Shown here piece after piece: positions 1 through 64,000 of a stretch of 64,000 nucleotides of DNA. Origin of the DNA: Agrococcus jejuensis (lineage in GTDB: Bacteria > Actinomycetota > Actinomycetes > Actinomycetales > Microbacteriaceae); the NCBI RefSeq assembly GCF_900099705.1, contig NZ_LT629695.1, forward strand, positions 1,798,001 to 1,862,000. Reading direction: 5' to 3'. Position numbers and translations under genes: made by a program. A model generated the notes under the pieces. The model saw nothing but the letters and a program-made list of their open reading frames with translations, made no database searches and was not told where the DNA came from. The first letter of the stretch is position 1; each line of letters begins with the position of its first letter.

Positions 1-92
1 AGGAGGGCGATGAGGAATCCGCCGATGCCGAATGCCAGGCCGAAGAAGGCGAGGATCAGGCCGGCGAGCGCGCCCAGCGTGTAGCCGTTCAT
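1..92 (-). CDS. small membrane protein, 3' end outside the window
   Basis: The reading frame opens with ATG at 92 and stays open to the window edge. It gives about 30 residues, starting MNGYTLGALAGLILAFFG, that are almost entirely hydrophobic and glycine-rich. The start overlaps the stop of the Asp23 gene upstream (ATGA), so the two are translationally coupled. Small membrane proteins of the DUF2273 type commonly follow asp23 genes and this fits that role, but the sequence is cut and the family is an inference from position and hydrophobicity. Confidence 0.6.
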   Translation of the reverse strand, partial: MNGYTLGALAGLILAFFGLAFGIGGFLIAL

Positions 93-529
93 GCGACGCG
101 GGTCTCCTCGACGGCGTCATCCTCGGTGCCCGGGATGTGCACGTCGGAGACGGTGACGTTGATCTCGGCGACGTCCATGCCGATGAGCTCGGTGATCGCG
201 CGAGCGACGGCGGTGCGCACGCCCTCGGCCACGACCTGCAGTCGCTCGGGGTAGTGCACGACGATCGTCACGTCGGCGGCGACCTGCGTCTCGCCGACCT
301 CGACGCGCACGCCCTGACCCAGGTCGGTCTGGCCGATGGCGTCGCGGATGTTGCCGACGATGCGCGCTGCGCCACCGCCGAGCGCGTAGACGCCGGGGAC
401 CTCGCGGGCAGCGATGCCCGCGATCTTCGCGACGACGGGGTCGACGACGGTCGTGGTGCCGGTGATGCCGGTCGTCGACGTGGCGACCGTGGTCTTCGGG
501 GTGCCTGCGGTGGGGGTGGTGGTGGCCAT
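89..529 (-). CDS. Asp23/Gls24 family envelope stress protein
   Basis: A 146-residue protein. Residues 1-30 are a Thr/Gly-rich tail; from about residue 30 it matches the Asp23 (DUF322) fold, with the typical start VVAKIAGIAAREVPGVYALG and a central region on binding and alternating beta strands (VRVEVGETQVAADVTIVV). Family members sit at the membrane through partner proteins and are induced by cell-envelope or alkaline stress. The start is supported by AGGAAGG 8 nt upstream of ATG. It overlaps the next small membrane gene by 4 nt. No catalytic residues are expected in this family. Confidence 0.9.
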   Translation of the reverse strand: MATTTPTAGTPKTTVATSTTGITGTTTVVDPVVAKIAGIAAREVPGVYALGGGAARIVGNIRDAIGQTDLGQGVRVEVGETQVAADVTIVVHYPERLQVVAEGVRTAVARAITELIGMDVAEINVTVSDVHIPGTEDDAVEETRVA

Positions 530-810
530 GATGGCTGCCTTCCTGTCGTGATCGTGGGGTGCTTCGTCAGTGAGACGTCACGTCGAGCGGATTCGTCACG
601 AAGATCTTGAGCCGATCTCGGACGACGTCGCTGAGCGCTTGTCAGCGGTGACTCGGAGCGGTAGGGCGCGCGGTCGGCTCGGCGACCGTCGTCCGACGTT
701 GCATCGACGACCTCATCGCGCAACCCGTGGCGATGCACAGGCACGGGCGGCACCGTGGGAGGCAGACCACGCGAGGGAGACCTCGATCGCAAGAGGAGAA
801 GGAGGAGCCC

Positions 811-1005
811 ATGGGACTCGGAGACAAGATCTCGAACAAGGCCGAAGAGCTGGGCGGCAAGGCCAAGGAGGCCTTCGGCGACGCCACCGACAACGAGCGT
901 CTGCAGGCGGAGGGCCAGGCCGATCAGGCCAAGGCCAACACGAAGCAGGCGGGCGAGAACGTGAAGGACGCCGCGAAGAACGTCTTCGGCGACGACAAGA
1001 AGTAG
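811..1005 (+). CDS. CsbD family stress protein
   Basis: A 64-residue, highly charged, Cys-free protein with the CsbD pattern: MGLGDKISNKAEELGGKAKEA, then acidic/Ala repeats and a Lys-rich end. CsbD-like proteins are small, abundant general-stress proteins of unknown biochemical role. I chose ATG 811 because AGGAGAAGGAGGAG lies directly upstream at 792-805; an in-frame ATG at 727 would add residues unlike the family. The gene stands alone, divergent from the asp23 pair, and is closed by a strong terminator. Confidence 0.93.
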   Translation: MGLGDKISNKAEELGGKAKEAFGDATDNERLQAEGQADQAKANTKQAGENVKDAAKNVFGDDKK

Positions 1006-1014
1006 CGACTCGCA

Positions 1015-1048
1015 CGAAGCCCCCGACCCCTTGCGGTCGGGGGCTTCG
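1015..1048 (+). terminator. intrinsic-type terminator after csbD gene
   Basis: Perfect 14-bp inverted repeat (cgaagcccccgacc / ggtcgggggcttcg) around a 6-nt loop, starting 10 nt after the csbD stop. There is no U-tract, as is common in high-GC actinobacteria. Confidence 0.85.
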
Positions 1049-1111
1049 TCGCGTCCGGCGTCGTCGATTGGCCAACTCTTGCGGTGATTGGCGACTTCGT
1101 GCGGGGTCATC

Positions 1112-1186
1112 CCGCGCGAAGTGCTTCGGAGGCGACAGGCACGTGCACTCTGCGCATGCATGCCCGCTCACGAGCACTTCGTGCGC
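1112..1186. repeat. imperfect palindrome, copy 1, at 3' end of DUF559 gene
   Basis: A roughly 75-bp element bounded by inverted arms (gcgcgaagtgct at the left, gagcacttcgtgcgc at the right). It is about three-quarters identical, in direct orientation, to 2071-2146, so the DUF559 gene is bracketed by the two copies. It contains the last codons and stop of that gene. Confidence 0.6.
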
Positions 1187-2007
1187 CGAGGACGACGGTG
1201 GGCGCCGCGGCGGATGATCGCGAGCAGGTCTCGCTCGACGGTCGGCCAATCGTCGACGATCTGCCGGTAGGTGAGGCGCACGACGACGTATCCGTCTGCC
1301 ACGAGGATGCGATCGCGCTCTCGGTCCGCCGAGTGCGCCTGCCAGCTGCCGTGATGCTCATCGCTGTCGCACTCGATGACGAGCAGATCGCCGACGACCA
1401 TGTCGACGCGTCGCCGCCCGATCCAGACCTGCGTCCGCACGCGGACGTTGCGCCGGCGGAGACGGAAGCGCGTCATGCTCTCCGTCCCGGACTCCGCGAC
1501 GTCCACCTCGTCGAGCAGCGCTCGGATCCGAGACGGCGCACCGCGCATCCACGAGTTCAGCTCGTCACGGGTGGCGAGTCTGCGATGCAGCAGCGAGTCG
1601 GCGACGACCACGACGTCCTCGATCGATCCGCAGCGCAGCAGGCACCGGAAGGCCGTCTCGAGGTCGTCGATGGCACTCGTGACCGGAGGGAGGGGGCCAT
1701 GCGGACGGCAGTCGCGCGGCGGCCTGATGCCGTCGCTCCGTCGTGCACGTCGCACGTGCGTCCGGTCCAGCGCGGCCGGGACCCATGCCCCTCGAAGCCG
1801 CAGCGCGCTGGCGCACGAGACGCAGCCGCCGGCCTTGACGGCGGCGACCACCGTCGGGCTCGCATCGGCACGCGCGTACCAACCGGGCCGAACTCGCAGC
1901 AGGGCGCCTGCGCGCACCGCGGCCTCACGGCTCGCGCGATCGAGGCCGAGGCGTTCGAGCTGGGCGACGGTGAGGACACCGTGCTGGCGGATGAGGGGAT
2001 CGATCAT
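1168..2007 (-). CDS. AbiEi-type winged-helix / DUF559 nuclease-like protein
   Basis: A 279-residue protein. The N-terminus (MIDPLIRQHGVLTVAQLERLG, residues 1-45) resembles the AbiEi_4 antitoxin winged helix. The C-terminus (from about residue 190) looks like the DUF559/Vsr-type restriction-endonuclease fold: RVDMVVGDLLVIECD places acidic residues D202, E212 and D214, then a basic/His segment. This architecture is frequent in actinobacteria and its function is unproven. No AbiEii-type toxin lies next to it, so a toxin-antitoxin role is doubtful. The gene is flanked by two direct copies of a 75-bp palindrome, suggesting that it moves or duplicates as a unit. Confidence 0.8.
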   Translation of the reverse strand: MIDPLIRQHGVLTVAQLERLGLDRASREAAVRAGALLRVRPGWYARADASPTVVAAVKAGGCVSCASALRLRGAWVPAALDRTHVRRARRSDGIRPPRDCRPHGPLPPVTSAIDDLETAFRCLLRCGSIEDVVVVADSLLHRRLATRDELNSWMRGAPSRIRALLDEVDVAESGTESMTRFRLRRRNVRVRTQVWIGRRRVDMVVGDLLVIECDSDEHHGSWQAHSADRERDRILVADGYVVVRLTYRQIVDDWPTVERDLLAIIRRGAHRRPRRTKCS

Positions 2008-2070
2008 GGCCGGGACTGTGGCCGACGCTGGTCCATCGCGTGCCGGGATCGCGTCGGATTCGGGATGGAT

Positions 2071-2146
2071 CCGCGCGAAGTGCTCCTGTGAGGGACGGCA
2101 TCTGCAATGCGCGCATGCCCCTCCTCTCTCGAGCACTCCGTGCGCG
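2071..2146. repeat. imperfect palindrome, copy 2, upstream of DUF559 gene
   Basis: Direct repeat of 1112-1186 (first 14 bases ccgcgcgaagtgct identical, arms conserved as gagcactccgtgcgc). It lies between the DUF559 start and the hemA promoter. It could be a leftover 3' end of an earlier DUF559 copy. Confidence 0.6.
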
Positions 2147-2170
2147 CACCACACCGCATCCAGAGGCCGG

Positions 2171-2182
2171 TACGATGGGTGC
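2171..2182 (+). promoter_or_regulatory. leaderless-type promoter of hemA
   Basis: TACGAT at 2171-2176 is followed by six bases and then GTG 2183, with no Shine-Dalgarno. The spacing places the transcription start at or next to the start codon. No clear -35 was found. Confidence 0.45.
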
Positions 2183-3619
2183 GTGCTCATCTGCCTCACG
2201 GCGAGCCACCGGAACGCCGACTTCGACGTCCTCGAGCGCCTCGCCGCTGCCGACGCGACGATGCTGCCTACCCTCCTCGCCTCGTCCGAGGGCGTGGATG
2301 GTGCGATCGTCGTGTCCACCTGCAACCGCTTCGAGGCGTACCTCGACGTGTCCGCCGAGCAGGCGGACGGGGCTGCGCGCAATGCGCTCGACGCCGCGCT
2401 GACGAAGGCCGGCGCCCCCGGCGAGGTCGAGCACGTCGAGGCGCTGTACGACGCGCACGCCGCCGAGCACCTCTTCGCCGTCGCCGCCGGACTCGAGTCC
2501 GTCGTGGTGGGCGAGGGCGAGATCGCGGGCCAGGTGCGCCGCGCGCTCGGCAACGCGCAGGACGCCGGCACGACGACGAGCGACCTCGAGCGGCTCTTCC
2601 AGCGCTCCATCGAGACGCAGCGCGGCGTGAAGCGCCGCACGGGCCTCGGCGAGCAGGGCCGGTCGATCGTGCGCCTCGCGCTCGACCTCGCGAGCGACCG
2701 CATCCACGACTGGTCGAACGCACGCGTGCTGCTCGTCGGCACGGGCCGCTTCGCCGCCGCGTCGCTCGCGGCGCTGCGCGACCGCGGCGTGCAGCAGGTC
2801 GAGGTGTGGAGCCCGTCGGGTCGCGGCGAGCGCTTCGCGCAGAGCCACGGCATCGGCAATGTCGACGGGCGGGATGCGCCGCTCGCGCTCGCGGGCGCCG
2901 ACGTGGTCGTGACGTGCACGACGTCGAGCGAGCACGTCATCGACGCCGCGATGATCGCGTCGGGACGCCGCGCGCTCGCCGCCACCCACGCCTACGACGG
3001 CATGCCCGACGGCCACCCGCGCCTCGTCGCGGTCGGCAGCCGCGCCTTCCCGGTGCAGAGCCCGTTCGGCACCTCGTCGTTCCCGTTCTCGGGCGACGAG
3101 CCCATGCGCGTCGAGCCGGCTGTCTGCCCCGTCGCCGTGCAGGTCACGGGCACGTCGTGCCCTGTCGAGCACGGCCGTTCGAGCCAGCTCGTCATCGACA
3201 TGGGCCTGCCGCGCAACGTCGCCCCCGACGTGTCGCGCGTGCACGGCGTCGAGCTGCTCGACCTCGAGACCATCCGCATCCACGCGCCCCTCGAGCACCT
3301 CACCGCCACCGACGACGCTCGCGCGCTCGTGCAGAAGGCGGCGAAGACATACCAGCGCGTCGGCGAGGAGCAGCGGCTCGGCCCGGCCGTCGCGGCCCTG
3401 CGCCAGCACGTGACGGATGCGCTGGAGGCAGAGCTGACGCGCGTGCGCCGCCGCGGCACCGAGGCGGAGCAGCTGGCCGCGGAGCAGGCGCTGCGTCACT
3501 TCGCGGGCGTGCTGCTGCACCAGCCGAGCGTGCGCGCACGCGACCTCGCGGCCGAGGGCCGCCACGCCGACTACCTCGACGCGCTCGAGGTGCTGTTCGG
3601 CATCGACGGCGTCGCCTGA
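2183..3619 (+). CDS. hemA: glutamyl-tRNA reductase with internal insertion
   Basis: Reduces glutamyl-tRNA to glutamate-1-semialdehyde, the first committed step of tetrapyrrole synthesis in the C5 pathway, with NADPH. Visible motifs: TCNRFEAY with the nucleophile Cys47; GLESVVVGEGEIAGQVRRAL; the NADPH-binding stretch VLLVGTGRFAAASLAAL; and VIDMGLPRNVAPDV. At 478 residues it is long for the family because about 60 extra residues (roughly 265-332, with PFGTSSFPFSGDEP and two cysteines) separate SGRRAL from SQLVIDMGL, where other HemA proteins have a short loop. GTG 2183 is chosen because it begins the conserved N-terminus MLICLTASHRN and has a -10-like hexamer six bases before it. No other hem gene is in the window. 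Confidence 0.93.
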   Translation: MLICLTASHRNADFDVLERLAAADATMLPTLLASSEGVDGAIVVSTCNRFEAYLDVSAEQADGAARNALDAALTKAGAPGEVEHVEALYDAHAAEHLFAVAAGLESVVVGEGEIAGQVRRALGNAQDAGTTTSDLERLFQRSIETQRGVKRRTGLGEQGRSIVRLALDLASDRIHDWSNARVLLVGTGRFAAASLAALRDRGVQQVEVWSPSGRGERFAQSHGIGNVDGRDAPLALAGADVVVTCTTSSEHVIDAAMIASGRRALAATHAYDGMPDGHPRLVAVGSRAFPVQSPFGTSSFPFSGDEPMRVEPAVCPVAVQVTGTSCPVEHGRSSQLVIDMGLPRNVAPDVSRVHGVELLDLETIRIHAPLEHLTATDDARALVQKAAKTYQRVGEEQRLGPAVAALRQHVTDALEAELTRVRRRGTEAEQLAAEQALRHFAGVLLHQPSVRARDLAAEGRHADYLDALEVLFGIDGVA

Positions 3620-3625
3620 CGCGCG

Positions 3626-4300
3626 GTGGACGTTCCCGCTCGCCGGTTCGACGCCGTGCTGTTCGACTGCGACGGCGTGCTCGTCGACTCCGAGCCGGTC
3701 GTGAACGGCGTGCTCCGCGCGATGCTCGCAGAGCTCGGATGGGTGCTGACGCCGGAGGAGTCGATGCGGCGCTTCGTGGGTCGCGTGCTCGAGGACGAGC
3801 TGCCGGCGATCATGGCGCAGACCGGCGCGACGCTGGACGTGTCGTGGATCGACGAGTTCCGTGCGCGGCGCGACGTGGCGCTGCAGGCGAGCGGGGTCGA
3901 GCCGATCCCGGGGGCCATCGAGGCGCTCGACGCCGTCGTGGCCGCCTACCCGGGGGCCGTCGCGTGCGCCTCCGGCGCGGACCGACCGAAGATCGAGATG
4001 CAGCTGTCGATGCTGGGCATCCTCGACCGGTTCGGCGGCCACGTGCTGTCGGGGCAGGAGCAGGCGCGCAGCAAGCCGGCCCCCGACGTGTACCTGGCGG
4101 CGGCCGCCGAGCTCGGGGTCGACCCTCGCCGGTGCGCGGTCGTCGAGGACACGATCGCCGGCACGACCGCGGGCGTCGCCGCCGGCGCGACGGTCTTCGC
4201 GTACGCGCCCGACGGCGCGGACGTCGACGGGCTGCGTGCCGCGGGAGCATCCGCGACGTTCGCGTCGATGCGCGCGCTGCCCGCACTGCTCGGTATCTGA
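3626..4300 (+). CDS. HAD-superfamily phosphatase/phosphomutase (beta-PGM-like)
   Basis: A 224-residue HAD hydrolase of the beta-phosphoglucomutase/phosphatase type. It has all four motifs: FDCDGVLVDSE (nucleophile D14 and acid/base D16), the Ser of CASGADRP, Lys in SKPAPDVYL, and the acidic pair in VVEDTIAGT. The cap insertion lies after motif I, so it is subclass I. The substrate is probably a phosphosugar or a related phosphoester but cannot be read from sequence. It begins with GTG 7 nt after hemA and may be co-transcribed, though a link with haem synthesis is not implied. Confidence 0.85.
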   Translation: MDVPARRFDAVLFDCDGVLVDSEPVVNGVLRAMLAELGWVLTPEESMRRFVGRVLEDELPAIMAQTGATLDVSWIDEFRARRDVALQASGVEPIPGAIEALDAVVAAYPGAVACASGADRPKIEMQLSMLGILDRFGGHVLSGQEQARSKPAPDVYLAAAAELGVDPRRCAVVEDTIAGTTAGVAAGATVFAYAPDGADVDGLRAAGASATFASMRALPALLGI

Positions 4301-4323
4301 CCGCGCGCTGCCCGGCTGGGCGC

Positions 4324-4836
4324 TCAGCGCTCGGGCCGCACCTCGTACCAGCCGAGCACGTCGACCTCGCGGTCGAGGTCGAGCGACCAGTCGAGGTAGC
4401 CCTGCAGGTCTTCGATCGTGGATGGTGCCGCGTCGTCGCGCCCCGTGCGATCGGCGAGCGTGACGAGCAGCGCGCGGGCGCCGTCGATGCGGACGTCGCG
4501 GGCGTCCGCCATCGCGCCGAGCGTGACCACGACGCCGGAGCCGTTGCCGTGCACAGTCGCGACGCCGATCATGAAGTGCATGCGGCTGCCGACGAACGGC
4601 GTCGCGTCCGGCGGGATCTCGACCGACGTCACGCCGTCGACGACGAGCACCGCCGAGCTCGCATCGGGGATGGCCGCCCACAGGTCGTCGAGCAGCACCG
4701 CGACGCGACCCTGCTGCGGCCACCGCTCGACCCGGCCCAGCTGCGCCTCCCACAGCACGTCCGCCAGCGGCGCAGGCAGCTCGTCGCCCACGACACCCGG
4801 CTGCGCGAGCAGCCGCAGCGCCTCATCGACCCGCAC
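4324..4836 (-). CDS. hypothetical protein
   Basis: About 170 residues, no family recognised. It starts with a conserved-looking helix (EALRLLAQPGVVGDELPAPLADVLWEAQLGRVERWPQQG), continues with beta-rich hydrophobic segments (VAVLLDD, AVLVVDGVTSVEIPP, VVVTLGAMADARDVRIDG) and ends LDREVDVLGWYEVRPER. There is no signal peptide or membrane segment, so it is probably cytosolic. GTG 4836 is preferred over GTG 4842 because AGGAGG (4847-4842) overlaps the latter but sits 5 nt before the former. It is convergent with the HAD gene. Confidence 0.7.
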   Translation of the reverse strand: MRVDEALRLLAQPGVVGDELPAPLADVLWEAQLGRVERWPQQGRVAVLLDDLWAAIPDASSAVLVVDGVTSVEIPPDATPFVGSRMHFMIGVATVHGNGSGVVVTLGAMADARDVRIDGARALLVTLADRTGRDDAAPSTIEDLQGYLDWSLDLDREVDVLGWYEVRPER

Positions 4837-4958
4837 GGTCACCTCCTCGCCCCTGGCCGAGCCTAGGTCGCCCGGCCTCCCACGCGGCGCAAGGGGGTCC
4901 CGTCAGCGCCGCATCCCTGATCGTCTGGGCCACCCGACCCCGTCAGGAGGCGATGATC

Positions 4959-5825
4959 GTGACTGAGCAGCATCCGACCGACTTCCCCGTGCAGCAGCAG
5001 CCGAGCCAGCCGGGCCTCACGGCACCGATGGATCCGGCGCCCGACCACGGCGAGACGAGCTGGATCGGCCGTGGCCGGCTCGTGGGCCGCCGCGCGCTCA
5101 TCACGGGCGGCGACTCCGGCATCGGCCGCGCCGTCGCGATCGCCTACGCGCGCGAAGGTGCCGACGTCGCGATCGTGCACCTGCCCGAGGAGGCGGAGGA
5201 TGCGGCGGCGACGCTCGCCCAGATCGAGGACGCGGGGCAGACGGGCGTCGCGTTCGCGCTCGACCTCCGCGACGAGCAGGCGTGCATCGACGCCGTGGCG
5301 CAGACCGTCGATGCGCTCGGCGGGCTCGACGTGCTCGTGTCGAACGCGGGCCATCAGCGCGAGCGCGGCGGCATCGAGGGCGTGACGTGGGAGGGCGCGC
5401 AGCGCGTCTTCACCACGAACCTCACGGCGATGCTCGTGCTCGCCCGCGAGGCGGTGCCGCATCTGCCCAGCGGCGGCTCGATCATCGTGACGTCGTCGGT
5501 GCAGTCCGCAGACCCCTCGGCGGGGCTCATCGACTACGCGATGACGAAGTCGGCGCAGCGCGCGTTCGTCGAGGCGCTGGCCGAGGAGCTCGGGCCGCGC
5601 GGCATCCGCGTGAACGCCGTGGCGCCGGGCCCGATCTGGACGCCGCTCATCCCCGCGACCGGCTTCCCCGACGAGAAGATGGCCGAGTTCGGGCACGACA
5701 CCCCGTTCGGTCGCGCTGGCCAGCCGTCGGAGCTCGCGGGCGCCTACGTCTACCTCGCGTCGGAGGAGGCGACGTACACGTCGGCCGCGGTCATCGGCGT
5801 CACGGGCGGTCGACCCGTGCCGTGA
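4959..5825 (+). CDS. SDR family oxidoreductase (YghA-like)
   Basis: An NAD(P)-dependent short-chain dehydrogenase of 288 residues. It has a long N-terminal extension rich in Gln/Pro (residues 1-30), the cofactor motif TGGDSGIG at 49-56, NAG in VLVSNAGHQ, the catalytic Ser in TSSVQ and the YxxxK pair in DYAMTKSA; PGPIWTPLIP is typical of the YghA/glucose-dehydrogenase-like group often induced by stress. AGGAGG at 4945-4950 is only 2 nt from ATG 4953 but 8 nt from the in-frame GTG 4959, so GTG is preferred. It is a paralogue of the gene at 8786-9679. The substrate is unknown. Confidence 0.9.
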   Translation: MTEQHPTDFPVQQQPSQPGLTAPMDPAPDHGETSWIGRGRLVGRRALITGGDSGIGRAVAIAYAREGADVAIVHLPEEAEDAAATLAQIEDAGQTGVAFALDLRDEQACIDAVAQTVDALGGLDVLVSNAGHQRERGGIEGVTWEGAQRVFTTNLTAMLVLAREAVPHLPSGGSIIVTSSVQSADPSAGLIDYAMTKSAQRAFVEALAEELGPRGIRVNAVAPGPIWTPLIPATGFPDEKMAEFGHDTPFGRAGQPSELAGAYVYLASEEATYTSAAVIGVTGGRPVP

Positions 5826-5829
5826 TCCG

Positions 5830-6912
5830 TCAGGCGTCCTCCGCAGGGCGTCCGTGGATGCGCTGCTCGAGCGCCACGAGGTGGTGGGCGAGCGCGCCGG
5901 CAGCGGCGTCGGCCGCGGTCGACGGCGCATCCCAGGCGCGCAGCGCCTCGGCAGCACGCGCGCACGTGTCGACGATCGCGTCGGAGCCGCCGTGGTCGTC
6001 GACGGCGCGGGCGAGGTCGCGGAGCGCCTCCGCCAGGGATGCACGCGTCTCGGCGGGCAGGTCGTCGGGCACGGCGACGGTCGTGCGCTCGTCGGACACG
6101 ACGGATGCGAGCGCCACGAGCTCGCGCACCGTCGCCCGCAGCTCACCCATGTGGACGGTGCTCATCGAGAGCGTATGCCTGCCGCCGATCGCACGCACGT
6201 TGGCGCGGCGCGTGCGCTGCGCATCCGTGAGTGCCGACTGCGCGTCGTCGACCGCGCGCTGCAGCCCGGCGGCGCGCTCCTCGAGCGACACGGCGGGCTG
6301 CTCGGCATCCTCGAGCTGGGCGGCCACGTCGTCGAGCAGCGACGCCGCGGCCGCGCGCAGCGTCGCGAGGCGACGCTCGAGGGGCAGGGTGCGCAGCGGC
6401 GGCAGGATCGCGAGGTGCACGACGGTGCCGATGACGAGTCCCATCGCGGTGAGCGCGACGTAGGCGGTGCCGAACATCTCGGGATCGCCGCCGCTCGACA
6501 TGAGCACGAAGATCGCCGCGACGGGCACGTAGTCGCGGCCGGGGCCGATGGGCATGAGACCGGCGACGAGCACCGCGACCACGATGACGATCGGCACCGT
6601 GGCGAGCGCCGGCAGCGCCGAGAGGTAGGCGAGCACGGCGAGTCCGCCGCCGAGGCCGAGGCCGAGGAACGTGTAGAGGCTCGTGCGCAGCGAGTCGACG
6701 GCCGACGGCATCATCGCGACGACGGCGCCGAAGGGCGCGTAGTACGCGTAGTCGTCGAGGAAGCCGGGCAGCAGGCGCGCGGCGAGCCAGGCGATCATCG
6801 CGGCGAGGGCCGCCTTGCCGGCGAGCACGAGCCGGTCGGGCGTGACGGCGGCGGCGATGCCACGACCGGCCGCGCCCGGCGACGCGGCGACCCGGGCGGC
6901 GAGCGACGGCAT
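5830..6912 (-). CDS. FUSC/aromatic acid exporter-like membrane protein
   Basis: A 360-residue protein with about six hydrophobic segments in residues 25-190 (for example LVLAGKAALAAMIAWLAARL and VPIVIVVAVLVAGLMPI), followed by a cytosolic helical C-terminal half with coiled-coil character (LRAAAASLLDDVAAQLEDAE). This half-length layout resembles the FUSC/ArAE family of small-molecule exporters. It lies 5 nt after the GH15 gene and is the last gene of an SDR-GH15-exporter operon. The substrate is unknown. A role in stress tolerance is only suggested by its neighbours. Confidence 0.8.
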   Translation of the reverse strand: MPSLAARVAASPGAAGRGIAAAVTPDRLVLAGKAALAAMIAWLAARLLPGFLDDYAYYAPFGAVVAMMPSAVDSLRTSLYTFLGLGLGGGLAVLAYLSALPALATVPIVIVVAVLVAGLMPIGPGRDYVPVAAIFVLMSSGGDPEMFGTAYVALTAMGLVIGTVVHLAILPPLRTLPLERRLATLRAAAASLLDDVAAQLEDAEQPAVSLEERAAGLQRAVDDAQSALTDAQRTRRANVRAIGGRHTLSMSTVHMGELRATVRELVALASVVSDERTTVAVPDDLPAETRASLAEALRDLARAVDDHGGSDAIVDTCARAAEALRAWDAPSTAADAAAGALAHHLVALEQRIHGRPAEDA

Positions 6913-6917
6913 GCGCG

Positions 6918-8789
6918 CTACGCCTCGGCGCCGTCGAGATCGCCGCGCTCGACGGACCGGATGGTGAGGGCCGCGTTCACGAGCGCGAGGTGGCTGAGCG
7001 CCTGCGGCAGGTTGCCGGCGAAGGCGCCCGTCGAGGGCTCGACCATCTCGGCCATGATGCCGACGTCGTTCGGCACGGTCGCGACGAGGTGGTCCATGCG
7101 CTCGCGCGCGACGTCGACCTGACCGCAGAGCGCGCGGGCGGCGACCATCCAGAACGAGCAGGCGACGAACGACTCCTCCTCCTGCTCGGCGCCCGACCAG
7201 CGCACGACGTGGCCATCGAAGGTCAGGTCGCGCTCGATGGCGTCGAGCGTCGACCGCATGCGCTCGCCGCGGTCGAAGCCGCTGATCGCGTGCAGCAGGA
7301 TCGACGCGTCGAGCCGCTCGGATCCCGGGTACCAGACGTACGCGCCGTGCGTCTCCGACCAGCAGTGCTCGTCGACCCACTCGCGGATCGCGTTGGCCTC
7401 GAAGCGCCAGCGATCGGCGTCGCCCGGGATCTGCCCGACGTCCGCGAGGTGCGCCGCGTGCTGCAGCGCCTGCCAGCATCCGAGCTTCGACGACGTGTAG
7501 TGCTGCTCGTCGGGCAGCTCCCACATGCCCGCATCCTTCGACCGCCACCGGTCGGCGGCGAGGTCGGCGATCTCGGTCATGAGGCGGCCGGTGGGCGCAT
7601 CGAGCACGTTGCCGGCGTCGACGTACAGCTGCACGATGCTGAAGAGGTCGCCGTAGACGCCGAGCTGCAGCTGCCCCGTGGCGCGATTGCCGGTCACGAC
7701 GGGCTGCGCGCCGCGCCATCCGGGCACGTCGTGCTCGGTCACCTCCGAGCCCGGATCGCTGCCGTCGAGCGCGTGCAGCACCGACGTCGCGTCGGGCTGC
7801 GCTCGCAGCACGCGCAGCATGTGCGACATCGCCGCGTGCACCTCCTCGAGCACGCCGAGCTGCAGCAGCACCGACAGCGAGTACGCGGTGTCGCGCACCC
7901 ACGAGAAGCGGTAGTCCCAGCCCTTCGGCTCGGTGCGGGACTCCGGCAGCGACGTGGTGGCGGCCGCCGCGATGCCGCCGGAGGGGGCGTGGATGAGCTG
8001 CTTCAGCACGAGCGCGCTGCGTGCGACCGCCGTGCTCCACGGGCCGTCGTAGTCGCACGAGCGTGTCCAGCGCACCCAGGTCTCGATCGTGCGGTCGACG
8101 CCCGCATCCATCGCCTCGGGCGACGGCAGCGGCAGGGGCTCCTCGTCGGTCGCGACGAGCCCGAGCAGGTGCCGCGACCCCTGGGAGGTCTCGTACCAGG
8201 CGACGACCCGGCGCTCCTCGACGTCGACGCCCGAGTCGTGCAGCGTGCGCGGCGCGAGCGTGAGCCCGTCGACGCGCAGCACCGTGCCGTGCACCGTGTC
8301 GCTCGCCCATGGGGATGCGGCGCCGAGCAGCGTGCCGGGCGCGATCTCGCCGCGCAGCCGCACGCGACCCGAGACGCCGTCGATGCGACGGGCGAGCTCG
8401 CACCACGGCAGCCGGCCGGCTTGGCCGGTGTTGAGCGAGTCCGTGACCTTCACGACGCCCGACGCGGTCGTGAACGTGGTCTCGAGCACGTTGCCGCCGT
8501 CGACGTAGCGGCGGCTCGAGGTGTGCTCCTCGACGGGAGCCAGGTGGATGGCGCCGCCGGTCGGCGCGTCGAGCAGCGCCGCGAACGGCGGCGGCGAGTC
8601 GAGCGACGGCAGCGGCAGCCAGTCGATGCTGCCGCCGCGCGACACGAGCGCGACCGTGCGACCGTCGCCGATCGTGGCGTAGGTGCGCAGGTCGGCGTAG
8701 CCGTCGGCGTCCCGGCCGTCCACCGGGGCGTCGACGGGCTCGCCGTCCTGCCAGCGCGGGCCGGAGCCCACCTGCCACGCGAAGGTCAC
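6918..8789 (-). CDS. glycoside hydrolase family 15 protein (glucoamylase/trehalase-like)
   Basis: A 623-residue protein matching bacterial GH15: an N-terminal beta-sandwich opening with YADLRTYATIGDGRTVALVSRGGSIDW split over residues 22-48, then the alpha/alpha barrel with the family hallmarks GGIAAAATTSLPE, GWDYRFSWVRDTAYS and GVYGD. GH15 enzymes release glucose from alpha-glucans or split trehalose by inversion. There is no signal peptide, so it acts in the cytosol, which favours trehalose or short maltodextrins. The GTG start at 8789 overlaps the stop of the upstream SDR (GTGA) and gives the conserved N-terminus. GH15 next to an SDR is a common actinobacterial stress arrangement. Confidence 0.9.
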   Translation of the reverse strand: MTFAWQVGSGPRWQDGEPVDAPVDGRDADGYADLRTYATIGDGRTVALVSRGGSIDWLPLPSLDSPPPFAALLDAPTGGAIHLAPVEEHTSSRRYVDGGNVLETTFTTASGVVKVTDSLNTGQAGRLPWCELARRIDGVSGRVRLRGEIAPGTLLGAASPWASDTVHGTVLRVDGLTLAPRTLHDSGVDVEERRVVAWYETSQGSRHLLGLVATDEEPLPLPSPEAMDAGVDRTIETWVRWTRSCDYDGPWSTAVARSALVLKQLIHAPSGGIAAAATTSLPESRTEPKGWDYRFSWVRDTAYSLSVLLQLGVLEEVHAAMSHMLRVLRAQPDATSVLHALDGSDPGSEVTEHDVPGWRGAQPVVTGNRATGQLQLGVYGDLFSIVQLYVDAGNVLDAPTGRLMTEIADLAADRWRSKDAGMWELPDEQHYTSSKLGCWQALQHAAHLADVGQIPGDADRWRFEANAIREWVDEHCWSETHGAYVWYPGSERLDASILLHAISGFDRGERMRSTLDAIERDLTFDGHVVRWSGAEQEEESFVACSFWMVAARALCGQVDVARERMDHLVATVPNDVGIMAEMVEPSTGAFAGNLPQALSHLALVNAALTIRSVERGDLDGAEA

Positions 8790-9679
8790 GGCGTGGGCAT
8801 CCCGCCGTTGACGTTGAGGGTCTCGCCGACGACGTAGCTCGACTCGGGCGAGGCGAGGAAGACGTACGCGGGCGCGAGCTCTGCAGGCTGGCCGGCGCGG
8901 CCGAGCGGCGTCTGCTCGCCGAAGTCCGGCAGCGCATCCGTCGGCTGGCCGCCCGCGGTCTGCAGCGGCGTCCAGATGGGTCCCGGGGCGACGACGTTCA
9001 CGCGGATGCCCTTGGGCGCGAGCTGCTGCGCGAGCGCCTTGCACATCGCGTTCTGCGTCGCCTTCGTCGAGGCGTAGTCGACGAGGTGCGACGACGGCGA
9101 GTACGCCTGGATCGACGACGTCGCGATGATCGTCGAACCCGGCGGCATGTGCGGCACGGCGTCCTTCACCATCCAGAACAGCGGGTAGACGTTGGTCTTG
9201 AACGTCTCGTCGAACGACTCATCGGTGAGGTCGGCGATCTCGTTCACGTACTGCTGCCGGCCGGCGTTGGCGACGAGGATGTCGATGCCACCGAGCTGCG
9301 CGACGGTCTCGTCGATCGCGGTGCGGCTCGTCTCGCGGTCGGTGATGTCGCCGGGCAGCGCGACGGCCTTCCTGCCTGCCTCCTCGATGAGGGCGACGAT
9401 GCGCTGCGCGTCGGACTCCTCCTCGGGCAGGTACGAGATGGCGACGTCGGCGCCCTCGCGCGCGAACGCGATGGCGGTCGCCGCGCCGATGCCGGAGTCG
9501 CCGCCCGTGACGAGCGCCTTGCGGCCCTCGAGGCGACCGGTGCCGCGGTAGGTCTGCTCGCCGAGGTCGGCGCGGTCGCGCATCTCGGAGTCGAGGCCGG
9601 AGCCGTCCTGCGAGATGGCCTTCGTGTCGATGTCGGCGTAGAGCGTGGTCGGGTCTGCGAACGTGTACTGGTCAGCCAT
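8786..9679 (-). CDS. SDR family oxidoreductase (YghA-like)
   Basis: A 297-residue short-chain dehydrogenase, close paralogue of the one at 4959. It has TGGDSGIG at about residues 57-64, VANAGRQQ, the catalytic Ser of TSSIQ, Tyr/Lys of DYASTKATQN and VAPGPIWTPLQTAGG. It heads a three-gene operon with the GH15 hydrolase and the exporter-like protein. The ATG at 9679 is preceded by TAGCGT with a 7-nt gap and no Shine-Dalgarno, so the transcript is probably leaderless. The reaction is unknown; family members reduce or oxidise sugars and small aldehydes. Confidence 0.9.
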   Translation of the reverse strand: MADQYTFADPTTLYADIDTKAISQDGSGLDSEMRDRADLGEQTYRGTGRLEGRKALVTGGDSGIGAATAIAFAREGADVAISYLPEEESDAQRIVALIEEAGRKAVALPGDITDRETSRTAIDETVAQLGGIDILVANAGRQQYVNEIADLTDESFDETFKTNVYPLFWMVKDAVPHMPPGSTIIATSSIQAYSPSSHLVDYASTKATQNAMCKALAQQLAPKGIRVNVVAPGPIWTPLQTAGGQPTDALPDFGEQTPLGRAGQPAELAPAYVFLASPESSYVVGETLNVNGGMPTP

Positions 9680-9840
9680 GCACTCGACGCTAGGTACCTC
9701 GGCGGGTGCGGCGCGCGGCCTTGCGGATGCTGGGCGGATGGTGCGACGGTGCGCGTCGGTCGGTCGGGCCCCGCCTCCCACTCCGTGCAGCATCGCGCAA
9801 GGGGGCACGCGTCCGGCCGAGCCGTGGCTAGCGTCGCGAC

Positions 9841-10905
9841 ATGACCTCCGCCTCCGCACGCCCGCTCGCGGCGGGCGACGAGCCGGAGCCGACGGTGCTG
9901 CTCACGGGCGCGGAGGGGTCGTCCGTGGCGGTCGCCGCTCGGCTCGCTCGGCAGGCGGTGGCGCACGACGAGCGGATCGCGGGCGCGCTGGACGTCGCCC
10001 CGGAGGTCGCGGCGGCTCTGCCGCATCCGGGCGAGGGCGCCACCGCGACGCTGTGGTCGGCGCTCGCGTCGATCGCCTCGATCGACCTCGGGGTCGCGCG
10101 CACGATCGAGCCGCATCTCGACGCGCTCGCGATCCTGCACGAGGCCGGGATGGCCCCGCCGGCCGACGCCCGGTGGGGCGTGTTCGCGGCCGAGGGGCCG
10201 GGGCATCGGCTCTCGGCCGTGCGCTCGGGTGCCGACTGGTCGCTGTCGGGGTCGAAGCCCTGGTGCTCGCTCGCCGGCAGGCTCGATCGGGCGCTCGTGA
10301 CGGCCGTCGCCGGCGCCGACCGCGGGCTGTTCTCGATCCCGCTGCGGCACGGCGGCGTCGCGGTCGAGCGTGCCGACGCGTGGGCATCGCACGGCCTCGC
10401 CGACGTGCCGAGCGTCCCCATCCGCCTCGAGCGGGTGCCCGGCATCGCGGTGGGTGCGCCCGGCTGGTACCTCGAGCGGCCGGGCTTCGCCTGGGGCGGC
10501 ATCGGCGTCGCGGCGGTCTGGCTGGGCGGCGCGACGGGCATCGCTCGCACCATGCTCGCGGCGAGCCGGCGACGCGAGCCCGACCAGCTGGCGCTCGCGA
10601 TGCTCGGCCGGGTGGACCGAGGGCTCGCAGCGGGGCGCGCCGCGCTCGCGGAGGCGGCGGCGCACGCGGACTCGGCGCGGCAGATGGTCGACCCCGCCGT
10701 GCTCGCGCTGCGCGTGCGCGGCATCGTCGCAGCCGTCGTCGACGACGTCGTGCGCTGCGCCGACCACGCGATGGGGCCGGCGCCGCTCGCGATGGACGTC
10801 GAGCACGCGCAGCGGGTCGACGACCTGCGCGTGTACGTGCGGCAGCACCATGCCGAGCGCGACGATGCCGCGCTGGGCCGCGCCCTGCTCGACGAGGCGC
10901 CCTGA
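9841..10905 (+). CDS. acyl-CoA dehydrogenase family protein
   Basis: A 354-residue protein with the flavoprotein layout of acyl-CoA dehydrogenases: N-terminal helices, a middle strand region (WGVFAAEGPGHRLSAVRSG, SLSGSKPWCSLAGRLDRALV) and a C-terminal four-helix bundle ending HAERDDAALGRALL. It is shorter than the usual 380 residues and I could not place the catalytic glutamate with confidence, so the chemistry may differ from beta-oxidation. TAGCGT at 9829-9834 lies six bases before ATG, indicating a leaderless mRNA. It is the first gene of a tightly overlapping operon with the PIG-L/methyltransferase fusion and a glycosyltransferase. Confidence 0.82.
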   Translation: MTSASARPLAAGDEPEPTVLLTGAEGSSVAVAARLARQAVAHDERIAGALDVAPEVAAALPHPGEGATATLWSALASIASIDLGVARTIEPHLDALAILHEAGMAPPADARWGVFAAEGPGHRLSAVRSGADWSLSGSKPWCSLAGRLDRALVTAVAGADRGLFSIPLRHGGVAVERADAWASHGLADVPSVPIRLERVPGIAVGAPGWYLERPGFAWGGIGVAAVWLGGATGIARTMLAASRRREPDQLALAMLGRVDRGLAAGRAALAEAAAHADSARQMVDPAVLALRVRGIVAAVVDDVVRCADHAMGPAPLAMDVEHAQRVDDLRVYVRQHHAERDDAALGRALLDEAP

Positions 10906-12221
10906 TGACCTTCCACCACGCCGAGGCGGGCACGCCCGTCGAGCGGTGGGCGGATGCCGTCGGCCCCGAGATCGACGTCGCGACGGCCGAGCGGGTCGTG
11001 GTGGTGGCCGCGCATCCCGACGACGAGTCGCTCGGCGCGGGCGGCCTGCTCGCGCGGTGCGCCGCAGCGGGCGTGCCGACGACCGTGCTGCTGGTCACCG
11101 ACGGCGACGCTTCGCATCCGCGCTCGCCGACGCACTCGCGCGCGGCGCTCGGGGAGCGTCGGCGACGCGAGTCGGTGGTCGCGGCCGCGACGCTCGGGAT
11201 CGACCACGAGCGGCTCGTGCATCTCGGCATCCCCGATGGCGAGGTCGCCGCGCATGAGGACGACGTCGTGACCGCGATCGTCGAGCTCGTGGGCGATGGC
11301 CGCGACGCGCTGCTCGTCGCGCCCCATCGCGGCGACGGCCACCCCGACCACGAGGCCGCCGGCCGTGCCGCCGCGATCGCAGCGGTGCGCACGGATGCGC
11401 GCCTGCTCGAGTACCCGATCTGGCTGCTCCACGCGAGCGAGCCATCCGCGCTCTCGGGCGTGCAGGTCGTGCACCTCGCGCTCGACGAGCACGAGCGGAC
11501 GGCGAAGCGGCGGGCGATCGACGCCCACGCGAGCCAGGTGCATCCGCTGTCCGACGAGCCGGGCGACGAGGTGCTGCTCGGCGAGCACGTGCTCGAGCGC
11601 TTCCGCGACGGCGTCGAGCGCTACGTCATCGCACCGCGGATCGTCGACGATCGTCTCGATCGGCTGCACGCCGAGCGTGCGGAGCCGTGGGGCGCCGACG
11701 ACCGCTGGTACGAGCGGCGCAAGCGCGCCCTGCTGCTCGCGATGCTGCCGCAGGAGCGGCTGGGCCGTGTGCTCGAGGTGGGGTGCTCGACGGGCGTCAC
11801 GACCGCCGCGCTCGCCGAGCGGGCTGACGAGGTGGTCGCGATCGACGCGTCGGCGGCGGCGCTCGAGCGAGCCGCCGCACGCACGGCGGGGCTGCCGGTG
11901 CGCCTGCTGCACGGGCAGGCGCCCGACGCGTGGCCCGAGGGTCGCTTCGACCTCGTGGTGCTGTCGGAGGTGGGGTACTTCCTGTCGCCGGCGGCGCTCG
12001 ACGCGCTCGTCGACCGCGTGCGCGACAGCCTCGCCGCCGACGGCGCCGTCGTGCTGTGCCACTGGCGGCACGCGGTGCGCGGCTGGCCCCTCGACGCCGA
12101 CGCCGTGCATCGAGCCTTCGACGGTCCGGCGACCCCGCCACGCGCAGCGTCGTACGCCGACGCCGACGTGCGCATCGAGCTGCGCGCCTCCCGCGTGGCG
12201 ATGCCCGAGGCGGACCGATGA
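10905..12221 (+). CDS. PIG-L deacetylase / SAM methyltransferase fusion
   Basis: A 438-residue two-domain protein. Residues 30-235 are a PIG-L (LmbE-like) zinc deacetylase with AHPDDESLG (His37-Pro-Asp-Asp-Glu41) and the distal zinc-ligand motif GHPDHEAAG. Residues 265-425 are a class I methyltransferase with the SAM-binding loop VLEVGCSTGVT (about 287-297), an acidic strand end VVAIDAS and the motif-IV-like DLVVLSEV. It resembles NodS-type N-methyltransferases in context: a deacetylated amine could be methylated in the same polypeptide. It overlaps the acyl-CoA dehydrogenase stop by one base (TGATG) and the glycosyltransferase start by four. The substrate is unknown. Confidence 0.88.
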   Translation: MTFHHAEAGTPVERWADAVGPEIDVATAERVVVVAAHPDDESLGAGGLLARCAAAGVPTTVLLVTDGDASHPRSPTHSRAALGERRRRESVVAAATLGIDHERLVHLGIPDGEVAAHEDDVVTAIVELVGDGRDALLVAPHRGDGHPDHEAAGRAAAIAAVRTDARLLEYPIWLLHASEPSALSGVQVVHLALDEHERTAKRRAIDAHASQVHPLSDEPGDEVLLGEHVLERFRDGVERYVIAPRIVDDRLDRLHAERAEPWGADDRWYERRKRALLLAMLPQERLGRVLEVGCSTGVTTAALAERADEVVAIDASAAALERAAARTAGLPVRLLHGQAPDAWPEGRFDLVVLSEVGYFLSPAALDALVDRVRDSLAADGAVVLCHWRHAVRGWPLDADAVHRAFDGPATPPRAASYADADVRIELRASRVAMPEADR

Positions 12222-12925
12222 CGAGGATCCGCGAGGTGCGCATCGTCGTGCCGGCCCGTGACGAGGCGGAGCGCATCGATCGGTGCCTCGCGGCGATCGC
12301 GATCGCGCGAGCGACCGTCGAGGCGCTCGGCGTACGGACGCGCTGCGTCGTCGTGGCCGACGCGTGCCGCGACGACACCGCCGCCCTCGCCGCTGCGCAC
12401 GAGCGCGTCGACGTCGTCGTGACGGATGCCGCACGCGTCGGCGTCGCGCGCCACGTCGGCGTCGACGCCGCGGGCGACGACGGCCACGGCACCGATCCCG
12501 CCGCGGTGTGGATCGCGTCGACCGACGCCGACAGCGTGGTGCCCGCAGACTGGCTCGCCGTGCACCTCGGGCACGCCGACCGCGGGGCCGACGTCGTGCT
12601 GGGCCTCGTGCACCTGCCGCCCGGCCACGAGAGCGCCGCAGCGCTCGCCCGCTGGCACGCGCGCTCGCAGCAGGGCGACCGCATCCACGGGGCGAACCTC
12701 GGCGTCCGCCTCGACGCCTACCGGGCCGTCGGCGGGTTCCCGCCGCTCGCGGCGCACGAGGACGTGTCGCTCGTCGCCGCGCTGGTGGATGCCCGCCGAC
12801 GGGTCGTGCCGACCGCCCGGGCCTCGGTGCGCACCTCGGGCCGCGCCGAGGGCCGCGCGCCGAGCGGCTTCGCACGGCACCTGCGCACGATCGTGCTCGG
12901 CGACGTCGACGGCGCGCTGCCCTAG
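12218..12925 (+). CDS. glycosyltransferase family 2 protein
   Basis: A 235-residue soluble GT-A glycosyltransferase. It begins VRIVVPARDEAERIDRCLAAI, has the DxD-type metal site in ASTDADSVVP and the acceptor-side motif VGGFPPLAAHEDVSLV. No membrane segment is visible. It is the last gene of the acyl-CoA dehydrogenase, PIG-L/methyltransferase, glycosyltransferase operon (ATGA overlap). Together the genes suggest synthesis of a modified acyl-amino-sugar or similar conjugate, which is inference only. Confidence 0.85.
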   Translation: MTRIREVRIVVPARDEAERIDRCLAAIAIARATVEALGVRTRCVVVADACRDDTAALAAAHERVDVVVTDAARVGVARHVGVDAAGDDGHGTDPAAVWIASTDADSVVPADWLAVHLGHADRGADVVLGLVHLPPGHESAAALARWHARSQQGDRIHGANLGVRLDAYRAVGGFPPLAAHEDVSLVAALVDARRRVVPTARASVRTSGRAEGRAPSGFARHLRTIVLGDVDGALP

Positions 12926-13019
12926 GTCCGACGCGCTCGCAGCGCAAGCCGCACCGCACGACCCCCTGCGCGTGGGACGGTGAGCCGAGCGCACGATCGT
13001 CGGCGCACGAGAGGACAGC

Positions 13020-13376
13020 ATGTTCGAGGCTGCAAGCATCCGCGACTGGATCGGGTCGAACGTCGTCGATCCCTCCGGCGACACCATCGGTCCGCTCGAG
13101 AGCATCTACTTCGACACCGCGACCGAGACCCCGGCGTTCGCTGCGGTGCGCACCGGCATCCTCGGCCGCTACCGGCTGCGCTTCGTGCCGCTCGACGGCG
13201 CGACCGTCACGCCGAAGCACCTCAACGTCGTGCACGACAAGAAGCTCGTGAAGGACGCGCCATCGATCGACACCGACGGCGAGCTCGAGGCAGCGCTCGA
13301 GCCCGAGGTCTACGCGCACTACGGCCTGCCGTACGTCACCGGCAGCGGCGGCGAGCGCCGCCTCGGTCGCCGCTGA
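13020..13376 (+). CDS. PRC-barrel domain protein
   Basis: A 118-residue protein with a PRC-barrel: residues 5-60 (ASIRDWIGSNVVDPSGDTIGPLESIYFD, broken after 20 by the usual turn) followed by RYRLRFVPLDGATVTPKHLNVV, then a linker and LEPEVYAHYGLPYV. PRC-barrels are small beta-barrel adaptor modules. The actinobacterial stand-alone form is a common stress-associated protein with no known enzyme activity. A GAGAGGA site precedes ATG 13020. Confidence 0.85.
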   Translation: MFEAASIRDWIGSNVVDPSGDTIGPLESIYFDTATETPAFAAVRTGILGRYRLRFVPLDGATVTPKHLNVVHDKKLVKDAPSIDTDGELEAALEPEVYAHYGLPYVTGSGGERRLGRR

Positions 13377-13413
13377 GCGGATCGACCGCGCGCGCCGCGC
13401 GCGGTCACGGGCC

Positions 13414-13626
13414 TCAGCGCCGCGCCGGCTCCTCCGCACGCGCGACCTCGTCCGCGTGCACGCCCATCGATCGGTGGCACGCGTCGAAGCGCACGACGTA
13501 GCCGCCCTCGTCGTCGAGCGCCTCGATCCGTCCGGGCTCGCCCGCCTGGATGAAGGGGCGCACGATGCCGCCGAGGTCGATCGTGCTGCGCACCCGTGCG
13601 CCGATGCTCAGGTCGTGCGTCGCCAT
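13414..13626 (-). CDS. small hypothetical protein, SH3-like beta composition
   Basis: A 70-residue protein (MATHDLSIGARVRSTIDLGG at the start). Alternating hydrophobic strands and glycines (GRIEALDDEGGYVVRFD) suggest a small beta-barrel. No family is recognised with certainty. ATG 13626 is chosen because GAGG lies 8 nt upstream; the GTG at 13635 would overlap that ribosome site. It follows the DUF7882-type gene by 10 nt and is probably co-transcribed with it. Confidence 0.65.
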   Translation of the reverse strand: MATHDLSIGARVRSTIDLGGIVRPFIQAGEPGRIEALDDEGGYVVRFDACHRSMGVHADEVARAEEPARR

Positions 13627-13636
13627 GTCGTGCACC

Positions 13637-13984
13637 TCAGCTCGATGCGTCCGCGTCGTCCGCGGTGGCGTGGTCCGCCGCCTGCATCGCCTCGTCCTCG
13701 GTCATGAGCATGACGCCCTGCGCGGAGTTCGCCTGCTCCATGATCGCCTCGATCCAGATGCGGTTGAGGCGGTGCCGCTCGGCGTGCCGGTACGCGAACT
13801 CGAGCGGCACGGCCTCGTGCAGCGAGAGGTGCACGCGTCCGCTGCCCTCGTGCGCCTCGATCGCCCACCCCAGGGTGAGGTATTCCCGGCGGCGCAGCTT
13901 CGTCACGATCACGGCCTCGAGATGCGCCAACGTGCGGTCGTCGATCTCGTAGGCGGTCGACCCGCCATACGTCAGCGTTCCCAT
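13637..13984 (-). CDS. DUF7882-type small actinobacterial protein
   Basis: A 115-residue protein with the family signature MGTLTYGGSTAYEIDDRTLA followed by HLEAVIVTKLRRREYLTLGW. Family members are widespread in Microbacteriaceae and are often mislabelled as ATP-dependent DNA ligase; no ligase motif is present here. The function is unknown. TACGCT with a 7-nt gap precedes ATG 13984 and there is no Shine-Dalgarno, so it looks leaderless. The acidic Ala/Asp-rich tail (HATADDADASS) is probably disordered. Confidence 0.82.
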   Translation of the reverse strand: MGTLTYGGSTAYEIDDRTLAHLEAVIVTKLRRREYLTLGWAIEAHEGSGRVHLSLHEAVPLEFAYRHAERHRLNRIWIEAIMEQANSAQGVMLMTEDEAMQAADHATADDADASS

Positions 13985-14185
13985 TCGTTCGAGCGTACGG
14001 CACCGAATCATCGGGCCCGACGTGGCGGTCGAGGTGGTAGAGGTCGCTGAATCATCTTCACGGCGCCGCATCGCAGTCGGAGCGGTCGCTGTCAACCGTC
14101 GCCGTCGTCGCTCGCCGCTGCCTAGCCTCGCAGTGGCCACGCGCCGCCGCCCGGCGCGCGCAGCCGCGAGACAGGAGTCATCCCG

Positions 14186-15142
14186 ATGCGTCGCCTCACC
14201 TGCCCGGCCTGCGCCAACGAGGTCTTCTTCGACTCCATCCGCTGCGAGCGCTGTCGCACGACGCTGCTCTACGACCTGCAGGGCGACGCCATGCTCGCGC
14301 CCGCGCAGTCCGGAGACGCCTGGCCCGGTCGATGCGCGAACGCCGACCTCGTGCGGTGCAACTGGGCTGCCGAGCCCGATGCGCTCTGCGAGTCCTGCGC
14401 ACGCACGCGCACTCGACCGGATGACGACGACGAGGAGGGGCTGCGACTGTGGCCGCTGGCCGAGGAGGCGAAGCGCCACCTGCTCCGCGACCTCCACCGC
14501 CTCGGCTTCCCCGTCGACGGGGACGACGGCCAGCCGTTGCGCTTCGACCTGCTGTCGAGCGTGCGCGCCGACGTCACGATCGGCCACGCCGACGGGATCG
14601 TCACGATCGACCTCGCGGAGGGCGACGACAGCCACCGCGAGCGCGTGCGACGACAGCTCGCCGAGCCGTACCGCACCATGCTCGGGCACTTCCGGCACGA
14701 GAGCGGGCACTACGTCGAGTGGCGGCTCGTCGAGGGCACCGACCGGATCGACGAGGCCAGGGCGCTCTTCGGCGACGAGCGCGCGGACTATCAGGGCGAG
14801 ATCGATCGCCACTACCGCGAGGGCCCGCCCGCCGGGTGGCAGGACCGGTTCCTCAGCGCGTACGCCACGATGCACCCGTACGAGGACTTCGCGGAGTCGT
14901 TCGCGCATCTGCTCCACATCCACGACTCGTTGGAGACCGCGGATGCGTTCGGGCTCGCACCGTTGCCGATGCATGCGTCGGCGAAGGAGCTGATCGTCGA
15001 GACCTGGCTGCCCTTTGCCACGGCCATGAACGTCGTGAATCGGTCGCTCGGCCGTCGCGATCTCTACCCGTTCGTGCTGCCCGGCCCCGTCATCGAGAAG
15101 ATCGCGTTCGTCGACTCGCTCCGCACGCCTCCGCGCGACTGA
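14186..15142 (+). CDS. zinc-ribbon putative zinc metallopeptidase
   Basis: A 318-residue cytosolic protein. The N-terminus has a zinc ribbon (C6-x2-C9 and C20-x2-C23) and a second Cys cluster (CANADLVRCNW, LCESCART) in residues 48-80. The core contains HFRHESGHYVEW with the zincin motif H171-E172-x2-H175, and a downstream EDFAESFAHLLH that may give the third ligand. This is the zinc-ribbon plus putative peptidase family (PF10005/DUF2248 group), whose substrate is not established. It has AGGAG upstream and its own promoter region, divergent from the DUF7882-type gene. Confidence 0.85.
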   Translation: MRRLTCPACANEVFFDSIRCERCRTTLLYDLQGDAMLAPAQSGDAWPGRCANADLVRCNWAAEPDALCESCARTRTRPDDDDEEGLRLWPLAEEAKRHLLRDLHRLGFPVDGDDGQPLRFDLLSSVRADVTIGHADGIVTIDLAEGDDSHRERVRRQLAEPYRTMLGHFRHESGHYVEWRLVEGTDRIDEARALFGDERADYQGEIDRHYREGPPAGWQDRFLSAYATMHPYEDFAESFAHLLHIHDSLETADAFGLAPLPMHASAKELIVETWLPFATAMNVVNRSLGRRDLYPFVLPGPVIEKIAFVDSLRTPPRD

Positions 15143-15169
15143 GCGCCGCGTGAGGCGTCCACGACCGAC

Positions 15170-15922
15170 TCACGCGTGCTGCTGCCAGAGCTCGTCGACC
15201 GCCGCGGCGACCTCGGCGGGTCGCTCGAGCGGGATGAGGTGCCCCGCTCCCGCCAGCGCGACGTGCCGGGCGCGCGGATGCGTCGCGGCCGCCAGGGTCG
15301 GCTGCGCCGCGCTGCCGAGGTCGTCGTCGGCGTCGCCCGCGACGATGACCGCCGGCACGTCGAGCGCACCGACCTCCTCGTGCCAGTCCTCGCGGCTGCC
15401 CGACTCGAGCCACGCGATCCACGCGGCCGCATCCCCGGATCGCACGGTGCGCACCGCACGCGCGTCGAGGTTCGCAGGCAGCGGCGAGCCGACGTTCGCG
15501 TCGACGAACGCGCGCGCCGCGTCCGCGTCGATCGCGCCCGTGCGCGCCCAATCGAGCATCTCGGTGCGCTTCGCCGCCGGCATGGGCTCCCGAGTCACGG
15601 GCGACGGGGCCAGCAGCGCCATGCCGGCGGGCATCGGTGCTCCCGCGTCGCGCAGCAGCGCGGCGACGATCGACGCGATCCGCCCACCCATGCTGTGGCC
15701 GACGAGCATCCACGGCTCGTCGCCCGCAGCAAGGGTGATCTCGCGGGCGACGTCGTGCGCGACGGCATCGACGCTCGTCCACGGCGCATCGCGCCGCGCT
15801 CCGAAGCCGGGCAGGTCGACGCCGTGCACGTCGAAGCGCGTGGCGACGCGCGCGAGCATCGGCGCGAACGACGCGGCGTCGAGCCCGAGGCCGTGGATCG
15901 TGACGAGCGTCGGCAGCGCCAT
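15170..15922 (-). CDS. alpha/beta-fold hydrolase
   Basis: A 250-residue alpha/beta hydrolase: oxyanion-hole region TIHGLGLDAASF, nucleophile elbow VGHSMGG, an acidic residue in AGDADDD and the catalytic His in GAGHLIPLE near the C-terminus. The compact cap and the MALPTLVTIHG start are typical of small esterases or C-C hydrolases. ATG 15922 is 4 nt after the SDR stop, so it is second in that operon. The ATG at 15958 would extend into the SDR gene and is less likely. The substrate is unknown. Confidence 0.85.
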   Translation of the reverse strand: MALPTLVTIHGLGLDAASFAPMLARVATRFDVHGVDLPGFGARRDAPWTSVDAVAHDVAREITLAAGDEPWMLVGHSMGGRIASIVAALLRDAGAPMPAGMALLAPSPVTREPMPAAKRTEMLDWARTGAIDADAARAFVDANVGSPLPANLDARAVRTVRSGDAAAWIAWLESGSREDWHEEVGALDVPAVIVAGDADDDLGSAAQPTLAAATHPRARHVALAGAGHLIPLERPAEVAAAVDELWQQHA

Positions 15923-15926
15923 CGCG

Positions 15927-16727
15927 TCAGATGGTCGCGACGGAGCCCGCGTCGACACGATAGTTCGACCCGTTCACGAACGAGGCGAGGTCGGAGCAGA
16001 GGAAGGCGATGACGGCCGCGACCTCCTCGGGCTCGCCTCGGCGGCCGAGCTCCATGTACGGCCGCTCCTCGTCGAGGAACGACTCGATGGCCTCGTCGCG
16101 GTCGGTGCCGCGCTCGTCGGCCCGCTTGTCCATCATCGCGTCGGTCATGGGCGTGTGGATGAACGCGGGCGAGACGGCGTTCACGAGCAGCCCCTCCTTC
16201 GCGTAGCTGCGCGACAGACCCTTCGACAGCGCGAGGATGCCGGCCTTCGCGGCGCAGTACGGCAGCTCGTCGTCGTACGGCTGCACCGCGTCCTCCGACG
16301 CGAGCAGCACGAGCCGACCCCAGCCGCCGCTGCGCAGGTCGGGGAGGAACTCGCGAACGAGCCGCACGGGGCCGAGCAGGTCGATCTCGACCGTGTCGAC
16401 CCAGCCGGCGTCGTCGATCTCGTGGAAGAGGCCCTGCGCACCCGTCACGCCCGCGGACTGCACGAGGATGTCGATCTCGCCGACGGACTCGGCGACGCGC
16501 GCGTGCAGCGCGGCGAGCGACTCGACGCTCGTCACGTCGGCAGGGAAGGCGAAGAGCCTGTCCGCGTCGGCCTCGAGCCGATCGGCCGCCTCGCGCAGGC
16601 TGTCGGCGTCCTTGTCGCTGAGGACGACCGTCGCGCCCTCCTCCAGCAGCACCCGCGCGGTGTGCCAGCCGATGCCCGAGTCTCCGCCCGTGACGAGCGC
16701 GACCTTGCCTGCGATGCCCAGATCCAT
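15927..16727 (-). CDS. SDR family oxidoreductase
   Basis: A 266-residue classical short-chain dehydrogenase: TGGDSGIG at residues 13-20, an acidic residue after strand 2 (LSDKDAD) that favours NAD over NADP, VQSAGV, the catalytic Ser in LASEDAV and Tyr/Lys in PYCAAKAG. The C-terminal VNGSNYRVDAGSVATI completes the fold. GGAGGAAG precedes ATG 16727. It is not as close to the YghA-like pair as they are to each other. The substrate is unknown; it is co-oriented with the downstream hydrolase. Confidence 0.88.
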   Translation of the reverse strand: MDLGIAGKVALVTGGDSGIGWHTARVLLEEGATVVLSDKDADSLREAADRLEADADRLFAFPADVTSVESLAALHARVAESVGEIDILVQSAGVTGAQGLFHEIDDAGWVDTVEIDLLGPVRLVREFLPDLRSGGWGRLVLLASEDAVQPYDDELPYCAAKAGILALSKGLSRSYAKEGLLVNAVSPAFIHTPMTDAMMDKRADERGTDRDEAIESFLDEERPYMELGRRGEPEEVAAVIAFLCSDLASFVNGSNYRVDAGSVATI

Positions 16728-16770
16728 GCGTCTTCCTCCGTGTCGTGTCGTGTCGTGCGTGGTGACCGCG

Positions 16771-16986
16771 TCAGTCCTGCAGCCGCCGCAGCGCCGAGCC
16801 CTTGTGCGCGGCGGTCGCGCCGGTCTTCTCGGACTCGACGATGTACGCGGGCTCGTCATCGGATGCGGTGAAGCGCTGGCCGTCGTGCTGGAAGTCCTTC
16901 GTGCGCCGCTCGAGCACCTTCCCCTGCGTGCGACCCTGCGACGTCGTCCAGCTCACGCGGTCGCCCTTCGACAGGTCCTTCGTCAT
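16771..16986 (-). CDS. DUF2945 (HVA1/TUDOR-like) small protein
   Basis: A 71-residue protein starting MTKDLSKGDRVSWTTSQGRT with GKVLERRTKDFQHDGQ, the small SH3/Tudor-like barrel named after hypervirulence-associated protein 1 (DUF2945). Its molecular role in bacteria is unknown. The start overlaps the stop of the preceding gene by 4 nt (ATGA), so the two form an operon. Confidence 0.85.
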   Translation of the reverse strand: MTKDLSKGDRVSWTTSQGRTQGKVLERRTKDFQHDGQRFTASDDEPAYIVESEKTGATAAHKGSALRRLQD

Positions 16987-17702
16987 GGACGCTCCTCCTC
17001 CTTCACGTCGTCGGGGATGTGCTGCACGTGGGTGAGCACCCGATCCCACTCGCCGACGAGCGCGCCCGTGGCCCACTCGACGTCCGTCGTGCTCGCGTCC
17101 GCCGGCCGCTCGGGATCGATGACGAGCACGGCACCCGCGACGGGCACCCTCGCCCACCGCTGAGCGATCGACTCGGCGCCGTCGCTCGACAGCTCCGCCA
17201 TGTCCTCGTCGGGCTCGAGGCCCCGCGCGAGGCGGTCGCCGAGCGTGCCGACAGACGGGCCGTCGCCGGTGTCGGGCAGCGGCTCGTCGTGCGTGCCCTC
17301 CTCGCCGAGGTCGGGCGCGATGAGCGCCACGTTGGCGAACAGCTCCGAGTGGTCGAGCACGAGCGCCGCCGCGAGCAGCGCGCCGCTGCCCCAGCCGACG
17401 ACGCCGATGCGCTGCAGATCCTGCGCGCCCGTGCGCGCACCCGTCTGCCGCGCCTCGCGCACGTACTCGGCGATCGCAGCCGCATGCTGCTGCGGCGTCA
17501 CGACGACCTCCGCATCCTGCACCACCGGATCCGCGACGAGCAGATGCACGGGATGCCGCACGGTCACCGAGGGGTCGGGATCGACGAACCCCGTGACCTC
17601 ACGCGGGTTGCAGAGGATCACGAGGTCCTCGGCGAACGGCGTGCCCGCGTTCGAGAGCGCGAGCACGGTGCCGGAGGGCAGGGTCACGTGGAGGTCGGCC
17701 AT
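16983..17702 (-). CDS. alpha/beta hydrolase-like conserved protein
   Basis: A 239-residue protein with the strand and turn order of an alpha/beta hydrolase: VILCNPREVTG, IGVVGWGSGALLAAALVL at the nucleophile elbow, NVALIAPDLG and GAVLVIDPERP. The elbow reads G-W-G-S-G, so the usual nucleophile position is not a clean GxSxG and the protein may be non-catalytic. Residues 140-190 hold an acidic insert. It is the first gene of a pair with the DUF2945 protein. Confidence 0.6.
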   Translation of the reverse strand: MADLHVTLPSGTVLALSNAGTPFAEDLVILCNPREVTGFVDPDPSVTVRHPVHLLVADPVVQDAEVVVTPQQHAAAIAEYVREARQTGARTGAQDLQRIGVVGWGSGALLAAALVLDHSELFANVALIAPDLGEEGTHDEPLPDTGDGPSVGTLGDRLARGLEPDEDMAELSSDGAESIAQRWARVPVAGAVLVIDPERPADASTTDVEWATGALVGEWDRVLTHVQHIPDDVKEEERP

Positions 17703-17846
17703 GCCTCCACGATGTCGGCCGCCCGCATCCGGCGCAGGGCCTTGCGGATGCGCGCGCAGGGGAGCACGCGCGCTCGCGATCCGCAACGGGGCGCGCGGTC
17801 GGGGTGGTGCTCGCGAGCCTGGGACGACCGATGAGAGGAGCCGACG

Positions 17847-18323
17847 ATGGCGAAGACCGAGCTCGAGCAGGTGCAGGCGATGCTGGAGGGATTCCGGTTC
17901 GCGATGCTCACGACGCGCGACGAGCAGGGGATGCTGCAGGCGCATCCGCTGACGGTGCAGGAGCGGGAGTTCGACGGCGACCTGTGGTTCATCGTGGGCG
18001 GCGACGCGCCGCTCGTGCAGCACGTGGGCGTCGACCCGGCGGTGGGCGTCTCGTTCAGCGGGGACTCGTCGTGGCTGTCGATCTCGGGCACGGCGGCGGT
18101 CGTCGACGACCCGGCGCTGCTCGAGTCGCTGTGGAACCCGGTGGTCGACGCGTGGTTCCCCGAGGGCCCGCGGGAGTCGAAGGCGACGCTGCTCAAGGTC
18201 GACTCCGCCAGCGCCCAGTACTGGGACAGCCCCGGCCGGCTCGCGACGCTCGTGAGCCTCGTCACCTCGAGGGTGACGGGCGAGCCGAAGGGCGGCGAGA
18301 GCGGCACGGTGCAGCTCGACTGA
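17847..18323 (+). CDS. pyridoxamine 5'-phosphate oxidase family protein (GSP26-like)
   Basis: A 158-residue split-barrel flavin-binding protein: FRFAMLTTRDEQGMLQAHPLT, LWFIVGGDAPLVQHV, VGVSFSGDSSWLSISGTA, then WFPEGPRESKATLLKV, the pattern of general stress protein 26. Family members bind FMN or F420; the reaction is unknown. GAGAGGAG lies before ATG 17847. It is divergent from the DUF2945 operon. Confidence 0.88.
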   Translation: MAKTELEQVQAMLEGFRFAMLTTRDEQGMLQAHPLTVQEREFDGDLWFIVGGDAPLVQHVGVDPAVGVSFSGDSSWLSISGTAAVVDDPALLESLWNPVVDAWFPEGPRESKATLLKVDSASAQYWDSPGRLATLVSLVTSRVTGEPKGGESGTVQLD

Positions 18324-18350
18324 GCCGCGCACACGTGCCGGGACGCGGCG

Positions 18351-18424
18351 CTACGACGCGTCGGGCGTCGATCCGTCGTCGTCTGGCTCGTCGCCGCTCC
18401 GCACGAGCCCCAGCACGAGGAATG
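18351..18424 (-). pseudogene. fragment duplicating the 3' end of the small membrane gene at 21314
   Basis: Read on the minus strand this stretch encodes AFLVLGLVRSGDEPDDDGST followed by PDAS and a TAG stop. It is nearly identical to the C-terminus of the intact 62-residue protein at 21314-21502. No start codon or membrane part is left: upstream it runs directly into the stop of the cation transporter gene. A decayed or recombined duplicate is the simplest reading. Confidence 0.6.
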
Positions 18425-18449
18425 CGCGCCGGCTGCTGCCGACGCGGCC

Positions 18450-19463
18450 TCAGTCGCGTTCGACTCCACCGATCGCAGCCGCTCGACGACGGCCGCCCGT
18501 GACGTCCTCGGGCACCTCGGCGACCGGCACGATCACGACGTCCTGCAGCTTCCAGTCGAGCGAGCGGGCTGCGCGCGCGGCGTGGTCGAGCCGACGTTGC
18601 GACACGCGACCCCGGCGCGCGACGAGGAAGACCTCCGCGTGCAGCACATGCCCTTGGTCGCGCACGCGGCAGCCCGCATCCGACACCCACGCGAGCCTGC
18701 GCATCCGCTGCGTCAGCCGCTCCTCGAGCGGATGCGGGCGGTCGTGGTCGACGGTCGTCGCGCGATGGTCGATGAGGTCGAGCACGGCGATGCGCAGGTT
18801 GCGCAGCCCGTCGCGCAGGATGCCGACGGCGATGAAGAGCGCGGCCGCCGAGTCGAGCCACCAGATGCCGAGCCCGATGCCGGTGACGCCGACGATCGAC
18901 CCGACCGCGGTCGTCCAGTCGGCCTTGTTCATGTCGGCGTCGGCGTAGAGCAGCTTGTCGTGCAGCCGCTCGGCGAGCCGGATCTTGATGCGGCCGATGA
19001 CGATGGGCGGCACGATCGTGAGCGCCATGACGCCGATCATGAGCCAGCCGAGCCACACGACGTGTCCGAGCACGACCACGGTGCCGACCGTCGGGTGCTC
19101 GGCGGCGACGAGCGTCGAGATGGACTCCACGATGAGGAACGTGCCCATGCCCGTGAGCGCGACCGCCGACACGAGGTGGCCGATGCCCACGGTGCGGTGC
19201 AGGCCGTACGGGAACCGCTCGCTCGGCGCCGTGCGGATGATGCGCACGGCGACGAGGAACGCGATCGGCGGGATGAACGACAGCAGGTCCTCGAAGAACG
19301 CCGCGCGCATCGCCTGCGAGCTGCCGACCGTGAGGTACACGAGCGTCACGGTCACCGCGAGGAACGCGAGGGTGACCCATTCGAGGCGCACGGCGCGACG
19401 CAGCAGGTCGCGCTCGCGCTCCGGCAGCTCGGTCGCGCCGAACGACGCCGTGCGCGTCGTCAC
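18450..19463 (-). CDS. cation diffusion facilitator family transporter
   Basis: A 337-residue membrane protein with about six hydrophobic helices in residues 25-215 (WVTLAFLAVTVTLVYLTVG, GIGHLVSAVALTGMGTFLIV, LMIGVMALTIVPPIVIG) and a cytosolic C-terminal domain. CDF proteins export divalent metals by proton antiport. The metal sites are atypical: FFEDLLSF stands where HxxxD is usual in helix 2, and ADADMNKADW in helix 5, so the metal is uncertain. The GTG start (19463) overlaps the stop of the upstream lipoprotein gene, an unusual coupling of a metal exporter with a solute-binding-like protein. Confidence 0.82.
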   Translation of the reverse strand: MTTRTASFGATELPERERDLLRRAVRLEWVTLAFLAVTVTLVYLTVGSSQAMRAAFFEDLLSFIPPIAFLVAVRIIRTAPSERFPYGLHRTVGIGHLVSAVALTGMGTFLIVESISTLVAAEHPTVGTVVVLGHVVWLGWLMIGVMALTIVPPIVIGRIKIRLAERLHDKLLYADADMNKADWTTAVGSIVGVTGIGLGIWWLDSAAALFIAVGILRDGLRNLRIAVLDLIDHRATTVDHDRPHPLEERLTQRMRRLAWVSDAGCRVRDQGHVLHAEVFLVARRGRVSQRRLDHAARAARSLDWKLQDVVIVPVAEVPEDVTGGRRRAAAIGGVERD

Positions 19464-19927
19464 CGCAGCTCCTCGGTGAGGAAGGTCTCGAGCGCCACGA
19501 GGAAGGCGTTCTCGCCCAGCGGCGTCGCCATGACGTGGTTCGTGGAGGCGCCGGTCTCGTCGGTCGTCGTGAGGTACGTGCGGGTGATCGCCGCATGGGT
19601 CGTCCACGGCGTCGCGTCGCTGAGCCCGCCGATCACGAGGTCGAGGTCGCCGGCCTCGAGCGCCTCCATGAGGTGCTCCTCGCCGCCCTCGGTCCATTCG
19701 ACCTGCGCGTCGAGCGAGTCGGCGAACCCCTCGACGAGCTCGGCCTCACGGCCGACGCCCTGGCCGTCGACGACCTCGGCCCATCCCTCGTGCGGCGAGA
19801 CGCCCACGTGCAGCGTGCCGCCGCGCACGTCGTCGAGCGTGCCGTCGGGATCGACGGGGATCTGCAGCCCGCACCCGGCGAGCAGCAGCACGGGCGCCGC
19901 GAGCACGGCGGCGACGAGTCGGCGCAT
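19460..19927 (-). CDS. miniature solute-binding lipoprotein (family 3-like)
   Basis: A 155-residue lipoprotein: signal peptide with lipobox LLLAGC (lipidated Cys19), then GTLHVGVSPHEGWAEV, ELVEGFADSLDAQVEWTEGG and DLDLVIGGLSDATPWTTHAAITRTY, which match the first lobe of amino-acid-type (family 3) binding proteins. It is about 100 residues short of a full two-lobe protein but ends cleanly with a stop, so it is either reduced or a different ligand sensor. It has a leaderless-type promoter (TACGCT, six-base gap). It is coupled to the cation transporter by a GTGA overlap. No permease lies nearby. Confidence 0.7.
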   Translation of the reverse strand: MRRLVAAVLAAPVLLLAGCGLQIPVDPDGTLDDVRGGTLHVGVSPHEGWAEVVDGQGVGREAELVEGFADSLDAQVEWTEGGEEHLMEALEAGDLDLVIGGLSDATPWTTHAAITRTYLTTTDETGASTNHVMATPLGENAFLVALETFLTEELR

Positions 19928-20123
19928 TGGGCGAGCGTAGGCCGGTGTCCGTCGCCGGCGTCGGGGGTTGCGCGCTCCTGGTCGAAGTGCGTCGGCACGC
20001 GTCGGCGCCGGCGGCCTTGCGTGGGTGCGCGGTACGGGGTCCGTGGGCCGCGCGCAAGGCCGTCGTGCGACGCGTCGACCGCTGCGACCGTGGGACGACC
20101 ACCACGACGAAGAGGAGGACGCC

Positions 20124-21260
20124 ATGCGAGCCATCGTCTATCGAGGCCCGAAGGAGGTCGCGCTCGAGGAGGTTCCCGACGCGACGATCGAGGCTCCCAC
20201 CGATGCGGTCGTGCGCATCACCACCACGAACATCTGCGGCTCCGACCTGCACATGTACGAGGGGCGTACCGCGGTCGAGGCGGGGACCGTGCTGGGGCAC
20301 GAGAACATGGGCATCGTCGAGGAGGTCGGCCCCGGCGTCGAGCGCATCCGCGTCGGCGACCGCGTCGCCGTGCCGTTCAACGTCGCCTGCGGCTCGTGCC
20401 GGTCGTGCCTCACAGGCTGGACGTCGTTCTGCGAGCGCACGAACCCGAACGAGGGCATGCAGGGCGCCGCGTACGGCTACGCGAACATGGGCCCGTATCG
20501 CGGCGGTCAGGCCGAGCGCCTGCGCGTGCCGTACGCCGACTTCAACCTCCTGCGGCTGCCGGAGGGCGACGAGCACGAGCTCGACTTCGCCATGCTCTCC
20601 GACATCTTCCCCACCGGCTGGCACGGCGTCGCGATGTCGGGACTCGCGCCCGGCGATCGCGTCACCATCATGGGCGCGGGACCCGTGGGCCTCATGGCCG
20701 CGCACAGCGCGCGCATCATGGGTGCGCGCGAGGTGTTCGTCGTCGACCGCCGCCCCGACCGTCTCGCGCTCGCCGAGCGCGCGGACGCCATCCCGATCGA
20801 CGACTCGAAGGGCGACCCCGTCGAGCAGATCCTCGAGGCGACCGGCGGTGCCGGCACGGAGCGCGGCGTCGAAGCCGTCGGCTGGCAGGCGCACGACCCG
20901 CAGGGCGACGAGCACCCGGAGGCGACGCTCGACGCGCTCGTGCAGGCCGTGCAGGTGCACGGCGGCATCGGCGTCGTCGGCGTCTTCGTGCCCGAGGATC
21001 CGGGTGCTCCTGACGAGCGTGCCGCCGAGGGGCGGATCGGCTGGGACTTCGGCACCTTCTTCACGAAGGGCCAGCAGCTCGGCACCGGACAGGCGCCCGT
21101 GAAGCGCTACGACCGCCAGCTGCGCGACCTCATCGTCGCCGGCCGTGCGACGCCGTCGTGGATCGTGTCGCACGAGGTCGGCCTCGACGACGCGGTGGAT
21201 GCGTACGAGCGCTTCGACCGCCGCGAGGATGGCTGGACGAAGGTGCTGCTGCACCCCTGA
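20124..21260 (+). CDS. zinc-dependent dehydrogenase, glutathione-independent formaldehyde dehydrogenase type
   Basis: A 378-residue medium-chain dehydrogenase. Catalytic zinc ligands are in NICGSDLHMYEG and LGHENMGIVEEVG; the structural zinc loop is CGSCRSCLTGWTSFC; the NAD fold is VTIMGAGPVGLMAA with the acidic end FVVDRRPDR. The long insertion with QGAAYGYANMGPYRGGQAE is typical of the FdhA-like group, which oxidises formaldehyde or other aldehydes with tightly bound NAD. GAGGAGG precedes ATG 20124. It is monocistronic, with a perfect terminator after it. Confidence 0.9.
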   Translation: MRAIVYRGPKEVALEEVPDATIEAPTDAVVRITTTNICGSDLHMYEGRTAVEAGTVLGHENMGIVEEVGPGVERIRVGDRVAVPFNVACGSCRSCLTGWTSFCERTNPNEGMQGAAYGYANMGPYRGGQAERLRVPYADFNLLRLPEGDEHELDFAMLSDIFPTGWHGVAMSGLAPGDRVTIMGAGPVGLMAAHSARIMGAREVFVVDRRPDRLALAERADAIPIDDSKGDPVEQILEATGGAGTERGVEAVGWQAHDPQGDEHPEATLDALVQAVQVHGGIGVVGVFVPEDPGAPDERAAEGRIGWDFGTFFTKGQQLGTGQAPVKRYDRQLRDLIVAGRATPSWIVSHEVGLDDAVDAYERFDRREDGWTKVLLHP

Positions 21261-21266
21261 GCAGCC

Positions 21267-21301
21267 GACGAGGGCCCGTGGTGCGACCACGGGCCCTCGT
21301 C
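21267..21301. terminator. bidirectional terminator hairpin
   Basis: Perfect 16-bp inverted repeat (gacgagggcccgtggt / accacgggccctcgtc) with a 3-nt loop, between the convergent dehydrogenase and small membrane genes. It can serve both. Confidence 0.88.
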
Positions 21302-21313
21302 ATGCGCGCAGCG

Positions 21314-21502
21314 TCACGACGCGTCGGGCGTCGACTCCTCGTCGTCGGGCTCGTCGCCGCTGCGCACGAGCCCCAGCACGAGGAACGTGAAGGCCATCGG
21401 TGCGAACGCCATCCAGACGGGCTGCTCGGCGATGAAGAACAGCAGCGCGGCACCACCGAACACGATCGCGAGCGGCAGGAACGCGGCGCGGGATCCGGTC
21501 AT
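21314..21502 (-). CDS. small two-helix membrane protein
   Basis: A 62-residue protein with two hydrophobic segments (FLPLAIVFGGAALLFFIAEQ and VWMAFAPMAFTFLVLGLV) and an acidic tail GDEPDDEESTPDAS. No family is known to me. The promoter looks leaderless: TAGCCT with a six-base gap before ATG. A second, headless copy of its tail lies at 18351-18424. Confidence 0.7.
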   Translation of the reverse strand: MTGSRAAFLPLAIVFGGAALLFFIAEQPVWMAFAPMAFTFLVLGLVRSGDEPDDEESTPDAS

Positions 21503-21537
21503 GGCACCAGGCTAGGCAGCGAGCCTGGACACCCGCG

Positions 21538-22944
21538 CTACTCGAGCTGCTGCTCGAGGCGCGTCTGCAGGTCGGCGAGCAAGGCCGCCACGTCGGCCTC
21601 GCCCGGCTCCGCCGACGCGAGCGTCGCGAGCGTCTCGTCGAGCGCATCCGTCGCCTCGGCCGGGCCGAGCACCGTCGCCATGTCTGCGCCGCCCGCGACC
21701 GCCGCGACGACCGCCGCGCGCTCGGGATGCTGCTCGGCGAACGTCGCACCGGCGGTCGTCGTGACCGGCACCGTGCCCGTCGCATCCGCGAGCTCGACCT
21801 GCTGGCCGGCCTGCGTGAGGAAGGCGATGAGATCGCGCGCCTCGTCGCCCGTGCGCGTGTCTGCAGGGATCGCCCAGCACGACGACGAGGCGAACGCCGC
21901 GGCGTTCGCGGGGCCGGCGGGCAGCGGCACGAGGCGCACGCCGTCGAGCAGCGCCGCCGCGTCGGGAGCGGAGTCGGTGGATGCGGATGCGTCGGGCGAC
22001 GCCGACGGGTCGGCGCTCTCGTCGACGCCCTCCGACTCGGGCGCGTCCGACGCGTCGAGCGTCTCCGTCGGCTCGATGCGCTCGGGCTCGTCGGAGGAGG
22101 TCGGGTCGGGCGTCTCGCTCGGGGCCGGCGCCGCGGCCTCGGCCGCGAGCAGGTCGCCCAGGTCGACGTACGCCATCGCCGCCTCGCCCGTCGCGAACGC
22201 CGCCGCCGCCGACGAGGCGCCGAGGTCCGACGGCCAGGCGAGCGCGCCCGCGTCGTGCATCCGCACCGCGAGGTCGAGCGCGGAGGCGTTCTCGGGGGAG
22301 TCGGCGACGGCGCCCGACTCGTCGACCAGCGCCCCGCCCGCCTGCGCCAGCAGTGCGCCGAGGTGCTCGGCGTCGGGGTCGATCGCGAGGCCCGCGGCGT
22401 CGTCGGTCGTGAGCGCGCCGGCGATCGTCTCGAGCTGCTCCCACGTGGTCGGCACGTCGGCGTCGGTGAGGCCCGCATCCGCCCACGCCTGCTCCGAGAT
22501 CGCGAGCGTCGTCGCATCCGCCGACCGCGGCACGCACTGCAGCTCGCTGCCATCGGACACCACGTCGAGCAGCGACGGCACGATGTCGCCCGCGTCGGCG
22601 AAGCGGCCGTACGGCTCGAGGTAGCCCTCGTAGCGCTCGAGGCTCGTCGTGGGCAGCGCGAACACGTCGGGCGGGTTCGCGTTCGCGAACGACTCCGCGA
22701 GCTGCTGCTCGAGGTCCGACGCGAGCACGATGCGCACGTCGGAGCCCGACGTCTCGCTCCACGCATCCACCTGGGTCTGCAGCACGTCGACCTCGGCGGG
22801 CGTGCCGTCGACGAGCATGCGCAGCGACGGGCCGGATGCGGGCTCCGACGACGTCGGGTCGGGCGACGGGCCGCCCTGGCACGCGGCGAGCGTCAGGGCC
22901 GCGAGGGCGGCGACGCTCACGGTCGCGATGCGGGGGATCGGCAC
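21538..22944 (-). CDS. orphan sugar-binding lipoprotein with acidic insert
   Basis: A 468-residue family-1-type extracellular solute-binding protein. Lipobox LTLAAC follows the GTG start at 22944. It is clearly paralogous to the binding protein at 39399 (shared: LTTDD, ADSPEN, AGALAWPSDLG against AGSLAWPADLG, LPAGP, CWAIP against CWGIP). It differs by a 55-residue Ser/Pro/Asp/Glu-rich low-complexity stretch (about residues 265-320, with PTETLDASDAPESEG) replacing the loop after AMAYVDLGD. No permease gene adjoins it, so it may feed the transporter at 37-40 kb or act as a sensor. The start is supported by the signal peptide, not by a ribosome site. Confidence 0.82.
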   Translation of the reverse strand: MPIPRIATVSVAALAALTLAACQGGPSPDPTSSEPASGPSLRMLVDGTPAEVDVLQTQVDAWSETSGSDVRIVLASDLEQQLAESFANANPPDVFALPTTSLERYEGYLEPYGRFADAGDIVPSLLDVVSDGSELQCVPRSADATTLAISEQAWADAGLTDADVPTTWEQLETIAGALTTDDAAGLAIDPDAEHLGALLAQAGGALVDESGAVADSPENASALDLAVRMHDAGALAWPSDLGASSAAAAFATGEAAMAYVDLGDLLAAEAAAPAPSETPDPTSSDEPERIEPTETLDASDAPESEGVDESADPSASPDASASTDSAPDAAALLDGVRLVPLPAGPANAAAFASSSCWAIPADTRTGDEARDLIAFLTQAGQQVELADATGTVPVTTTAGATFAEQHPERAAVVAAVAGGADMATVLGPAEATDALDETLATLASAEPGEADVAALLADLQTRLEQQLE

Positions 22945-22995
22945 GCCCCTACGATCCCGTGCCGGGTGCGTGCGGGGCAACTTGGGTTCCCTGCC

Positions 22996-23153
22996 GCTGG
23001 TCGAGGAGGCCGCAGCCGAAGGCTGCAGCCGTCACGAGACCACGCGACGTGCCCGCTCGACGCGACCGTGCGCGTGGCTCGGCACGAGCGGCGGTCGCGT
23101 GGTCTCGTGACGCGGGCTCGCCCAGGGGCTCGCGCGCTCCTCGACCAGCTGGT
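22996..23153. repeat. palindromic repeat family A, copy A1
   Basis: About 158 bp between the 3' end of the Lrp gene and the orphan binding-protein gene. Outer arms gctggtcgagga / tcctcgaccagc; inner arms gtcacgagaccacgcga / cgcgtggtctcgtgac. It contains no gene. Confidence 0.85.
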
Positions 23154-23159
23154 GAGGGG

Positions 23160-24053
23160 TCACCCCACCGCCGGGCGCAGCGTCCTCGCGTAGTCCTCCT
23201 TCACGACCGCGAGGTGCAGCCACGCCTCGAGGCGCGCGACGCCCGGCAGGCCGCGCAGGCGGTCGAGGCTCGCGTACAGCGCGCCCGCCGACGGCTCGAC
23301 GAGCGTCGCGACCGCGTCGAAGCGGCCGATGGTGCGTGCGGCGAAGTCGACGCCGCGCCATTCGCGCAGCGCCGCCAGCACGGCGTCGTCGTCGCCCGTG
23401 AGGTGCAGGCCGACGCCCATCGACAGCTGCCGATGCGTGAGGCCGCGTGCCTCGACGGCGCTGATCGTGATGACGCCGGCGGCGACGAGCCGTTGCACGC
23501 GCGTCGTCACGGCCGACGGCGACAGCCGCACGGCCTCGGCGAGCGCGCGGTACCGCATCCGCCCGTCGCGCTGCAGCAGCTCGATGAGCGCGGTGTCGAC
23601 GTCGTCGATCACGAGGTCGCCGCGGTAGTCCGACACGAAGAAGCCCTTCGCGACGGCCGTGTAGACGAGCGTCGAGATGTCGGCGACGCCCGCGACGGCG
23701 CGCAGGTCGGCGAGCAGGTCGTGCAGCTGCGGCATGGATCCGACGCGCACCTCGGTCACGAGGTCGTACGTGCCGCCGACGGCCGAGACGAGCACGGTCT
23801 CGGCGAGGCCGCGCAGGTGCTGGGCGACGGGCTCGACGGGGCCGTCGACCCGAACGGACACGTGGGCGAGCACGTGCTGGCCGAGGAAGGCGGGGTCGAC
23901 GGCGGCGACGACGCGCACGGCGCCCGAGTCGAGCATGCGCGCGAGGCGGGATGCGACGCTCGCGCGCGGCTGGCCCAGGCGCTGGGCGAGCTGCTGCACG
24001 CTCGCGCGGCCGTCCTCCTGCAGGGCCCGTACGAGCTCGACGTCGACGTCCAC
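23160..24053 (-). CDS. double-module Lrp/AsnC family regulator
   Basis: A 297-residue protein made of two Lrp/AsnC modules. Each has a winged helix (VELVRALQEDGRASVQQLAQ and TALIELLQRDGRMRYRALAE) followed by a ligand-binding RAM-like domain (LAHVSVRVDGPVEPVAQHL; MGVGLHLTGDDDAVLAAL). Such fused regulators sense amino acids or related compounds. GTG 24053 has GGAGG 5 nt upstream; GTG 24059 is possible. It is divergent from the MHS transporter operon and probably controls it. An imperfect dyad in the shared region could be its site. Confidence 0.88.
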   Translation of the reverse strand: MDVDVELVRALQEDGRASVQQLAQRLGQPRASVASRLARMLDSGAVRVVAAVDPAFLGQHVLAHVSVRVDGPVEPVAQHLRGLAETVLVSAVGGTYDLVTEVRVGSMPQLHDLLADLRAVAGVADISTLVYTAVAKGFFVSDYRGDLVIDDVDTALIELLQRDGRMRYRALAEAVRLSPSAVTTRVQRLVAAGVITISAVEARGLTHRQLSMGVGLHLTGDDDAVLAALREWRGVDFAARTIGRFDAVATLVEPSAGALYASLDRLRGLPGVARLEAWLHLAVVKEDYARTLRPAVG

Positions 24054-24158
24054 GGGCACCTCCGCGAGAAACCGGACAACGCGCGACAGCGCGTGCAGGA
24101 CTCCAGCATACGAACCCAAGGAGGGTCCGCAAGGGCGACTCCTGCACCAAGAAGCGTC

Positions 24159-24196
24159 CAGAACGCCAGCGCGAGACGCGATGCACCAGAGTTCTG
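24159..24196. promoter_or_regulatory. candidate operator dyad between Lrp gene and transporter operon
   Basis: cagaac (24159-24164) and gttctg (24191-24196) are inverted across 26 bp, flanked by gtcca and ctggac. It lies in the 213-bp divergent region. The match is short, so this is only a candidate for Lrp binding. Confidence 0.3.
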
Positions 24197-24266
24197 CGCT
24201 GGACCAGCACCCCAGACGCGCGTACGCTCCCCGGCATCCGTCTCGAACCGCGAAGGAGCGGGCGCC

Positions 24267-25592
24267 ATGACCGCACAGCAGACCACCCGGGCCAGGAAGG
24301 CCGGGTTCGCCGCATTCGTCGGCACCACCATCGAGTGGTACGACTTCTACGTCTACGCGACCGCCGCCGCCCTGGTGTTCGGCCCGCTCTTCTTCCCCAG
24401 CGACGACCCCGTCGCCGAGACGGCAGCGGCGTTCGCGACCTTCGCCGTCGCCTTCCTCGTGCGCCCCCTCGGCGGCATCATCTTCGGCCACATCGGCGAC
24501 AAGCTCGGCCGTCGCCGATCGCTCGTCATCACGCTCATGCTCATGGGCATCGCGACGGTCGCCGTCGGCCTGCTGCCCACCTACTCCGACGTCGGCATCC
24601 TCGCGCCGATCCTGCTCATCGCGCTGCGCGCCCTGCAGGGCCTCGCTGTCGGCGGCGAGTGGGGCGGCGCCGTGCTCATGAGCGTCGAGCACGCGCCCGC
24701 GAAGTCGAAGACGTTCTACGGCGGCTTCACGCAGCTCGGCAACCCCGCCGGCGCGCTGCTCGCCTCCGGCATCTTCGCGATCATGTCGCGCATCGGCGAC
24801 GACTTCATCCGCGACGGCGGCTGGCGCATCCCCTTCCTGCTGTCGATCGTGCTCGTCGGCGTCGGCCTCTGGGTGCGGTACCGGGTCGAGGAGTCGCCCG
24901 TGTTCGCCGAGAAGGTCGAGGGTCGCAAGCAGTCGATGCCGCTCGCGTTCGCGCTGCGCTCGAACTGGCTGCCCATCCTGCTCGGCATCGGCCTGCTGCC
25001 GATCTCGACCGGCGGCTACTACCTCGCGACCACGTTCGCGACGTCGTACGCGACGAGCCCGAACGTGGGCATCAGCGAGACGCTCATCCTCGACGCCATG
25101 ACCGTCGCGTCGTTCGTCGAGTTCCTCGTCACGCTGCCCATCGCGTGGCTCGGCGACAAGTGGGGCCGCAAGCGGGTCATGTACCTGGGCCTCATCACCT
25201 CGGTCGCGACGTTCGTGCCCTTCCTGCTCGTCATGCCCGGCCGCCTCGAGCCGCTCGTCTTCCTGCTCGCGTCGCTCGTGCGCATCGCCCTCAGCGGCAC
25301 GTACGCGCCGATCGCGGCGATCCTCGCGCAGATGTTCCGCCCGCAGGCGCGCTACACGTCGATCGCGCTCAGCTACGGCGTCGGCGCCGCGGTGTGGGCC
25401 GGCTTCTCGCCCTGGTTCGCGACCCTGCTCGTGGGCTGGACCGGCAGCGTCTGGTCGGTGCTCGGCATGTTCACGGCCATGGCCGCCATCGCCGCCGTCT
25501 GCACGCACTTCGCACCGCAGCACTCCGACGAGGCCCCCGTGACCGAGTCGTTCACCGCCCGCACCGACACGACGGAGCACACGATCCGATGA
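24267..25592 (+). CDS. MHS-family MFS transporter
   Basis: A 441-residue major facilitator of the metabolite:H+ symporter type. It has about twelve helices, the N-terminal signature TTIEWYDFYVYATAAALVFG, the loop motif GHIGDKLGRRRSL between helices 2 and 3 and its weaker repeat GDKWGRKRVMY. MHS carriers import organic acids, betaine-like compounds or amino-acid derivatives. GAAGGAG precedes ATG 24267. It overlaps the amidohydrolase by 4 nt and heads the catabolic operon, so it probably imports the substrate degraded by the next three enzymes. Confidence 0.9.
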   Translation: MTAQQTTRARKAGFAAFVGTTIEWYDFYVYATAAALVFGPLFFPSDDPVAETAAAFATFAVAFLVRPLGGIIFGHIGDKLGRRRSLVITLMLMGIATVAVGLLPTYSDVGILAPILLIALRALQGLAVGGEWGGAVLMSVEHAPAKSKTFYGGFTQLGNPAGALLASGIFAIMSRIGDDFIRDGGWRIPFLLSIVLVGVGLWVRYRVEESPVFAEKVEGRKQSMPLAFALRSNWLPILLGIGLLPISTGGYYLATTFATSYATSPNVGISETLILDAMTVASFVEFLVTLPIAWLGDKWGRKRVMYLGLITSVATFVPFLLVMPGRLEPLVFLLASLVRIALSGTYAPIAAILAQMFRPQARYTSIALSYGVGAAVWAGFSPWFATLLVGWTGSVWSVLGMFTAMAAIAAVCTHFAPQHSDEAPVTESFTARTDTTEHTIR

Positions 25593-27265
25593 GGAAGCTC
25601 GCCCCCTTCGACCGCCCCGCCCAGTCGGCGCCCACGATCGTCGTCGCCCGCACCATCCACACGGCCGACGCGCACGACGGCACCGCCGAGGCGATGCTGC
25701 TCGACGACGGCCGCATCCTCGCCGTCGGCACCCTCGCCGACTGCGAGGCCGCGGCTCGGGATGCGGGCCTCGCCCCCGAGCGCGTGGAGCTGGGGGATGC
25801 GGTGGTGGTGCCGGGCTTCGTCGACGCGCACGCGCATCCGCTCATGTTCGGGCAGATGATGACGTGGGTCGACTGCGGCCCCGAGCAGGCCGGCAGCATC
25901 CCCGAGATCGTCGCGCTGCTGCGTGCGGCGGCCGAGCGGATGCCCGAGGGCCGGCCGGTGCGCGGGTACGGCTACGAGCACCGCAACCTCGCCGAGCAGC
26001 GGCATCCGACGCGGTTCGAGCTCGACGAGGTCGCGACCGACCGCGAGGTCTACCTCATGAATGCGTCGGGCCACGGCGGCGTGGTGAACTCGTTCGCGCT
26101 CGCGGCCGGCGGCGTCGACCGCGACACCCCAGACCCGGCGGGCGGCACCTTCTTCCGCGGCGCCGACGGCGAGCTCACGGGCGAGCTGTCGGATGCGGCG
26201 TGCAACGTGCTCACGGGCGTCAGCGGCGTGAAGGTCGGGCATCACGGCCCCAACTTCCATCTCGCCGACGAGCCCGAGGAGCACCTGCGGCAGCTCGCCG
26301 CCGCGACCGAGCGCTTCCTCGCCGGCGGCGTCACGGCGATCGGCGACTGCCAGGTGTCGCGCCGCGAGCTCGACATGTACCTGCGGCTCGCGGGCACCGA
26401 CGGCGGCCTGCCCGTGCGCGTGTCGATGTACCTGCTGTCGCACCTGCTCGACGAGGCGCTCGAGATGGGCCTCGTGGGCGCGTTCGGCAACGCGCACCTG
26501 TCGTTCGCCGGCATCAAGCTGTACGCCGACGGCACGCTCGGCGGCTGGACGGCGTACTTCCCCGACGGCTACGTGGGCGATCCGTGTCGCACGGGGCAGC
26601 TGTACCACCAGCCCGCGGAGTACGCCGAGCTCATCCGCCGCGCGCACGCCGCCGGCCTGCAGACCGCGACGCACGCGCAGTCGCCCACGGCGATCGGCAT
26701 GGTCGTGGATGCGCTCGAGGCCGCGCTGGCCGAGCATCCCGACGCCGACGCGCGCCACCGCATCGAGCACTGCGGCCTGCCGACGCCCGACCAGATCCGG
26801 CGCATGGCGGCCGCGGGCATCCGCCCCGTGAACCAGCCGCAGCACTACCGCAACTGGGGCGAGGGCGTGGAGCAGGCGATCGGCACCCCGGGCGAGCGCT
26901 TCAACCCGCTCGGCGAGTTCGTGGCGGCGGGCGTGCCCGTGACGATCTCGTCGGATGCGCCGGTGGCGGAGCCCATCCCACTCGAGGCGATCGAGACCGC
27001 CGTCACGCGGCTCACGCAGCGCGGGCACCGCCTCGGCGGCGACGGCCTGCGCATCCCCGCCATCGCGGCGCTGCGCGCCCACACGATCGAGGGCGCCATC
27101 ACGCTCGGCCGCGAGGACGACCTCGGGTCGCTCGAGGTCGGCAAGTGCGCCGACTTCGCGGTGCTCTCCGACGACCCGCTCGCCGTCGACGCCGAGGCGA
27201 TCGCGAGCATCGACGTGCTGCAGACGTGGGTCGGTGGCGCGAGGCGCTGGGAGGCAGCACGATGA
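25589..27265 (+). CDS. amidohydrolase family protein (YtcJ-like)
   Basis: A 558-residue metal-dependent amidohydrolase of the amidohydrolase-3 group. Visible metal/active-site motifs: [16 protein letters not shown], the later His residues in TATHAQS and HRIEHCG, and the Asp of ISSDAPV; the C-terminal beta-sandwich ends [14 protein letters not shown]. Family members hydrolyse formamides, ureas and cyclic amides. It lies between the MHS transporter and the ThDP enzyme with ATGA overlaps, suggesting an early opening or deformylation step. The exact substrate is not readable. Confidence 0.88.
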
Positions 27266-28935
27266 CCGACGTCGGCCAGCACGAGCAGTACGCCGACACC
27301 GCGGGACGCGCGGTGCTCGAGACCATCCGCGGCTACGGGGTCGACGCCGTGTTCGGCATCCCCGGCACCCACAGCCTCGAGCTGTACCGGCCGCTCGCCG
27401 AGCTCGGCATGCGCGCCGTCACGAACCGGCACGAGCAGGGCTCGGGCTACGGCGCCGACGGCTGGGCGCAGCAGACCGGCCTGCCGGGCGTCGTCATCAC
27501 GACGTCGGGGCCGGGCCTGCAGAACGCCATGAGCGCCGTCGGCACGGCGTTCGCGGAGTCGCGACCCATGATCGTGCTGTCGCCGGGCGTCGCGCTCGGC
27601 GCCGAGTTCGCCGACGTCGGCACGCTGCACGAGACGAAGGATGCGTCGGCGATGGCCGGCGCCGTGGCGGCCTGGTCGCGGCGCGTGCGCACGGCGGCCG
27701 AGGCCGTCGACGCCGTGCACGACGCGTTCGCGCTCTTCCGCACCGGCCGCCCCCGGCCCGTGCACATCGAGATCCCCCTCGACGTGCTCGAGGCGCCCGC
27801 CGACGTCAGCGCCGCCGCCCGTGCGCCGCGTCCCGCGCCCGCCGCGGAGGCGGGGGAGCAGGCCGCCGTGCGCGCCGCATCCGACCTGCTGCGGCAGGCG
27901 CAGCGGCCCGTGATCGTCGCCGGTGGCGGTGCGACGCGTGCGGGGGCGCAGCTCGTGCGCCTCGCGGAGCGGTTCGGCGCCCCCGTGCTCACGACGCTCA
28001 ACGGCAAGGGCGCGGTCGACGAGCACCACCCGCTGTCGCTCGGCGCGAACCTGCGCCTCGCCGCCGCGCGCGACGTGGCCGAGGATGCCGACGTGCTCGT
28101 GGTCGTGGGCTCGAAGCTCGGCGAGGCCGAGCTGTGGGCGCCGCGGGTCGCAGCCCGCGGGCAGGTCGTGCGCATCGACGTCTCCGCCGCCCAGCTGCAC
28201 AAGAACCTCGCCGCGACCGTCGGCATCGTCGGCGACGCCGCGGCCGTGCTCGAGCACCTGCTCGACGGCACGCCCGCCGACCGCCGCCTGCGCCCCGCGC
28301 CCGACCTCGCCGCGGCGCGCGCCGCGATCGACGCCGAGCGCCGCGCGGCGCTGCCCGAGACCGTCGCGCTCGCCGACACGATCGCCGAGGCGCTGCCCGC
28401 CGACGCGATCGTCGCGGGCGACTCGTCGCAGATCGTCTACATGGCGCTCGCGAACGCGCTGCGCCAGTCGCGCCCGCACTCGCTGCTCTACACGCCGACC
28501 TACGCGACGCTCGGCTACGGCCTGCCCGCCGCGATCGGCGCACGCGTCGCCGACGCCTCGCGTCCCGTCGTGGCCGTGCTCGGCGACGGCGCGCTGATGT
28601 TCTGCGTCAACGAGCTCGTCACGGCGCTCGAGCAGCGCCTCGACCTCACGATCGTGTGCGTCGACAACGGCGGCTACGCCGAGATCAAGCAGAACGAGGT
28701 CGACCGCGGCATCGCGCCCATCGGCGTCGACCTCGTGCAGCCCGACTGGGTCGCGCTCGCGACCGCGTTCGGCGCCGTCGGGCGTCGCGCGTCGACGCAC
28801 GCGGAGGTGGCTGCAGCGATCCGCTCGAGCGTCGCCGAGGGCGGCGTGCAGCTCGTGCACGTGCCGCAGGCGGCGCTCGAGGCGAGCGCATCCGACCCGA
28901 CCGCATCCGAGACCGACACCGAGGAGCAGGCATGA
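27262..28935 (+). CDS. ThDP-dependent enzyme, 5-guanidino-2-oxopentanoate decarboxylase-like
   Basis: A 557-residue thiamine-diphosphate enzyme of the acetolactate synthase/2-oxo-acid decarboxylase type. The N-terminal domain has the activating Glu in [15 protein letters not shown], the middle domain [16 protein letters not shown], and the C-terminal cofactor site GDGALMF to [11 protein letters not shown], with the GDG-(x)n-N motif. Adjacency to an agmatinase-family ureohydrolase recalls the AruI/GbuA pair of the arginine transaminase pathway, so 2-ketoarginine decarboxylase is the best guess. Coupled to both neighbours by 4-nt overlaps. Confidence 0.82.
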
Positions 28936-29891
28936 CCGAGCCCACCCCGACCCCCGTCGGCCCCGTCGACGCCTCCGTCGTGCCGCGCTACGCCGGCATC
29001 GCCACGTTCGCGCGCCTGCCGCGCATCGAGGACGTGCCGCGCGCCGACGTCGCCGTCGTCGGCATCCCGTTCGACACCGGCGTCAGCTACCGGCCCGGCG
29101 CGCGCTTCGGCCCGAGCCACGTGCGCGAGGCGTCGCGGCTGCTGCGGCCCTACAACCCGGCGCAGGACGTGTCGCCGTTCGCGGTCGCGCAGGTGGTGGA
29201 TGCGGGCGACATCCCCGTGAACCCGTTCGCGATCGACGAGGCCGTCGGCGAGGTCGAGCGGGCGGCGGATGCGCTCGCCGAGCGCGCGCCGCGCATCGTG
29301 ACGATCGGCGGCGACCACACGATCGCGCTGCCGCTGCTGCGGTCGGTGACGAAGCGGCACGGGCCGGTCGCGGTGCTGCACTTCGACGCGCACCTCGACA
29401 CGTGGGACACGTACTTCGGCGCGCCGGTCACGCACGGCACGCCCTTCCGCCGCGCGAGCGAGGAGGGCCTCATCGACCTCACCGCCAGCTGCCACGTCGG
29501 CACGCGCGGGCCGCTGTACTCGAAGCAGGACCTCGTCGACGACGAGCGCCTCGGCTTCCAGGTGCTGTCGAGCGAGCTCGTCGAGCAGGAGGGCGTCGCG
29601 TCGGTGATCGAGCGGATGCGCGCGCGGCTCGGCGACCGGCCCGTGTACGTGTCGATCGACATCGACGTGCTCGACCCAGCGCACGCGCCGGGCACGGGCA
29701 CGCCCGAGGCGGGTGGGCTCACGAGCCGCGAGCTGCTGCGCATGGTGCGGGCGCTGTCCGACCTGCACGTGGTCGGCGCCGACGTCGTCGAGGTGTCGCC
29801 GGCGTACGACCACGCGCAGCTCACGGGCATCGCCGCGAGCCACGTCGTCTACGAGCTCGTGACGCTGCTGGCGGCGCAGGTCGGGCGGTAG
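28932..29891 (+). CDS. agmatinase/guanidinobutyrase family ureohydrolase
   Basis: A 319-residue arginase-superfamily enzyme with the manganese-binding motifs [18 protein letters not shown] and [18 protein letters not shown]. It hydrolyses a guanidino group to amine and urea. Start [22 protein letters not shown] and [18 protein letters not shown] are typical of the agmatinase/guanidinobutyrase branch. Next to an AruI-like decarboxylase, 4-guanidinobutyrate is a more likely substrate than agmatine. It is the last gene of the operon; a B-type and an A-type palindrome follow. Confidence 0.88.
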
Positions 29892-29941
29892 GCAGCCGCC
29901 GACTCCGCGGCCCTTCCATCCTCGCGGAACGTTGCCCTCAC

Positions 29942-30039
29942 CGGCCCTTGAGGTGCGAGCGAAGCGAGCCTCGAAAGGGTCCCAGCGTCGACGGCGGGCA
30001 CCTTTCGAGGCTCGCTTCGTTCGCACCTCAAGGAGCGGT
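29942..30039. repeat. palindromic repeat family B, copy B1
   Basis: About 98 bp; arms ccttgaggtgcgagcgaagc and gcttcgttcgcacctcaagg, with inner gcctcgaaagg / cctttcgaggc. It fills, with A2, the 340-bp gene-free stretch between two convergent genes. Confidence 0.88.
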
Positions 30040-30053
30040 CACTGGGGCGGCCA

Positions 30054-30217
30054 CACCAGCTGGTCGAGGAGCGCGCGAGCGCAGCGAGCACGCGTCACGA
30101 GACCACGCGACCGCCGCTCCCGCTCAGACACGCGCATGGTCGCGCCGAGCGGGCACGTCACGAGGTCTCGTGACGGCTCCTCGCCTGCGGCTCGGGGCCT
30201 CCTCGACCAGCTGGTGG
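30054..30217. repeat. palindromic repeat family A, copy A2
   Basis: About 164 bp; outer arms accagctggtcgaggag / cctcctcgaccagctggt, inner arms gtcacgagaccacgcga and the less exact gtcacgaggtctcgtgac. It lies 14 nt from B1 and 14 nt from the BCCT stop codon. Confidence 0.88.
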
Positions 30218-30231
30218 GGGCGAATCGTCCC

Positions 30232-32196
30232 TCAGCGCTCCTCGTCCTTCGCCGCATCCTCCTCGCGCGGCTTCGACTCGCCCTCCATCTCCAGCAGGTG
30301 CCCCGCGTGCGACGCCGCGAACTCGGGGGTGTCGAAGACCTCGCCCGCGATCGGGTCCTGCACGGCGCGGTCCTCGTCGTAGGTCGCGACGCCCGTGCGC
30401 GCATCCACGTCGACCGCCTCGCTCGGCACCGTGTGCAGCGCGACGAGGAACTCACCCTCGCCGGTCTCCTGCTGCGTCGATGGCTGCGGGCTGCTCTTCG
30501 ACAGCCCCGCGAACGTCGCCGAGAAGTCGCGGATCCCGCGTCGCCATCCCGTGCTCCGGCCTCCGCCCTCCGCGGCGCCCACGGCCTCGGCGACCGCCGA
30601 GCCCACGTCGCCGCCCGAGGCGATGCGCGCGCGGACGTAGCGCGGCGTCGACGCGACCTCGTAGTGGAAGGCGCGCAGCAGCGAGATGCACGCGAGCGCC
30701 ATGATGATCGAGAACGGCACGGCCGTCGCGATCGACGTCGTCTGCAGCGCCGTGAGCGACGCCGAGCCGCCGACGAGCAGCAGCGCGGCAGCAGCGATGC
30801 CCTCGGTCACCGACCAGAACACGCGCGTGAGGCGCGGCGTCTCGGTGTCGCCGCCCGTCGACAGGATGTCGATGACGAGCGAGCCCGAGTCCGACGACGT
30901 CACGAAGAAGAACACGATGACGAGGATCGCCAGCACGCTCGTGATCGTCGACAGGGGCAGCGTGTCGAGGAGGTGGAACAGCGACGTGTTCGTGTCGACG
31001 GCGCCGTCGACGAGCATGTCGCCCTCGGCGAGCTGTCGGATGATCGCCGAGTCGCCGAAGATCGTGAACCACAGGATGCCGATCGCCGTCGGCGCCAGCA
31101 GCACGCCCATGACGAACTGGCGGATGGTGCGGCCGCGCGAGATGCGCGCGATGAACATGCCCACGAACGGGGCCCAGCTCATCCACCAGCCCCAGTAGAA
31201 GATCGTCCAGTCGCCCGACCACGAGTCGTTCGCGAGCGGGAACGTCTCGAGCATCTGCCCGGGCAGCGATGCGACGTAGCTGCCGGTGTTGGCGACGATC
31301 GCCTGCAGGATGACGAGCGTCGGCCCGAGCAGCAGCACGAACACCGCGAGCAGCGCTGCGAGCGACATGTTGACGTTCGACAGCCACTTGAGGCCCTTGT
31401 CGAGACCCGAGACGACCGAGAGCGTCGCCATGCCGGTGATGACGGCGATCGCGACGATCGTGAACGTGGGCGTGCCCTCGATCCAGCCGAGGAACTCGAG
31501 GCCGGCGGTGATCTGCTGCACGCCGAAGCCGAGCGACGTCGCGACGCCGAACAGGGTGCCGACGATCGCGACGACGTCGACCGCGTGGCCGATCCAGCCC
31601 TCGGTGCGCGTGCGGCCGATGAGCGGCTCGAGCAGCCAGCGGATCGACAGCGGACGCCCGCGTCGGAAGGTCATGTACGCGAGGCCGAGGCCGACGACGA
31701 CGTAGATCGCCCACGCGTGCAGGCCCCAGTGGAAGAGGGTGAGGTCCATGGCGGTGCGGCCCGCCTCGCCCGTGCCGGGCTCGACGCCCGCGCCCACCGG
31801 CGGCGTCATCATGTGCGACAGCGGCTCGGCGACGCCGTAGAACACGAGGCCGATGCCCATGCCGGCGCTGAAGAGCATCGTGAACCACGACAGCGTCGAG
31901 AACTCGGGCTCCTCGTCGTCGCGGCCCAGCTTGATCTGGCCGATGCGCGACAGGCCGCAGTACAGCGCGAACACGACGAAGCCGGTCGCGGCGAGCACGT
32001 ACCACCAGCCCACGCCCTCGGTGATGATGGCGTTCAGCTGCGCGAACGCGTCGCCGCCGGTCTGGCCGTAGACGATCGCGAAGATCACGAGGCCGAAGAC
32101 GAGGACGACGGCCGGGATGAAGACGGGCTTGTTCAGCCCGCGCCAGACGACGGCGGGCGACCAGTCGGCGCGCAGGCGGGACATGGGCTCGGGCAT
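30232..32196 (-). CDS. BCCT family transporter (betaine/carnitine/choline type)
   Basis: A 654-residue twelve-helix secondary transporter. It has the BCCT features GMGIGLVFYGVAEPL (the glycine-rich substrate stretch of helix 3) and FYWGWWMSWAPFVGMFIARI (helix 8 signature with the Trp box). The 120-residue charged C-terminal tail could serve osmosensing, as in BetP. It likely imports glycine betaine or a related compatible solute with sodium. ATG 32196 is chosen over 32235 because GGAG lies 7 nt upstream and the extension is not hydrophobic. It is monocistronic between two repeat regions. Confidence 0.9.
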   Translation of the reverse strand: MPEPMSRLRADWSPAVVWRGLNKPVFIPAVVLVFGLVIFAIVYGQTGGDAFAQLNAIITEGVGWWYVLAATGFVVFALYCGLSRIGQIKLGRDDEEPEFSTLSWFTMLFSAGMGIGLVFYGVAEPLSHMMTPPVGAGVEPGTGEAGRTAMDLTLFHWGLHAWAIYVVVGLGLAYMTFRRGRPLSIRWLLEPLIGRTRTEGWIGHAVDVVAIVGTLFGVATSLGFGVQQITAGLEFLGWIEGTPTFTIVAIAVITGMATLSVVSGLDKGLKWLSNVNMSLAALLAVFVLLLGPTLVILQAIVANTGSYVASLPGQMLETFPLANDSWSGDWTIFYWGWWMSWAPFVGMFIARISRGRTIRQFVMGVLLAPTAIGILWFTIFGDSAIIRQLAEGDMLVDGAVDTNTSLFHLLDTLPLSTITSVLAILVIVFFFVTSSDSGSLVIDILSTGGDTETPRLTRVFWSVTEGIAAAALLLVGGSASLTALQTTSIATAVPFSIIMALACISLLRAFHYEVASTPRYVRARIASGGDVGSAVAEAVGAAEGGGRSTGWRRGIRDFSATFAGLSKSSPQPSTQQETGEGEFLVALHTVPSEAVDVDARTGVATYDEDRAVQDPIAGEVFDTPEFAASHAGHLLEMEGESKPREEDAAKDEER

Positions 32197-32322
32197 GCGG
32201 ATGCTCCAGCTCGAATCGAGTGCGTGGGGACGCATCCACGGTATCGAGCAACGCTCAGCCGCGGGCGGGCTTGCGTGCGCGTGCTAGCCCCCGTCTGCAC
32301 TTCGTCGTGCGAGCCGCTGCTC

Positions 32323-32490
32323 CCACCAGCTGGTCGAGGAGGCCCCGAGCCGCAGGCGAGGAGCCGTCACGAGACCACGCGACGTGCCCGCCCGACGCGA
32401 CCACGCGCATGGCCGGGCGGGAGCGGCCGTCACGTGGTCTCGTGACGCGTGCTCGCCCAGGGGGCTCGCGCGCTCCTCGACCAGCTGATG
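32323..32490. repeat. palindromic repeat family A, copy A3
   Basis: About 168 bp within the 318-bp gap between the BCCT start and the siderophore ATPase stop. Outer arms caccagctggtcgaggag / ctcctcgaccagctg; inner arms cgtcacgagaccacgcga / cacgtggtctcgtgacg. The remaining 125 bp next to the BCCT gene are its presumed promoter; no motif is obvious there. Confidence 0.85.
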
Positions 32491-32514
32491 AGGAGCAGCC
32501 TCGAGGGAGGGCCC

Positions 32515-33318
32515 CTAGCCCTCCAGTCCCGGCGCCCCCGAGCGCGGCACCACGAGCGGCGTGCCCGTGACCGGGTCGTCGATCACGACGCACGGCAGGC
32601 CGAACACGCGCTCGACGAGCTCGGCGGTCACGATCTCCATCGGCGGACCCTGGGCGATGACCTCGCCGTCGCGCATCGCGATGAGGTGCGTCGCGTAGCG
32701 GGCGGCGTGGTTGAGGTCGTGCAGCACGGCGACGATCGTCGAGCCCTGGCGGTGCAGGTCGGCGAACAGGTCGAGCAGGTCGATCTGGTGCGCGACGTCG
32801 AGGTACGTCGTCGGCTCGTCGAGCAGCAGCAGCGGCGTCTCCTGCGCGAGCGCCATCGCCGCCCACACGCGCTGCCGCTGGCCGCCCGACAGCTCGTCGA
32901 CCGGCACGTCGGCGAGCGACGCCACGTTGGTGCGCTCCATCGCCGTCTCGACGGCGTGCGTGTCGTCGGCGCTCCACCGCTTGAGCAGCGACTGGTGCGG
33001 GTAGCGGCCGCGGCGCACGAGGTCGACGACCGTGATGCCCTCGGGTGCCGTCGCCGTCTGCGGCAGCAGGCCGACGCGGCGCGCGACCTCCTTGGGCGCT
33101 TGGCTCCGCAGGTCCTTGCCGTCGAGCAGCACCGCGCCGGCCTCGGGCTTCAGCAGCCGCGCGAGCGAGCGCAGCAGCGTCGACTTGCCGCACGCATTTG
33201 GCCCCACGATCACCGTGAAGGACCCGTCCGGGATGCCCACCGTCAGGTTCGTCGCGACCGTGCGGCGGTCGTAGCCGAGCGTCACGTCCTGCGCGAGCAG
33301 GGGCGTGGATGCGGTCAT
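32515..33318 (-). CDS. iron-siderophore ABC transporter ATP-binding protein
   Basis: A 267-residue FepC-type ATPase: Walker A GPNACGKST, Q-loop LLPQTATAPEG, signature ELSGGQRQRVWAAMALAQ, Walker B LLLLDEPTTYLD and H-loop VLHDLNHAARYA. It energises import of a ferric siderophore through the two FecCD permeases upstream in the same operon. ATG 33318 has GGAG 5 nt before it; ATG 33351, which overlaps the permease stop, is an alternative with a longer spacing. It is the last gene of the iron operon. Confidence 0.92.
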   Translation of the reverse strand: MTASTPLLAQDVTLGYDRRTVATNLTVGIPDGSFTVIVGPNACGKSTLLRSLARLLKPEAGAVLLDGKDLRSQAPKEVARRVGLLPQTATAPEGITVVDLVRRGRYPHQSLLKRWSADDTHAVETAMERTNVASLADVPVDELSGGQRQRVWAAMALAQETPLLLLDEPTTYLDVAHQIDLLDLFADLHRQGSTIVAVLHDLNHAARYATHLIAMRDGEVIAQGPPMEIVTAELVERVFGLPCVVIDDPVTGTPLVVPRSGAPGLEG

Positions 33319-33344
33319 GTCGGCTCCGTTCGAGGCAGAGGGAT

Positions 33345-34367
33345 TCACCATGCGCGTCGCGCCTCCCGCACGAGCAGCGCCACGAGGTAGACGCCGCCGA
33401 GCACGACGGTGACGACGCCCGCCGGGATGTCGGTGAGCGCGTGCTGCGCCACGAGGTCGGCGGCGAGCAGCAGCGCGGCGCCGACGATGGCGGATGCGGC
33501 GAGCGGCAGGCCCGAGCCGCCCACGAGGCGCTTCGCGATCTGCGGCGCCGTGAGCGCCACGAACGCGATCGGACCGGTGGTGGCGGTGACGATGGCGGTG
33601 AGGGCGACGCCGATGGCGAGGATGCCGAGGCGCGCGGGCTCGAGCCGCAGGCCGTGCGCGCGGGCGGCATCGTCGCCGAGCTCGAGCTGGCGCAGCGCCG
33701 GCAGGGCGATGAGCAGGAAGCCGACCGCGGCGGCGAGCGGCAGCGCGGCGAGCGCGAGCTGCGACCACGTGACGCCGCCGAGCGAGCCGACGCCCCAGAT
33801 CGCGGCGCTCATCGCCACCTCGGGCTGCAGCCGCAGCAGCAGCCACGTGTTGACGGCATGCAGCATCGCCGTGACGCCGATGCCCACGACCACGAGGCGG
33901 AAGCCCGACAGGCCGCGCTTGTACGCGAGGGCGTAGACGACGACCGCGGTGGCGAGGCCGCCGACGAGGGCGCCACCCGTGACCGACAAGGTCGCCTGGC
34001 CGGCGAGCGCGACCGCCACGATGGCGCCCGTGTAGGCGCCGGTCGAGAAGCCGATGACGTCGGGCGAGCCGAGCGGGTTGCGCGACAGGGTCTGGAACAC
34101 GGCGCCCGACAGCGCGAGCGCCGCACCGAACGCCAGCGCGGCGAGCGTGCGCGGCAGGCGCCACTCCAGCACGACGCGGCGACCGAATCCGGCGTCCGGG
34201 TCGAGGATGACGCCGGGCACCTCCCACGGCGCGATCGGGAACGAGCCCATCGTGAGGCCCGCGACGAACAGCCCGGCGAGCACGACGATCGCGATCGCGT
34301 AGCCCCGGCGGCGCCTCGTGCGCGCGAGCGCGACGACGTCGGCGCGCGTGCCGACGACGGCGGTCAC
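33345..34367 (-). CDS. FecCD family iron-siderophore permease
   Basis: A 340-residue permease with about nine to ten helices. It has the family marks WRLPRTLAALAFGAALALSG, NPLGSPDVIGFSTGA and GPIAFVALTAPQIAKRLVG, the last being the coupling helix to the ATPase. The GTG start at 34367 overlaps the stop of the sister permease (GTGA). The two form the heterodimeric channel. Confidence 0.92.
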   Translation of the reverse strand: MTAVVGTRADVVALARTRRRRGYAIAIVVLAGLFVAGLTMGSFPIAPWEVPGVILDPDAGFGRRVVLEWRLPRTLAALAFGAALALSGAVFQTLSRNPLGSPDVIGFSTGAYTGAIVAVALAGQATLSVTGGALVGGLATAVVVYALAYKRGLSGFRLVVVGIGVTAMLHAVNTWLLLRLQPEVAMSAAIWGVGSLGGVTWSQLALAALPLAAAVGFLLIALPALRQLELGDDAARAHGLRLEPARLGILAIGVALTAIVTATTGPIAFVALTAPQIAKRLVGGSGLPLAASAIVGAALLLAADLVAQHALTDIPAGVVTVVLGGVYLVALLVREARRAW

Positions 34368-35410
34368 GACCGGCCTCCCAGTCGTCGGCGGGCGAGCACG
34401 ATGAGCACGGGGGCGCCGACGAACGCCAGCACGACGCCCACGGGCAGCTCGCCGTTCGTGAGCGCGACGCGCGCGAGCATGTCGGAGACGATGAGGATGA
34501 CGGGCGCGATGAGCGCCGACAGGATCACGATCCAGCCGTTGCGCGGGCCCGCGAGGAAGCGGCCGACGTGCGGCACCATGAGCCCGAGGAACGCGAGCGG
34601 CCCCGCCACGGCCGTCGCCGAGCCGGCGAGGATCGACACCGCGATCACGGTGCCGGTGCGCACGATGCCGACGCGGGCGCCGAGCGACGACGCGAGGTCG
34701 TCGCCGAGGGCCAGCACGTCGAGCGCGGGCGACAGCACGAGCGCGAGCACGAGGCCCACGCAGAGGATGGGCAGGATCGGCAGCAGCACGTCCCAGCCGC
34801 GGTTGTCGAGCCGGCCCGACTCCCACACCTGCAGCACCGAGAACGTGCGCGGGTTCGACAGGCGCAGGCCCGCGACGATGCCGGCGAGCACGGCGCCGAT
34901 CGCGACGCCCGCGAGCACGATGCGCACGGGATCCCCGCCACCGCGCCCCACGGATCCGATCGCCATCACGAGCGTCGTCGCGATGCCGGCGCCGATGAGC
35001 GCGATCCACACGTACTGCGCGGGCGACGTGATGCCGAAGAGCGCGACGCCCATCGCGACCGCGAACGACGAGCCGCTCGTGACGCCCAGCAGGCCCGGGT
35101 CGGCGAGCGGATTGCGCGTGAGCGCCTGGATGAGCGCGCCGGCCACGCCGAGCGCGGCCCCGACGAGCACGGCCGCGATCGTGCGCGGCAGACGCAGGCC
35201 CAGCACGGCGTCGGTGTCCTGCACCGATGCGTCGCCGCCCAGCAGGATGTGCACGACGAGGTCGGGCGGCACGTCGCGTGCGCCCACGAACATGCTCGCG
35301 GCGATCGCGGCGGTCAGCAGCACGAGGGCGCCGACGAGGGATGCGATGCGCACGACGACGCCCCGGCGCGAGCGAGTCGCGACGGTGGTGGCGTCGACGG
35401 CCGCGGTCAC
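34364..35410 (-). CDS. FecCD family iron-siderophore permease
   Basis: A 348-residue permease, first gene of the iron operon. It has LRLPRTIAAVLVGAALGVAG, NPLADPGLLGVTSGSSFAVA and GPLAFLGLMVPHVGRFLAGP. The GTG start (35410) sits six bases after TAGGAT, so the mRNA is probably leaderless, and an IdeR-like box lies directly upstream of that -10, shared with the divergent binding-protein gene. Confidence 0.92.
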   Translation of the reverse strand: MTAAVDATTVATRSRRGVVVRIASLVGALVLLTAAIAASMFVGARDVPPDLVVHILLGGDASVQDTDAVLGLRLPRTIAAVLVGAALGVAGALIQALTRNPLADPGLLGVTSGSSFAVAMGVALFGITSPAQYVWIALIGAGIATTLVMAIGSVGRGGGDPVRIVLAGVAIGAVLAGIVAGLRLSNPRTFSVLQVWESGRLDNRGWDVLLPILPILCVGLVLALVLSPALDVLALGDDLASSLGARVGIVRTGTVIAVSILAGSATAVAGPLAFLGLMVPHVGRFLAGPRNGWIVILSALIAPVILIVSDMLARVALTNGELPVGVVLAFVGAPVLIVLARRRLGGRS

Positions 35411-35416
35411 GCATGC

Positions 35417-35442
35417 ATCCTACGGTTAGGCTTGCCTCACCT
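35417..35442. promoter_or_regulatory. IdeR/DtxR-like iron box and permease promoter
   Basis: ttaggcttgcctcacc (35426-35441) resembles the IdeR/DtxR 19-bp box (TTAGGTTAGSCTAACCTAA type) and lies between the divergent siderophore permease and binding-protein genes. The minus-strand -10 TAGGAT (35422-35417) abuts it. Iron-loaded repressor bound here would block the permease promoter and probably the divergent one. Confidence 0.7.
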
Positions 35443-35489
35443 CCGCACGCCGTCGCGTGCGTCGATCCACCATCTGTGCAGGAGCACCC

Positions 35490-36491
35490 ATGCGCCGACC
35501 CCTCATCGCGCTCGCAGCCGCCACGGCTGCCGCGCTCGCCCTCGCCGGCTGCTCGGCAGGCACGTCGACCGACGAGCCCACCGACGCCGCCTCCGGCCCC
35601 GCCGTCGAGGAGGGCGCGTACCCCGCGACCATCCCCACGCTCTTCGGCGACGTCGAGATCACCGAGCAGCCCACCACCATCGTCGCCCTCGGCTGGGGCG
35701 ACGCCGAGACCGTGCTCGCGCTCGGCGGCCAGCCCGTCGGCGCATCCGACTGGCTCGGCTTCGGCGGCGAGGGCGTCGGCCCGTGGGCCGAGGGCCTCTA
35801 CGACCAGGCGCCCACGATCATCGAGACGCTCGAGCCCGACTACGAGGCGATCGCGGCGCTCGAGCCCGACCTCATCCTCGACGTCAAGGGCTCGGGCGAG
35901 CAGGACCGCTACGACCGCCTGTCCGAGATCGCGACGACGATCGGCGTGCCCGAGGGCGGCGAGTCGTACCTCACGACGCCCGCGCAGCAGCTCGAGATGA
36001 TCTCGGCAGCGCTGGGCGTGCCGCAGGCCGGCGCCGACCTCGCCACCGAGATCGACGACGCCTTCACGGCTGCCGCCGACGCGCACCCCGAGTGGGAGGG
36101 CCTCACGGCCACCGCCGCGACCCGCACGAGCGAGGGCTGGGGCGCCTACATCGACGGCACCGAGCGCGTCGAGTTCCTCGAGCGCCTCGGCTTCGTGCTG
36201 AACCCGGCGATCGCGGCCATGGAGCCCAGCGACGGCGGCTTCTCGGTGAACGTGTCGCAGGAGGAGCTCGACACGTTCGACGCCGACCTCATCATCGCGT
36301 TCCCGATCTTCATCGAGTCGTCCGAGATCACCGACGACCCGCAGTGGCAGGCCATCCCGGCCGTCGCCGAGGGCCACGCCGTGGTCATCGACGGCGACAT
36401 CTCGTCGGCCTACTCGCTCGGCTCGCCCCTGTCGCAGCTGTACGCGATCGACGAGGTCTCTGGCCTCATCGCCGACGCGCTCGGCAGCTGA
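35490..36491 (+). CDS. iron-siderophore ABC transporter substrate-binding lipoprotein
   Basis: A 333-residue FepB/FhuD-like lipoprotein: signal peptide with lipobox LALAGC, then ITEQPTTIVALGWGDAETVLALG and LEPDYEAIAALEPDLILDVKG in the N-lobe, and IIAFPIF / AIPAVAEGHAVVID in the C-lobe. It captures ferric siderophore outside the membrane and hands it to the divergent FecCD permeases. AGGAG at 35480-35484 precedes ATG 35490. The iron box lies about 50 bp upstream. Confidence 0.92.
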   Translation: MRRPLIALAAATAAALALAGCSAGTSTDEPTDAASGPAVEEGAYPATIPTLFGDVEITEQPTTIVALGWGDAETVLALGGQPVGASDWLGFGGEGVGPWAEGLYDQAPTIIETLEPDYEAIAALEPDLILDVKGSGEQDRYDRLSEIATTIGVPEGGESYLTTPAQQLEMISAALGVPQAGADLATEIDDAFTAAADAHPEWEGLTATAATRTSEGWGAYIDGTERVEFLERLGFVLNPAIAAMEPSDGGFSVNVSQEELDTFDADLIIAFPIFIESSEITDDPQWQAIPAVAEGHAVVIDGDISSAYSLGSPLSQLYAIDEVSGLIADALGS

Positions 36492-36508
36492 CCGCAGCCT
36501 GACGCACG

Positions 36509-36540
36509 ACGCGCCCCGCACCGGATGGTGCGGGGCGCGT
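36509..36540 (+). terminator. terminator after siderophore-binding gene
   Basis: Perfect 14-bp stem (acgcgccccgcacc / ggtgcggggcgcgt) with GGAT loop, 17 nt after the stop. Confidence 0.88.
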
Positions 36541-36560
36541 TCGCGTTCCTCCCCCAAACC

Positions 36561-36657
36561 GGCCCTTGAGGTGCGAGCGCAGCGAGCCTCGAAAGGGTCC
36601 CGTCGGCTTCGGTGGGCTCGCTTCGAGGCTCACTGCGTTCGCACCTCACCGAGCGGT
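36561..36657. repeat. palindromic repeat family B, copy B2
   Basis: About 97 bp; ggcccttgaggtgcgagcg at the left and cgttcgcacctcaccgagcg at the right, with gcctcgaaagg inside. The right arm is less well matched than in B1. It follows the terminator in a 251-bp gap. Confidence 0.82.
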
Positions 36658-36742
36658 CTGGGGGCGAACGGGTCCTTGGCTGTTGGGGGAGGCCCCGCCG
36701 GCGATCCTCGTGACCGATCGCCCGTGCCGGACATGATCGGGC

Positions 36743-37393
36743 ATGGAGACGAGCACCCTCTGGGCTCGCGGGGCCGCTGCGGCCGTCATGCTGCTCGCGC
36801 TCGCCGGATGCTCGAGCGCGCCGGAGCCGGACCTCAGCCCGTCCCCGTCGACCACCGCCTCCCCGTCGCCAGCGCCGTCGGAGACGGCCGAGCCGCAGGT
36901 CGATCCTCTGCCGGAGTCGTTCGACTGCCGGCTCGCGTCGGGGATCTTCCCGCCCATGGACCTCGCGTGGGGCGCGCATGCCCTGCAGATGGAGCTCGTC
37001 GGTCTCGACGGCGCCGAGATCGCGATGGTCGCCCCGGAGGGCATGCACGCCACCGTGACGCCGAGTGCCGACGCCGTCGATCCGGAGGCGCTCGTCGTCG
37101 CAGCCGTGCAGCGGATCGAAGCCGCTGGCTACGCGACGCCGACGTGGTCCCTCGCTCCCGCCGTGCCGTGGACGTTCGACGACCTGTGCGCGTCGATGGA
37201 GGCCGCGTTCGTCGAGATGACGCGCGACGGCGCCGTCACGGAGCTCGGCATCCAGGGTGACGCCCGCCTGCGCGTCGGCATCCGCACCGGGTTCCCCGTG
37301 CCGTCGAGCGTCGAGGCCATCGACGACGCCCATCCCGGCCTGCTCCTGCTCGTGGAGACCGTCGGCGTGGACATCGGCGCCGACGGCGGCTGA
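36743..37393 (+). CDS. hypothetical lipoprotein
   Basis: A 216-residue secreted lipoprotein: signal peptide with lipobox LALAGC (Cys23), a Ser/Pro/Thr-rich linker (residues 25-52), then a globular domain with one cysteine pair (DCRLASG and DDLCASM) that may form a disulphide. The domain alternates strands and helices (IAMVAPEGMHATVTPSADA, ALVVAAVQRIEAAGYATP). No family is recognised. It is convergent with the sugar permease operon, 5 nt apart. Confidence 0.75.
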   Translation: METSTLWARGAAAAVMLLALAGCSSAPEPDLSPSPSTTASPSPAPSETAEPQVDPLPESFDCRLASGIFPPMDLAWGAHALQMELVGLDGAEIAMVAPEGMHATVTPSADAVDPEALVVAAVQRIEAAGYATPTWSLAPAVPWTFDDLCASMEAAFVEMTRDGAVTELGIQGDARLRVGIRTGFPVPSSVEAIDDAHPGLLLLVETVGVDIGADGG

Positions 37394-37397
37394 CGCC

Positions 37398-38231
37398 CTA
37401 CCCCTTCTCCGCACCCTCCGTCGTCGACATGATGCGGCGCTGGAAGACGAAGAACACGATCGCGACCGGGATCGTCATGAGCACGGCGGCGGCGAGCTTC
37501 AGCGGGAACTGGCTGCCCGAGCCGAGCTGGCCCGACACGAGGGATGCGACGCCCGTCGTGAGCGTGTTGAGCTCGGGGCTCTGGCGCGAGACGACGAAGT
37601 GGGCGAACTCGTTCCACGAGCCCTGGAACGACAGGATCGTGAGCGTCACGAGCGCGGGCGCCGCCATGGGCAGCGTCACCGACCAGAAGGTGCGGAAGAC
37701 GCCGGCGCCGTCGATGCGTGCCGCCTCCTCGATCGACACGGGGATCGAGTCGAAGAACTGCTTCATGATGAAGATGCCCGCCGCATCCGCCAGCAGCGGG
37801 ATGATCATGCCCGCGTACGAGTCGTAGAGCGAGAGCTCCTTGAGCACGAGGAAGCGCGGCACCATGAGCACGACGGTCGGCACGGCCATGACGCCGATGA
37901 AGAGCCCGAACACCCACGACCGCCCGCGGAAGCGGAGCCGCGAGAGCGCGTAGCCGGCGAGCGAGTCGAAGAAGACGCGACCGAGGGTCACGGAGAGCGT
38001 GACGATGACGGAGTTCACGCCCCACAGGCCGATGTCCGTGCCGGTGAACAGCCGCTCGTAGGCGGCGAACGTCGGCGTCTCGGGGATGAGCGACAGCGGC
38101 TGCGCCACGGCCTCGCCGTCGGTCTTGAACGATGACGCGACGGAGATGAGGAACGGGTACAGGTAGGCGACGGCGAGCAGGATCAGCACGACGTAGCCGG
38201 CGACGAGCCCGGCGGTCACACGTTGCCTCAT
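37398..38231 (-). CDS. carbohydrate ABC transporter permease (MalG type)
   Basis: A 277-residue permease with six helices. The EAA loop reads EEAARIDGAGVFRTFWSVTLP, and the C-terminus ends QRRIMSTTEGAEKG. It pairs with the MalF-type permease upstream (ATGA overlap) and the binding protein at 39399. No ATPase is encoded nearby, so a shared MsiK-like ATPase elsewhere is expected, as is usual in actinobacteria. Confidence 0.92.
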   Translation of the reverse strand: MRQRVTAGLVAGYVVLILLAVAYLYPFLISVASSFKTDGEAVAQPLSLIPETPTFAAYERLFTGTDIGLWGVNSVIVTLSVTLGRVFFDSLAGYALSRLRFRGRSWVFGLFIGVMAVPTVVLMVPRFLVLKELSLYDSYAGMIIPLLADAAGIFIMKQFFDSIPVSIEEAARIDGAGVFRTFWSVTLPMAAPALVTLTILSFQGSWNEFAHFVVSRQSPELNTLTTGVASLVSGQLGSGSQFPLKLAAAVLMTIPVAIVFFVFQRRIMSTTEGAEKG

Positions 38232-39394
38232 GCGCCCGTCCCCTTGCCCGATGCCCCGGCTCTCAGTCGCGCGGTGCCCTGCGCGACGCCGCCGTCGGCG
38301 CTCGCGATCGTGCGCGGACCGCGGCGCCAGAACGGCTTCGACGGCTCGTCGCGGTCGCGCAGGATGAACCGCTGCAGCAGCGAGAACGCGATGATGATGA
38401 GGAAGAGCACGAACGCGATCGCGGCGGCGATGCCGGGCTCGTTCTCGGTGAACGCCTGGTCGTACGCCATGTACGCGGGGCTCGTCAGCGTCGCCGCCGC
38501 GGGGGTGCCGCGCGTGAGGTACACCTGGTCGAACACCTGCCACGTGCCGATGAGGCCCAGCGTCAGCACGGTGAAGAGCACGGGCCGCAGCATCGGCAGC
38601 GTCACGCTGAAGAACGCCTGGCGGGGGCTCGCGCCATCCATGACCGCGGCCTCGCCGATCTCGGCGCCCACCGACTGCAGCCCCGCGAGGAACAGCAGCA
38701 TGAAGGTGCCGGAGGTCGTGAAGACGGCCATGACGATGAGCACGAGCTGCGCGACCGACGGGCCGGCCGCCCACTCCCACGCGCTCTGCCCGAGGAATCC
38801 GGGCTCGCCCCATCCGCCCGGCTGCCCGCCGCCGAGCGCGCCCACGATCACGTGCACGACGCCGCGCGGGTCGGCCATCCAGTTGGGGCCGTCGACCTGC
38901 AGCCACGCGAGCACGGCGTTGACGGCGCCGGATGCCTGGAACAGGAAGAGGAAGACGCCGGTGATGGCGATGGACGACGTCACCGACGGGAAGTAGAACG
39001 CGGTGCGGAAGAAGCCCTTCGCACGCAGCAGGCGCCGGTTCACCTGCACGGCGAGGAAGAGCGAGAGCGCCGTCTGCAGCGGCACGACGAGCAGCACGTA
39101 GAAGAGGTTGTTGCGCAGCGCGCGACCGAAGAGGTCGCGCGTGAGCCGGTCGTCGGTCGTGATCGCCTGGTAGTTCTCGAGCCCGACGACGTCGACGCGG
39201 TCGTTGAACAGTGGCGAGTTGCGGCCGTTCCAGTCGGTGAACGACACGAACAGGGCCAGCAGGATCGGCGCGATGAGGAAGACGCCCACGATCACGAGGG
39301 CGGGCGAGACGAACAGCCAGCCGGCTGCCGTCTCGCCGCCGCGCGTGCTCCCGCGACGTCGCACCCGCGCCGTCGCGGGAGCACGCGTTGCCAT
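38228..39394 (-). CDS. carbohydrate ABC transporter permease (MalF type)
   Basis: A 388-residue permease with EAA loop EIGEAAVMDGASPRQAFFSV. It has an extended periplasmic stretch after helix 3 (residues 165-215, Gly/Pro/Trp-rich, including VDGPNWMADPRG) and a long charged tail (RRGPRTIASADGGVAQGTA). GGAG lies 7 nt before ATG 39394. It follows the binding-protein gene by 4 nt. Confidence 0.9.
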   Translation of the reverse strand: MATRAPATARVRRRGSTRGGETAAGWLFVSPALVIVGVFLIAPILLALFVSFTDWNGRNSPLFNDRVDVVGLENYQAITTDDRLTRDLFGRALRNNLFYVLLVVPLQTALSLFLAVQVNRRLLRAKGFFRTAFYFPSVTSSIAITGVFLFLFQASGAVNAVLAWLQVDGPNWMADPRGVVHVIVGALGGGQPGGWGEPGFLGQSAWEWAAGPSVAQLVLIVMAVFTTSGTFMLLFLAGLQSVGAEIGEAAVMDGASPRQAFFSVTLPMLRPVLFTVLTLGLIGTWQVFDQVYLTRGTPAAATLTSPAYMAYDQAFTENEPGIAAAIAFVLFLIIIAFSLLQRFILRDRDEPSKPFWRRGPRTIASADGGVAQGTARLRAGASGKGTGA

Positions 39395-39398
39395 CAGG

Positions 39399-40631
39399 TC
39401 ACTCCACCTCGGACCAGGCGTCCTCGAGCTGCCCCTGCAGCGTCGTGAGGATCGCCTGCGGATCGGCCGTCGCGAGCGTCGGCACCACCGTGTTGAACTC
39501 GCCGACCACCTCGGAGGCACCGGGGAACGCGATGGGGCTCACCGCGTAGTCGGCGCCGGCGACGAAGGCCGCGTTCTCGGGGTAGGTCTCCGCGTACGTC
39601 GCCGCAGCGGACTCCGTCGAGGGGATGACGCCGAACGCGTCGGAGAACGCGAGCTGCTGGTCGTCGCTCGTGAGGAACTCGACGAGGCTCGCCGCATCCT
39701 CGGCCGTGTCGGCACCCTCGGGGATGCCCCAGCAGTTCGAGAACGTGTACGTGCCCTGGCCGCCGGGGCCCGCGGGCAGCTCGGCGATCTGGTAGCTGAC
39801 GTCGGGGAAGTCGTTCTCGAGCGCGCCCGCGATCCACGGACCCTCGATGACCATCGCCGCCTGCTGGTTGCCGAACGCCTCGCCGCCCCAGCCGGCGCCG
39901 AGGTCGGCGGGCCATGCGAGCGAGCCGGCGGTGAGCAGGCCCTGCAGGTAGGTCAGCGCCTCGACGTTCTCGGGGCTGTCGGCCGTGACCTCGTCGTCGG
40001 TCATGAGACCGCCGCCCGCCTGCTCCATGAAGACGCCGACGCGTGCGTACTCGGCACCCATCGACAGGCCGACCGTGTCATCGGTCGTCAGGGTCTGCGC
40101 CACCGTGGCGAGGGAATCCCAGTCGGTGGGGATGTCGGCGTCGGTCAGGCCGGCAGCCGCCCACAGGTCGGTGTTGATGACGAGGCCGAGGGTCGAGAAG
40201 TCCTTCGGGTCGCAGATGAGCTCGCCGTCGTACGAGAACGTGTCGGCGAGCGCCGGGTAGAAGTCGCCCGCGTTGTCGAGGCCCGCCGCGTACGGCTCGA
40301 GGTAGTCGTCGGCCGCGTACGTCTGGAACTGGTCCCACGACATGTAGAAGAGGTCCGGCGGGATGTCGCCCGCGAAGCCCTGCGCGAGCTCCTGGCCGAG
40401 GTCCGAGGCCACGACGACCTCCACGGCGATGCCCGACTCCTCGGTCCACGCGTCGACGGCGGCCTGCACGGCCTGCGTCTCGGCGTCGCCCGACGTGCCG
40501 ATGAGCACCTGCAGCGGCTCGTCGCCGCCGCCTCCGCTGCCGCCGCCCGAGCAGCCGGCGAGCGCGATGGCTCCGATGCCGGTGATCGCTGCGATCTGCA
40601 GGGCGCGTCCTTGCCTCCTGCGATGCGTCAT
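39399..40631 (-). CDS. sugar ABC transporter substrate-binding lipoprotein
   Basis: A 410-residue family-1 binding protein: lipobox IALAGC, then a Gly/Ser-rich linker and the alternating two-lobe fold (LQVLIGTSGDAETQAVQAAV, DLFYMSWDQFQTYAADDYL, AAMVIEGPWIAGALENDFP). It delivers a sugar to the MalF/MalG pair downstream. Its start overlaps the stop of the LacI gene (ATGA). It is paralogous to the orphan binding protein at 21538, which carries an extra acidic insert. Confidence 0.92.
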   Translation of the reverse strand: MTHRRRQGRALQIAAITGIGAIALAGCSGGGSGGGGDEPLQVLIGTSGDAETQAVQAAVDAWTEESGIAVEVVVASDLGQELAQGFAGDIPPDLFYMSWDQFQTYAADDYLEPYAAGLDNAGDFYPALADTFSYDGELICDPKDFSTLGLVINTDLWAAAGLTDADIPTDWDSLATVAQTLTTDDTVGLSMGAEYARVGVFMEQAGGGLMTDDEVTADSPENVEALTYLQGLLTAGSLAWPADLGAGWGGEAFGNQQAAMVIEGPWIAGALENDFPDVSYQIAELPAGPGGQGTYTFSNCWGIPEGADTAEDAASLVEFLTSDDQQLAFSDAFGVIPSTESAAATYAETYPENAAFVAGADYAVSPIAFPGASEVVGEFNTVVPTLATADPQAILTTLQGQLEDAWSEVE

Positions 40632-41638
40632 GATGCATCCTTCCCGTCGGCGTGCGCCGACTGCTGTGCCGGGAGTCCCCAGCGTGGGTTCGCGCGCCGG
40701 TGCAGGCGCGGGGTCACGAGACGGTGGGCGGGCTCGCCGTGCAGCAGCTCGAGCACGGCTGCGGCGACGGCGCCCAGGTTCTGGTCGATGCTCGAGAAGC
40801 CGAGGCCCGCGGCGACGCCCGTGTCGTCGAAGCCGACGACGGGCACGGATGCGTCGGCCCGCGAGAGCGCGCCGATCGCGCCGAGTGCGAGGGTGTCGGA
40901 GGCGCACACGATGCTCGTGGCGCCGGCGGCGAGCAGCTCGGCGGCGGCGGCCTGCGCCTCGGCGGGGTCGTCGTGCACGGCGCGGTCGAGGTCGGGCTCG
41001 AGGCCCGCTGCCGTCATCGCGTCGCGCCAGCCGCCGCGGCGCTCGTCGCCCGCGCCCGATCCCTCCGGCCAGCCGAGGAACGCGACGCGGTCGCCGGTCG
41101 CGAGGCTCGCCTCGGTGGCCTCGCGCGTGCCTGCGCGGCCGTCGACGTCGACCCACGAGTGCGGCGCCGATCCGTCATCCCACGGGCGGCCGAAGGCGAC
41201 GAAGGGGATGCCGGCCTCGGCGAGCGCGTCGACGCGGCGGTCGCGGTGGTCGGTCGAGGTGAGCACGAACGCGTCGGCGAGGCTGCGCTGCGACAGCGAC
41301 CGGATCTGCGCGACCTCGGCGTCGGCGTCGTCGGCCGTGAACACGAGCACGTGCCGGTCGACGCCCGCGGCCTGCTCGGTGACGGCATGCAGGAAGCGGT
41401 CGAGCAGCACGCCGTGGATGCCGTCGTCGTGCCGCTCGAGGCGGATGCCGATCGTGCGTGCCGACGACGTGCGCAGGCGGCGCGCGTGGAGGTTGGGGGC
41501 GTAGCCGAGCTCGGCGACGGCGGCCATGACGCGCTCGAGGGTCGCGGGGTGCACGATGCGCGGGGTGTTGATCGCGTTCGACACGGTCTGGCGAGAGACG
41601 CCGGCCTTCGCGGCCACGTCGGCGAGCGTCGCGCTCAT
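40628..41638 (-). CDS. LacI family transcriptional regulator
   Basis: A 336-residue repressor with helix-turn-helix and hinge (TLADVAAKAGVSRQTVSNAI, hinge ending LHARRLRTSSARTIG) and a periplasmic-binding-protein-like sensor domain (SIVCASDTLALGAIGAL, VPVVGFDDTGVAAGLGFSSI). GAGGAGG precedes ATG 41638. It is the first gene of the operon with the sugar transporter and is divergent from a debranching-type hydrolase, so it probably controls both through the palindrome between them. Confidence 0.92.
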   Translation of the reverse strand: MSATLADVAAKAGVSRQTVSNAINTPRIVHPATLERVMAAVAELGYAPNLHARRLRTSSARTIGIRLERHDDGIHGVLLDRFLHAVTEQAAGVDRHVLVFTADDADAEVAQIRSLSQRSLADAFVLTSTDHRDRRVDALAEAGIPFVAFGRPWDDGSAPHSWVDVDGRAGTREATEASLATGDRVAFLGWPEGSGAGDERRGGWRDAMTAAGLEPDLDRAVHDDPAEAQAAAAELLAAGATSIVCASDTLALGAIGALSRADASVPVVGFDDTGVAAGLGFSSIDQNLGAVAAAVLELLHGEPAHRLVTPRLHRRANPRWGLPAQQSAHADGKDAS

Positions 41639-41687
41639 CCCGCACCTCCTCGTGCCTCGCATCCCGCCGTCGTGGCGTGGATTCGAT

Positions 41688-41725
41688 CGATCCATTTGAT
41701 CGTTCCAACGAAGGTAGCGTACGGT
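41688..41725. promoter_or_regulatory. LacI-type operator and promoter of the debranching-enzyme gene
   Basis: Perfect inverted repeat CGATC-n5-GATCG at 41688-41702. Its right arm overlaps a -35-like TTGATC (41697-41702), followed after 17 bp by TACGGT (41720-41725). Binding there would block the divergent glycoside hydrolase promoter and could affect the lacI-transporter operon. Confidence 0.6.
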
Positions 41726-41765
41726 GGCGGAGCACGCCAGCCCTACCCGAACCCGGAGGTCGACG

Positions 41766-43655
41766 GTGACCGACAGCGCGCACGGCAGGCAGCCGCTGCT
41801 GCACGAGGAGCTCGTCGTGCTCCACGCCCCCACGCAGGTCTGGTCGGCCCCGACCGGCGACGTGGGCGGCATGCCCATCCACGGCGTCTTCCACGCCGAC
41901 GCCCGCGTGATCGACGAGCTGCGCGTCGAGGTCGGTGGCGAGGTGCCCGAGCCGATCGGCGCGTCGTCGACCGCGTCGTCGGCGACGTTCACCGCCGTCG
42001 CGAGGAACGTCGACGACCGCACGCCCGACCCGCGCGTGCGCGTCGAGCGGCACCGCGTCGTCGGCGCCGGCTCCGTCGTGGAGCACGTCGCGATCGTCAA
42101 CGCGCTCGACGCCGCGATCGACACGACCGTCACCTACGTCGTCGGCGTCGACGCCAGCGACCTGCAATCGGTGAAGTCGGGTGTGCCCACCGGCATCGAG
42201 CCGACGATCGTCGAGCGGCCCGGCATCGTCGTCGCGACCCACGCATCCCGCACGCTCGAGCTCGACGCATCCGGCGCCGACGTCGCCGTGCTCGGCCGCC
42301 GCGTCGCGCTCACGTGGCCCGTGCACGTGCCCGCCCACGGTCGCGCCGAGGTGGCGCTGCGCCTGCGCGTCTCGGATGCCGGCCAGGTCGTCGCGCCCTA
42401 CGGCGGCGACGCCGTGCTGCGCCGTCTGCCCGCGACGGGTGACGCGCGCCTCGACCGCTGGGCCGACCTCGCGCTCGCCGACCTCGACGCGCTCGTCACG
42501 ACGCGCCCCGGCCACGGCGACGAGCCGTTCCTCGCCGCCGGCGCCCCGTGGTTCCTCACGCTCTTCGGCCGCGATACCCTCATCGCCGCGCGCCTGCTGC
42601 TGCCGGTGGATGCGGGCCTCGCGCTCGGCACGCTGCGCACGCTCGCGCGCCTGCAGGGCGCCGCGGTCGACCCCGGCTCCGCCGAGCAGCCGGGCAAGAT
42701 CCTGCACGAGATCCGCGACGGCGTCTTCACGATGCCGGGCGAGGGCATCGCGCTGCCGCCCGTCTACTACGGCACGGTCGACGCGACGCCGCTGTGGGTC
42801 GTGCTGCTGGGGCGCGCGCTCGCCGCCGGCGCCATCGGCCTCGAGGACGTGCGCGAGCTGCGCGGCACGCTCGAGGGTGCGCTCGCGTGGATGCGCGACT
42901 TCGGCGACCCGACCGGCACCGGCTTCCTGCACTACCGCGACGAGCTCGGCACGGGCCTCGCGAACCAGGGCTGGAAGGACTCGGGCGACTCGATCCGCTT
43001 CCACGACGGCGGCATCGCCGAGGGGCCGATCGCGCTCGCCGAGGTGCAGGCGCAGGCGTACGAGGCCGCGGTGGTCGGTGCTGGGCTGCTGGATGCGCTC
43101 GACGGCGACGGCGCCGGGGATGCGTGGCGCGTGTGGGCTGCGGACATGGCGGTGCGGTTCCGCGACCGGTTCTGGGTCACGCGCGGCGATCGGCGATTCC
43201 TGGCGATCGCGCTCGACGGTGCTGGCCGGCCGGTGGACTCGCGCACGTCCAACATGGGCCAGTGCATCGGCACGGGCATCCTGACCGCCGACGAGGAGGC
43301 GGAGGTCGCCGCGCAGCTGGTGGCTTCGGACATGGCCTCGCGGTGGGGCCTGCGCACGATGGCGACCGACGAGGGCGGCTTCTGGCCGCTGTCGTACCAC
43401 TGCGGCTCGGTGTGGCCGCACGACACGGGCGTCGTCATCGAGGGGATGCTGCGGGCCGGGCTGCGGTCGGAGGCTGCTGCGCTGTCGACGCGTCTGCTGG
43501 ATGCGGCGGAGGCGTTCTCGTGGCGCATGCCCGAGCTCTTCTCGGGCGACGACCTCGCCTCGCCGATCGCCTACCCCGCCTCGTGCCGCCCCCAGGCGTG
43601 GAGCGCGGCGGCGGTGGTCGCGGTGGCGGAGGCCCTCGCGCAGCCCGCTCCTTGA
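41766..43655 (+). CDS. glycogen-debranching-type glycoside hydrolase
   Basis: A 629-residue cytosolic protein. The N-terminal domain (residues 10-200) resembles the glycogen-debranching N-terminal module (LLHEELVVLHAPTQVWSAP, MPIHGVFHADARVIDEL). The C-terminal alpha/alpha barrel has FLAAGAPWFLTLFGRDTLIA, GWKDSGDSIRF and SCRPQAWSA, the pattern of amylo-alpha-1,6-glucosidase-like enzymes. It probably cleaves the oligosaccharide imported by the divergent ABC system. GTG 41766 has GGAGG 7 nt upstream. Its stop codon lies inside repeat B3. Confidence 0.85.
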   Translation: MTDSAHGRQPLLHEELVVLHAPTQVWSAPTGDVGGMPIHGVFHADARVIDELRVEVGGEVPEPIGASSTASSATFTAVARNVDDRTPDPRVRVERHRVVGAGSVVEHVAIVNALDAAIDTTVTYVVGVDASDLQSVKSGVPTGIEPTIVERPGIVVATHASRTLELDASGADVAVLGRRVALTWPVHVPAHGRAEVALRLRVSDAGQVVAPYGGDAVLRRLPATGDARLDRWADLALADLDALVTTRPGHGDEPFLAAGAPWFLTLFGRDTLIAARLLLPVDAGLALGTLRTLARLQGAAVDPGSAEQPGKILHEIRDGVFTMPGEGIALPPVYYGTVDATPLWVVLLGRALAAGAIGLEDVRELRGTLEGALAWMRDFGDPTGTGFLHYRDELGTGLANQGWKDSGDSIRFHDGGIAEGPIALAEVQAQAYEAAVVGAGLLDALDGDGAGDAWRVWAADMAVRFRDRFWVTRGDRRFLAIALDGAGRPVDSRTSNMGQCIGTGILTADEEAEVAAQLVASDMASRWGLRTMATDEGGFWPLSYHCGSVWPHDTGVVIEGMLRAGLRSEAAALSTRLLDAAEAFSWRMPELFSGDDLASPIAYPASCRPQAWSAAAVVAVAEALAQPAP

Positions 43656-43753
43656 GGTGCGAGCGGAGCGAGCCTCGAAGGGTGCCGCTCGGCTGACGTC
43701 CTCTGGAGGGACCCTTCGAGGCTCGCCCTTCGGGCTCGCACCTCAGGGAGCGG
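43647..43753. repeat. palindromic repeat family B, copy B3
   Basis: About 107 bp; gctccttgaggtgcgagcg at the left, gggctcgcacctcagggagc at the right, inner gcctcgaaggg / cccttcgaggc. The TGA stop of the hydrolase gene (43653-43655) is part of the repeat. Confidence 0.88.
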
Positions 43754-43777
43754 TGGGAAGCGTCGCGCCAAGGGACC

Positions 43778-43883
43778 GTTCCTTGAGGTGCGAGCGGAGC
43801 GAGCCTCGAAAGGTGCCTTACGACTGACGGCTCTCGGAGGGACCCTTCGAGGCTCGCCCTTCGGGCTCGCACCTCAGGGAGCG
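43778..43883. repeat. palindromic repeat family B, copy B4
   Basis: About 106 bp, direct neighbour of B3 and very similar to it, with changes confined mostly to the loop. It ends 7 nt before the phzF-like stop. B3 and B4 together fill the convergent gap. Confidence 0.88.
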
Positions 43884-43889
43884 CGGGAG

Positions 43890-44726
43890 TCAGACCCCGA
43901 TCGTGCCCTCGATCGCGACCGTGCACGCGCCGCCGACCCAGACGGCGCCCGCCGCGTCGGTCGAGATGGCGATCTCGCCCGCCCGCTGCAGCCTGGCGCC
44001 CTGCGAGACCGTGTACGGCGCCGACGCGACGCCGGCACCCGTCATCCACTGCGCCGCGCTCGCGTTCATCGAGCCGCACACCGGATCCTCGGGCACGCCG
44101 ACGCCCGGCGCGAAGGCGCGCAGCTCGAACGCGTGCGGCGAGCCCTCGGGGTAGGCGCCGATCGCGCCGACCATGGCGTCGGGGATGCGCGACAGGTCGG
44201 GCTCGAGCGCCAGCACCTCGTCGGCCGAGTCGAGCCGCACGATGCACCAGCCGGGGCCGTTGTCGATCCACTGGTGGTCGACGATCGCGGCCCGCTCGAT
44301 GCCGAACGCGGCGGCGATCGCATCCACCTCGTCCTCGTCGATCGCTCCCGACCGCACCGTCGGCGGCGCCTCGAACGACAGGATGCCGCCCGATCGGCGG
44401 ATGCGCACGAGGCCCGCGCCGCACTCCTGCACGACGTCGTCGCCCGCGGGCTCGCCGCCGGCGTGCAGCCACGCCGCGGCCGAGCCGAGCGTCGGATGCC
44501 CCGCGAACGGCAGCTCGCCGCCGGGCGTGAAGATGCGCAGCCGGTAGTCGGCGCCGTCGCGCGTCGGCGGCAGCACGAAGGTCGTCTCCGACAGGTTCGT
44601 CCAGCGGGCGATGCGCTGCATGTCGTCGTCGCCGATGCCGTCGGCATCGAGCACGACGGCGACGGGGTTGCCGAGGAACGGCGTCGACGAGAACACGTCG
44701 ACCTGGGCGAAGCGATGCTGCGGCAT
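43890..44726 (-). CDS. PhzF family isomerase/epimerase
   Basis: A 278-residue PhzF-like protein with two similar halves: FAQVDVFSSTPFLGNPVAVVL, the catalytic Glu in NLSETTFVLPP, GELPFAGHPTLGSAAAW, and in the second half GVGVPEDPVCGSMNASAAQW. Such enzymes isomerise or epimerise small acids; most have unknown substrates. The promoter looks leaderless (TACGCT, six-base gap). It is divergent from the BKACE gene. Confidence 0.9.
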   Translation of the reverse strand: MPQHRFAQVDVFSSTPFLGNPVAVVLDADGIGDDDMQRIARWTNLSETTFVLPPTRDGADYRLRIFTPGGELPFAGHPTLGSAAAWLHAGGEPAGDDVVQECGAGLVRIRRSGGILSFEAPPTVRSGAIDEDEVDAIAAAFGIERAAIVDHQWIDNGPGWCIVRLDSADEVLALEPDLSRIPDAMVGAIGAYPEGSPHAFELRAFAPGVGVPEDPVCGSMNASAAQWMTGAGVASAPYTVSQGARLQRAGEIAISTDAAGAVWVGGACTVAIEGTIGV

Positions 44727-44803
44727 CCGGCCAGCGTAGGTCGGCGCTCGCGTTCCACTCGGCCCCTCGTGGACGTCGCGGCGCGCGGCTAGGCTCGGCG
44801 CCC

Positions 44804-45538
44804 ATGACGCATCCGCTGCGGCTGCAGGCGTGCTGCAACGGCACCCGATCGGCGCCCGGGCTCGCGCCCGAGTCGGCAGCGGCGCTCGCAGCGGCCGCCG
44901 CCGAGGTGGTGCACCACGTCGAGGGCGTGCACGTGCACCCGAGGGATGCGACGGGCCGCGACTCGCTCGCCGCCGACGACGTCGACGCGACCGTCGCCGC
45001 CGTCCGTGCTGCGGCGCCGACGCTCGAGGTCGGCGTCACGACCGGCGCGTGGGCGATGCCCGACGTCGACGATCGCCTCCGTGCGATCGCGTCGTGGACG
45101 ACGCTGCCCGACGTCGCCTCGGTGAACTGGCACGAGCCCGGCGCCGACGAGGTCGCCGCCGCCCTGCTCGACCGCGGCGTCGGCGTCGAGGCGGGCATCT
45201 GGCACGCCGAAGGGCTCGCGGCCTGGCTCGCGTCGCCCGTGCGCGACCGCGTCACGCGCGTGCTGGTCGAGGTGCAGCCGATGGCCGAGGCGGCCGCGCT
45301 CGCGACCGCCCGCGAGCTCGTCGACGCCGTCGCCGCAGCCTCGTCGGCGCCGATCCTGCTGCACGGCGAGGACGAGAGCGCGTGGCCCGTGCTGCGCGAG
45401 GCCGCCCGCCGCGGGCTCGCGACGCGCATGGGCCTCGAGGATGCGCTGCTGCTGCCCGACGGCTCGGTCGCGAGCGGCAATCGCGCGCTCGTCGAGGCGG
45501 CGATCGAGGTGCGACGGGTCGTGGCCGGCACGGGGTGA
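44804..45538 (+). CDS. BKACE (DUF849, 3-keto-5-aminohexanoate cleavage) family protein
   Basis: A 244-residue TIM-barrel protein with N-terminal LRLQACCNGTRSAPG, the zinc-binding HVHPRDATGRDS, and SVNWHEPGADEVA at the strand that normally carries the catalytic Glu. BKACE enzymes condense a beta-keto acid with acetyl-CoA and release acetoacetate plus a CoA ester. It is shorter than the usual 270-310 residues and lacks part of the later strands' usual loops, so the substrate is uncertain. TAGGCT lies 8 nt before ATG and no Shine-Dalgarno is seen. Confidence 0.78.
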   Translation: MTHPLRLQACCNGTRSAPGLAPESAAALAAAAAEVVHHVEGVHVHPRDATGRDSLAADDVDATVAAVRAAAPTLEVGVTTGAWAMPDVDDRLRAIASWTTLPDVASVNWHEPGADEVAAALLDRGVGVEAGIWHAEGLAAWLASPVRDRVTRVLVEVQPMAEAAALATARELVDAVAAASSAPILLHGEDESAWPVLREAARRGLATRMGLEDALLLPDGSVASGNRALVEAAIEVRRVVAGTG

Positions 45539-45592
45539 CGCTCAGCGCACCTTCATCGGCATATCGCAAGGCAACCCACGCTCAGCGTCACC
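45534..45592 (+). terminator. terminator-like hairpin, type C copy 1
   Basis: 14-bp stem (ggtgacgctcagcg / cgctcagcgtcacc, one C-C mismatch) with a 31-nt loop containing ccttcatcggcatatcgc. It begins at the BKACE stop codon. The loop matches that of 56621-56673. Confidence 0.7.
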
Positions 45593-45687
45593 TCGTGCCA
45601 CGGCTCGGCCCGCAGCGAACGCCCCCTGCCCGCGCGACCGCATCCGCGGAAGACTGGAGGCCGACGAATCGACACGAGGAGCGAGCG

Positions 45688-46632
45688 ATGGCGCAGCAGA
45701 TCCAGTACACCGAGTTCGGCGAGCCCGAGGTCATGCACCTCGTCGACGTGCCGCAGCCGACCGCCGGCGACGGCGAGGTCGTCGTGGCCGTGCGCGCCGC
45801 GGGCGTGAACCCGCTCGACTCGAAGCTGCGCTCAGGCGCCCGCGCGTCGGGCGAGATCACGACGCCGCGCGTGCCCGGCGGGGATGCGGCGGGCGAGGTC
45901 GTGGAGGTCGGCGCCGGCGTCGCCGGCTGGGCGGTCGGCGACCGCGTCGTCGTGCAGAACGCCCGCGGCGCGTATGCGACCCACACCGTCGCGACGCCGC
46001 AGCAGCTGCACGCGCTGCCCGACGCCGTCACGTTCGAGCAGGGCGCCGCGATGGGCATCCCAGCCTCCACGGCGTACCAGGGGCTCGTCGAGCTCGAGCT
46101 GCGCGCCGGCGAGACGCTGCTCATCCACGCCGGCTCGGGCGCCGTCGGCCAGGCGGCGATCCAGCTGGGCGTGCTGCAGGGCGCGACGGTGATCGCGACC
46201 GGCAGCGAGGCGAACCACGACCGCATCCGTGCGCTCGGCGCGACGCCCGTCGCCTACGGGCCGGGCCTGCTCGACCGCGTGCGCGAGGCCGCACCCGGTG
46301 GCGTCGACGTGATCTACGACTGCGTCGGCACCGAGGAGTCGATGGCGGTCTCGGCGCAGCTCGTCGCCGACCCGCACCGCATCGGCACCATCGTCTGGAG
46401 CCCCGCCGCGGCCGCGCTCGGCGTGCAGGGATGGATGGGCGGCAAGCCCGAGCCGCTCTCGGAGCGCACGATCCAGCTGCGGCACGAGGCGTACCCGGTC
46501 GTGCTCGGGCGCATGGCGTCGGGCTCGTTCGAGGTCGAGGTCGCGAAGGTGCTGCCGCTCGCGGAGGCCGCCGAGGCGCAGCGCCTCAACGTCGCGAACG
46601 CGGTGCGCGGCAAGATCCTGCTGGTGCCGTAG
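45688..46632 (+). CDS. NADP-dependent medium-chain oxidoreductase (quinone reductase-like)
   Basis: A 314-residue zinc-free MDR protein: IQYTEFGEPEVMHLVDVPQP, VRAAGVNPLDSKLRSG, PGGDAAGEVVEVGAGV, and the cofactor loop LIHAGSGAVGQAAIQLG. There are no zinc-ligand cysteines, so it is of the quinone oxidoreductase/enone reductase type. GAGGAG precedes ATG 45688. It stands alone, with an A-type repeat starting 23 nt after the stop. Confidence 0.9.
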   Translation: MAQQIQYTEFGEPEVMHLVDVPQPTAGDGEVVVAVRAAGVNPLDSKLRSGARASGEITTPRVPGGDAAGEVVEVGAGVAGWAVGDRVVVQNARGAYATHTVATPQQLHALPDAVTFEQGAAMGIPASTAYQGLVELELRAGETLLIHAGSGAVGQAAIQLGVLQGATVIATGSEANHDRIRALGATPVAYGPGLLDRVREAAPGGVDVIYDCVGTEESMAVSAQLVADPHRIGTIVWSPAAAALGVQGWMGGKPEPLSERTIQLRHEAYPVVLGRMASGSFEVEVAKVLPLAEAAEAQRLNVANAVRGKILLVP

Positions 46633-46654
46633 CCCCCGGGGCCAACCTCGCCGG

Positions 46655-46812
46655 CAGCTGGTCGAGGAGGCCCCGAGCGCAGCGAGGTGCCGTCACGAGA
46701 CCACGTGAGATGCGCGCCCGACGCGACCATGCACGTGGCTGCGCGGGAGCGGCGGTCGCGTGGTCTCGTGACGCGTGCTCGCTGCGCTCGCGCGCTCCTC
46801 GACCAGCTGGTG
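46655..46812. repeat. palindromic repeat family A, copy A4
   Basis: About 158 bp; cagctggtcgaggag / ctcctcgaccagctg outside, cgtcacgagaccacgtga / tcgcgtggtctcgtgacg inside. With B5 and two operators it fills the 530-bp gap before the TIM-barrel gene. Confidence 0.87.
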
Positions 46813-46831
46813 GGGGAGTGCCCGCCCATGA

Positions 46832-46941
46832 CCGCTCCTCGAGGTGCGAGCGGAGCGAGCCTCGAAAGGTGCCCACGGGCTGACGTCAACCGGAGGGACC
46901 CTTCGAGGCTCGCCCTTCGGGCTCGCACCTCAGGGAGCGGT
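46832..46941. repeat. palindromic repeat family B, copy B5
   Basis: About 110 bp; gctcctcgaggtgcgagcg and gggctcgcacctcagggagc, with inner gcctcgaaagg / cccttcgaggc. It starts 20 nt after A4. Confidence 0.87.
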
Positions 46942-47008
46942 GGTGGGCGTCCCCCGAGGCGTCGCCGTCGTCTCGGGACGCCATCTCGCGCGCCACCGCG
47001 CGGCGATT

Positions 47009-47026
47009 CCGACAACCGCTTGCCAA
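47009..47026. promoter_or_regulatory. LacI-type operator O1 of the uronate regulon
   Basis: ccgacaaccgcttgccaa matches the 18-bp consensus TTGGCAANCGNTTGNCAA in inverted form. No -10 follows at the right distance, so it is likely auxiliary. Its centre is 55 bp from that of O2, about five helical turns, suitable for looping. Confidence 0.6.
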
Positions 47027-47063
47027 CCAGCGAGGGCGCGGAATCCCGCCACGCCGACGAGTT

Positions 47064-47103
47064 TTGGCAAACGGTTGCACAAACGACGACGCGCCCGTAC
47101 GCT
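47064..47103 (+). promoter_or_regulatory. operator O2 and promoter of the TIM-barrel/Gfo/Idh operon
   Basis: Operator ttggcaaacggttgcaca (47064-47081) contains the -35 TTGCAC (47075-47080). After 17 bp comes -10 TACGCT (47098-47103), putting the start near 47110. The same operator-to-promoter geometry recurs at 58103 and 60924. Confidence 0.7.
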
Positions 47104-47162
47104 CGGGGCATCCGGTCATGGCGGCCGGCACCTACCCCGACGACGTGGAGGCTCGAGCAGCG

Positions 47163-48005
47163 ATGACGACGACGACCTGGACGCTCTCCGGATTCGGCGA
47201 CGAGATCGATCCCGATCCTCGCATCCAGGTGGCCGTCCTCCAGGCGCTCGGCGCTCGTGCGATCGAGGTGCGCAGCGCGTGGGGCGTGAACGTCGTCGAG
47301 CTCGACGACCAGCAGCTCGAGGAGCTCGCGGGCATCCTCGAGACCGCCGGCATGACCGTCTCGGCCGTCGCCTCGCCGATCGGCAAGGTGCCGCTCGACG
47401 CCCCCATCGCGGACGAGGTCGCGCGGCTCGAGCGCATCGTGCGCGTCGCCCACCGCCTCGGCGCCCGCTTCATCCGCGTCTTCAGCTTCTACCCCGCCGA
47501 GGGCACCGATCCCGACGACGCGCACGACGCGACCGTCGCATCCATGCGCGCCCTCGCCGACACGGCCCACGCGGCGAACCTCGTGCTGCTGCACGAGAAC
47601 GAGAAGGGCATCTACGGCGACACCCCCGAGCGCGTGCACGCGATGGTCACGGCCGTCGACTCGCCCGCCCTGCGCCTCGCGTGGGACAGCGCGAACTTCG
47701 TGCAGGTCGGCGTCGAGCACCCGCACGACGACGGCTGGGCGCTGCTCGCCCCCTACGTCGACTACCTGCAGGTGAAGGATGCGCTCGCCGCGACCGGCGA
47801 GGTCGTGCCCGCGGGGCAGGGCCAGGGCCAGGTCGCGAAGACCGTCGCCGCCCTGCGCGACGCCGGCTACGAGGGCTTCGTGTCGCTCGAGCCGCACCTG
47901 GCCGAGGGCCACGAGCTCGGCGGCTTCTCGGGGCCGTTCGCGTTCGGCGATGCGGCGCGCGCGCTGCACGCCATCGCCGACGAGGCGGGGATCGCGCTGC
48001 GATGA
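47163..48005 (+). CDS. TIM-barrel sugar isomerase/epimerase-like protein
   Basis: A 280-residue xylose-isomerase-like TIM barrel (AP-endonuclease-2 fold): FGDEIDPDPRIQVAVLQALG, IEVRSAWGVNV, the metal-binding pattern LLHENEKGIYGDTPE, LAWDSANFVQVG and YLQVKDA, ending FVSLEPHL. Acidic and His ligands of the usual Mn site (E, D, H, E) are visible. Family members isomerise or epimerise sugars, or act as 3-keto-glycoside lyases. ATG 47163 gives the family N-terminus; an in-frame ATG at 47118 is possible. It is the first gene of an operon with two Gfo/Idh dehydrogenases. Confidence 0.85.
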   Translation: MTTTTWTLSGFGDEIDPDPRIQVAVLQALGARAIEVRSAWGVNVVELDDQQLEELAGILETAGMTVSAVASPIGKVPLDAPIADEVARLERIVRVAHRLGARFIRVFSFYPAEGTDPDDAHDATVASMRALADTAHAANLVLLHENEKGIYGDTPERVHAMVTAVDSPALRLAWDSANFVQVGVEHPHDDGWALLAPYVDYLQVKDALAATGEVVPAGQGQGQVAKTVAALRDAGYEGFVSLEPHLAEGHELGGFSGPFAFGDAARALHAIADEAGIALR

Positions 48006-49027
48006 GCACGGTGCGGGCAGCGGTGGTCGGCGTCGGCGACGTCTCGGTCGTGCACCTCGACGCCATCGTCGCGCGCGCAGGGTCGACCCTCGTGGCCATC
48101 GCCGACCGCGACCCCGTGCGCCGCGAGGCCGCCGCCGAGGCGTGGGGCGTGCCCGGCTACGCCGACGTCGAGTCGCTGCTCGAGACGGAGGCCGTCGACG
48201 TCGTGCACGTGTGCACGCCGCACGACCAGCACGAGCCCGTCGCGACCGCGGTGCTCGCGTCGGGCGCGAGCGTGCTCGTCGAGAAGCCGCTCGCCGACTC
48301 ACCCGCCGCCGCCCGTCGCCTCGCCGAGGCGGCCGAGCACAGCGCCGGCATCCTCGGCGTCACGTACCAGAACCGCTACAACGCGGCATCGCAGGCCGCG
48401 AAGGCGTTGCTCGAGCGCGGCGACCTCGGCGCCGTGCTCGGTGCCTCGGCCGTCGTGCACTGGCACCGCGCCCCCGCCTACTACGAGGCGGCGCCGTGGC
48501 GCGGCACGTGGGCCGGCGGCGGTGGCGGCCTGCTCATGAACCAGGCCATCCACACGCTCGACCTCGTGCTGTGGCTGCTCGGCCCCGCCGCGCGCGTCGA
48601 CGGCACCGCATCCACGCGCGTGCTGGGCGACGTCATCGAGGTCGAGGACACCGCCGACGTGCGCATCACCCACGAGTCGGGCGCGACGAGCATCCTCTCG
48701 GCCACGAACGCGCACGTGCGCAACGCGCCCGTGCGCATCGAGATCGTCACCGAGCACGCCGTGCTGCACCTCGAGCAGGGCCTCACCATCACCCACGCCG
48801 ACGGCCGCGTCGAGCGCGTCGACGAGCCGCCGCTGCCCACGGGCCCCCGCGGCTACTGGGGCGTCTCGCACCAGCTGCTCGTCGACGCCTTCCACGGCGC
48901 CGTCGAGCGCGGCGAGCCGTTCTGGATCGACGCGAGCGAGGGCCTGCCCGCGCTCGACGCCATCGCGGCCGTCTACGACCAGTCCTTCCCCCACCGACCC
49001 CAGACCACGCAAGGAGGCTCGCGATGA
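48002..49027 (+). CDS. Gfo/Idh/MocA family oxidoreductase (first)
   Basis: A 341-residue NAD(P)-dependent sugar dehydrogenase: cofactor fold AAVVGVGDVSVVHLDAI, VVHVCTPHDQHEPVA, the catalytic Lys in VLVEKPLADS, and the substrate-side motif GGGGLLMNQAIHTLDLVLWL with the conserved His. Overlaps on both sides (ATGA) show tight coupling to the TIM-barrel gene and the second Gfo/Idh gene. Such enzymes oxidise a sugar hydroxyl, often at C3 or C2/C1 of inositols or glycosides. Confidence 0.9.
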   Translation: MSTVRAAVVGVGDVSVVHLDAIVARAGSTLVAIADRDPVRREAAAEAWGVPGYADVESLLETEAVDVVHVCTPHDQHEPVATAVLASGASVLVEKPLADSPAAARRLAEAAEHSAGILGVTYQNRYNAASQAAKALLERGDLGAVLGASAVVHWHRAPAYYEAAPWRGTWAGGGGGLLMNQAIHTLDLVLWLLGPAARVDGTASTRVLGDVIEVEDTADVRITHESGATSILSATNAHVRNAPVRIEIVTEHAVLHLEQGLTITHADGRVERVDEPPLPTGPRGYWGVSHQLLVDAFHGAVERGEPFWIDASEGLPALDAIAAVYDQSFPHRPQTTQGGSR

Positions 49028-50190
49028 CCGCGACCGTCAGGATCGGCATCGTCGGATACGGCGCCCAGGGCCGCATGTACGCCGGCTTCATCGCCGAGGG
49101 CAAGGTGCCGAGCATGGTGATCGGCGCCATCGTCGACACTGACCCGGCCGTGCGCGCGAAGGCCGCCGCCGAGCATCCCGACGTGCCCGTGCTCGAGTCG
49201 CTCGAGGCCCTCATCGAGGCGGGCATCGCCGACGCCGTCGTCACGACCGTGCCGCACTACCTGCACCCCGAGATGGGCATCGCCGCCCTCGAGGCCGGCC
49301 TGCACGCGCTCGTCGAGAAGCCCGCGGGCGTCTACACGCGCCAGGTGAAGCGCCTCAACGAGCTCGCCGCATCCAAGCCCGAGCTCACGTTCGCGATCAT
49401 GTTCAACCAGCGCAACAACCCGCTGTACCGACGCCTCAAGGAGATCGTCGACGCCGGCGAGATCGGCGCCATCCGCCGCACGAACTGGATCATCACGACC
49501 TGGTGGCGCCCGCAGGGCTACTACGACCAGTCGGAGTGGCGTGCGACGTGGGGCGGCGAGGGCGGCGGCGTGCTCGTGAACCAGGCGCCGCACCAGCTCG
49601 ACCTGTGGCAGTGGATCTGCGGCGTGCCGAAGTCGGTCTACGCGAAGGTCGCATACGGCTTCCGCCGCGACATCGCCACCGAGGACGAGGTCACGGCCGT
49701 CGTCGACTACGGCGACGGCGCCACGGGCGTCTTCGTCACGGCGACGCACGACCTCGTCGGCACCGACCGGTTCGAGATCCTCGGCGACAAGGGAAAGATC
49801 GTCGTCGAGGGCTCGAAGACCGCCACGGTCACGCGCCTCGTCGACGACGAGCGCACCCTCAGCGAGGGCATGACGATGGAGCACGTCGTCGGCATGTTCC
49901 GTGGCGAGTTCGACCCGACGACCCTGTACACGCAGGAGACCATCGAGTTCGAGTCGGTCTGGGGCGGCCAGCACGCCGGCGTGCTCGAGAACTTCGCCCA
50001 GGCCATCCTCGGCGGCGAGCCGCTGCTCGCGCCCGGCGCCGACGGCATCGCGGGCGTGCGCCTCGCGAACGCGATCCACCTCTCGAGCTGGACGGGCCGC
50101 GAGGTCTCGCTCGACTTCGACGAGGACGAGTACCTGACCGAGCTGAACAGCCGGATCGAGCAGGAGGGACGGTTCGCAGCACGAGCCTGA
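49024..50190 (+). CDS. Gfo/Idh/MocA family oxidoreductase (second)
   Basis: A 388-residue paralogue: IGIVGYGAQGRMYAGFI, VVTTVPHYLHPEMGIAAL, catalytic Lys in LVEKPAGVYTRQV, IMFNQRNNPLYRRLKEIV and GGGVLVNQAPHQLDLWQWICG. The C-terminal domain has an extra segment (EDEVTAVVDYGDGATGVFVT, QETIEFESVWGGQHAGV). It could work in the opposite direction to the first dehydrogenase, closing an oxidation-cleavage-reduction cycle. A 121-bp gap with a palindrome separates it from the ABC genes. Confidence 0.9.
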   Translation: MTATVRIGIVGYGAQGRMYAGFIAEGKVPSMVIGAIVDTDPAVRAKAAAEHPDVPVLESLEALIEAGIADAVVTTVPHYLHPEMGIAALEAGLHALVEKPAGVYTRQVKRLNELAASKPELTFAIMFNQRNNPLYRRLKEIVDAGEIGAIRRTNWIITTWWRPQGYYDQSEWRATWGGEGGGVLVNQAPHQLDLWQWICGVPKSVYAKVAYGFRRDIATEDEVTAVVDYGDGATGVFVTATHDLVGTDRFEILGDKGKIVVEGSKTATVTRLVDDERTLSEGMTMEHVVGMFRGEFDPTTLYTQETIEFESVWGGQHAGVLENFAQAILGGEPLLAPGADGIAGVRLANAIHLSSWTGREVSLDFDEDEYLTELNSRIEQEGRFAARA

Positions 50191-50283
50191 CCGGCAGGCG
50201 CCCCACCTGCAGGCGCCTGCACCCGCCGCTCGCCACCCCGGCGACCGGCACGGCGATCGAAGGGGTCGCCACATCCCCACGAC

Positions 50284-50298
50284 GCAACGACGCGTTGC
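50284..50298. promoter_or_regulatory. short palindrome before the Dpp-type transporter genes
   Basis: Perfect inverted repeat GCAACG-acg-CGTTGC, ending 2 nt before the AGGAG of the binding-protein gene. It could be an operator or an mRNA hairpin near the ribosome site. It does not match the regulon consensus. Confidence 0.4.
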
Positions 50299-50311
50299 AC
50301 AGGAGTGAACC

Positions 50312-51841
50312 ATGAAGAGCACTGCACTGAAGGCGGGCGCCGTCGGCGTCGCAGCCACGCTCGCGCTCGCCGGATGCGGCGGCGGAGGAGGAGGCGGCGG
50401 CGCCGCGGATCCGTCGGGCGCGACCCTCTCGATCGGCATGACGAACGACGTCATGGACTGGGATCCGGGCCAGGCGCACGTCGGCCACCTGCTGCAGCCG
50501 TACCAGGCGGCGTACGACACGCTCATCCTGCGCGAGCCCGACGGCGAGTACTCGCCGATGCTCGCCACCGAGTGGGAGTACGACGACACGAACACGGTGC
50601 TCACGATGTCGCTGCGCGACGACGTGACGTTCAGCGACGGCGAGCAGTTCGACGCGGATGCCGTGGTCGCCAACCTCGAGCACTTCCAGGCAGACAACGG
50701 TCGCCAGGCGGCGCAGCTGCGCTCGTTCGCGGGCGCCGAGGCGATCGACGCCACGACGGTCGAGATCACGCTCACGCAGGCCGACCCGGCGTTCGAGTAC
50801 TTCCTGAGCCAGGCGGCAGGCCTCATGGGCAGCCCCGCAGCGCTCGACGGCGACGAGATCGGCGCCGTGCCCGTGGGCAGCGGCCCGTACGTCATGGACA
50901 CCGCCGCGACCCAGGCCGGCTCGCAGTACGTCTTCACCCCGCGCGAGGACTACTGGAACCCCGACCTGCAGCTGTTCTCGAGCATCACGTTCCGCCCGCT
51001 CGTCGACGTCACCGCCCGCGTCAACGCCCTCGCCTCCGGCCAGGTCGACGCGACGATCGTCAACGCCCCGTCGGTCGCGCAGCTCGAGGGCTCCGGCTTC
51101 ACGCTCGTCGCCCAGCCCGTCGACTGGAGCGGCCTGCTGCTCTTCGACCGCGACGGCAGCATGGTGCCCGCCCTCGGCGACGTGCGCGTGCGCCAGGCGA
51201 TCAACTACGCCGTCGACCGGCAGACGCTGCTCGACGCCGTGCAGCTCGGCTACGGCGAGACGACGGCGCAGCCGTTCGGCCCCACCACGGGTGCGTTCGA
51301 CGAGGAGCTCGAGGACGCGTACCCGTACGACCCCGAGCGGGCGCGCGAGCTGCTCGCCGAGGCCGGCTACTCGTCGGGCGTGACCATCCAGGTGCCGTCG
51401 GTGGGCCAGTTCGAGTCGTACATCGCGGCGCTGCGCCAGCAGCTCGGCGACGTCGGCATCACGCTCGAGCCCGTGCCGATCCCCGACCAGGAGCTCGTCA
51501 CCGAGATCTCCAGCGGCGACTACCCCGTGGGCCTCTTCCAGATGTTCCAGGGCGAGCCGTGGGTCGCGATCCAGCAGATCATCTCGACCGACGCGCTCTA
51601 CAACTCGCGCGACTCCATGACGCCCGAGCTGCAGGCGCTCATCGACGCCGTGCAGGCGGCGCCGACGCCTGAGGAGAGCGACGCGGCGGCCCAGGAGGTC
51701 AACCGGTACGTCGTGGAGAACGCGTGGTTCGTGCCCGTGTTCCGCCCCGACCAGCTGTACTTCGTCGACGCCGACATCACGGTGGAGCCGCAGATCCAGA
51801 TGGCCGTGCCCTCCATCTACAACTTCGCCCCGGCGAGCTGA
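50312..51841 (+). CDS. ABC transporter substrate-binding lipoprotein, family 5
   Basis: A 509-residue DppA/OppA-type binding protein: lipobox LALAGC followed by a run of eight glycines, then LSIGMTNDVMDWDPGQ, MLATEWEYDDTNTVLTMSLR, the family motif VPVGSGPYVMD, and VRVRQAINYAVDRQTLLDAV. Family-5 proteins bind peptides or, in many actinobacteria and Thermotogae, oligosaccharides. The location inside a sugar-dehydrogenase and uronate regulon favours a glycoside or uronide. AGGAG lies 8 nt before ATG. Confidence 0.92.
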   Translation: MKSTALKAGAVGVAATLALAGCGGGGGGGGAADPSGATLSIGMTNDVMDWDPGQAHVGHLLQPYQAAYDTLILREPDGEYSPMLATEWEYDDTNTVLTMSLRDDVTFSDGEQFDADAVVANLEHFQADNGRQAAQLRSFAGAEAIDATTVEITLTQADPAFEYFLSQAAGLMGSPAALDGDEIGAVPVGSGPYVMDTAATQAGSQYVFTPREDYWNPDLQLFSSITFRPLVDVTARVNALASGQVDATIVNAPSVAQLEGSGFTLVAQPVDWSGLLLFDRDGSMVPALGDVRVRQAINYAVDRQTLLDAVQLGYGETTAQPFGPTTGAFDEELEDAYPYDPERARELLAEAGYSSGVTIQVPSVGQFESYIAALRQQLGDVGITLEPVPIPDQELVTEISSGDYPVGLFQMFQGEPWVAIQQIISTDALYNSRDSMTPELQALIDAVQAAPTPEESDAAAQEVNRYVVENAWFVPVFRPDQLYFVDADITVEPQIQMAVPSIYNFAPAS

Positions 51842-51846
51842 TCCCC

Positions 51847-51877
51847 GCGGGGCGGTGCCGCCCAGGCGCCGCCCCGC
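51847..51877 (+). terminator. intercistronic hairpin after the binding-protein gene
   Basis: 13-bp stem (gcggggcggtgcc / ggcgccgccccgc, one G-T pair) with a 5-nt loop, 6 nt after the stop. It probably acts as a partial terminator or 3' stabiliser, giving more binding protein than permease. Confidence 0.65.
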
Positions 51878-51910
51878 ACCCACCATGACCGCATCGACGA
51901 AGGGGTCGAC

Positions 51911-52852
51911 GTGCTGACCTTCACCCTGAAGAGGCTCGGATCGGGCGTGCTGCTGCTCGCCGTGATCAGCGCCATCGCCTACGCGCTGCTGTTCGCCTCC
52001 GGCACGAACATCGCGCGCAACATCCTCGGCGAGACCGCCACCGAGGAGCAGGTGCTGCTGAAGCAGCAGGAGCTCGGCCTCGACCGACCGCTGTGGGAGC
52101 AGTACGGCGACTGGGTCACCTCCGCCATCACGGGCGACCTCGGCCGCTCGTGGTTCGGCGCCGAGACCGTCGCCGGCGCCGTCGCCTCGCGGCTGCCCGT
52201 GACGCTCACGCTCATCGTCGCGGCCATCCTCCTCACGGCCCTGCTCGCCACCGCGCTCGGCGTCACCGCCGCCGTGAAGCGCGGATGGGTCGACCGCACC
52301 CTGCAGGTGTCGGCCGTCGTCGGCGACGCCATCCCCGGCTTCGTGCTCGCGATCGCCCTCGTGTTCGTCTTCGCGCTGCAGCTGCGGCTGCTGCCCGCCA
52401 TCTCCACGATCGCGCCGGGCGCGGGAGCCCAGGCGTGGATCACCTCCCTCTCGCTGCCGATCATCGCGATCGTCGTCAACGCCGTCACGTCGAGCGCGCA
52501 GCAGATCCGCTCGGCCGTCATCGCCCAGTACGAGCGCGACTTCGTGCGCACGCTCCGCAGTCGCGGCCTCGGCGAGCGCGAGATCCTGCTGAAGCACGTG
52601 CTGCGCGGCGCCTCGCCCGCCGGCCTCACGGTGCTGAGCCTGCAGTTCATCGGCATGCTCGGCGGCGTCGTGATCATCGAGCGCATCTTCGCGATCCCCG
52701 GCATCGGCAACCTCGCCGTCACCGCGACGCAGGTCGGCGACGTGCCCATCGTCATGGGCGTCGTGCTCTACACCGTCGTGATCGTCGTCATCGTCAACCT
52801 GCTCGTCGATCTGCTGAACGGCTGGCTCAACCCGAAGGTGCGTGTCGCATGA
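51911..52852 (+). CDS. ABC transporter permease (DppB type)
   Basis: A 313-residue permease with six helices. N-terminal LKRLGSGVLLLAVISAIAY, LGLDRPLWEQYGDWV and the EAA-like loop TLRSRGLGEREILLKHVLRG are typical of DppB/OppB. The GTG start is preceded by AAGGGG. It overlaps the next gene by 4 nt. Confidence 0.92.
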   Translation: MLTFTLKRLGSGVLLLAVISAIAYALLFASGTNIARNILGETATEEQVLLKQQELGLDRPLWEQYGDWVTSAITGDLGRSWFGAETVAGAVASRLPVTLTLIVAAILLTALLATALGVTAAVKRGWVDRTLQVSAVVGDAIPGFVLAIALVFVFALQLRLLPAISTIAPGAGAQAWITSLSLPIIAIVVNAVTSSAQQIRSAVIAQYERDFVRTLRSRGLGEREILLKHVLRGASPAGLTVLSLQFIGMLGGVVIIERIFAIPGIGNLAVTATQVGDVPIVMGVVLYTVVIVVIVNLLVDLLNGWLNPKVRVA

Positions 52853-54690
52853 CCTCCGCTCTCGACGGCCTCACCGACGCCGCCACCTCGTCGGTGCGCC
52901 CGCACATCCTGCGGCGCCTGCTGCGCAACCCGCTCGCGGTCATCTCGTCGACGATCCTGGCGATCCTCTTCGTGCTCGCGCTCATCGGGCCGATGATCGC
53001 CCCGTACGGGCAGAACTTCGCCGACGTCGCCCAGCCGCTCGCCGACCCGTCGTCGGCGCACTGGCTCGGCACCGACTCCGCCGGCCGCGACGTCGTGAGC
53101 CGCCTGCTGTTCGGCACGCAGCTCACGATCCTCTCGGCCATAGTCTGCGCGGCCGTCGCCATCGCGATCGGCCTGCCAGCAGGCCTGCTCGCCGGCTACT
53201 ACGGCGGCCGCTTCGACGGCGTCGCCGGCTGGATCGCCGGCATGCTCATGAGCCTGCCGAGCATCATCGTGCTGCTCGCGGTGCGCTCGGCGCTCGGGCC
53301 GTCGGTGTGGATCAGCATGCTCATCTTCGGCATCATGCTGAGCCCCGGCTACTTCCGCCTCACCCGATCCGCGGTGCAGTCGGTGCGCGGCGAGCTCTAC
53401 GTCGATGCTGCCCGCGTCGCGGGGCTGTCGGATGCGCGCATCATCGCGCGCCACATCCTGTCGGTCGTGCGCGCGCCCATCATCATCCAGACGGCCATCG
53501 TCGTCGGCGTCGCGATCTCGATCCAGGCGGGCCTGCAGTTCCTCGGCCTCGGCGACCCGAGCGAGGCCAGCTGGGGCTCGATGGTCAACGACGGCTTCCG
53601 CAACCTGTTCAACGCGCCGGGCCTCATCGTGCCGCCCGTCGTGCTCATCGGCGCGACGATCGGTGCGCTCGTGCTGCTGGCCAACGGCATCCGCGACGCG
53701 CTCGAGGACCGTGCGAAGGGCAAGCGCAAGCGGTCGACGAAGGACATCGCGACGGGGGCGATCACGGTCGTGACGCCCGTGCAGCAGGCGGGCCGCGCGC
53801 CCGCCGTGGGCGACGAGGCGGCGCCGTCCGGCGACGAGCTGCTGCGCGTCGACGGCATCGGCATCGGCTACCGCAAGCCCGACGGCTCGCTCCGCACCGT
53901 CGTCGACGACGTGTCGTTCACGGTCGCACGCGGCGAGGTCGTGGGCATCGTCGGCGAGTCGGGCTCCGGCAAGTCGCAGACGGCGTTCGCGATCCTCGGG
54001 CTGCTGCCCGACGATGCCGAGATCGTCTCGGGCTCCATCGAGTTCGACGGCACCCGCACCCTCGCCGAGGGGCAGACGAAGGTCGACCAGTCGATCGTGC
54101 GTACCCTGCGCGGCAAGCGCATCGCGTACATCCCGCAGGAGCCGATGTCGAACCTCGACCCGAACTTCACCGTCGGGCACCAGCTCGTGCGGCCCCTGCA
54201 GGTCACGAAGAGGATGACCAAGGCGGCCGCGAGGGCGCGCGCGCTCGAGCTGCTCGCCATGGTCGGCATCAAGGATCCGCAGCGCACGTTCGACGCGTAT
54301 CCGCACGAGATCTCGGGTGGCATGGCGCAGCGCGTGCTCATCGCCGGCGCCGTCGCCGGCGAGCCCGACCTCATCATCGCCGACGAGCCGACCACGGCCC
54401 TCGACGTGACGGTGCAGGCCGAGGTGCTCGACGTGCTGCGCGACCTGCAGCACCGCCTGGGCATGGGCATGGTGCTCGTGACCCACAACTTCGGCGTCGT
54501 CGCCGACATCGCCGACCGCGTCGTCGTGATGCAGGCCGGCCGCGTCGTCGAGACCGGCTCCGTGCGCTCGGTGCTGCGCGAGCCCGAGCATCCGTACACG
54601 CAGATGCTGCTCGGGTCGATGCTCGAGGGCAAGGAGCCCATGACGCTCCTCACCGCCGATGGCGGACGCAGGGCAGGAGGCCCCCGATGA
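52849..54690 (+). CDS. fused DppC permease / DppD ATPase
   Basis: A 613-residue fusion. Residues 1-285 are a DppC-type permease (LRRLLRNPLAVISSTILAI, HWLGTDSAGRDVVSRLLFG, EAA loop DAARVAGLSDARIIARHIL). A charged linker (about 285-325) leads to an ATPase with Walker A GESGSGKSQ, signature EISGGMAQRVLIAG, Walker B LIIADEPTTALD and H-loop VTHNFG. The fusion is known in actinobacteria and fixes one permease:ATPase pair. The oligopeptide-specific C-terminal extension after the ATPase is short. Confidence 0.92.
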   Translation: MTSALDGLTDAATSSVRPHILRRLLRNPLAVISSTILAILFVLALIGPMIAPYGQNFADVAQPLADPSSAHWLGTDSAGRDVVSRLLFGTQLTILSAIVCAAVAIAIGLPAGLLAGYYGGRFDGVAGWIAGMLMSLPSIIVLLAVRSALGPSVWISMLIFGIMLSPGYFRLTRSAVQSVRGELYVDAARVAGLSDARIIARHILSVVRAPIIIQTAIVVGVAISIQAGLQFLGLGDPSEASWGSMVNDGFRNLFNAPGLIVPPVVLIGATIGALVLLANGIRDALEDRAKGKRKRSTKDIATGAITVVTPVQQAGRAPAVGDEAAPSGDELLRVDGIGIGYRKPDGSLRTVVDDVSFTVARGEVVGIVGESGSGKSQTAFAILGLLPDDAEIVSGSIEFDGTRTLAEGQTKVDQSIVRTLRGKRIAYIPQEPMSNLDPNFTVGHQLVRPLQVTKRMTKAAARARALELLAMVGIKDPQRTFDAYPHEISGGMAQRVLIAGAVAGEPDLIIADEPTTALDVTVQAEVLDVLRDLQHRLGMGMVLVTHNFGVVADIADRVVVMQAGRVVETGSVRSVLREPEHPYTQMLLGSMLEGKEPMTLLTADGGRRAGGPR

Positions 54691-55550
54691 CCAGTCCGCT
54701 GCTGACGGTCGACGAGCTCGTCGTCGAGTACCCGCGCAAGGGTCTGCGCGCCAAGCCCAACCGGGTGCTGCAGGGGGTCTCGATCGCGATCGAGGAGGGC
54801 AAGACCCTCGGGCTCGTGGGCGAGTCCGGCTCGGGCAAGACGACCCTCGGTCGTGCGCTGCTGGGCCTCGCGCCCGTCACGGGCGGCACGATCACGTTCG
54901 ACGGGCGCGACATCAGCCATCCGTCGCGTCGCGAGCGTCGCGCGCTGAGCCGCGACGTGCAGGTGGTGTTCCAGGATCCGTACTCGTCGCTCAACCCCGC
55001 GATGCCCGTCGGCGAGATCCTCGCCGAGCCGCTCGTCGTGCAGGGCATCGGCGGCTCGGAGGCGAAGGCGCGCATCGCCGAGCTGCTCGACCAGGTCGGG
55101 CTGCCGACGGATGCGTCGAGCCGTCTGCCGCGCGAGTTCTCGGGCGGCCAGCGGCAGCGCGTCGCCATCGCCCGCGCCCTCGCGCTGAGGCCGCGCCTGA
55201 TCGTGTGCGACGAGGCCGTCAGCGCCCTCGACCTGTCGACCCAGGCGCGCGTGCTCGACCTGTTCCTGCGCATCCAGCAGGACACGGGCGTCGCCTACCT
55301 CTTCATCTCCCACGACCTCGACGTCGTGCGCCACATCAGCCACGACGTCGCCGTGCTCAACCACGGCGTCATCGTGGAGCAGGGGCCGGCGAAGCAGGTG
55401 ACGGAGGATCCGCAGGACGCGTACACGAAGCGGCTGCTGCTCGCCTCGCCCGTGCCCGACCCTGATCGACAGGCGCAGCGTCGTGCCGAGCGCAAGGCGC
55501 TCATCGCCGAGACCGATGCGGCGCGGCTCGCGTCGGTCGACGCGGGCTAG
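54687..55550 (+). CDS. ABC transporter ATP-binding protein (DppF type, short)
   Basis: A 287-residue ATPase: Walker A GESGSGKTTLG, Q-loop VFQDPYSSLNPAMPVGE, signature EFSGGQRQRVAIARALAL, Walker B LIVCDEAVSALDLSTQ and H-loop ISHDLDVVRHIS. It is shorter than usual DppF (about 320-340) because the C-terminal oligopeptide extension is reduced. CAGGAGG precedes ATG 54687. It is the last gene of the transporter. Confidence 0.92.
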   Translation: MTSPLLTVDELVVEYPRKGLRAKPNRVLQGVSIAIEEGKTLGLVGESGSGKTTLGRALLGLAPVTGGTITFDGRDISHPSRRERRALSRDVQVVFQDPYSSLNPAMPVGEILAEPLVVQGIGGSEAKARIAELLDQVGLPTDASSRLPREFSGGQRQRVAIARALALRPRLIVCDEAVSALDLSTQARVLDLFLRIQQDTGVAYLFISHDLDVVRHISHDVAVLNHGVIVEQGPAKQVTEDPQDAYTKRLLLASPVPDPDRQAQRRAERKALIAETDAARLASVDAG

Positions 55551-55591
55551 CATGGACGCTGCTCTGCCAGGCGCGGATCGGAGGAGCGGGG

Positions 55592-56605
55592 ATGGCGACT
55601 GAGAAGCCGCGCCGCGCGTCGACGGCGCCCACCATCTACGACGTGGCCCGTCTCGCGGGCGTGAACCCGTCGACGGTGTCGCGGGCGCTCAACACCCCCG
55701 GCCGCATCAACGCGCGCACGGAGGAGAAGGTGCACGCCGCAGCCCGCGAGCTGCGCTACCGCTCGAACCCGATGGCGCGTGCCCTGCCGACGGGGCGCAC
55801 GTCGACGATCGGCCTCATCCTCTCCGACATCACGAACCCGATGATCGCCGGCATCGTGCGTGGCGCCGCGACGGCTGCGGATGCGCTCGGCTACACCGTG
55901 GTCATCGCGGAGTCGCAGGAGTCGCCCGAGCTCGAGTCACGCGCGACGGAGCGCATCGTCGCGAGCGTCGACGGCGTGATCCTCGCCGCGTCCCGTCTCG
56001 ACGACGCCTCGATCACGGAGCTCGCGGGCGAGAAGCCGCTCGTGCTCATCAACCGCGCCCTCGACGGCGTGGAGTCGGTGATCGGCGAGGTGCGCGCGGG
56101 CATCGAGGAGGCCGTCGCGCACCTGCAGCTGCTCGGCCACACGCGCATCGTGTACCTCGCGGGTCCGTCGACGTCGTGGATGAGCCGCCACCGCGCCGCG
56201 GTCATCCAGGACGTCGCGTCGGGTCGCGGCATCGACATCGAGGTCGTGGGCCCGAACGTGCCGACGCTCGAGGGCGGTGCGGCGACGCTCTCGCGGCTCG
56301 TGGCGATGGATGCGACGGCCGTGATGGCGTACAACGACGTCATGGCGATCGGCCTGCTGCGCGCCGCCGCCGAGCAGGGGTTCGACGTGCCGTCGCAGAT
56401 GAGCATCGTCGGCTTCGACGACGTCTTCGGCTCGGACTTCACGCATCCGCCGCTCACGACCATCCGCATGCCGCTGCTCGCGCTCGGCGAGCTGGCGGTG
56501 CACCGCATCCTCGAGGCCGTCGGCGTCGAGACGGCCACCGAGCCGGCTGCCGCCCCCATCGCGCAGCTCGTGGTGCGGGGCTCGACGGCGAGGCCTCGGG
56601 CGTAG
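55592..56605 (+). CDS. LacI family regulator, probable regulator of the uronate regulon
   Basis: A 337-residue repressor: helix-turn-helix TIYDVARLAGVNPSTVSRAL, hinge RYRSNPMARALPTGRTSTIG and sensor domain (ILSDITNPMIAGIVRGAATA, MAYNDVMAIGLLRAAAEQG, MSIVGFDDVFGSDFTHPPLT). It lies 41 nt after the transporter genes with its own GGAGGAG site and is the only LacI gene near the four operators, so it is the likely partner. The hinge lacks the usual LNxxA form at one position (SNPMARAL), still compatible with minor-groove insertion. Confidence 0.9.
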   Translation: MATEKPRRASTAPTIYDVARLAGVNPSTVSRALNTPGRINARTEEKVHAAARELRYRSNPMARALPTGRTSTIGLILSDITNPMIAGIVRGAATAADALGYTVVIAESQESPELESRATERIVASVDGVILAASRLDDASITELAGEKPLVLINRALDGVESVIGEVRAGIEEAVAHLQLLGHTRIVYLAGPSTSWMSRHRAAVIQDVASGRGIDIEVVGPNVPTLEGGAATLSRLVAMDATAVMAYNDVMAIGLLRAAAEQGFDVPSQMSIVGFDDVFGSDFTHPPLTTIRMPLLALGELAVHRILEAVGVETATEPAAAPIAQLVVRGSTARPRA

Positions 56606-56620
56606 GTCGTCGCACGAAGC

Positions 56621-56673
56621 GATGCTGAGCGGGCCTTCATCTGCATGTCGCGGATGAGGGCCCGCTCAGCATC
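56621..56673 (+). terminator. terminator-like hairpin, type C copy 2
   Basis: 21-bp stem with one mismatch: left arm gatgctgagcgggccttcatc, broken for length, against ggcccgctcagcatc; the loop carries tgcatgtcgcg. It is 15 nt after the lacI stop. Confidence 0.8.
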
Positions 56674-56695
56674 ATTCGGTGCGGTGATGCTCGCC

Positions 56696-56857
56696 CACCA
56701 ACTGGTCGAGGAGCGCGCGAGCCCTTGGGCGAGCACGCGTCACGAGACCACGCGAGCGCCGCTCCTGCCCGGCCATGCGCGTGGTCGCGTCGAGCGGGCA
56801 CGTCGCGTGGTCTCGTGACGGCTCCTCGCTGCGCTCGGGGCCTCCTCGACCAGCTGG
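56696..56857. repeat. palindromic repeat family A, copy A5
   Basis: About 162 bp; accaactggtcgaggag / cctcctcgaccagctgg outside, gtcacgagaccacgcga / cgcgtggtctcgtgac inside. Part of the 570-bp A5-B6-A6 island between two convergent genes. Confidence 0.88.
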
Positions 56858-56885
56858 GAGGGGGCCGCCCCGTCCCCAAGTCCGA

Positions 56886-56982
56886 TCGTTGAGGTGCGAG
56901 CGCAGCGAGCCTCGAAGCGATCCCCACCGAGGTCCGCGGTGCCCCTTTCGAGGCTCACTTCGTTCGCACCTCAAGGAGCGGT
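56886..56982. repeat. palindromic repeat family B, copy B6
   Basis: About 97 bp; gttgaggtgcgagcgcagc / cgttcgcacctcaaggagcg with inner gcctcgaa / cctttcgaggc. It sits between two A elements. Confidence 0.86.
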
Positions 56983-56998
56983 TGGGAAGGTCGGGCCC

Positions 56999-57164
56999 CC
57001 ACCAGCTGGTCGAGGAGCGCGCGAGCCCTTGGGCGAGCACGCGTCACGAGACCATGCGAGCGCCGCTCCTGCCCGGCCATGCGCGTGGTCGCGTCGAGCG
57101 GGCACGTCGCGTGGTCTCGTGACGGCTCCTCGCTGCGCTCGGGGCCTCCTCGACCAGCTGGTGG
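56999..57164. repeat. palindromic repeat family A, copy A6
   Basis: About 166 bp, nearly identical to A5 over its whole length, including the middle (gctcctgcccggccatgcgc). A5 and A6 are in direct orientation and are the most alike pair, so one is probably a recent copy. It ends 12 nt before the stop of the convergent gene. Confidence 0.9.
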
Positions 57165-57175
57165 CGAGCGAGGCG

Positions 57176-58033
57176 TCAGAACAGGTCGCCGAAGCCCATC
57201 GTCTGCAGGTTGTCGTACGACGTCTGCAGGCAGTCGAAGACGTCGCGGCCGTAGAGGTCGTCCTGCTCGACGAGCAGGTAGCGGGCGCCCGACTCGACGG
57301 CGGTGGGGATGATGCCGTGCCAGTCGAGGTTGCCCTCGCCGACCTCGCCGAACTGCACGACGGCGTTGAACGCGTCGTAGACGGCGCTGCGGTCGCCCTT
57401 CGACAGCGCGTCGAACACCTCGGGCGGCATGTGGCCGATGCGGTAGTCCTTCAGGTGCACCATCGACACGCGACCGGCGCGGGCGGCGATGGCGCGCTGC
57501 GGGTCGAGGCCGCCGCGCTGCAGCCAGTGCACGTCGAGCTCGAGGCCGACGGTGGGGGAGCGGTCGGCGATGATGTCGAGCAGGTAGGTGCCGTCGAACT
57601 TCACGAACTCGACGTGGTGGTTGTGATAGTGCAGCTCGATGCCCTCGTCGCGCAGTCGCGCGGCCATCCGCTCCGCCTCGTCGCAGAACTCGAGCACCTG
57701 GTCGAGGCTCGCGAGCGACGCGAGCGGCAGCATGCCGATGCGGATCATCGTCGAGTCGAGCGCCTTCGCGTCGGCGACGATCTTGTCGAAGCGCTCCGAG
57801 AGGGAGTCGTTGCCGACGACCTGCGGCCCGACGGTCGCAGAGAGCGCAGCCATCTCGACGCCGAGCTCGTCCTTCGCGCGAGCGAGCTCGGTGACGTTTT
57901 CGGGCGTCATGGGGATCTGCGACACCTCGATCGCTCCGTAGCCGATCTCGCGCACGCGCCGCAGGGCCTCGTACGCTCCGTGCTCCTCGACCGCGCCCTT
58001 GAGCATCATCGCCTGCACGCCGATCTTCGCCAT
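57176..58033 (-). CDS. sugar phosphate isomerase/epimerase-like TIM-barrel protein
   Basis: A 285-residue xylose-isomerase-like barrel: IGVQAMMLKGAVEEHGAYEA, AIEVSQIPMTPENV, the metal ligands in LHYHNHHVEFVKFDG, LELDVHWLQRGG and MVHLKDYRIG, ending LLVEQDDLYG. The Glu/Asp/His/Glu metal site of the family is complete. It resembles 3-keto-sugar or inosose-type isomerases more than true phosphate isomerases. GAGGAG precedes ATG 58033. It is divergent from uxaC across operator O3. Confidence 0.87.
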   Translation of the reverse strand: MAKIGVQAMMLKGAVEEHGAYEALRRVREIGYGAIEVSQIPMTPENVTELARAKDELGVEMAALSATVGPQVVGNDSLSERFDKIVADAKALDSTMIRIGMLPLASLASLDQVLEFCDEAERMAARLRDEGIELHYHNHHVEFVKFDGTYLLDIIADRSPTVGLELDVHWLQRGGLDPQRAIAARAGRVSMVHLKDYRIGHMPPEVFDALSKGDRSAVYDAFNAVVQFGEVGEGNLDWHGIIPTAVESGARYLLVEQDDLYGRDVFDCLQTSYDNLQTMGFGDLF

Positions 58034-58102
58034 CGCATCTCCTCGTGTCGCACGACCGCGCCACTGCGGTCGATGCTTCCACCTTGGCCCGAAAGCCGCA
58101 TT

Positions 58103-58148
58103 TTGGCAACCGGTTGACAAACGGATGCCGCGCGGCTTGAATCGGCAT
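58103..58148 (+). promoter_or_regulatory. operator O3 and uxaC promoter
   Basis: Operator ttggcaaccggttgacaa (58103-58120) is the best copy of the consensus. It contains a perfect -35 TTGACA (58114-58119). After 17 bp comes -10 TTGAAT (58137-58142), then six bases to GTG 58149. Repression would also reach the divergent TIM-barrel gene. Confidence 0.75.
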
Positions 58149-59567
58149 GTGCCGATGACGCTGCGCCTGGATCCCGACCGCCTGCTCCCCGTGGACCCCA
58201 CGACGAGGGAGGTGGCCAGGCGCCTCTATGCGCTCGTGGCCGGAGCGCCGATCGTCTCGCCGCACGGCCACGTCGACCCGCATCTGCTGCTCGACGACGA
58301 GCCCTTCCCCGACCCGGCGACCCTCTTCATCCGCTACGACCACTACGTCACGCGCCTGCTGCACGCCGACGGCGTCTCGTTCGCGACGCTCGGCGTGCCG
58401 GATGCGTCGGGCGCCGAGCAGGTCGGCGAGCCGCGCGAGGCGTGGCGCGCGTTCTGCAGCCGCTGGCGCCTCTTCGCCGGCACCGCATCGGGCTACTGGC
58501 TGGCCCACGCGTTCGGCACGCTCTTCGGCATCGACGAGCAGCCGAGCGCCGAGAACGCCGACGCGCTCTACGACCGCATCGCCGCGCAGCTCGAGCGCCC
58601 CGAGATGCGCCCCCGCGCCCTGTTCTCGCGGTTCGGCATCGACGTGCTCGCCACGACCGACGACCCCATGGACGACCTCGCGGCCCATCGGGCGCTCGCC
58701 GACGACCCGACGTTCTCGGGTCGCGTGCTGCCCACGTTCCGCCCCGACGCGTACATCGACCCGCTCGCGCCGGGCTTCCGCGACAAGGTCGCGGCCCTCG
58801 CCGCGTGGGGCGGCCACGCGGCCGACGACTACCCCGCGTACGTCGCGTCGCTCGAGGCGCGCCGCCGGCACTTCGTCGAGCACGGCGCCGTCTCGGCCGA
58901 CTTCGGCGTGCGCGAGCCGTACTCGATCGACCTCGGCGCCGAGCGCGCGGGCGAGCTGTTCGCGAAGGCCGTCGCCGGCACGATCGACGCCGCCGAGGCG
59001 CGCGACTTCCTGGGCCACATGCTGCTGGAGTCGGCGCGCATGAGCGTCGACGACGGCCTCGTCATGACGATCCACCCGGGCGTGCACCGCAACCACTCGC
59101 AGTCGACGTTCGACCGCTTCGGGCCCGACACGGGCCACGACATCCCCATCCCGGCCGAGTTCGTGCAGAACCTGCGTCCGCTGCTCGAGCGCCACGGCAA
59201 CGACCCGCGCCTGCACCTCGTGCTCTTCACGATCGACGAGACGACGTACTCGCGCGAGATCGCGCCGCTCGCGGGCTTCTACCGCTCGGTGTTCATCGGT
59301 GCCCCGTGGTGGTTCCTCGATGCGCCGGATGCGGTGCAGCGCTTCCGTGCCGCCGTGACCGAGACCGCAGGCTTCTCGCGCGGCTCGGGCTTCATCGACG
59401 ACACGCGCGCGTTCCTCTCGATCCCCGCCCGCCATGACATGAGCCGCCGCCTCGACGCCGCGTTCCTCGCGCGCCTCGTCGCCGAGGGTCGCCTCGACGA
59501 GGAGTCGGCGGCCGAGATCGTCGTCGACATGGTCGGCGCGCAGCCCAGGAAGGTCTTCCGCCTGTGA
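58149..59567 (+). CDS. uxaC: glucuronate isomerase
   Basis: A 472-residue uronate isomerase: it interconverts D-glucuronate and D-fructuronate (or galacturonate and tagaturonate), the entry step of hexuronate breakdown. Visible: the metal-binding start [57 protein letters not shown] with the conserved His/Arg, and [17 protein letters not shown] at the C-terminus. GTG 58149 fits a leaderless start six bases after the -10; ATG 58155 is the alternative. It overlaps the fructuronate reductase by 4 nt. Confidence 0.95.
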
Positions 59568-60961
59568 CCGCTCTCACCCGCGCCTCCGCGCGCGCCGGCG
59601 CTCCGGCACCCGTGCGCATCGTGCATCTGGGCCTCGGCGCCTTCCACCGCGCGCACCAGGCCTGGTACACGGCGAAGGCCGAGGATGCGGGCGAGTGGGG
59701 CATCGCGGCGTTCACGGGCCGTCGGCCCGACGTGGCGGATGCGCTGCGCCCGCAGGGCGGCGCGTACACGCTGCTCGAGCGCGGGCCGGATGGCGACGCG
59801 GCCGAGACGATCGGCAGCATCGTGGAGGTGTGGCCGGGCGACGACGTCGCGCGGCTGCGCGAGCTCGTGGCCCGCGAGGCCGTGGCGATCGTGTCGCTCA
59901 CGATCACGGAGCCCGCGTACCGGCTGCGCGCCGACGGCTCCGCCGACCTCGACGACGCCGCGGTCGCGGCCGACGTCGCGGCGCTCGCCGCGGGCACCGA
60001 CCCGTCGACGCCGCTCGGCCGCCTCGTGGCCGCGCTCGACGCGCGACGCCGCGCCGGCGCGGGTCCGATCGCGGTCATGCCGTGCGACAACATGCCGAAC
60101 GCCGGCGGCAACGTGCACGCGGCGCTGCAGGCCATCGCCTCCGCTGCCGGCCTCGACGAGACCGCCGCGTGGATCGCATCCGACGTCGCGTGCGCCTCCT
60201 CGAGCGTCGACCGCATCACGCCCGCGACGACCGACGCCGACCGCGCCGAGGTCGCGCGACTCACGGGCCTCGACGACGCCTCGCCCGTCGTCACCGAGCC
60301 CTTCCGCGACTGGGTCGTGCAGGGATCCTTCCCCGCCGGCCGCCCCGTGTGGGAGACCGCGGGCGCGCGCTTCGTCGACGACGTCGAGCCCTTCGAGCGC
60401 CGCAAGCTGTGGCTGCTCAACGGCTCGCACTCGCTGCTCGCCTACCGCGGCCTGCTCGCGGGCCACGCGACCGTCGCGGAGGCGATCGCCGACCCCGTGC
60501 TGCGCGCCGAGGTGGATGCGTGGTGGGGCCTCGCGGGCGAGCACCTGCCCGCCGGCCTCGACCTCGCGGCGTACCGCGCCGCGCTCGTCGCCCGCTTCGA
60601 GAACGCCCGCATCGAGCACCGTCTGCAGCAGATCGCGGCGGAGGGCGTCACGAAGCTGCGGGTGCGGTTCGTGCCCGTGCTGCTCGCGGAGCGCGAGCGC
60701 GGCGGCGACGCGTCGAACGGCGCCGTGGCGATCGGCGCGATCGCGGCGTGGGTCGCGCTCGTGCTCGACGGCGTGCAGCTCGTCGACGGCCGTCGTGCCG
60801 AGGTCGAGACGGCCATGGCGTCGGCGACCCCCGTGCGCGACCTGCTCGCGCTCGTCGAGCCCCGGCTCGCGGCCGACGCATCCATCGTCGAGGCGGTCGA
60901 GATCGCCGCCTCCGAGGCCCGTTCTGGCAATCGCTTGCCAACCGTGCCGGAACTTGCTTGA
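59564..60961 (+). CDS. uxuB: mannitol dehydrogenase family protein, probable fructuronate reductase
   Basis: A 465-residue long-chain polyol dehydrogenase: [20 protein letters not shown] at the cofactor site, [18 protein letters not shown], and the catalytic block [19 protein letters not shown] with the conserved Lys and Asn-x-x-His. Next to uxaC and manD it most likely reduces D-fructuronate to D-mannonate with NADH. The GTG start overlaps uxaC. Its last codons contain operator O4, so the coding end doubles as control DNA for the next gene. Confidence 0.9.
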
Positions 60962-60963
60962 CT
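60924..60963 (+). promoter_or_regulatory. operator O4 and internal promoter of the GPH transporter
   Basis: Operator ctggcaatcgcttgccaa (60924-60941) lies inside the 3' end of the fructuronate reductase gene. Its right arm holds -35 TTGCCA (60935-60940); 17 bp later is TTGACT (60958-60963). Confidence 0.68.
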
Positions 60964-61018
60964 GAGTCTCGTGAGGCCCCGACGGGCCGCACCCGCTTGC
61001 GATGCGAGGAGCACGACC

Positions 61019-62446
61019 ATGAGCGACGCGACGACGCGCCTCACCAGGCTGCAGATCGTCGGCTACGGCGCCGGCGACGCGGCGAACAACCTCGCGTTCA
61101 CGACCGCGACGATGTTCCTGCTCGTCTACTACACCGATGTCGCCGGCATCGGCGCCGCGGCCGCGGGCACGCTGCTGCTCGTCGTGCGCATCTTCGACGC
61201 GTTCGCCGACGTCTTCGCCGGCCGCGTCGTCGACCGCACGTTCACGAAGCGGTTCGGCAAGTTCCGCCCGTTCCTGCTCTTCGGCTCGCTGCCGCTGCTC
61301 ATCCTGAGCTTCCTCACGTTCAACGTGCCGCAGATCGGCGAGACGGGCATGCTCATCTACGCGTACCTCACGTACGCCGCGCTGGGCCTCGCCTACAGCC
61401 TCGTCAACATCCCCTACGGCTCGCTCGCCGCGGCCATGACGCAGACGGCCTCCGAGCGCGCCCGCCTCTCGGGCGCCCGCACGATCGGCGCCGTCGTCGT
61501 CGGTGGCGGCCTGGGCATCTTCGTCGCGCCGCTCATCACGCCCGAGCGCGACCTGCAGACGATCTTCACCGCCATGACGCTCGGCTTCGTCGTCGTCGGC
61601 TTCGCCCTCTACCTCTTCACGTTCTTCACGGCTCGCGAGCGCGTGCAGCGCGACGTGCCCAAGGTGTCGATGCGGCAGAGCATGCGCGTGCTGCGCACCA
61701 ACCGGCCGCTCATCATGCTGTGCGGCGCCGCCTTCCTCTTCCTCACCGGCATGCTCGCGATGAGCACCGTGCAGCTGTACTACCTGCGCGACGTGCTCGG
61801 CGCCATCGAGCTCTACGCGTTCGTCGCGATCGTGCAGATCGCCGGCACCTTCGGCATCGGCGCCCTGCTGCCGCGCATCGTGCGCGCCATCGGCAAGCGC
61901 GCCGGCTTCCTCATCGGCATGGCCGTCGTCGCCGTCGGCGGCGTCACGGCGGCGCTCGCGCCCGCATCCATCCCGGGGCTCGGCTTCACGGGCATCGCGA
62001 TCGCGACGCTCGGCGTGAGCTTCAGCGGCATGCTGCTGTGGGTGCTCGAGGCCGACACCGTCGAGTACGGCGAGTGGCAGACGGGCGTGCGCGCCGAGGG
62101 CATCACGTACGCGCTGTTCTCGTTCACGCGCAAGACCGGCCAGGCCGTCGGCGGCGCCCTCGCGGCCTACGCGCTCGCGATCGGCGGATACGCGGCGGGC
62201 GCGGGCGAGCAGTCGTCGAGCGCCGAGTGGGGCATCCGCATCGCCGTCGGCGGCATCCCCGCCGTCATGGCCGTGCTCGCCGCGAGCCTCATGGCGATCT
62301 ACCCGCTCACCGACGCGAGGCACCGCGAGATCGTCGCGGAGATCGCCGAGCGCCGCGCCGACACCATCGACCCCGTGCTCTCGACCGCCGCGTTCGCGAC
62401 GCGGTCGGGCACGACCACGCCCCCGACGAAGGAGACCAGGGCATGA
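61019..62446 (+). CDS. GPH-family MFS transporter, probable uronate/uronide importer
   Basis: A 475-residue glycoside-pentoside-hexuronide type cation symporter with twelve helices: [39 protein letters not shown], the signature region [20 protein letters not shown] with FGKFRPFLL, and [15 protein letters not shown]. The position within uronate genes suggests it imports glucuronate or a glucuronide. AGGAG at 61006-61010 precedes ATG 61019. The C-terminal 30 residues are Thr-rich. Confidence 0.9.
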
Positions 62447-63690
62447 CCATCGAATCCGCAGAGGTGCTCGTCTCGAGCCCCGGTCGCAACTTCGTGACCC
62501 TCCGCATCACGACCTCCGACGGCGTCACCGGCCTCGGCGACGCCACCGTGAACGGCCGCGAGCTCTCGGTCGTGTCGTACCTCAAGGACCACGTGGTGCC
62601 GCTGCTCGTCGGCCTCGACGAGCACCGCATCGAGGACACGTGGCAGTACCTCTACCGCGGCGCGTACTGGCGCCGCGGCCCCATCACGATGGCCGCCATC
62701 GCGGCCGTCGACACGGCGCTGTGGGACATCAAGGCGAAGATCGCCGGCCTGCCGCTGTACCAGCTGCTCGGCGGCCGCAGCCGCGAGGGCCTGCTCTGCT
62801 ACGGCCACGCCTCGGGCGCCGACCTGCCCGAGCTGTTCGACTCCATCCGCCACCACCAGGCCGAGGGCTACCGCGCCATCCGCGTGCAGACCGGCATCCC
62901 CGGCCTGCCGAACGTCTACGGCGTCGCGTCGAGCGCGAACTCGGCGACGACGGCCGAGGGCGTCACGGCCCGCTACGACCACGAGCCGGCCCGCCCGGGC
63001 TCGAAGCCCGTGGAGGAGTCGTGGGACACCCGCGCGTACATCCGCCACGTGCCCACCGTCTTCGAGGCCGTGCGCAACGAGTTCGGCCCCGAGCTGCCGC
63101 TGCTGCACGACGCGCACCACCGCCTCACGCCCATCCAGGCGGCGAAGGTCGGCAAGTCGCTCGAGCCGTACGACCTGTTCTGGCTCGAGGACGTCACGCC
63201 CGCCGAGAACCAGGCCGTGCTGCGCCGCGTGCGCGAGCACACCACGACGCCGCTCGCGATCGGCGAGGTGTTCAACACGATCCACGACTACCGCGAGCTC
63301 TTCGAGGAGCAGCTCATCGACTACGTGCGCAGCCCCATCACGCACGCCGGCGGCGTCACGGGTCTGCGTCGCATCTTCGACTACGCGTCGGTGTACCAGA
63401 TCAAGTCGGGCGTGCACGGGCCGACCGACGTGTCGCCCGTCGGCCTCGCCGCGGCCATCCACCTGGGCATCGCCATCCCGAACTTCGGCATCCAGGAGTA
63501 CATGCAGCACTCGGCGGCGACGCATGACGTGTTCCAGACGGACTACACGTTCGAGGGCGGCATGCTGAAGCCCGGCGAGGCCGCGGGTCTCGGCGTCGAG
63601 TACGACGACGTGGCGGGCGCCGCCCACGAGTACGCGCCGGCCTACCTGCCGGTGAACAGGCTCCTCGACGGGTCGATGCACGACTGGTGA
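62443..63690 (+). CDS. manD: D-mannonate dehydratase (enolase superfamily)
   Basis: A 415-residue ManD-type dehydratase, turning D-mannonate into 2-keto-3-deoxy-D-gluconate. It shows [38 protein letters not shown], the metal-ligand strands [23 protein letters not shown] and IGEVFN, and the family C-terminus [15 protein letters not shown] and [14 protein letters not shown]. It replaces the unrelated UxuA enzyme in the pathway. It overlaps the transporter gene by 4 nt. Confidence 0.93.
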
Positions 63691-63728
63691 GCGAGAGCAC
63701 CTCGTCGGCCAGCGACACGACGAGGCAT

Positions 63729-63761
63729 GGGAGGGCGGGGTCGGCTGGGCCTCGCCCTCCC
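63729..63761 (+). terminator. terminator-like hairpin after manD
   Basis: 9-bp arms gggagggcg / cgccctccc, extendable by two further pairs, 38 nt after the stop. Confidence 0.65.
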
Positions 63762-63765
63762 GCAT

Positions 63766-63806
63766 ACGACGAGAACCCCACACGACGAGAACCCCACACG
63801 ACGAGA
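63766..63806. repeat. 16-bp tandem repeat upstream of gntK
   Basis: Unit acgacgagaaccccac occurs twice exactly (63766-63781, 63782-63797) and a third partial copy, acgacgaga, runs into the gluconokinase ribosome-site region. Confidence 0.85.
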
Positions 63807-63816
63807 GGATGGGCGG

Positions 63817-64000
63817 ATGCGGCCGATCGTGATCATGGGCGCGCAGGGCACGGGCAAGTCGACCGTGGGCGCTCTGCTCGCCGCTGCGCTCGGCGTGCCG
63901 TTCGTCGACGGCGACGACCTGCATCCGCCTGCCAACAAGGCGAAGATGGCGAGCGGCACCCCGCTCGACGACGCCGACCGCGCGCCGTGGCTGCGCGACG
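63817..64000 (+). CDS. gntK: gluconokinase, 3' end outside the window
   Basis: The first 61 residues are present: MRPIVIMGAQGTGKSTVGAL with the Walker A loop GAQGTGKST, FVDGDDLHPPANKAKMASG and the typical TPLDDADRAPWLRD. It phosphorylates gluconate to 6-phosphogluconate, feeding the pentose phosphate pathway. GAGAGG lies upstream. It follows the manD terminator and a tandem repeat, so it probably begins a new transcript of the sugar-acid region. Confidence 0.92.
   Translation, partial: MRPIVIMGAQGTGKSTVGALLAAALGVPFVDGDDLHPPANKAKMASGTPLDDADRAPWLRD

Follow-up and report, generated by a model that had tools for sequence, protein, structure and literature searches.

LacI-family regulators of uronate use are already described as a kind. 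Those named in PMC4052901, which covers 57 actinobacterial genomes, are ExuR, KdgR, UxaR and UxuR in six orthologous groups; LacI-family operators are given there as even palindromes with a central CG, and in the parts of that work drawn on here the named uronate examples come from Bacteroides. In Thermotoga maritima, according to the sections of PMC3750489 used here, UxaR joins an oligouronate ABC importer to uronate catabolism. The regulon analysed here is a further example of the LacI type, sharing with the systems of PMC4052901, as far as this source was available, a LacI-family regulator, an even palindrome with a central CG (here in 18-bp sites) and uronate catabolic genes, and having in addition a family-5 ABC importer and genes for C3-oxidation. 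As in T. maritima, an ABC importer and uronate catabolism lie in one regulon, but the sections of PMC3750489 used here assign UxaR to the GntR family and KdgR to the IclR family, not to LacI. A literature search, in sources available in part, found no description of this regulon (PMC5358740, on Clavibacter, is unrelated). A familiar sugar-control circuit seems to be joined here to an unusual oxidative cutting of glucuronides.

Within the window, by which we mean the whole analysed stretch of 64,000 nucleotides, the following features were placed:

47009..47026, O1, distal operator; 20.9 bits in the four-site matrix, weakest of the four; 55 bp from O2
47064..47081, O2, operator overlapping the -35 box of the first operon; 23.3 bits in the four-site matrix; asymmetric right half TTGCAC
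47163..48005, + strand, TIM1, xylose-isomerase-like TIM-barrel protein (AP_endonuc_2; PF01261, 2.5e-30); ATG 47163 picked for the upstream GGAGG
48002..49027, + strand, GFO1, Gfo/Idh/MocA oxidoreductase (PF01408; PDB relatives include 3q2i, 8tdi and DgpA)
49024..50190, + strand, GFO2, probable glucuronide-3-dehydrogenase (phmmer to PDB 8tdi, E 7.4e-136)
50312..51841, + strand, family-5 solute-binding protein of an ABC importer (PF00496, 2.8e-68)
51911..52852, + strand, ABC permease (PF00528)
52849..54690, + strand, ABC permease-ATPase fusion in one frame (PF00528 at 108-289, PF00005 at 353-516)
54687..55550, + strand, second ABC ATPase (PF00005, 1.4e-33)
55592..56605, + strand, LacI-family repressor candidate of the regulon (LacI helix-turn-helix at the N terminus, PF00356 58.3 bits, cut-off 27; periplasmic-binding-protein-like core, PF13377 99.5 bits, cut-off 26.5)
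57176..58033, - strand, TIM2, xylose-isomerase-like protein divergent from uxaC (PF01261; PDB relatives 8bvk, 8tcs, 8tcd)
58103..58120, O3, operator between TIM2 and uxaC, holding TTGACA; 27.3 bits, the strongest; 0 mismatches to consensus
58149..59567, + strand, uxaC, glucuronate isomerase (NCBIfam PRK02925 520.4 bits, cut-off 387, scored from ATG 58155)
59564..60961, + strand, mannitol-dehydrogenase-family reductase, probable fructuronate reductase (PF01232, PF08125; function by context)
60924..60941, O4, operator preceding the symporter gene, within the reductase gene's 3' end; 24.5 bits
61019..62446, + strand, GPH-family glucuronide transporter, a symporter (NCBIfam PRK09848 573.5 bits, cut-off 528)
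62443..63690, + strand, ManD, D-mannonate dehydratase (NCBIfam ManoateDhtManD 665 bits, cut-off 550)

The preliminary description had reported four 18-bp inverted repeats of one consensus at 47009, 47064, 58103 and 60924, the first two 55 bp apart centre to centre and the last within the end of the reductase gene, with a LacI gene at 55592 amid them. Positions, sequences and spacing were all found as described, the reductase gene ending at 60961 and lacI running from 55592 to 56605. At up to three mismatches, the window gave nine pattern matches (the four sites on both strands, making eight, and a shifted copy at 58114), and its dinucleotide-shuffled versions gave a mean of 0.10 and a maximum of 2. 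The whole genome (one contig, 3.40 Mb) gave 14 matches, the nine of the window and five at four unrelated places, and a backward-pattern control gave 10, so that a search at this threshold is uninformative outside the window. At up to two mismatches, O1 to O4 were the only sites in the 3.40 Mb and the control pattern had none.

Conservation was followed in 46 loci with a LacI orthologue, assigned by sequence similarity and neighbourhood, from 45 genomes: two of the same genus and 43 of the 48 other family genomes with the LacI gene, the remaining five lying outside the set. A matrix built from O1 to O4 alone gave 108 matches of at least 20 bits in these loci, some of which were selected for having the exact site, and 3 in the same loci with the sequence reversed. 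All retained tblastn matches to the 13 proteins of the window, weak ones too, were counted as regulon-gene homologues. Of the 108 sites, 91 lay just upstream of such a homologue; the other 17 were not within 320 bp upstream of one, three of them being 321-406 bp before the symporter. At least one site near a regulon-gene homologue was present in 42 of the 46 loci (all except L072, L090, L094 and L101). uxaC occurred in 34 loci and was preceded by a site in 30 of these. The preliminary description had named three outcomes that would refute it; two of these, equally frequent matrix matches in control DNA and lack of conservation at orthologous loci, were checked here and did not occur. The proposal that four operators tie 47-64 kb into one uronate regulon is well supported in silico by the sites, their conservation and placement, and their co-occurrence and co-variation with LacI.

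Across the family, LacI orthologues were found in 49 of 398 genomes, our own included. The gene was present in 28 of the 33 genomes with the exact site and in 21 of the 365 others; the exact site was missing in 21 of the 49 carriers. Nine loci of two other families (L153-L161) had an identical motif and recognition helix with uxaC adjoining, and 11 further order-level loci (L162-L172) gave only two strong matches. Within the genus the locus is patchy, with the LacI gene (E <= 1e-60) in 3 of 24 genomes including our own; six genomes without it had one to three matches at up to two mismatches, and the control pattern likewise matched in several.

We consider it very likely that the 55592 LacI protein is the repressor of TTGGCAANCGNTTGNCAA-type operators and controls a glucuronide/uronate regulon. 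The sites might instead be owned by a different LacI-family regulator, with the 55592 protein binding elsewhere. LacI-family motifs are similar to one another, and the genome encodes ten further matches to the 55592 protein (one partial) as alternative owners. Furthermore, the consensus also stands without a recognised orthologue nearby in L112, beside a 31% LacI relative, and in L113; close motifs can therefore be used by other LacI proteins. Against this, the recognition helix NPSTVSRAL differs from those of the nine own-genome paralogues compared, the sites at up to two mismatches are confined to the 55592 cluster, and across genomes they follow the 55592-type LacI and, exceptions aside, its recognition helix. 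Ownership by a paralogue was rejected on the differing helices and this co-occurrence, and another owner is very unlikely.

The outermost base pair of the operator varies together with residue 1 of the recognition helix in LacI. The test compared NP, SP and DP helices with AP and left out AA, NA and SA. A T..A outermost pair was found in 163 of 244 half-sites with NP helices, 16 of 30 with SP and 0 of 24 with AP; the left-out helices gave 4 of 14 (AA), 0 of 2 (NA) and 1 of 2 (SA). The AP-helix locus L172 contradicts the co-variation, its strong site, which falls outside the core filter of the count, starting TTGG. The co-variation tracks family lines, and only a few independent changes may stand behind it. 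Families that differ in both helix residue and operator base offer a natural series for studying how LacI-family proteins recognise DNA.

The claim that in three of the sites the right half holds the -35 box, followed after exactly 17 bp by a -10, was confirmed for O2 (TTGCAC/TACGCT), O3 (TTGACA/TTGAAT) and O4 (TTGCCA/TTGACT). In an alignment of the relative loci this geometry was conserved, and an O2-type TTGCAC half also precedes TIM1 in L063, L068, L069 and L077. Between 46900 and 57300, a stretch that includes the O1/O2 promoter and not those at O3 and O4, no promoter was found in a plain sigma-70 scan; the reading of operator-overlapping promoters is suggested by between-genome comparison. 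O1, upstream of the promoter, is in a possible activator position, and the protein could activate, or have a dual role, instead of simply repressing. However, the -35 box is overlapped by each of O2, O3 and O4, a repressor position, and LacI proteins are mostly repressors, so that an activating or dual role is highly improbable. That the motif is a product of chance or of promoter sequence, TTGNCA being -35-like and the right half-site overlapping TTGACA, was rejected and has a practically negligible probability, since relatives conserve the full palindrome and not the -35 half alone, and the shuffled (0.10 versus 9) and reversed (3 versus 108) counts are so low.

In 25 of 31 genomes the uxaC operator starts exactly 46-47 nt before an in-frame start codon, which falls at the predicted transcription start (of 33 aligned uxaC rows 31 were kept, the two others having their operator over 120 bp distant). 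The uxaC mRNA is therefore probably leaderless; in our own genome the predicted leaderless start is GTG 58149, and ATG 58155 shares its frame. A conserved leaderless start was also considered for the symporter, where an in-frame GTG at 60971 is near the predicted start, and was rejected, nine aligned relatives having no such fixed start.

Spacings between paired operators tend to lie close to a multiple of 11 bp (p about 0.003, nominal). The test used 25 spacings, a single one for each genus and target, with both sites scoring 14 bits or more; it omitted five pairs at 23-24 bp, and for G003 it used 91 and not 68. E. coli GalR and LacI also use operator pairs, two phased operators at one promoter. 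Here, by comparison, spacings differ between genera from 45 to 119 bp and the tetramer helix of LacI is missing: residues 14-335 of the 337-aa protein align to 5-332 of Lac repressor (1jyf), and the alignment stops at Lac repressor 332, two residues before the protein ends, with no C-terminal tetramerisation helix.

The uronate catabolic set (uxaC, the reductase and manD) sits under the operators. UxaC and ManD exceed their NCBIfam cut-offs; for the reductase, the gene and the O4 placement in the preliminary description stood, whereas the name fructuronate reductase is context-based, with NCBIfam scores far below the cut-offs. A KDPG aldolase under operator control was discarded as a candidate, the genome's only PF01081 match (C1:1324345) being distant from all four sites.

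GFO2 residues 4-387, near full length, align with PDB 8tdi, 'P2B11 Glucuronide-3-dehydrogenase'. Because of this closeness to the solved P2B11, oxidative cleavage of glucuronides is the probable role of the first operon, and with such a relative among its genes the regulon probably serves glucuronides as well as free uronate. TIM2 has distant relatives in 8tcs and 8tcd, which we take to be structures from the same study as P2B11. An alternative glycan breakdown pathway was reportedly described by Nasseri et al. in Nature in 2024, in gut bacteria. Compared with the P2B11 pathway, the subsequent steps here, from uxaC to manD, have the operator motif in common.

In the proposed mechanism, dimeric 55592 LacI would bind the operators over the -35 boxes of three promoters and block RNA polymerase. 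The genes for oxidative cleavage of glucuronides, those of the ABC importer and the repressor's own gene would fall under O1/O2. O3 would act on uxaC with the reductase gene next to it, and probably also on divergent TIM2, and O4 on manD and the gene of the glucuronide symporter. The repressor would be released by a ligand that is a uronate or derives from a glucuronide, and import, glucuronide C3-oxidation and cleavage, and the isomerase route (glucuronate to fructuronate, mannonate and 2-keto-3-deoxygluconate) would be switched on together. More tentatively, and somewhat short of an even chance, glucuronides may be cut by C3-oxidation and elimination, with no glucuronidase, in several Micrococcales families, where one repressor, which has no tetramer domain and would probably bridge helically phased pairs of operators, would couple import, cleavage and the isomerase pathway, with a leaderless uxaC start fixed to the operator. 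For glucuronide use in Micrococcales, the analysis supplies a ready operator motif together with a candidate regulator and a set of genes. The relative of a recently solved glucuronide-3-dehydrogenase is, moreover, put into a complete, apparently co-regulated pathway, so that substrate and inducer are directly testable.

The gene run downstream of O1/O2 ends in lacI, and the 121-bp gap before 50312 showed no terminator-like site. lacI may be co-transcribed from the O1/O2 promoter, or may have a transcript of its own; in 10 of the 46 relative loci lacI has a site immediately before it. In our own genome no operator precedes the binding-protein gene at 50312 (best score in the gap, 1.5 bits). 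In relatives such as L070, L074 and L080, an operator is present before the binding-protein gene.

The predicted regulon read from the operators is judged real and functionally coherent. The preliminary description had reported four 18-bp LacI-type inverted repeats tying the region into one uronate regulon, and reading the sequence found each repeat at its coordinate; the -35-like half-sites described (O2, O3, O4) were likewise as written, as were their 17-bp spacers. The elements are:

47009, operator O1
47064, operator O2
47163-48005, TIM1, TIM-barrel protein
48002-49027, GFO1, Gfo/Idh/MocA oxidoreductase
49024-50190, GFO2, Gfo/Idh/MocA oxidoreductase
55592-56605, lacI, candidate repressor with recognition helix NPSTVSRAL
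57176-58033, minus strand, TIM2, second TIM-barrel protein
58103, operator O3
58149-59567, uxaC
60924, operator O4
62443-63690, manD

With up to 3 mismatches, the consensus matched 9 times in the window (0.10 expected). Across the whole genome, up to 2 mismatches gave matches at the places of O1-O4 only, with none in the backward control; at 3 mismatches there were 5 matches beyond those in the window and 10 in the control, making this setting uninformative genome-wide. A matrix built from the four sites scored them at 20.9, 23.3, 27.3 and 24.5 bits (O1 to O4), and the top site in the reversed window reached 17.1 bits.

The first run of genes, from 47163, encodes TIM1, the two oxidoreductases, a family-5 binding-protein ABC importer and LacI. 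Next, TIM2 diverges from uxaC and a mannitol-dehydrogenase-type reductase, and the cluster ends with a GPH symporter and manD, which is followed by a small P-loop kinase-like frame and then by other genes. Three models scored above their NCBI cut-offs: UxaC, glucuronide transporter and ManD. The reductase fell below every NCBI model cut-off, and we infer from its position that it is a fructuronate reductase. KDPG aldolase was rejected as a gene under the operator: its sole genome match lies elsewhere, with no operator there within 2 mismatches.

LacI orthologues were found in 49 of 398 family genomes (E <= 1e-80) and 3 of 24 same-genus genomes (E <= 1e-60), our own counted in both, and the locus is thus patchy in distribution. 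Relatives include Schumannella soli (Microbacteriaceae). The closest same-genus protein is 69% identical; its locus (L063) keeps the gene order and has sites ahead of TIM1, of uxaC and of the symporter. Searching the 398 genomes for the exact pattern TTGNCAANCGNTTGNCAA found it in 33, and its backward control matched in 2. Of the 33, 28 also belong to the 49 with a LacI orthologue and 5 do not; one of those 5, G128, has a more distant relative near uxaC.

Scanning relatives with a matrix from the window's four sites only, as the preliminary description had proposed, covered 908,490 bases in 46 orthologue loci without overlap, where 108 hits reached 20 bits or more, versus 3 on reversed sequence. 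Of these, 91 lay within 320 bp upstream of a regulon-protein match and 17 elsewhere. The sites are indeed conserved, with at least one at 42 of the 46 loci. Where the gene is present, they precede uxaC (30/34), TIM1 (20/22), the binding protein (14/23) and the symporter (10/15). When the orthologue search was widened to the order, a match at E <= 1e-70 appeared in 56 of 297 genomes. Among 20 loci fetched from these, nine from two other families (L153-L161) combine helix NPSTVSRAL with the motif beside uxaC, and L158-L161 also keep the C3-oxidation genes; 26 of the 28 strong hits fall in these nine and 2 in the other 11 loci, and reversed sequence gave none.

The LacI protein is also probably linked to the sites. 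No paralogue in its own genome exceeds 36% identity, and none of the nine whose helices are shown carries NPSTVSRAL. In sites that match the core and lie near regulon genes, the share of half-sites with T..A as the outermost pair of the operator varied with the first two helix residues: 163/244 for NP, 16/30 for SP, 0/24 for AP and 4/14 for AA. The nominal p of 4e-11 overstates this trend, since half-sites and loci are non-independent and AP helices occur in a few families. Against the trend, L172, a locus with an AP helix, has before uxaC a strong hit that starts TTGG and lies outside the core pattern. Even so, the trend is as expected if the 55592 LacI reads sites of the O1-O4 type.

Paired operators are found ahead of TIM1, the binding-protein gene and the symporter, among other places, and O1 and O2 are 55 bp apart. 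In 25 such pairs the spacing tends towards multiples of ~11 bp (maximum R 0.52, reached by 0.2-0.3% of smoothed or uniform nulls), in a test weakened by shared descent. Three spacings, one of 49 and two of 104, fall out of phase, and the period is loosely determined, 10.5-11.5 fitting similarly. Because the LacI C-terminus coincides with the end of the Lac repressor core, dimers would have to do any bridging of paired operators, as with GalR.

Before uxaC, 29 of the 33 rows have TTGACA as the operator's right half, often with a box resembling TTCAAT or TTGAAT 17-18 bp further on. In 25 of 31 genomes, our own included, an in-frame start codon, ATG or GTG, stands exactly 46 nt (13 genomes) or 47 nt (12) after the operator start; in 11 of the 25 it is the sole such codon within nt 40-53. 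This fixed codon lies ~six bases beyond the -10-like box, and transcription is expected to start about six bases past a -10 box. A leaderless uxaC mRNA is therefore predicted, beginning in our genome at GTG 58149. Of the 22 rows upstream of TIM1, 8 show TAGAGT as the -10-like box, and there a leader comes after it.

GFO2 matched the P2B11 glucuronide-3-dehydrogenase (PDB 8tdi) at E 7e-136 over residues 4-387, its next solved relative reaching 1e-32; GFO1 is a more distant relative. TIM2 weakly resembles 8bvk, 8tcs and 8tcd, and TIM1 sugar 3-epimerases. In the one glucuronidase family searched, a GH2 C-terminal domain was found in 5 of 14 control genomes and none in our own. We infer that glucuronides would be imported, oxidised at C3 and split by a TIM-barrel enzyme, the product then being reduced to glucuronate for the UxaC route. 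The pathway paper, Nasseri et al. 2024, is cited in PMC12550630. The C3-oxidation part varies more between loci: 21 of the 46 have GFO2, against 34 with uxaC. Glucuronate and galacturonate regulators of the LacI family have been described (PMC4052901). Our literature search, whose coverage did not extend to RegPrecise or the PMC4052901 supplements, found no publication on the present regulon. The regulation is of a known kind, and some of the cargo genes are unusual.

In two genomes from a single other genus (L108:9947, L109:10101), a strong operator also lies, on a different contig, upstream of an aldose-1-epimerase-family gene (PF01263 in L108), a candidate regulon member in trans. Two perfect sites 55 bp apart (L113:9542 and 9597) occur in a genome without a recognised LacI orthologue nearby. 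Same-genus G014, lacking a LacI orthologue at E <= 1e-60, has an overlapping pair (L065:9897 and 9909) just upstream of a partial ManD match (84% identity). In the window, a single reading frame at 52849-54690 fuses ABC permease and ATPase, with one-piece matches in L063 and others. An exact 32-bp repeat, CTTCGAGGCTCGCCCTTCGGGCTCGCACCTCA, stands at 43714, 43845 and 46901, one copy ~80 bp upstream of O1, and has 14 genome places at up to 3 mismatches. A second LacI gene (40820-41653, minus strand), with a different recognition helix (SRQTVSNAIN), diverges from a glycogen-debranching-enzyme-like gene at 41724-43655.
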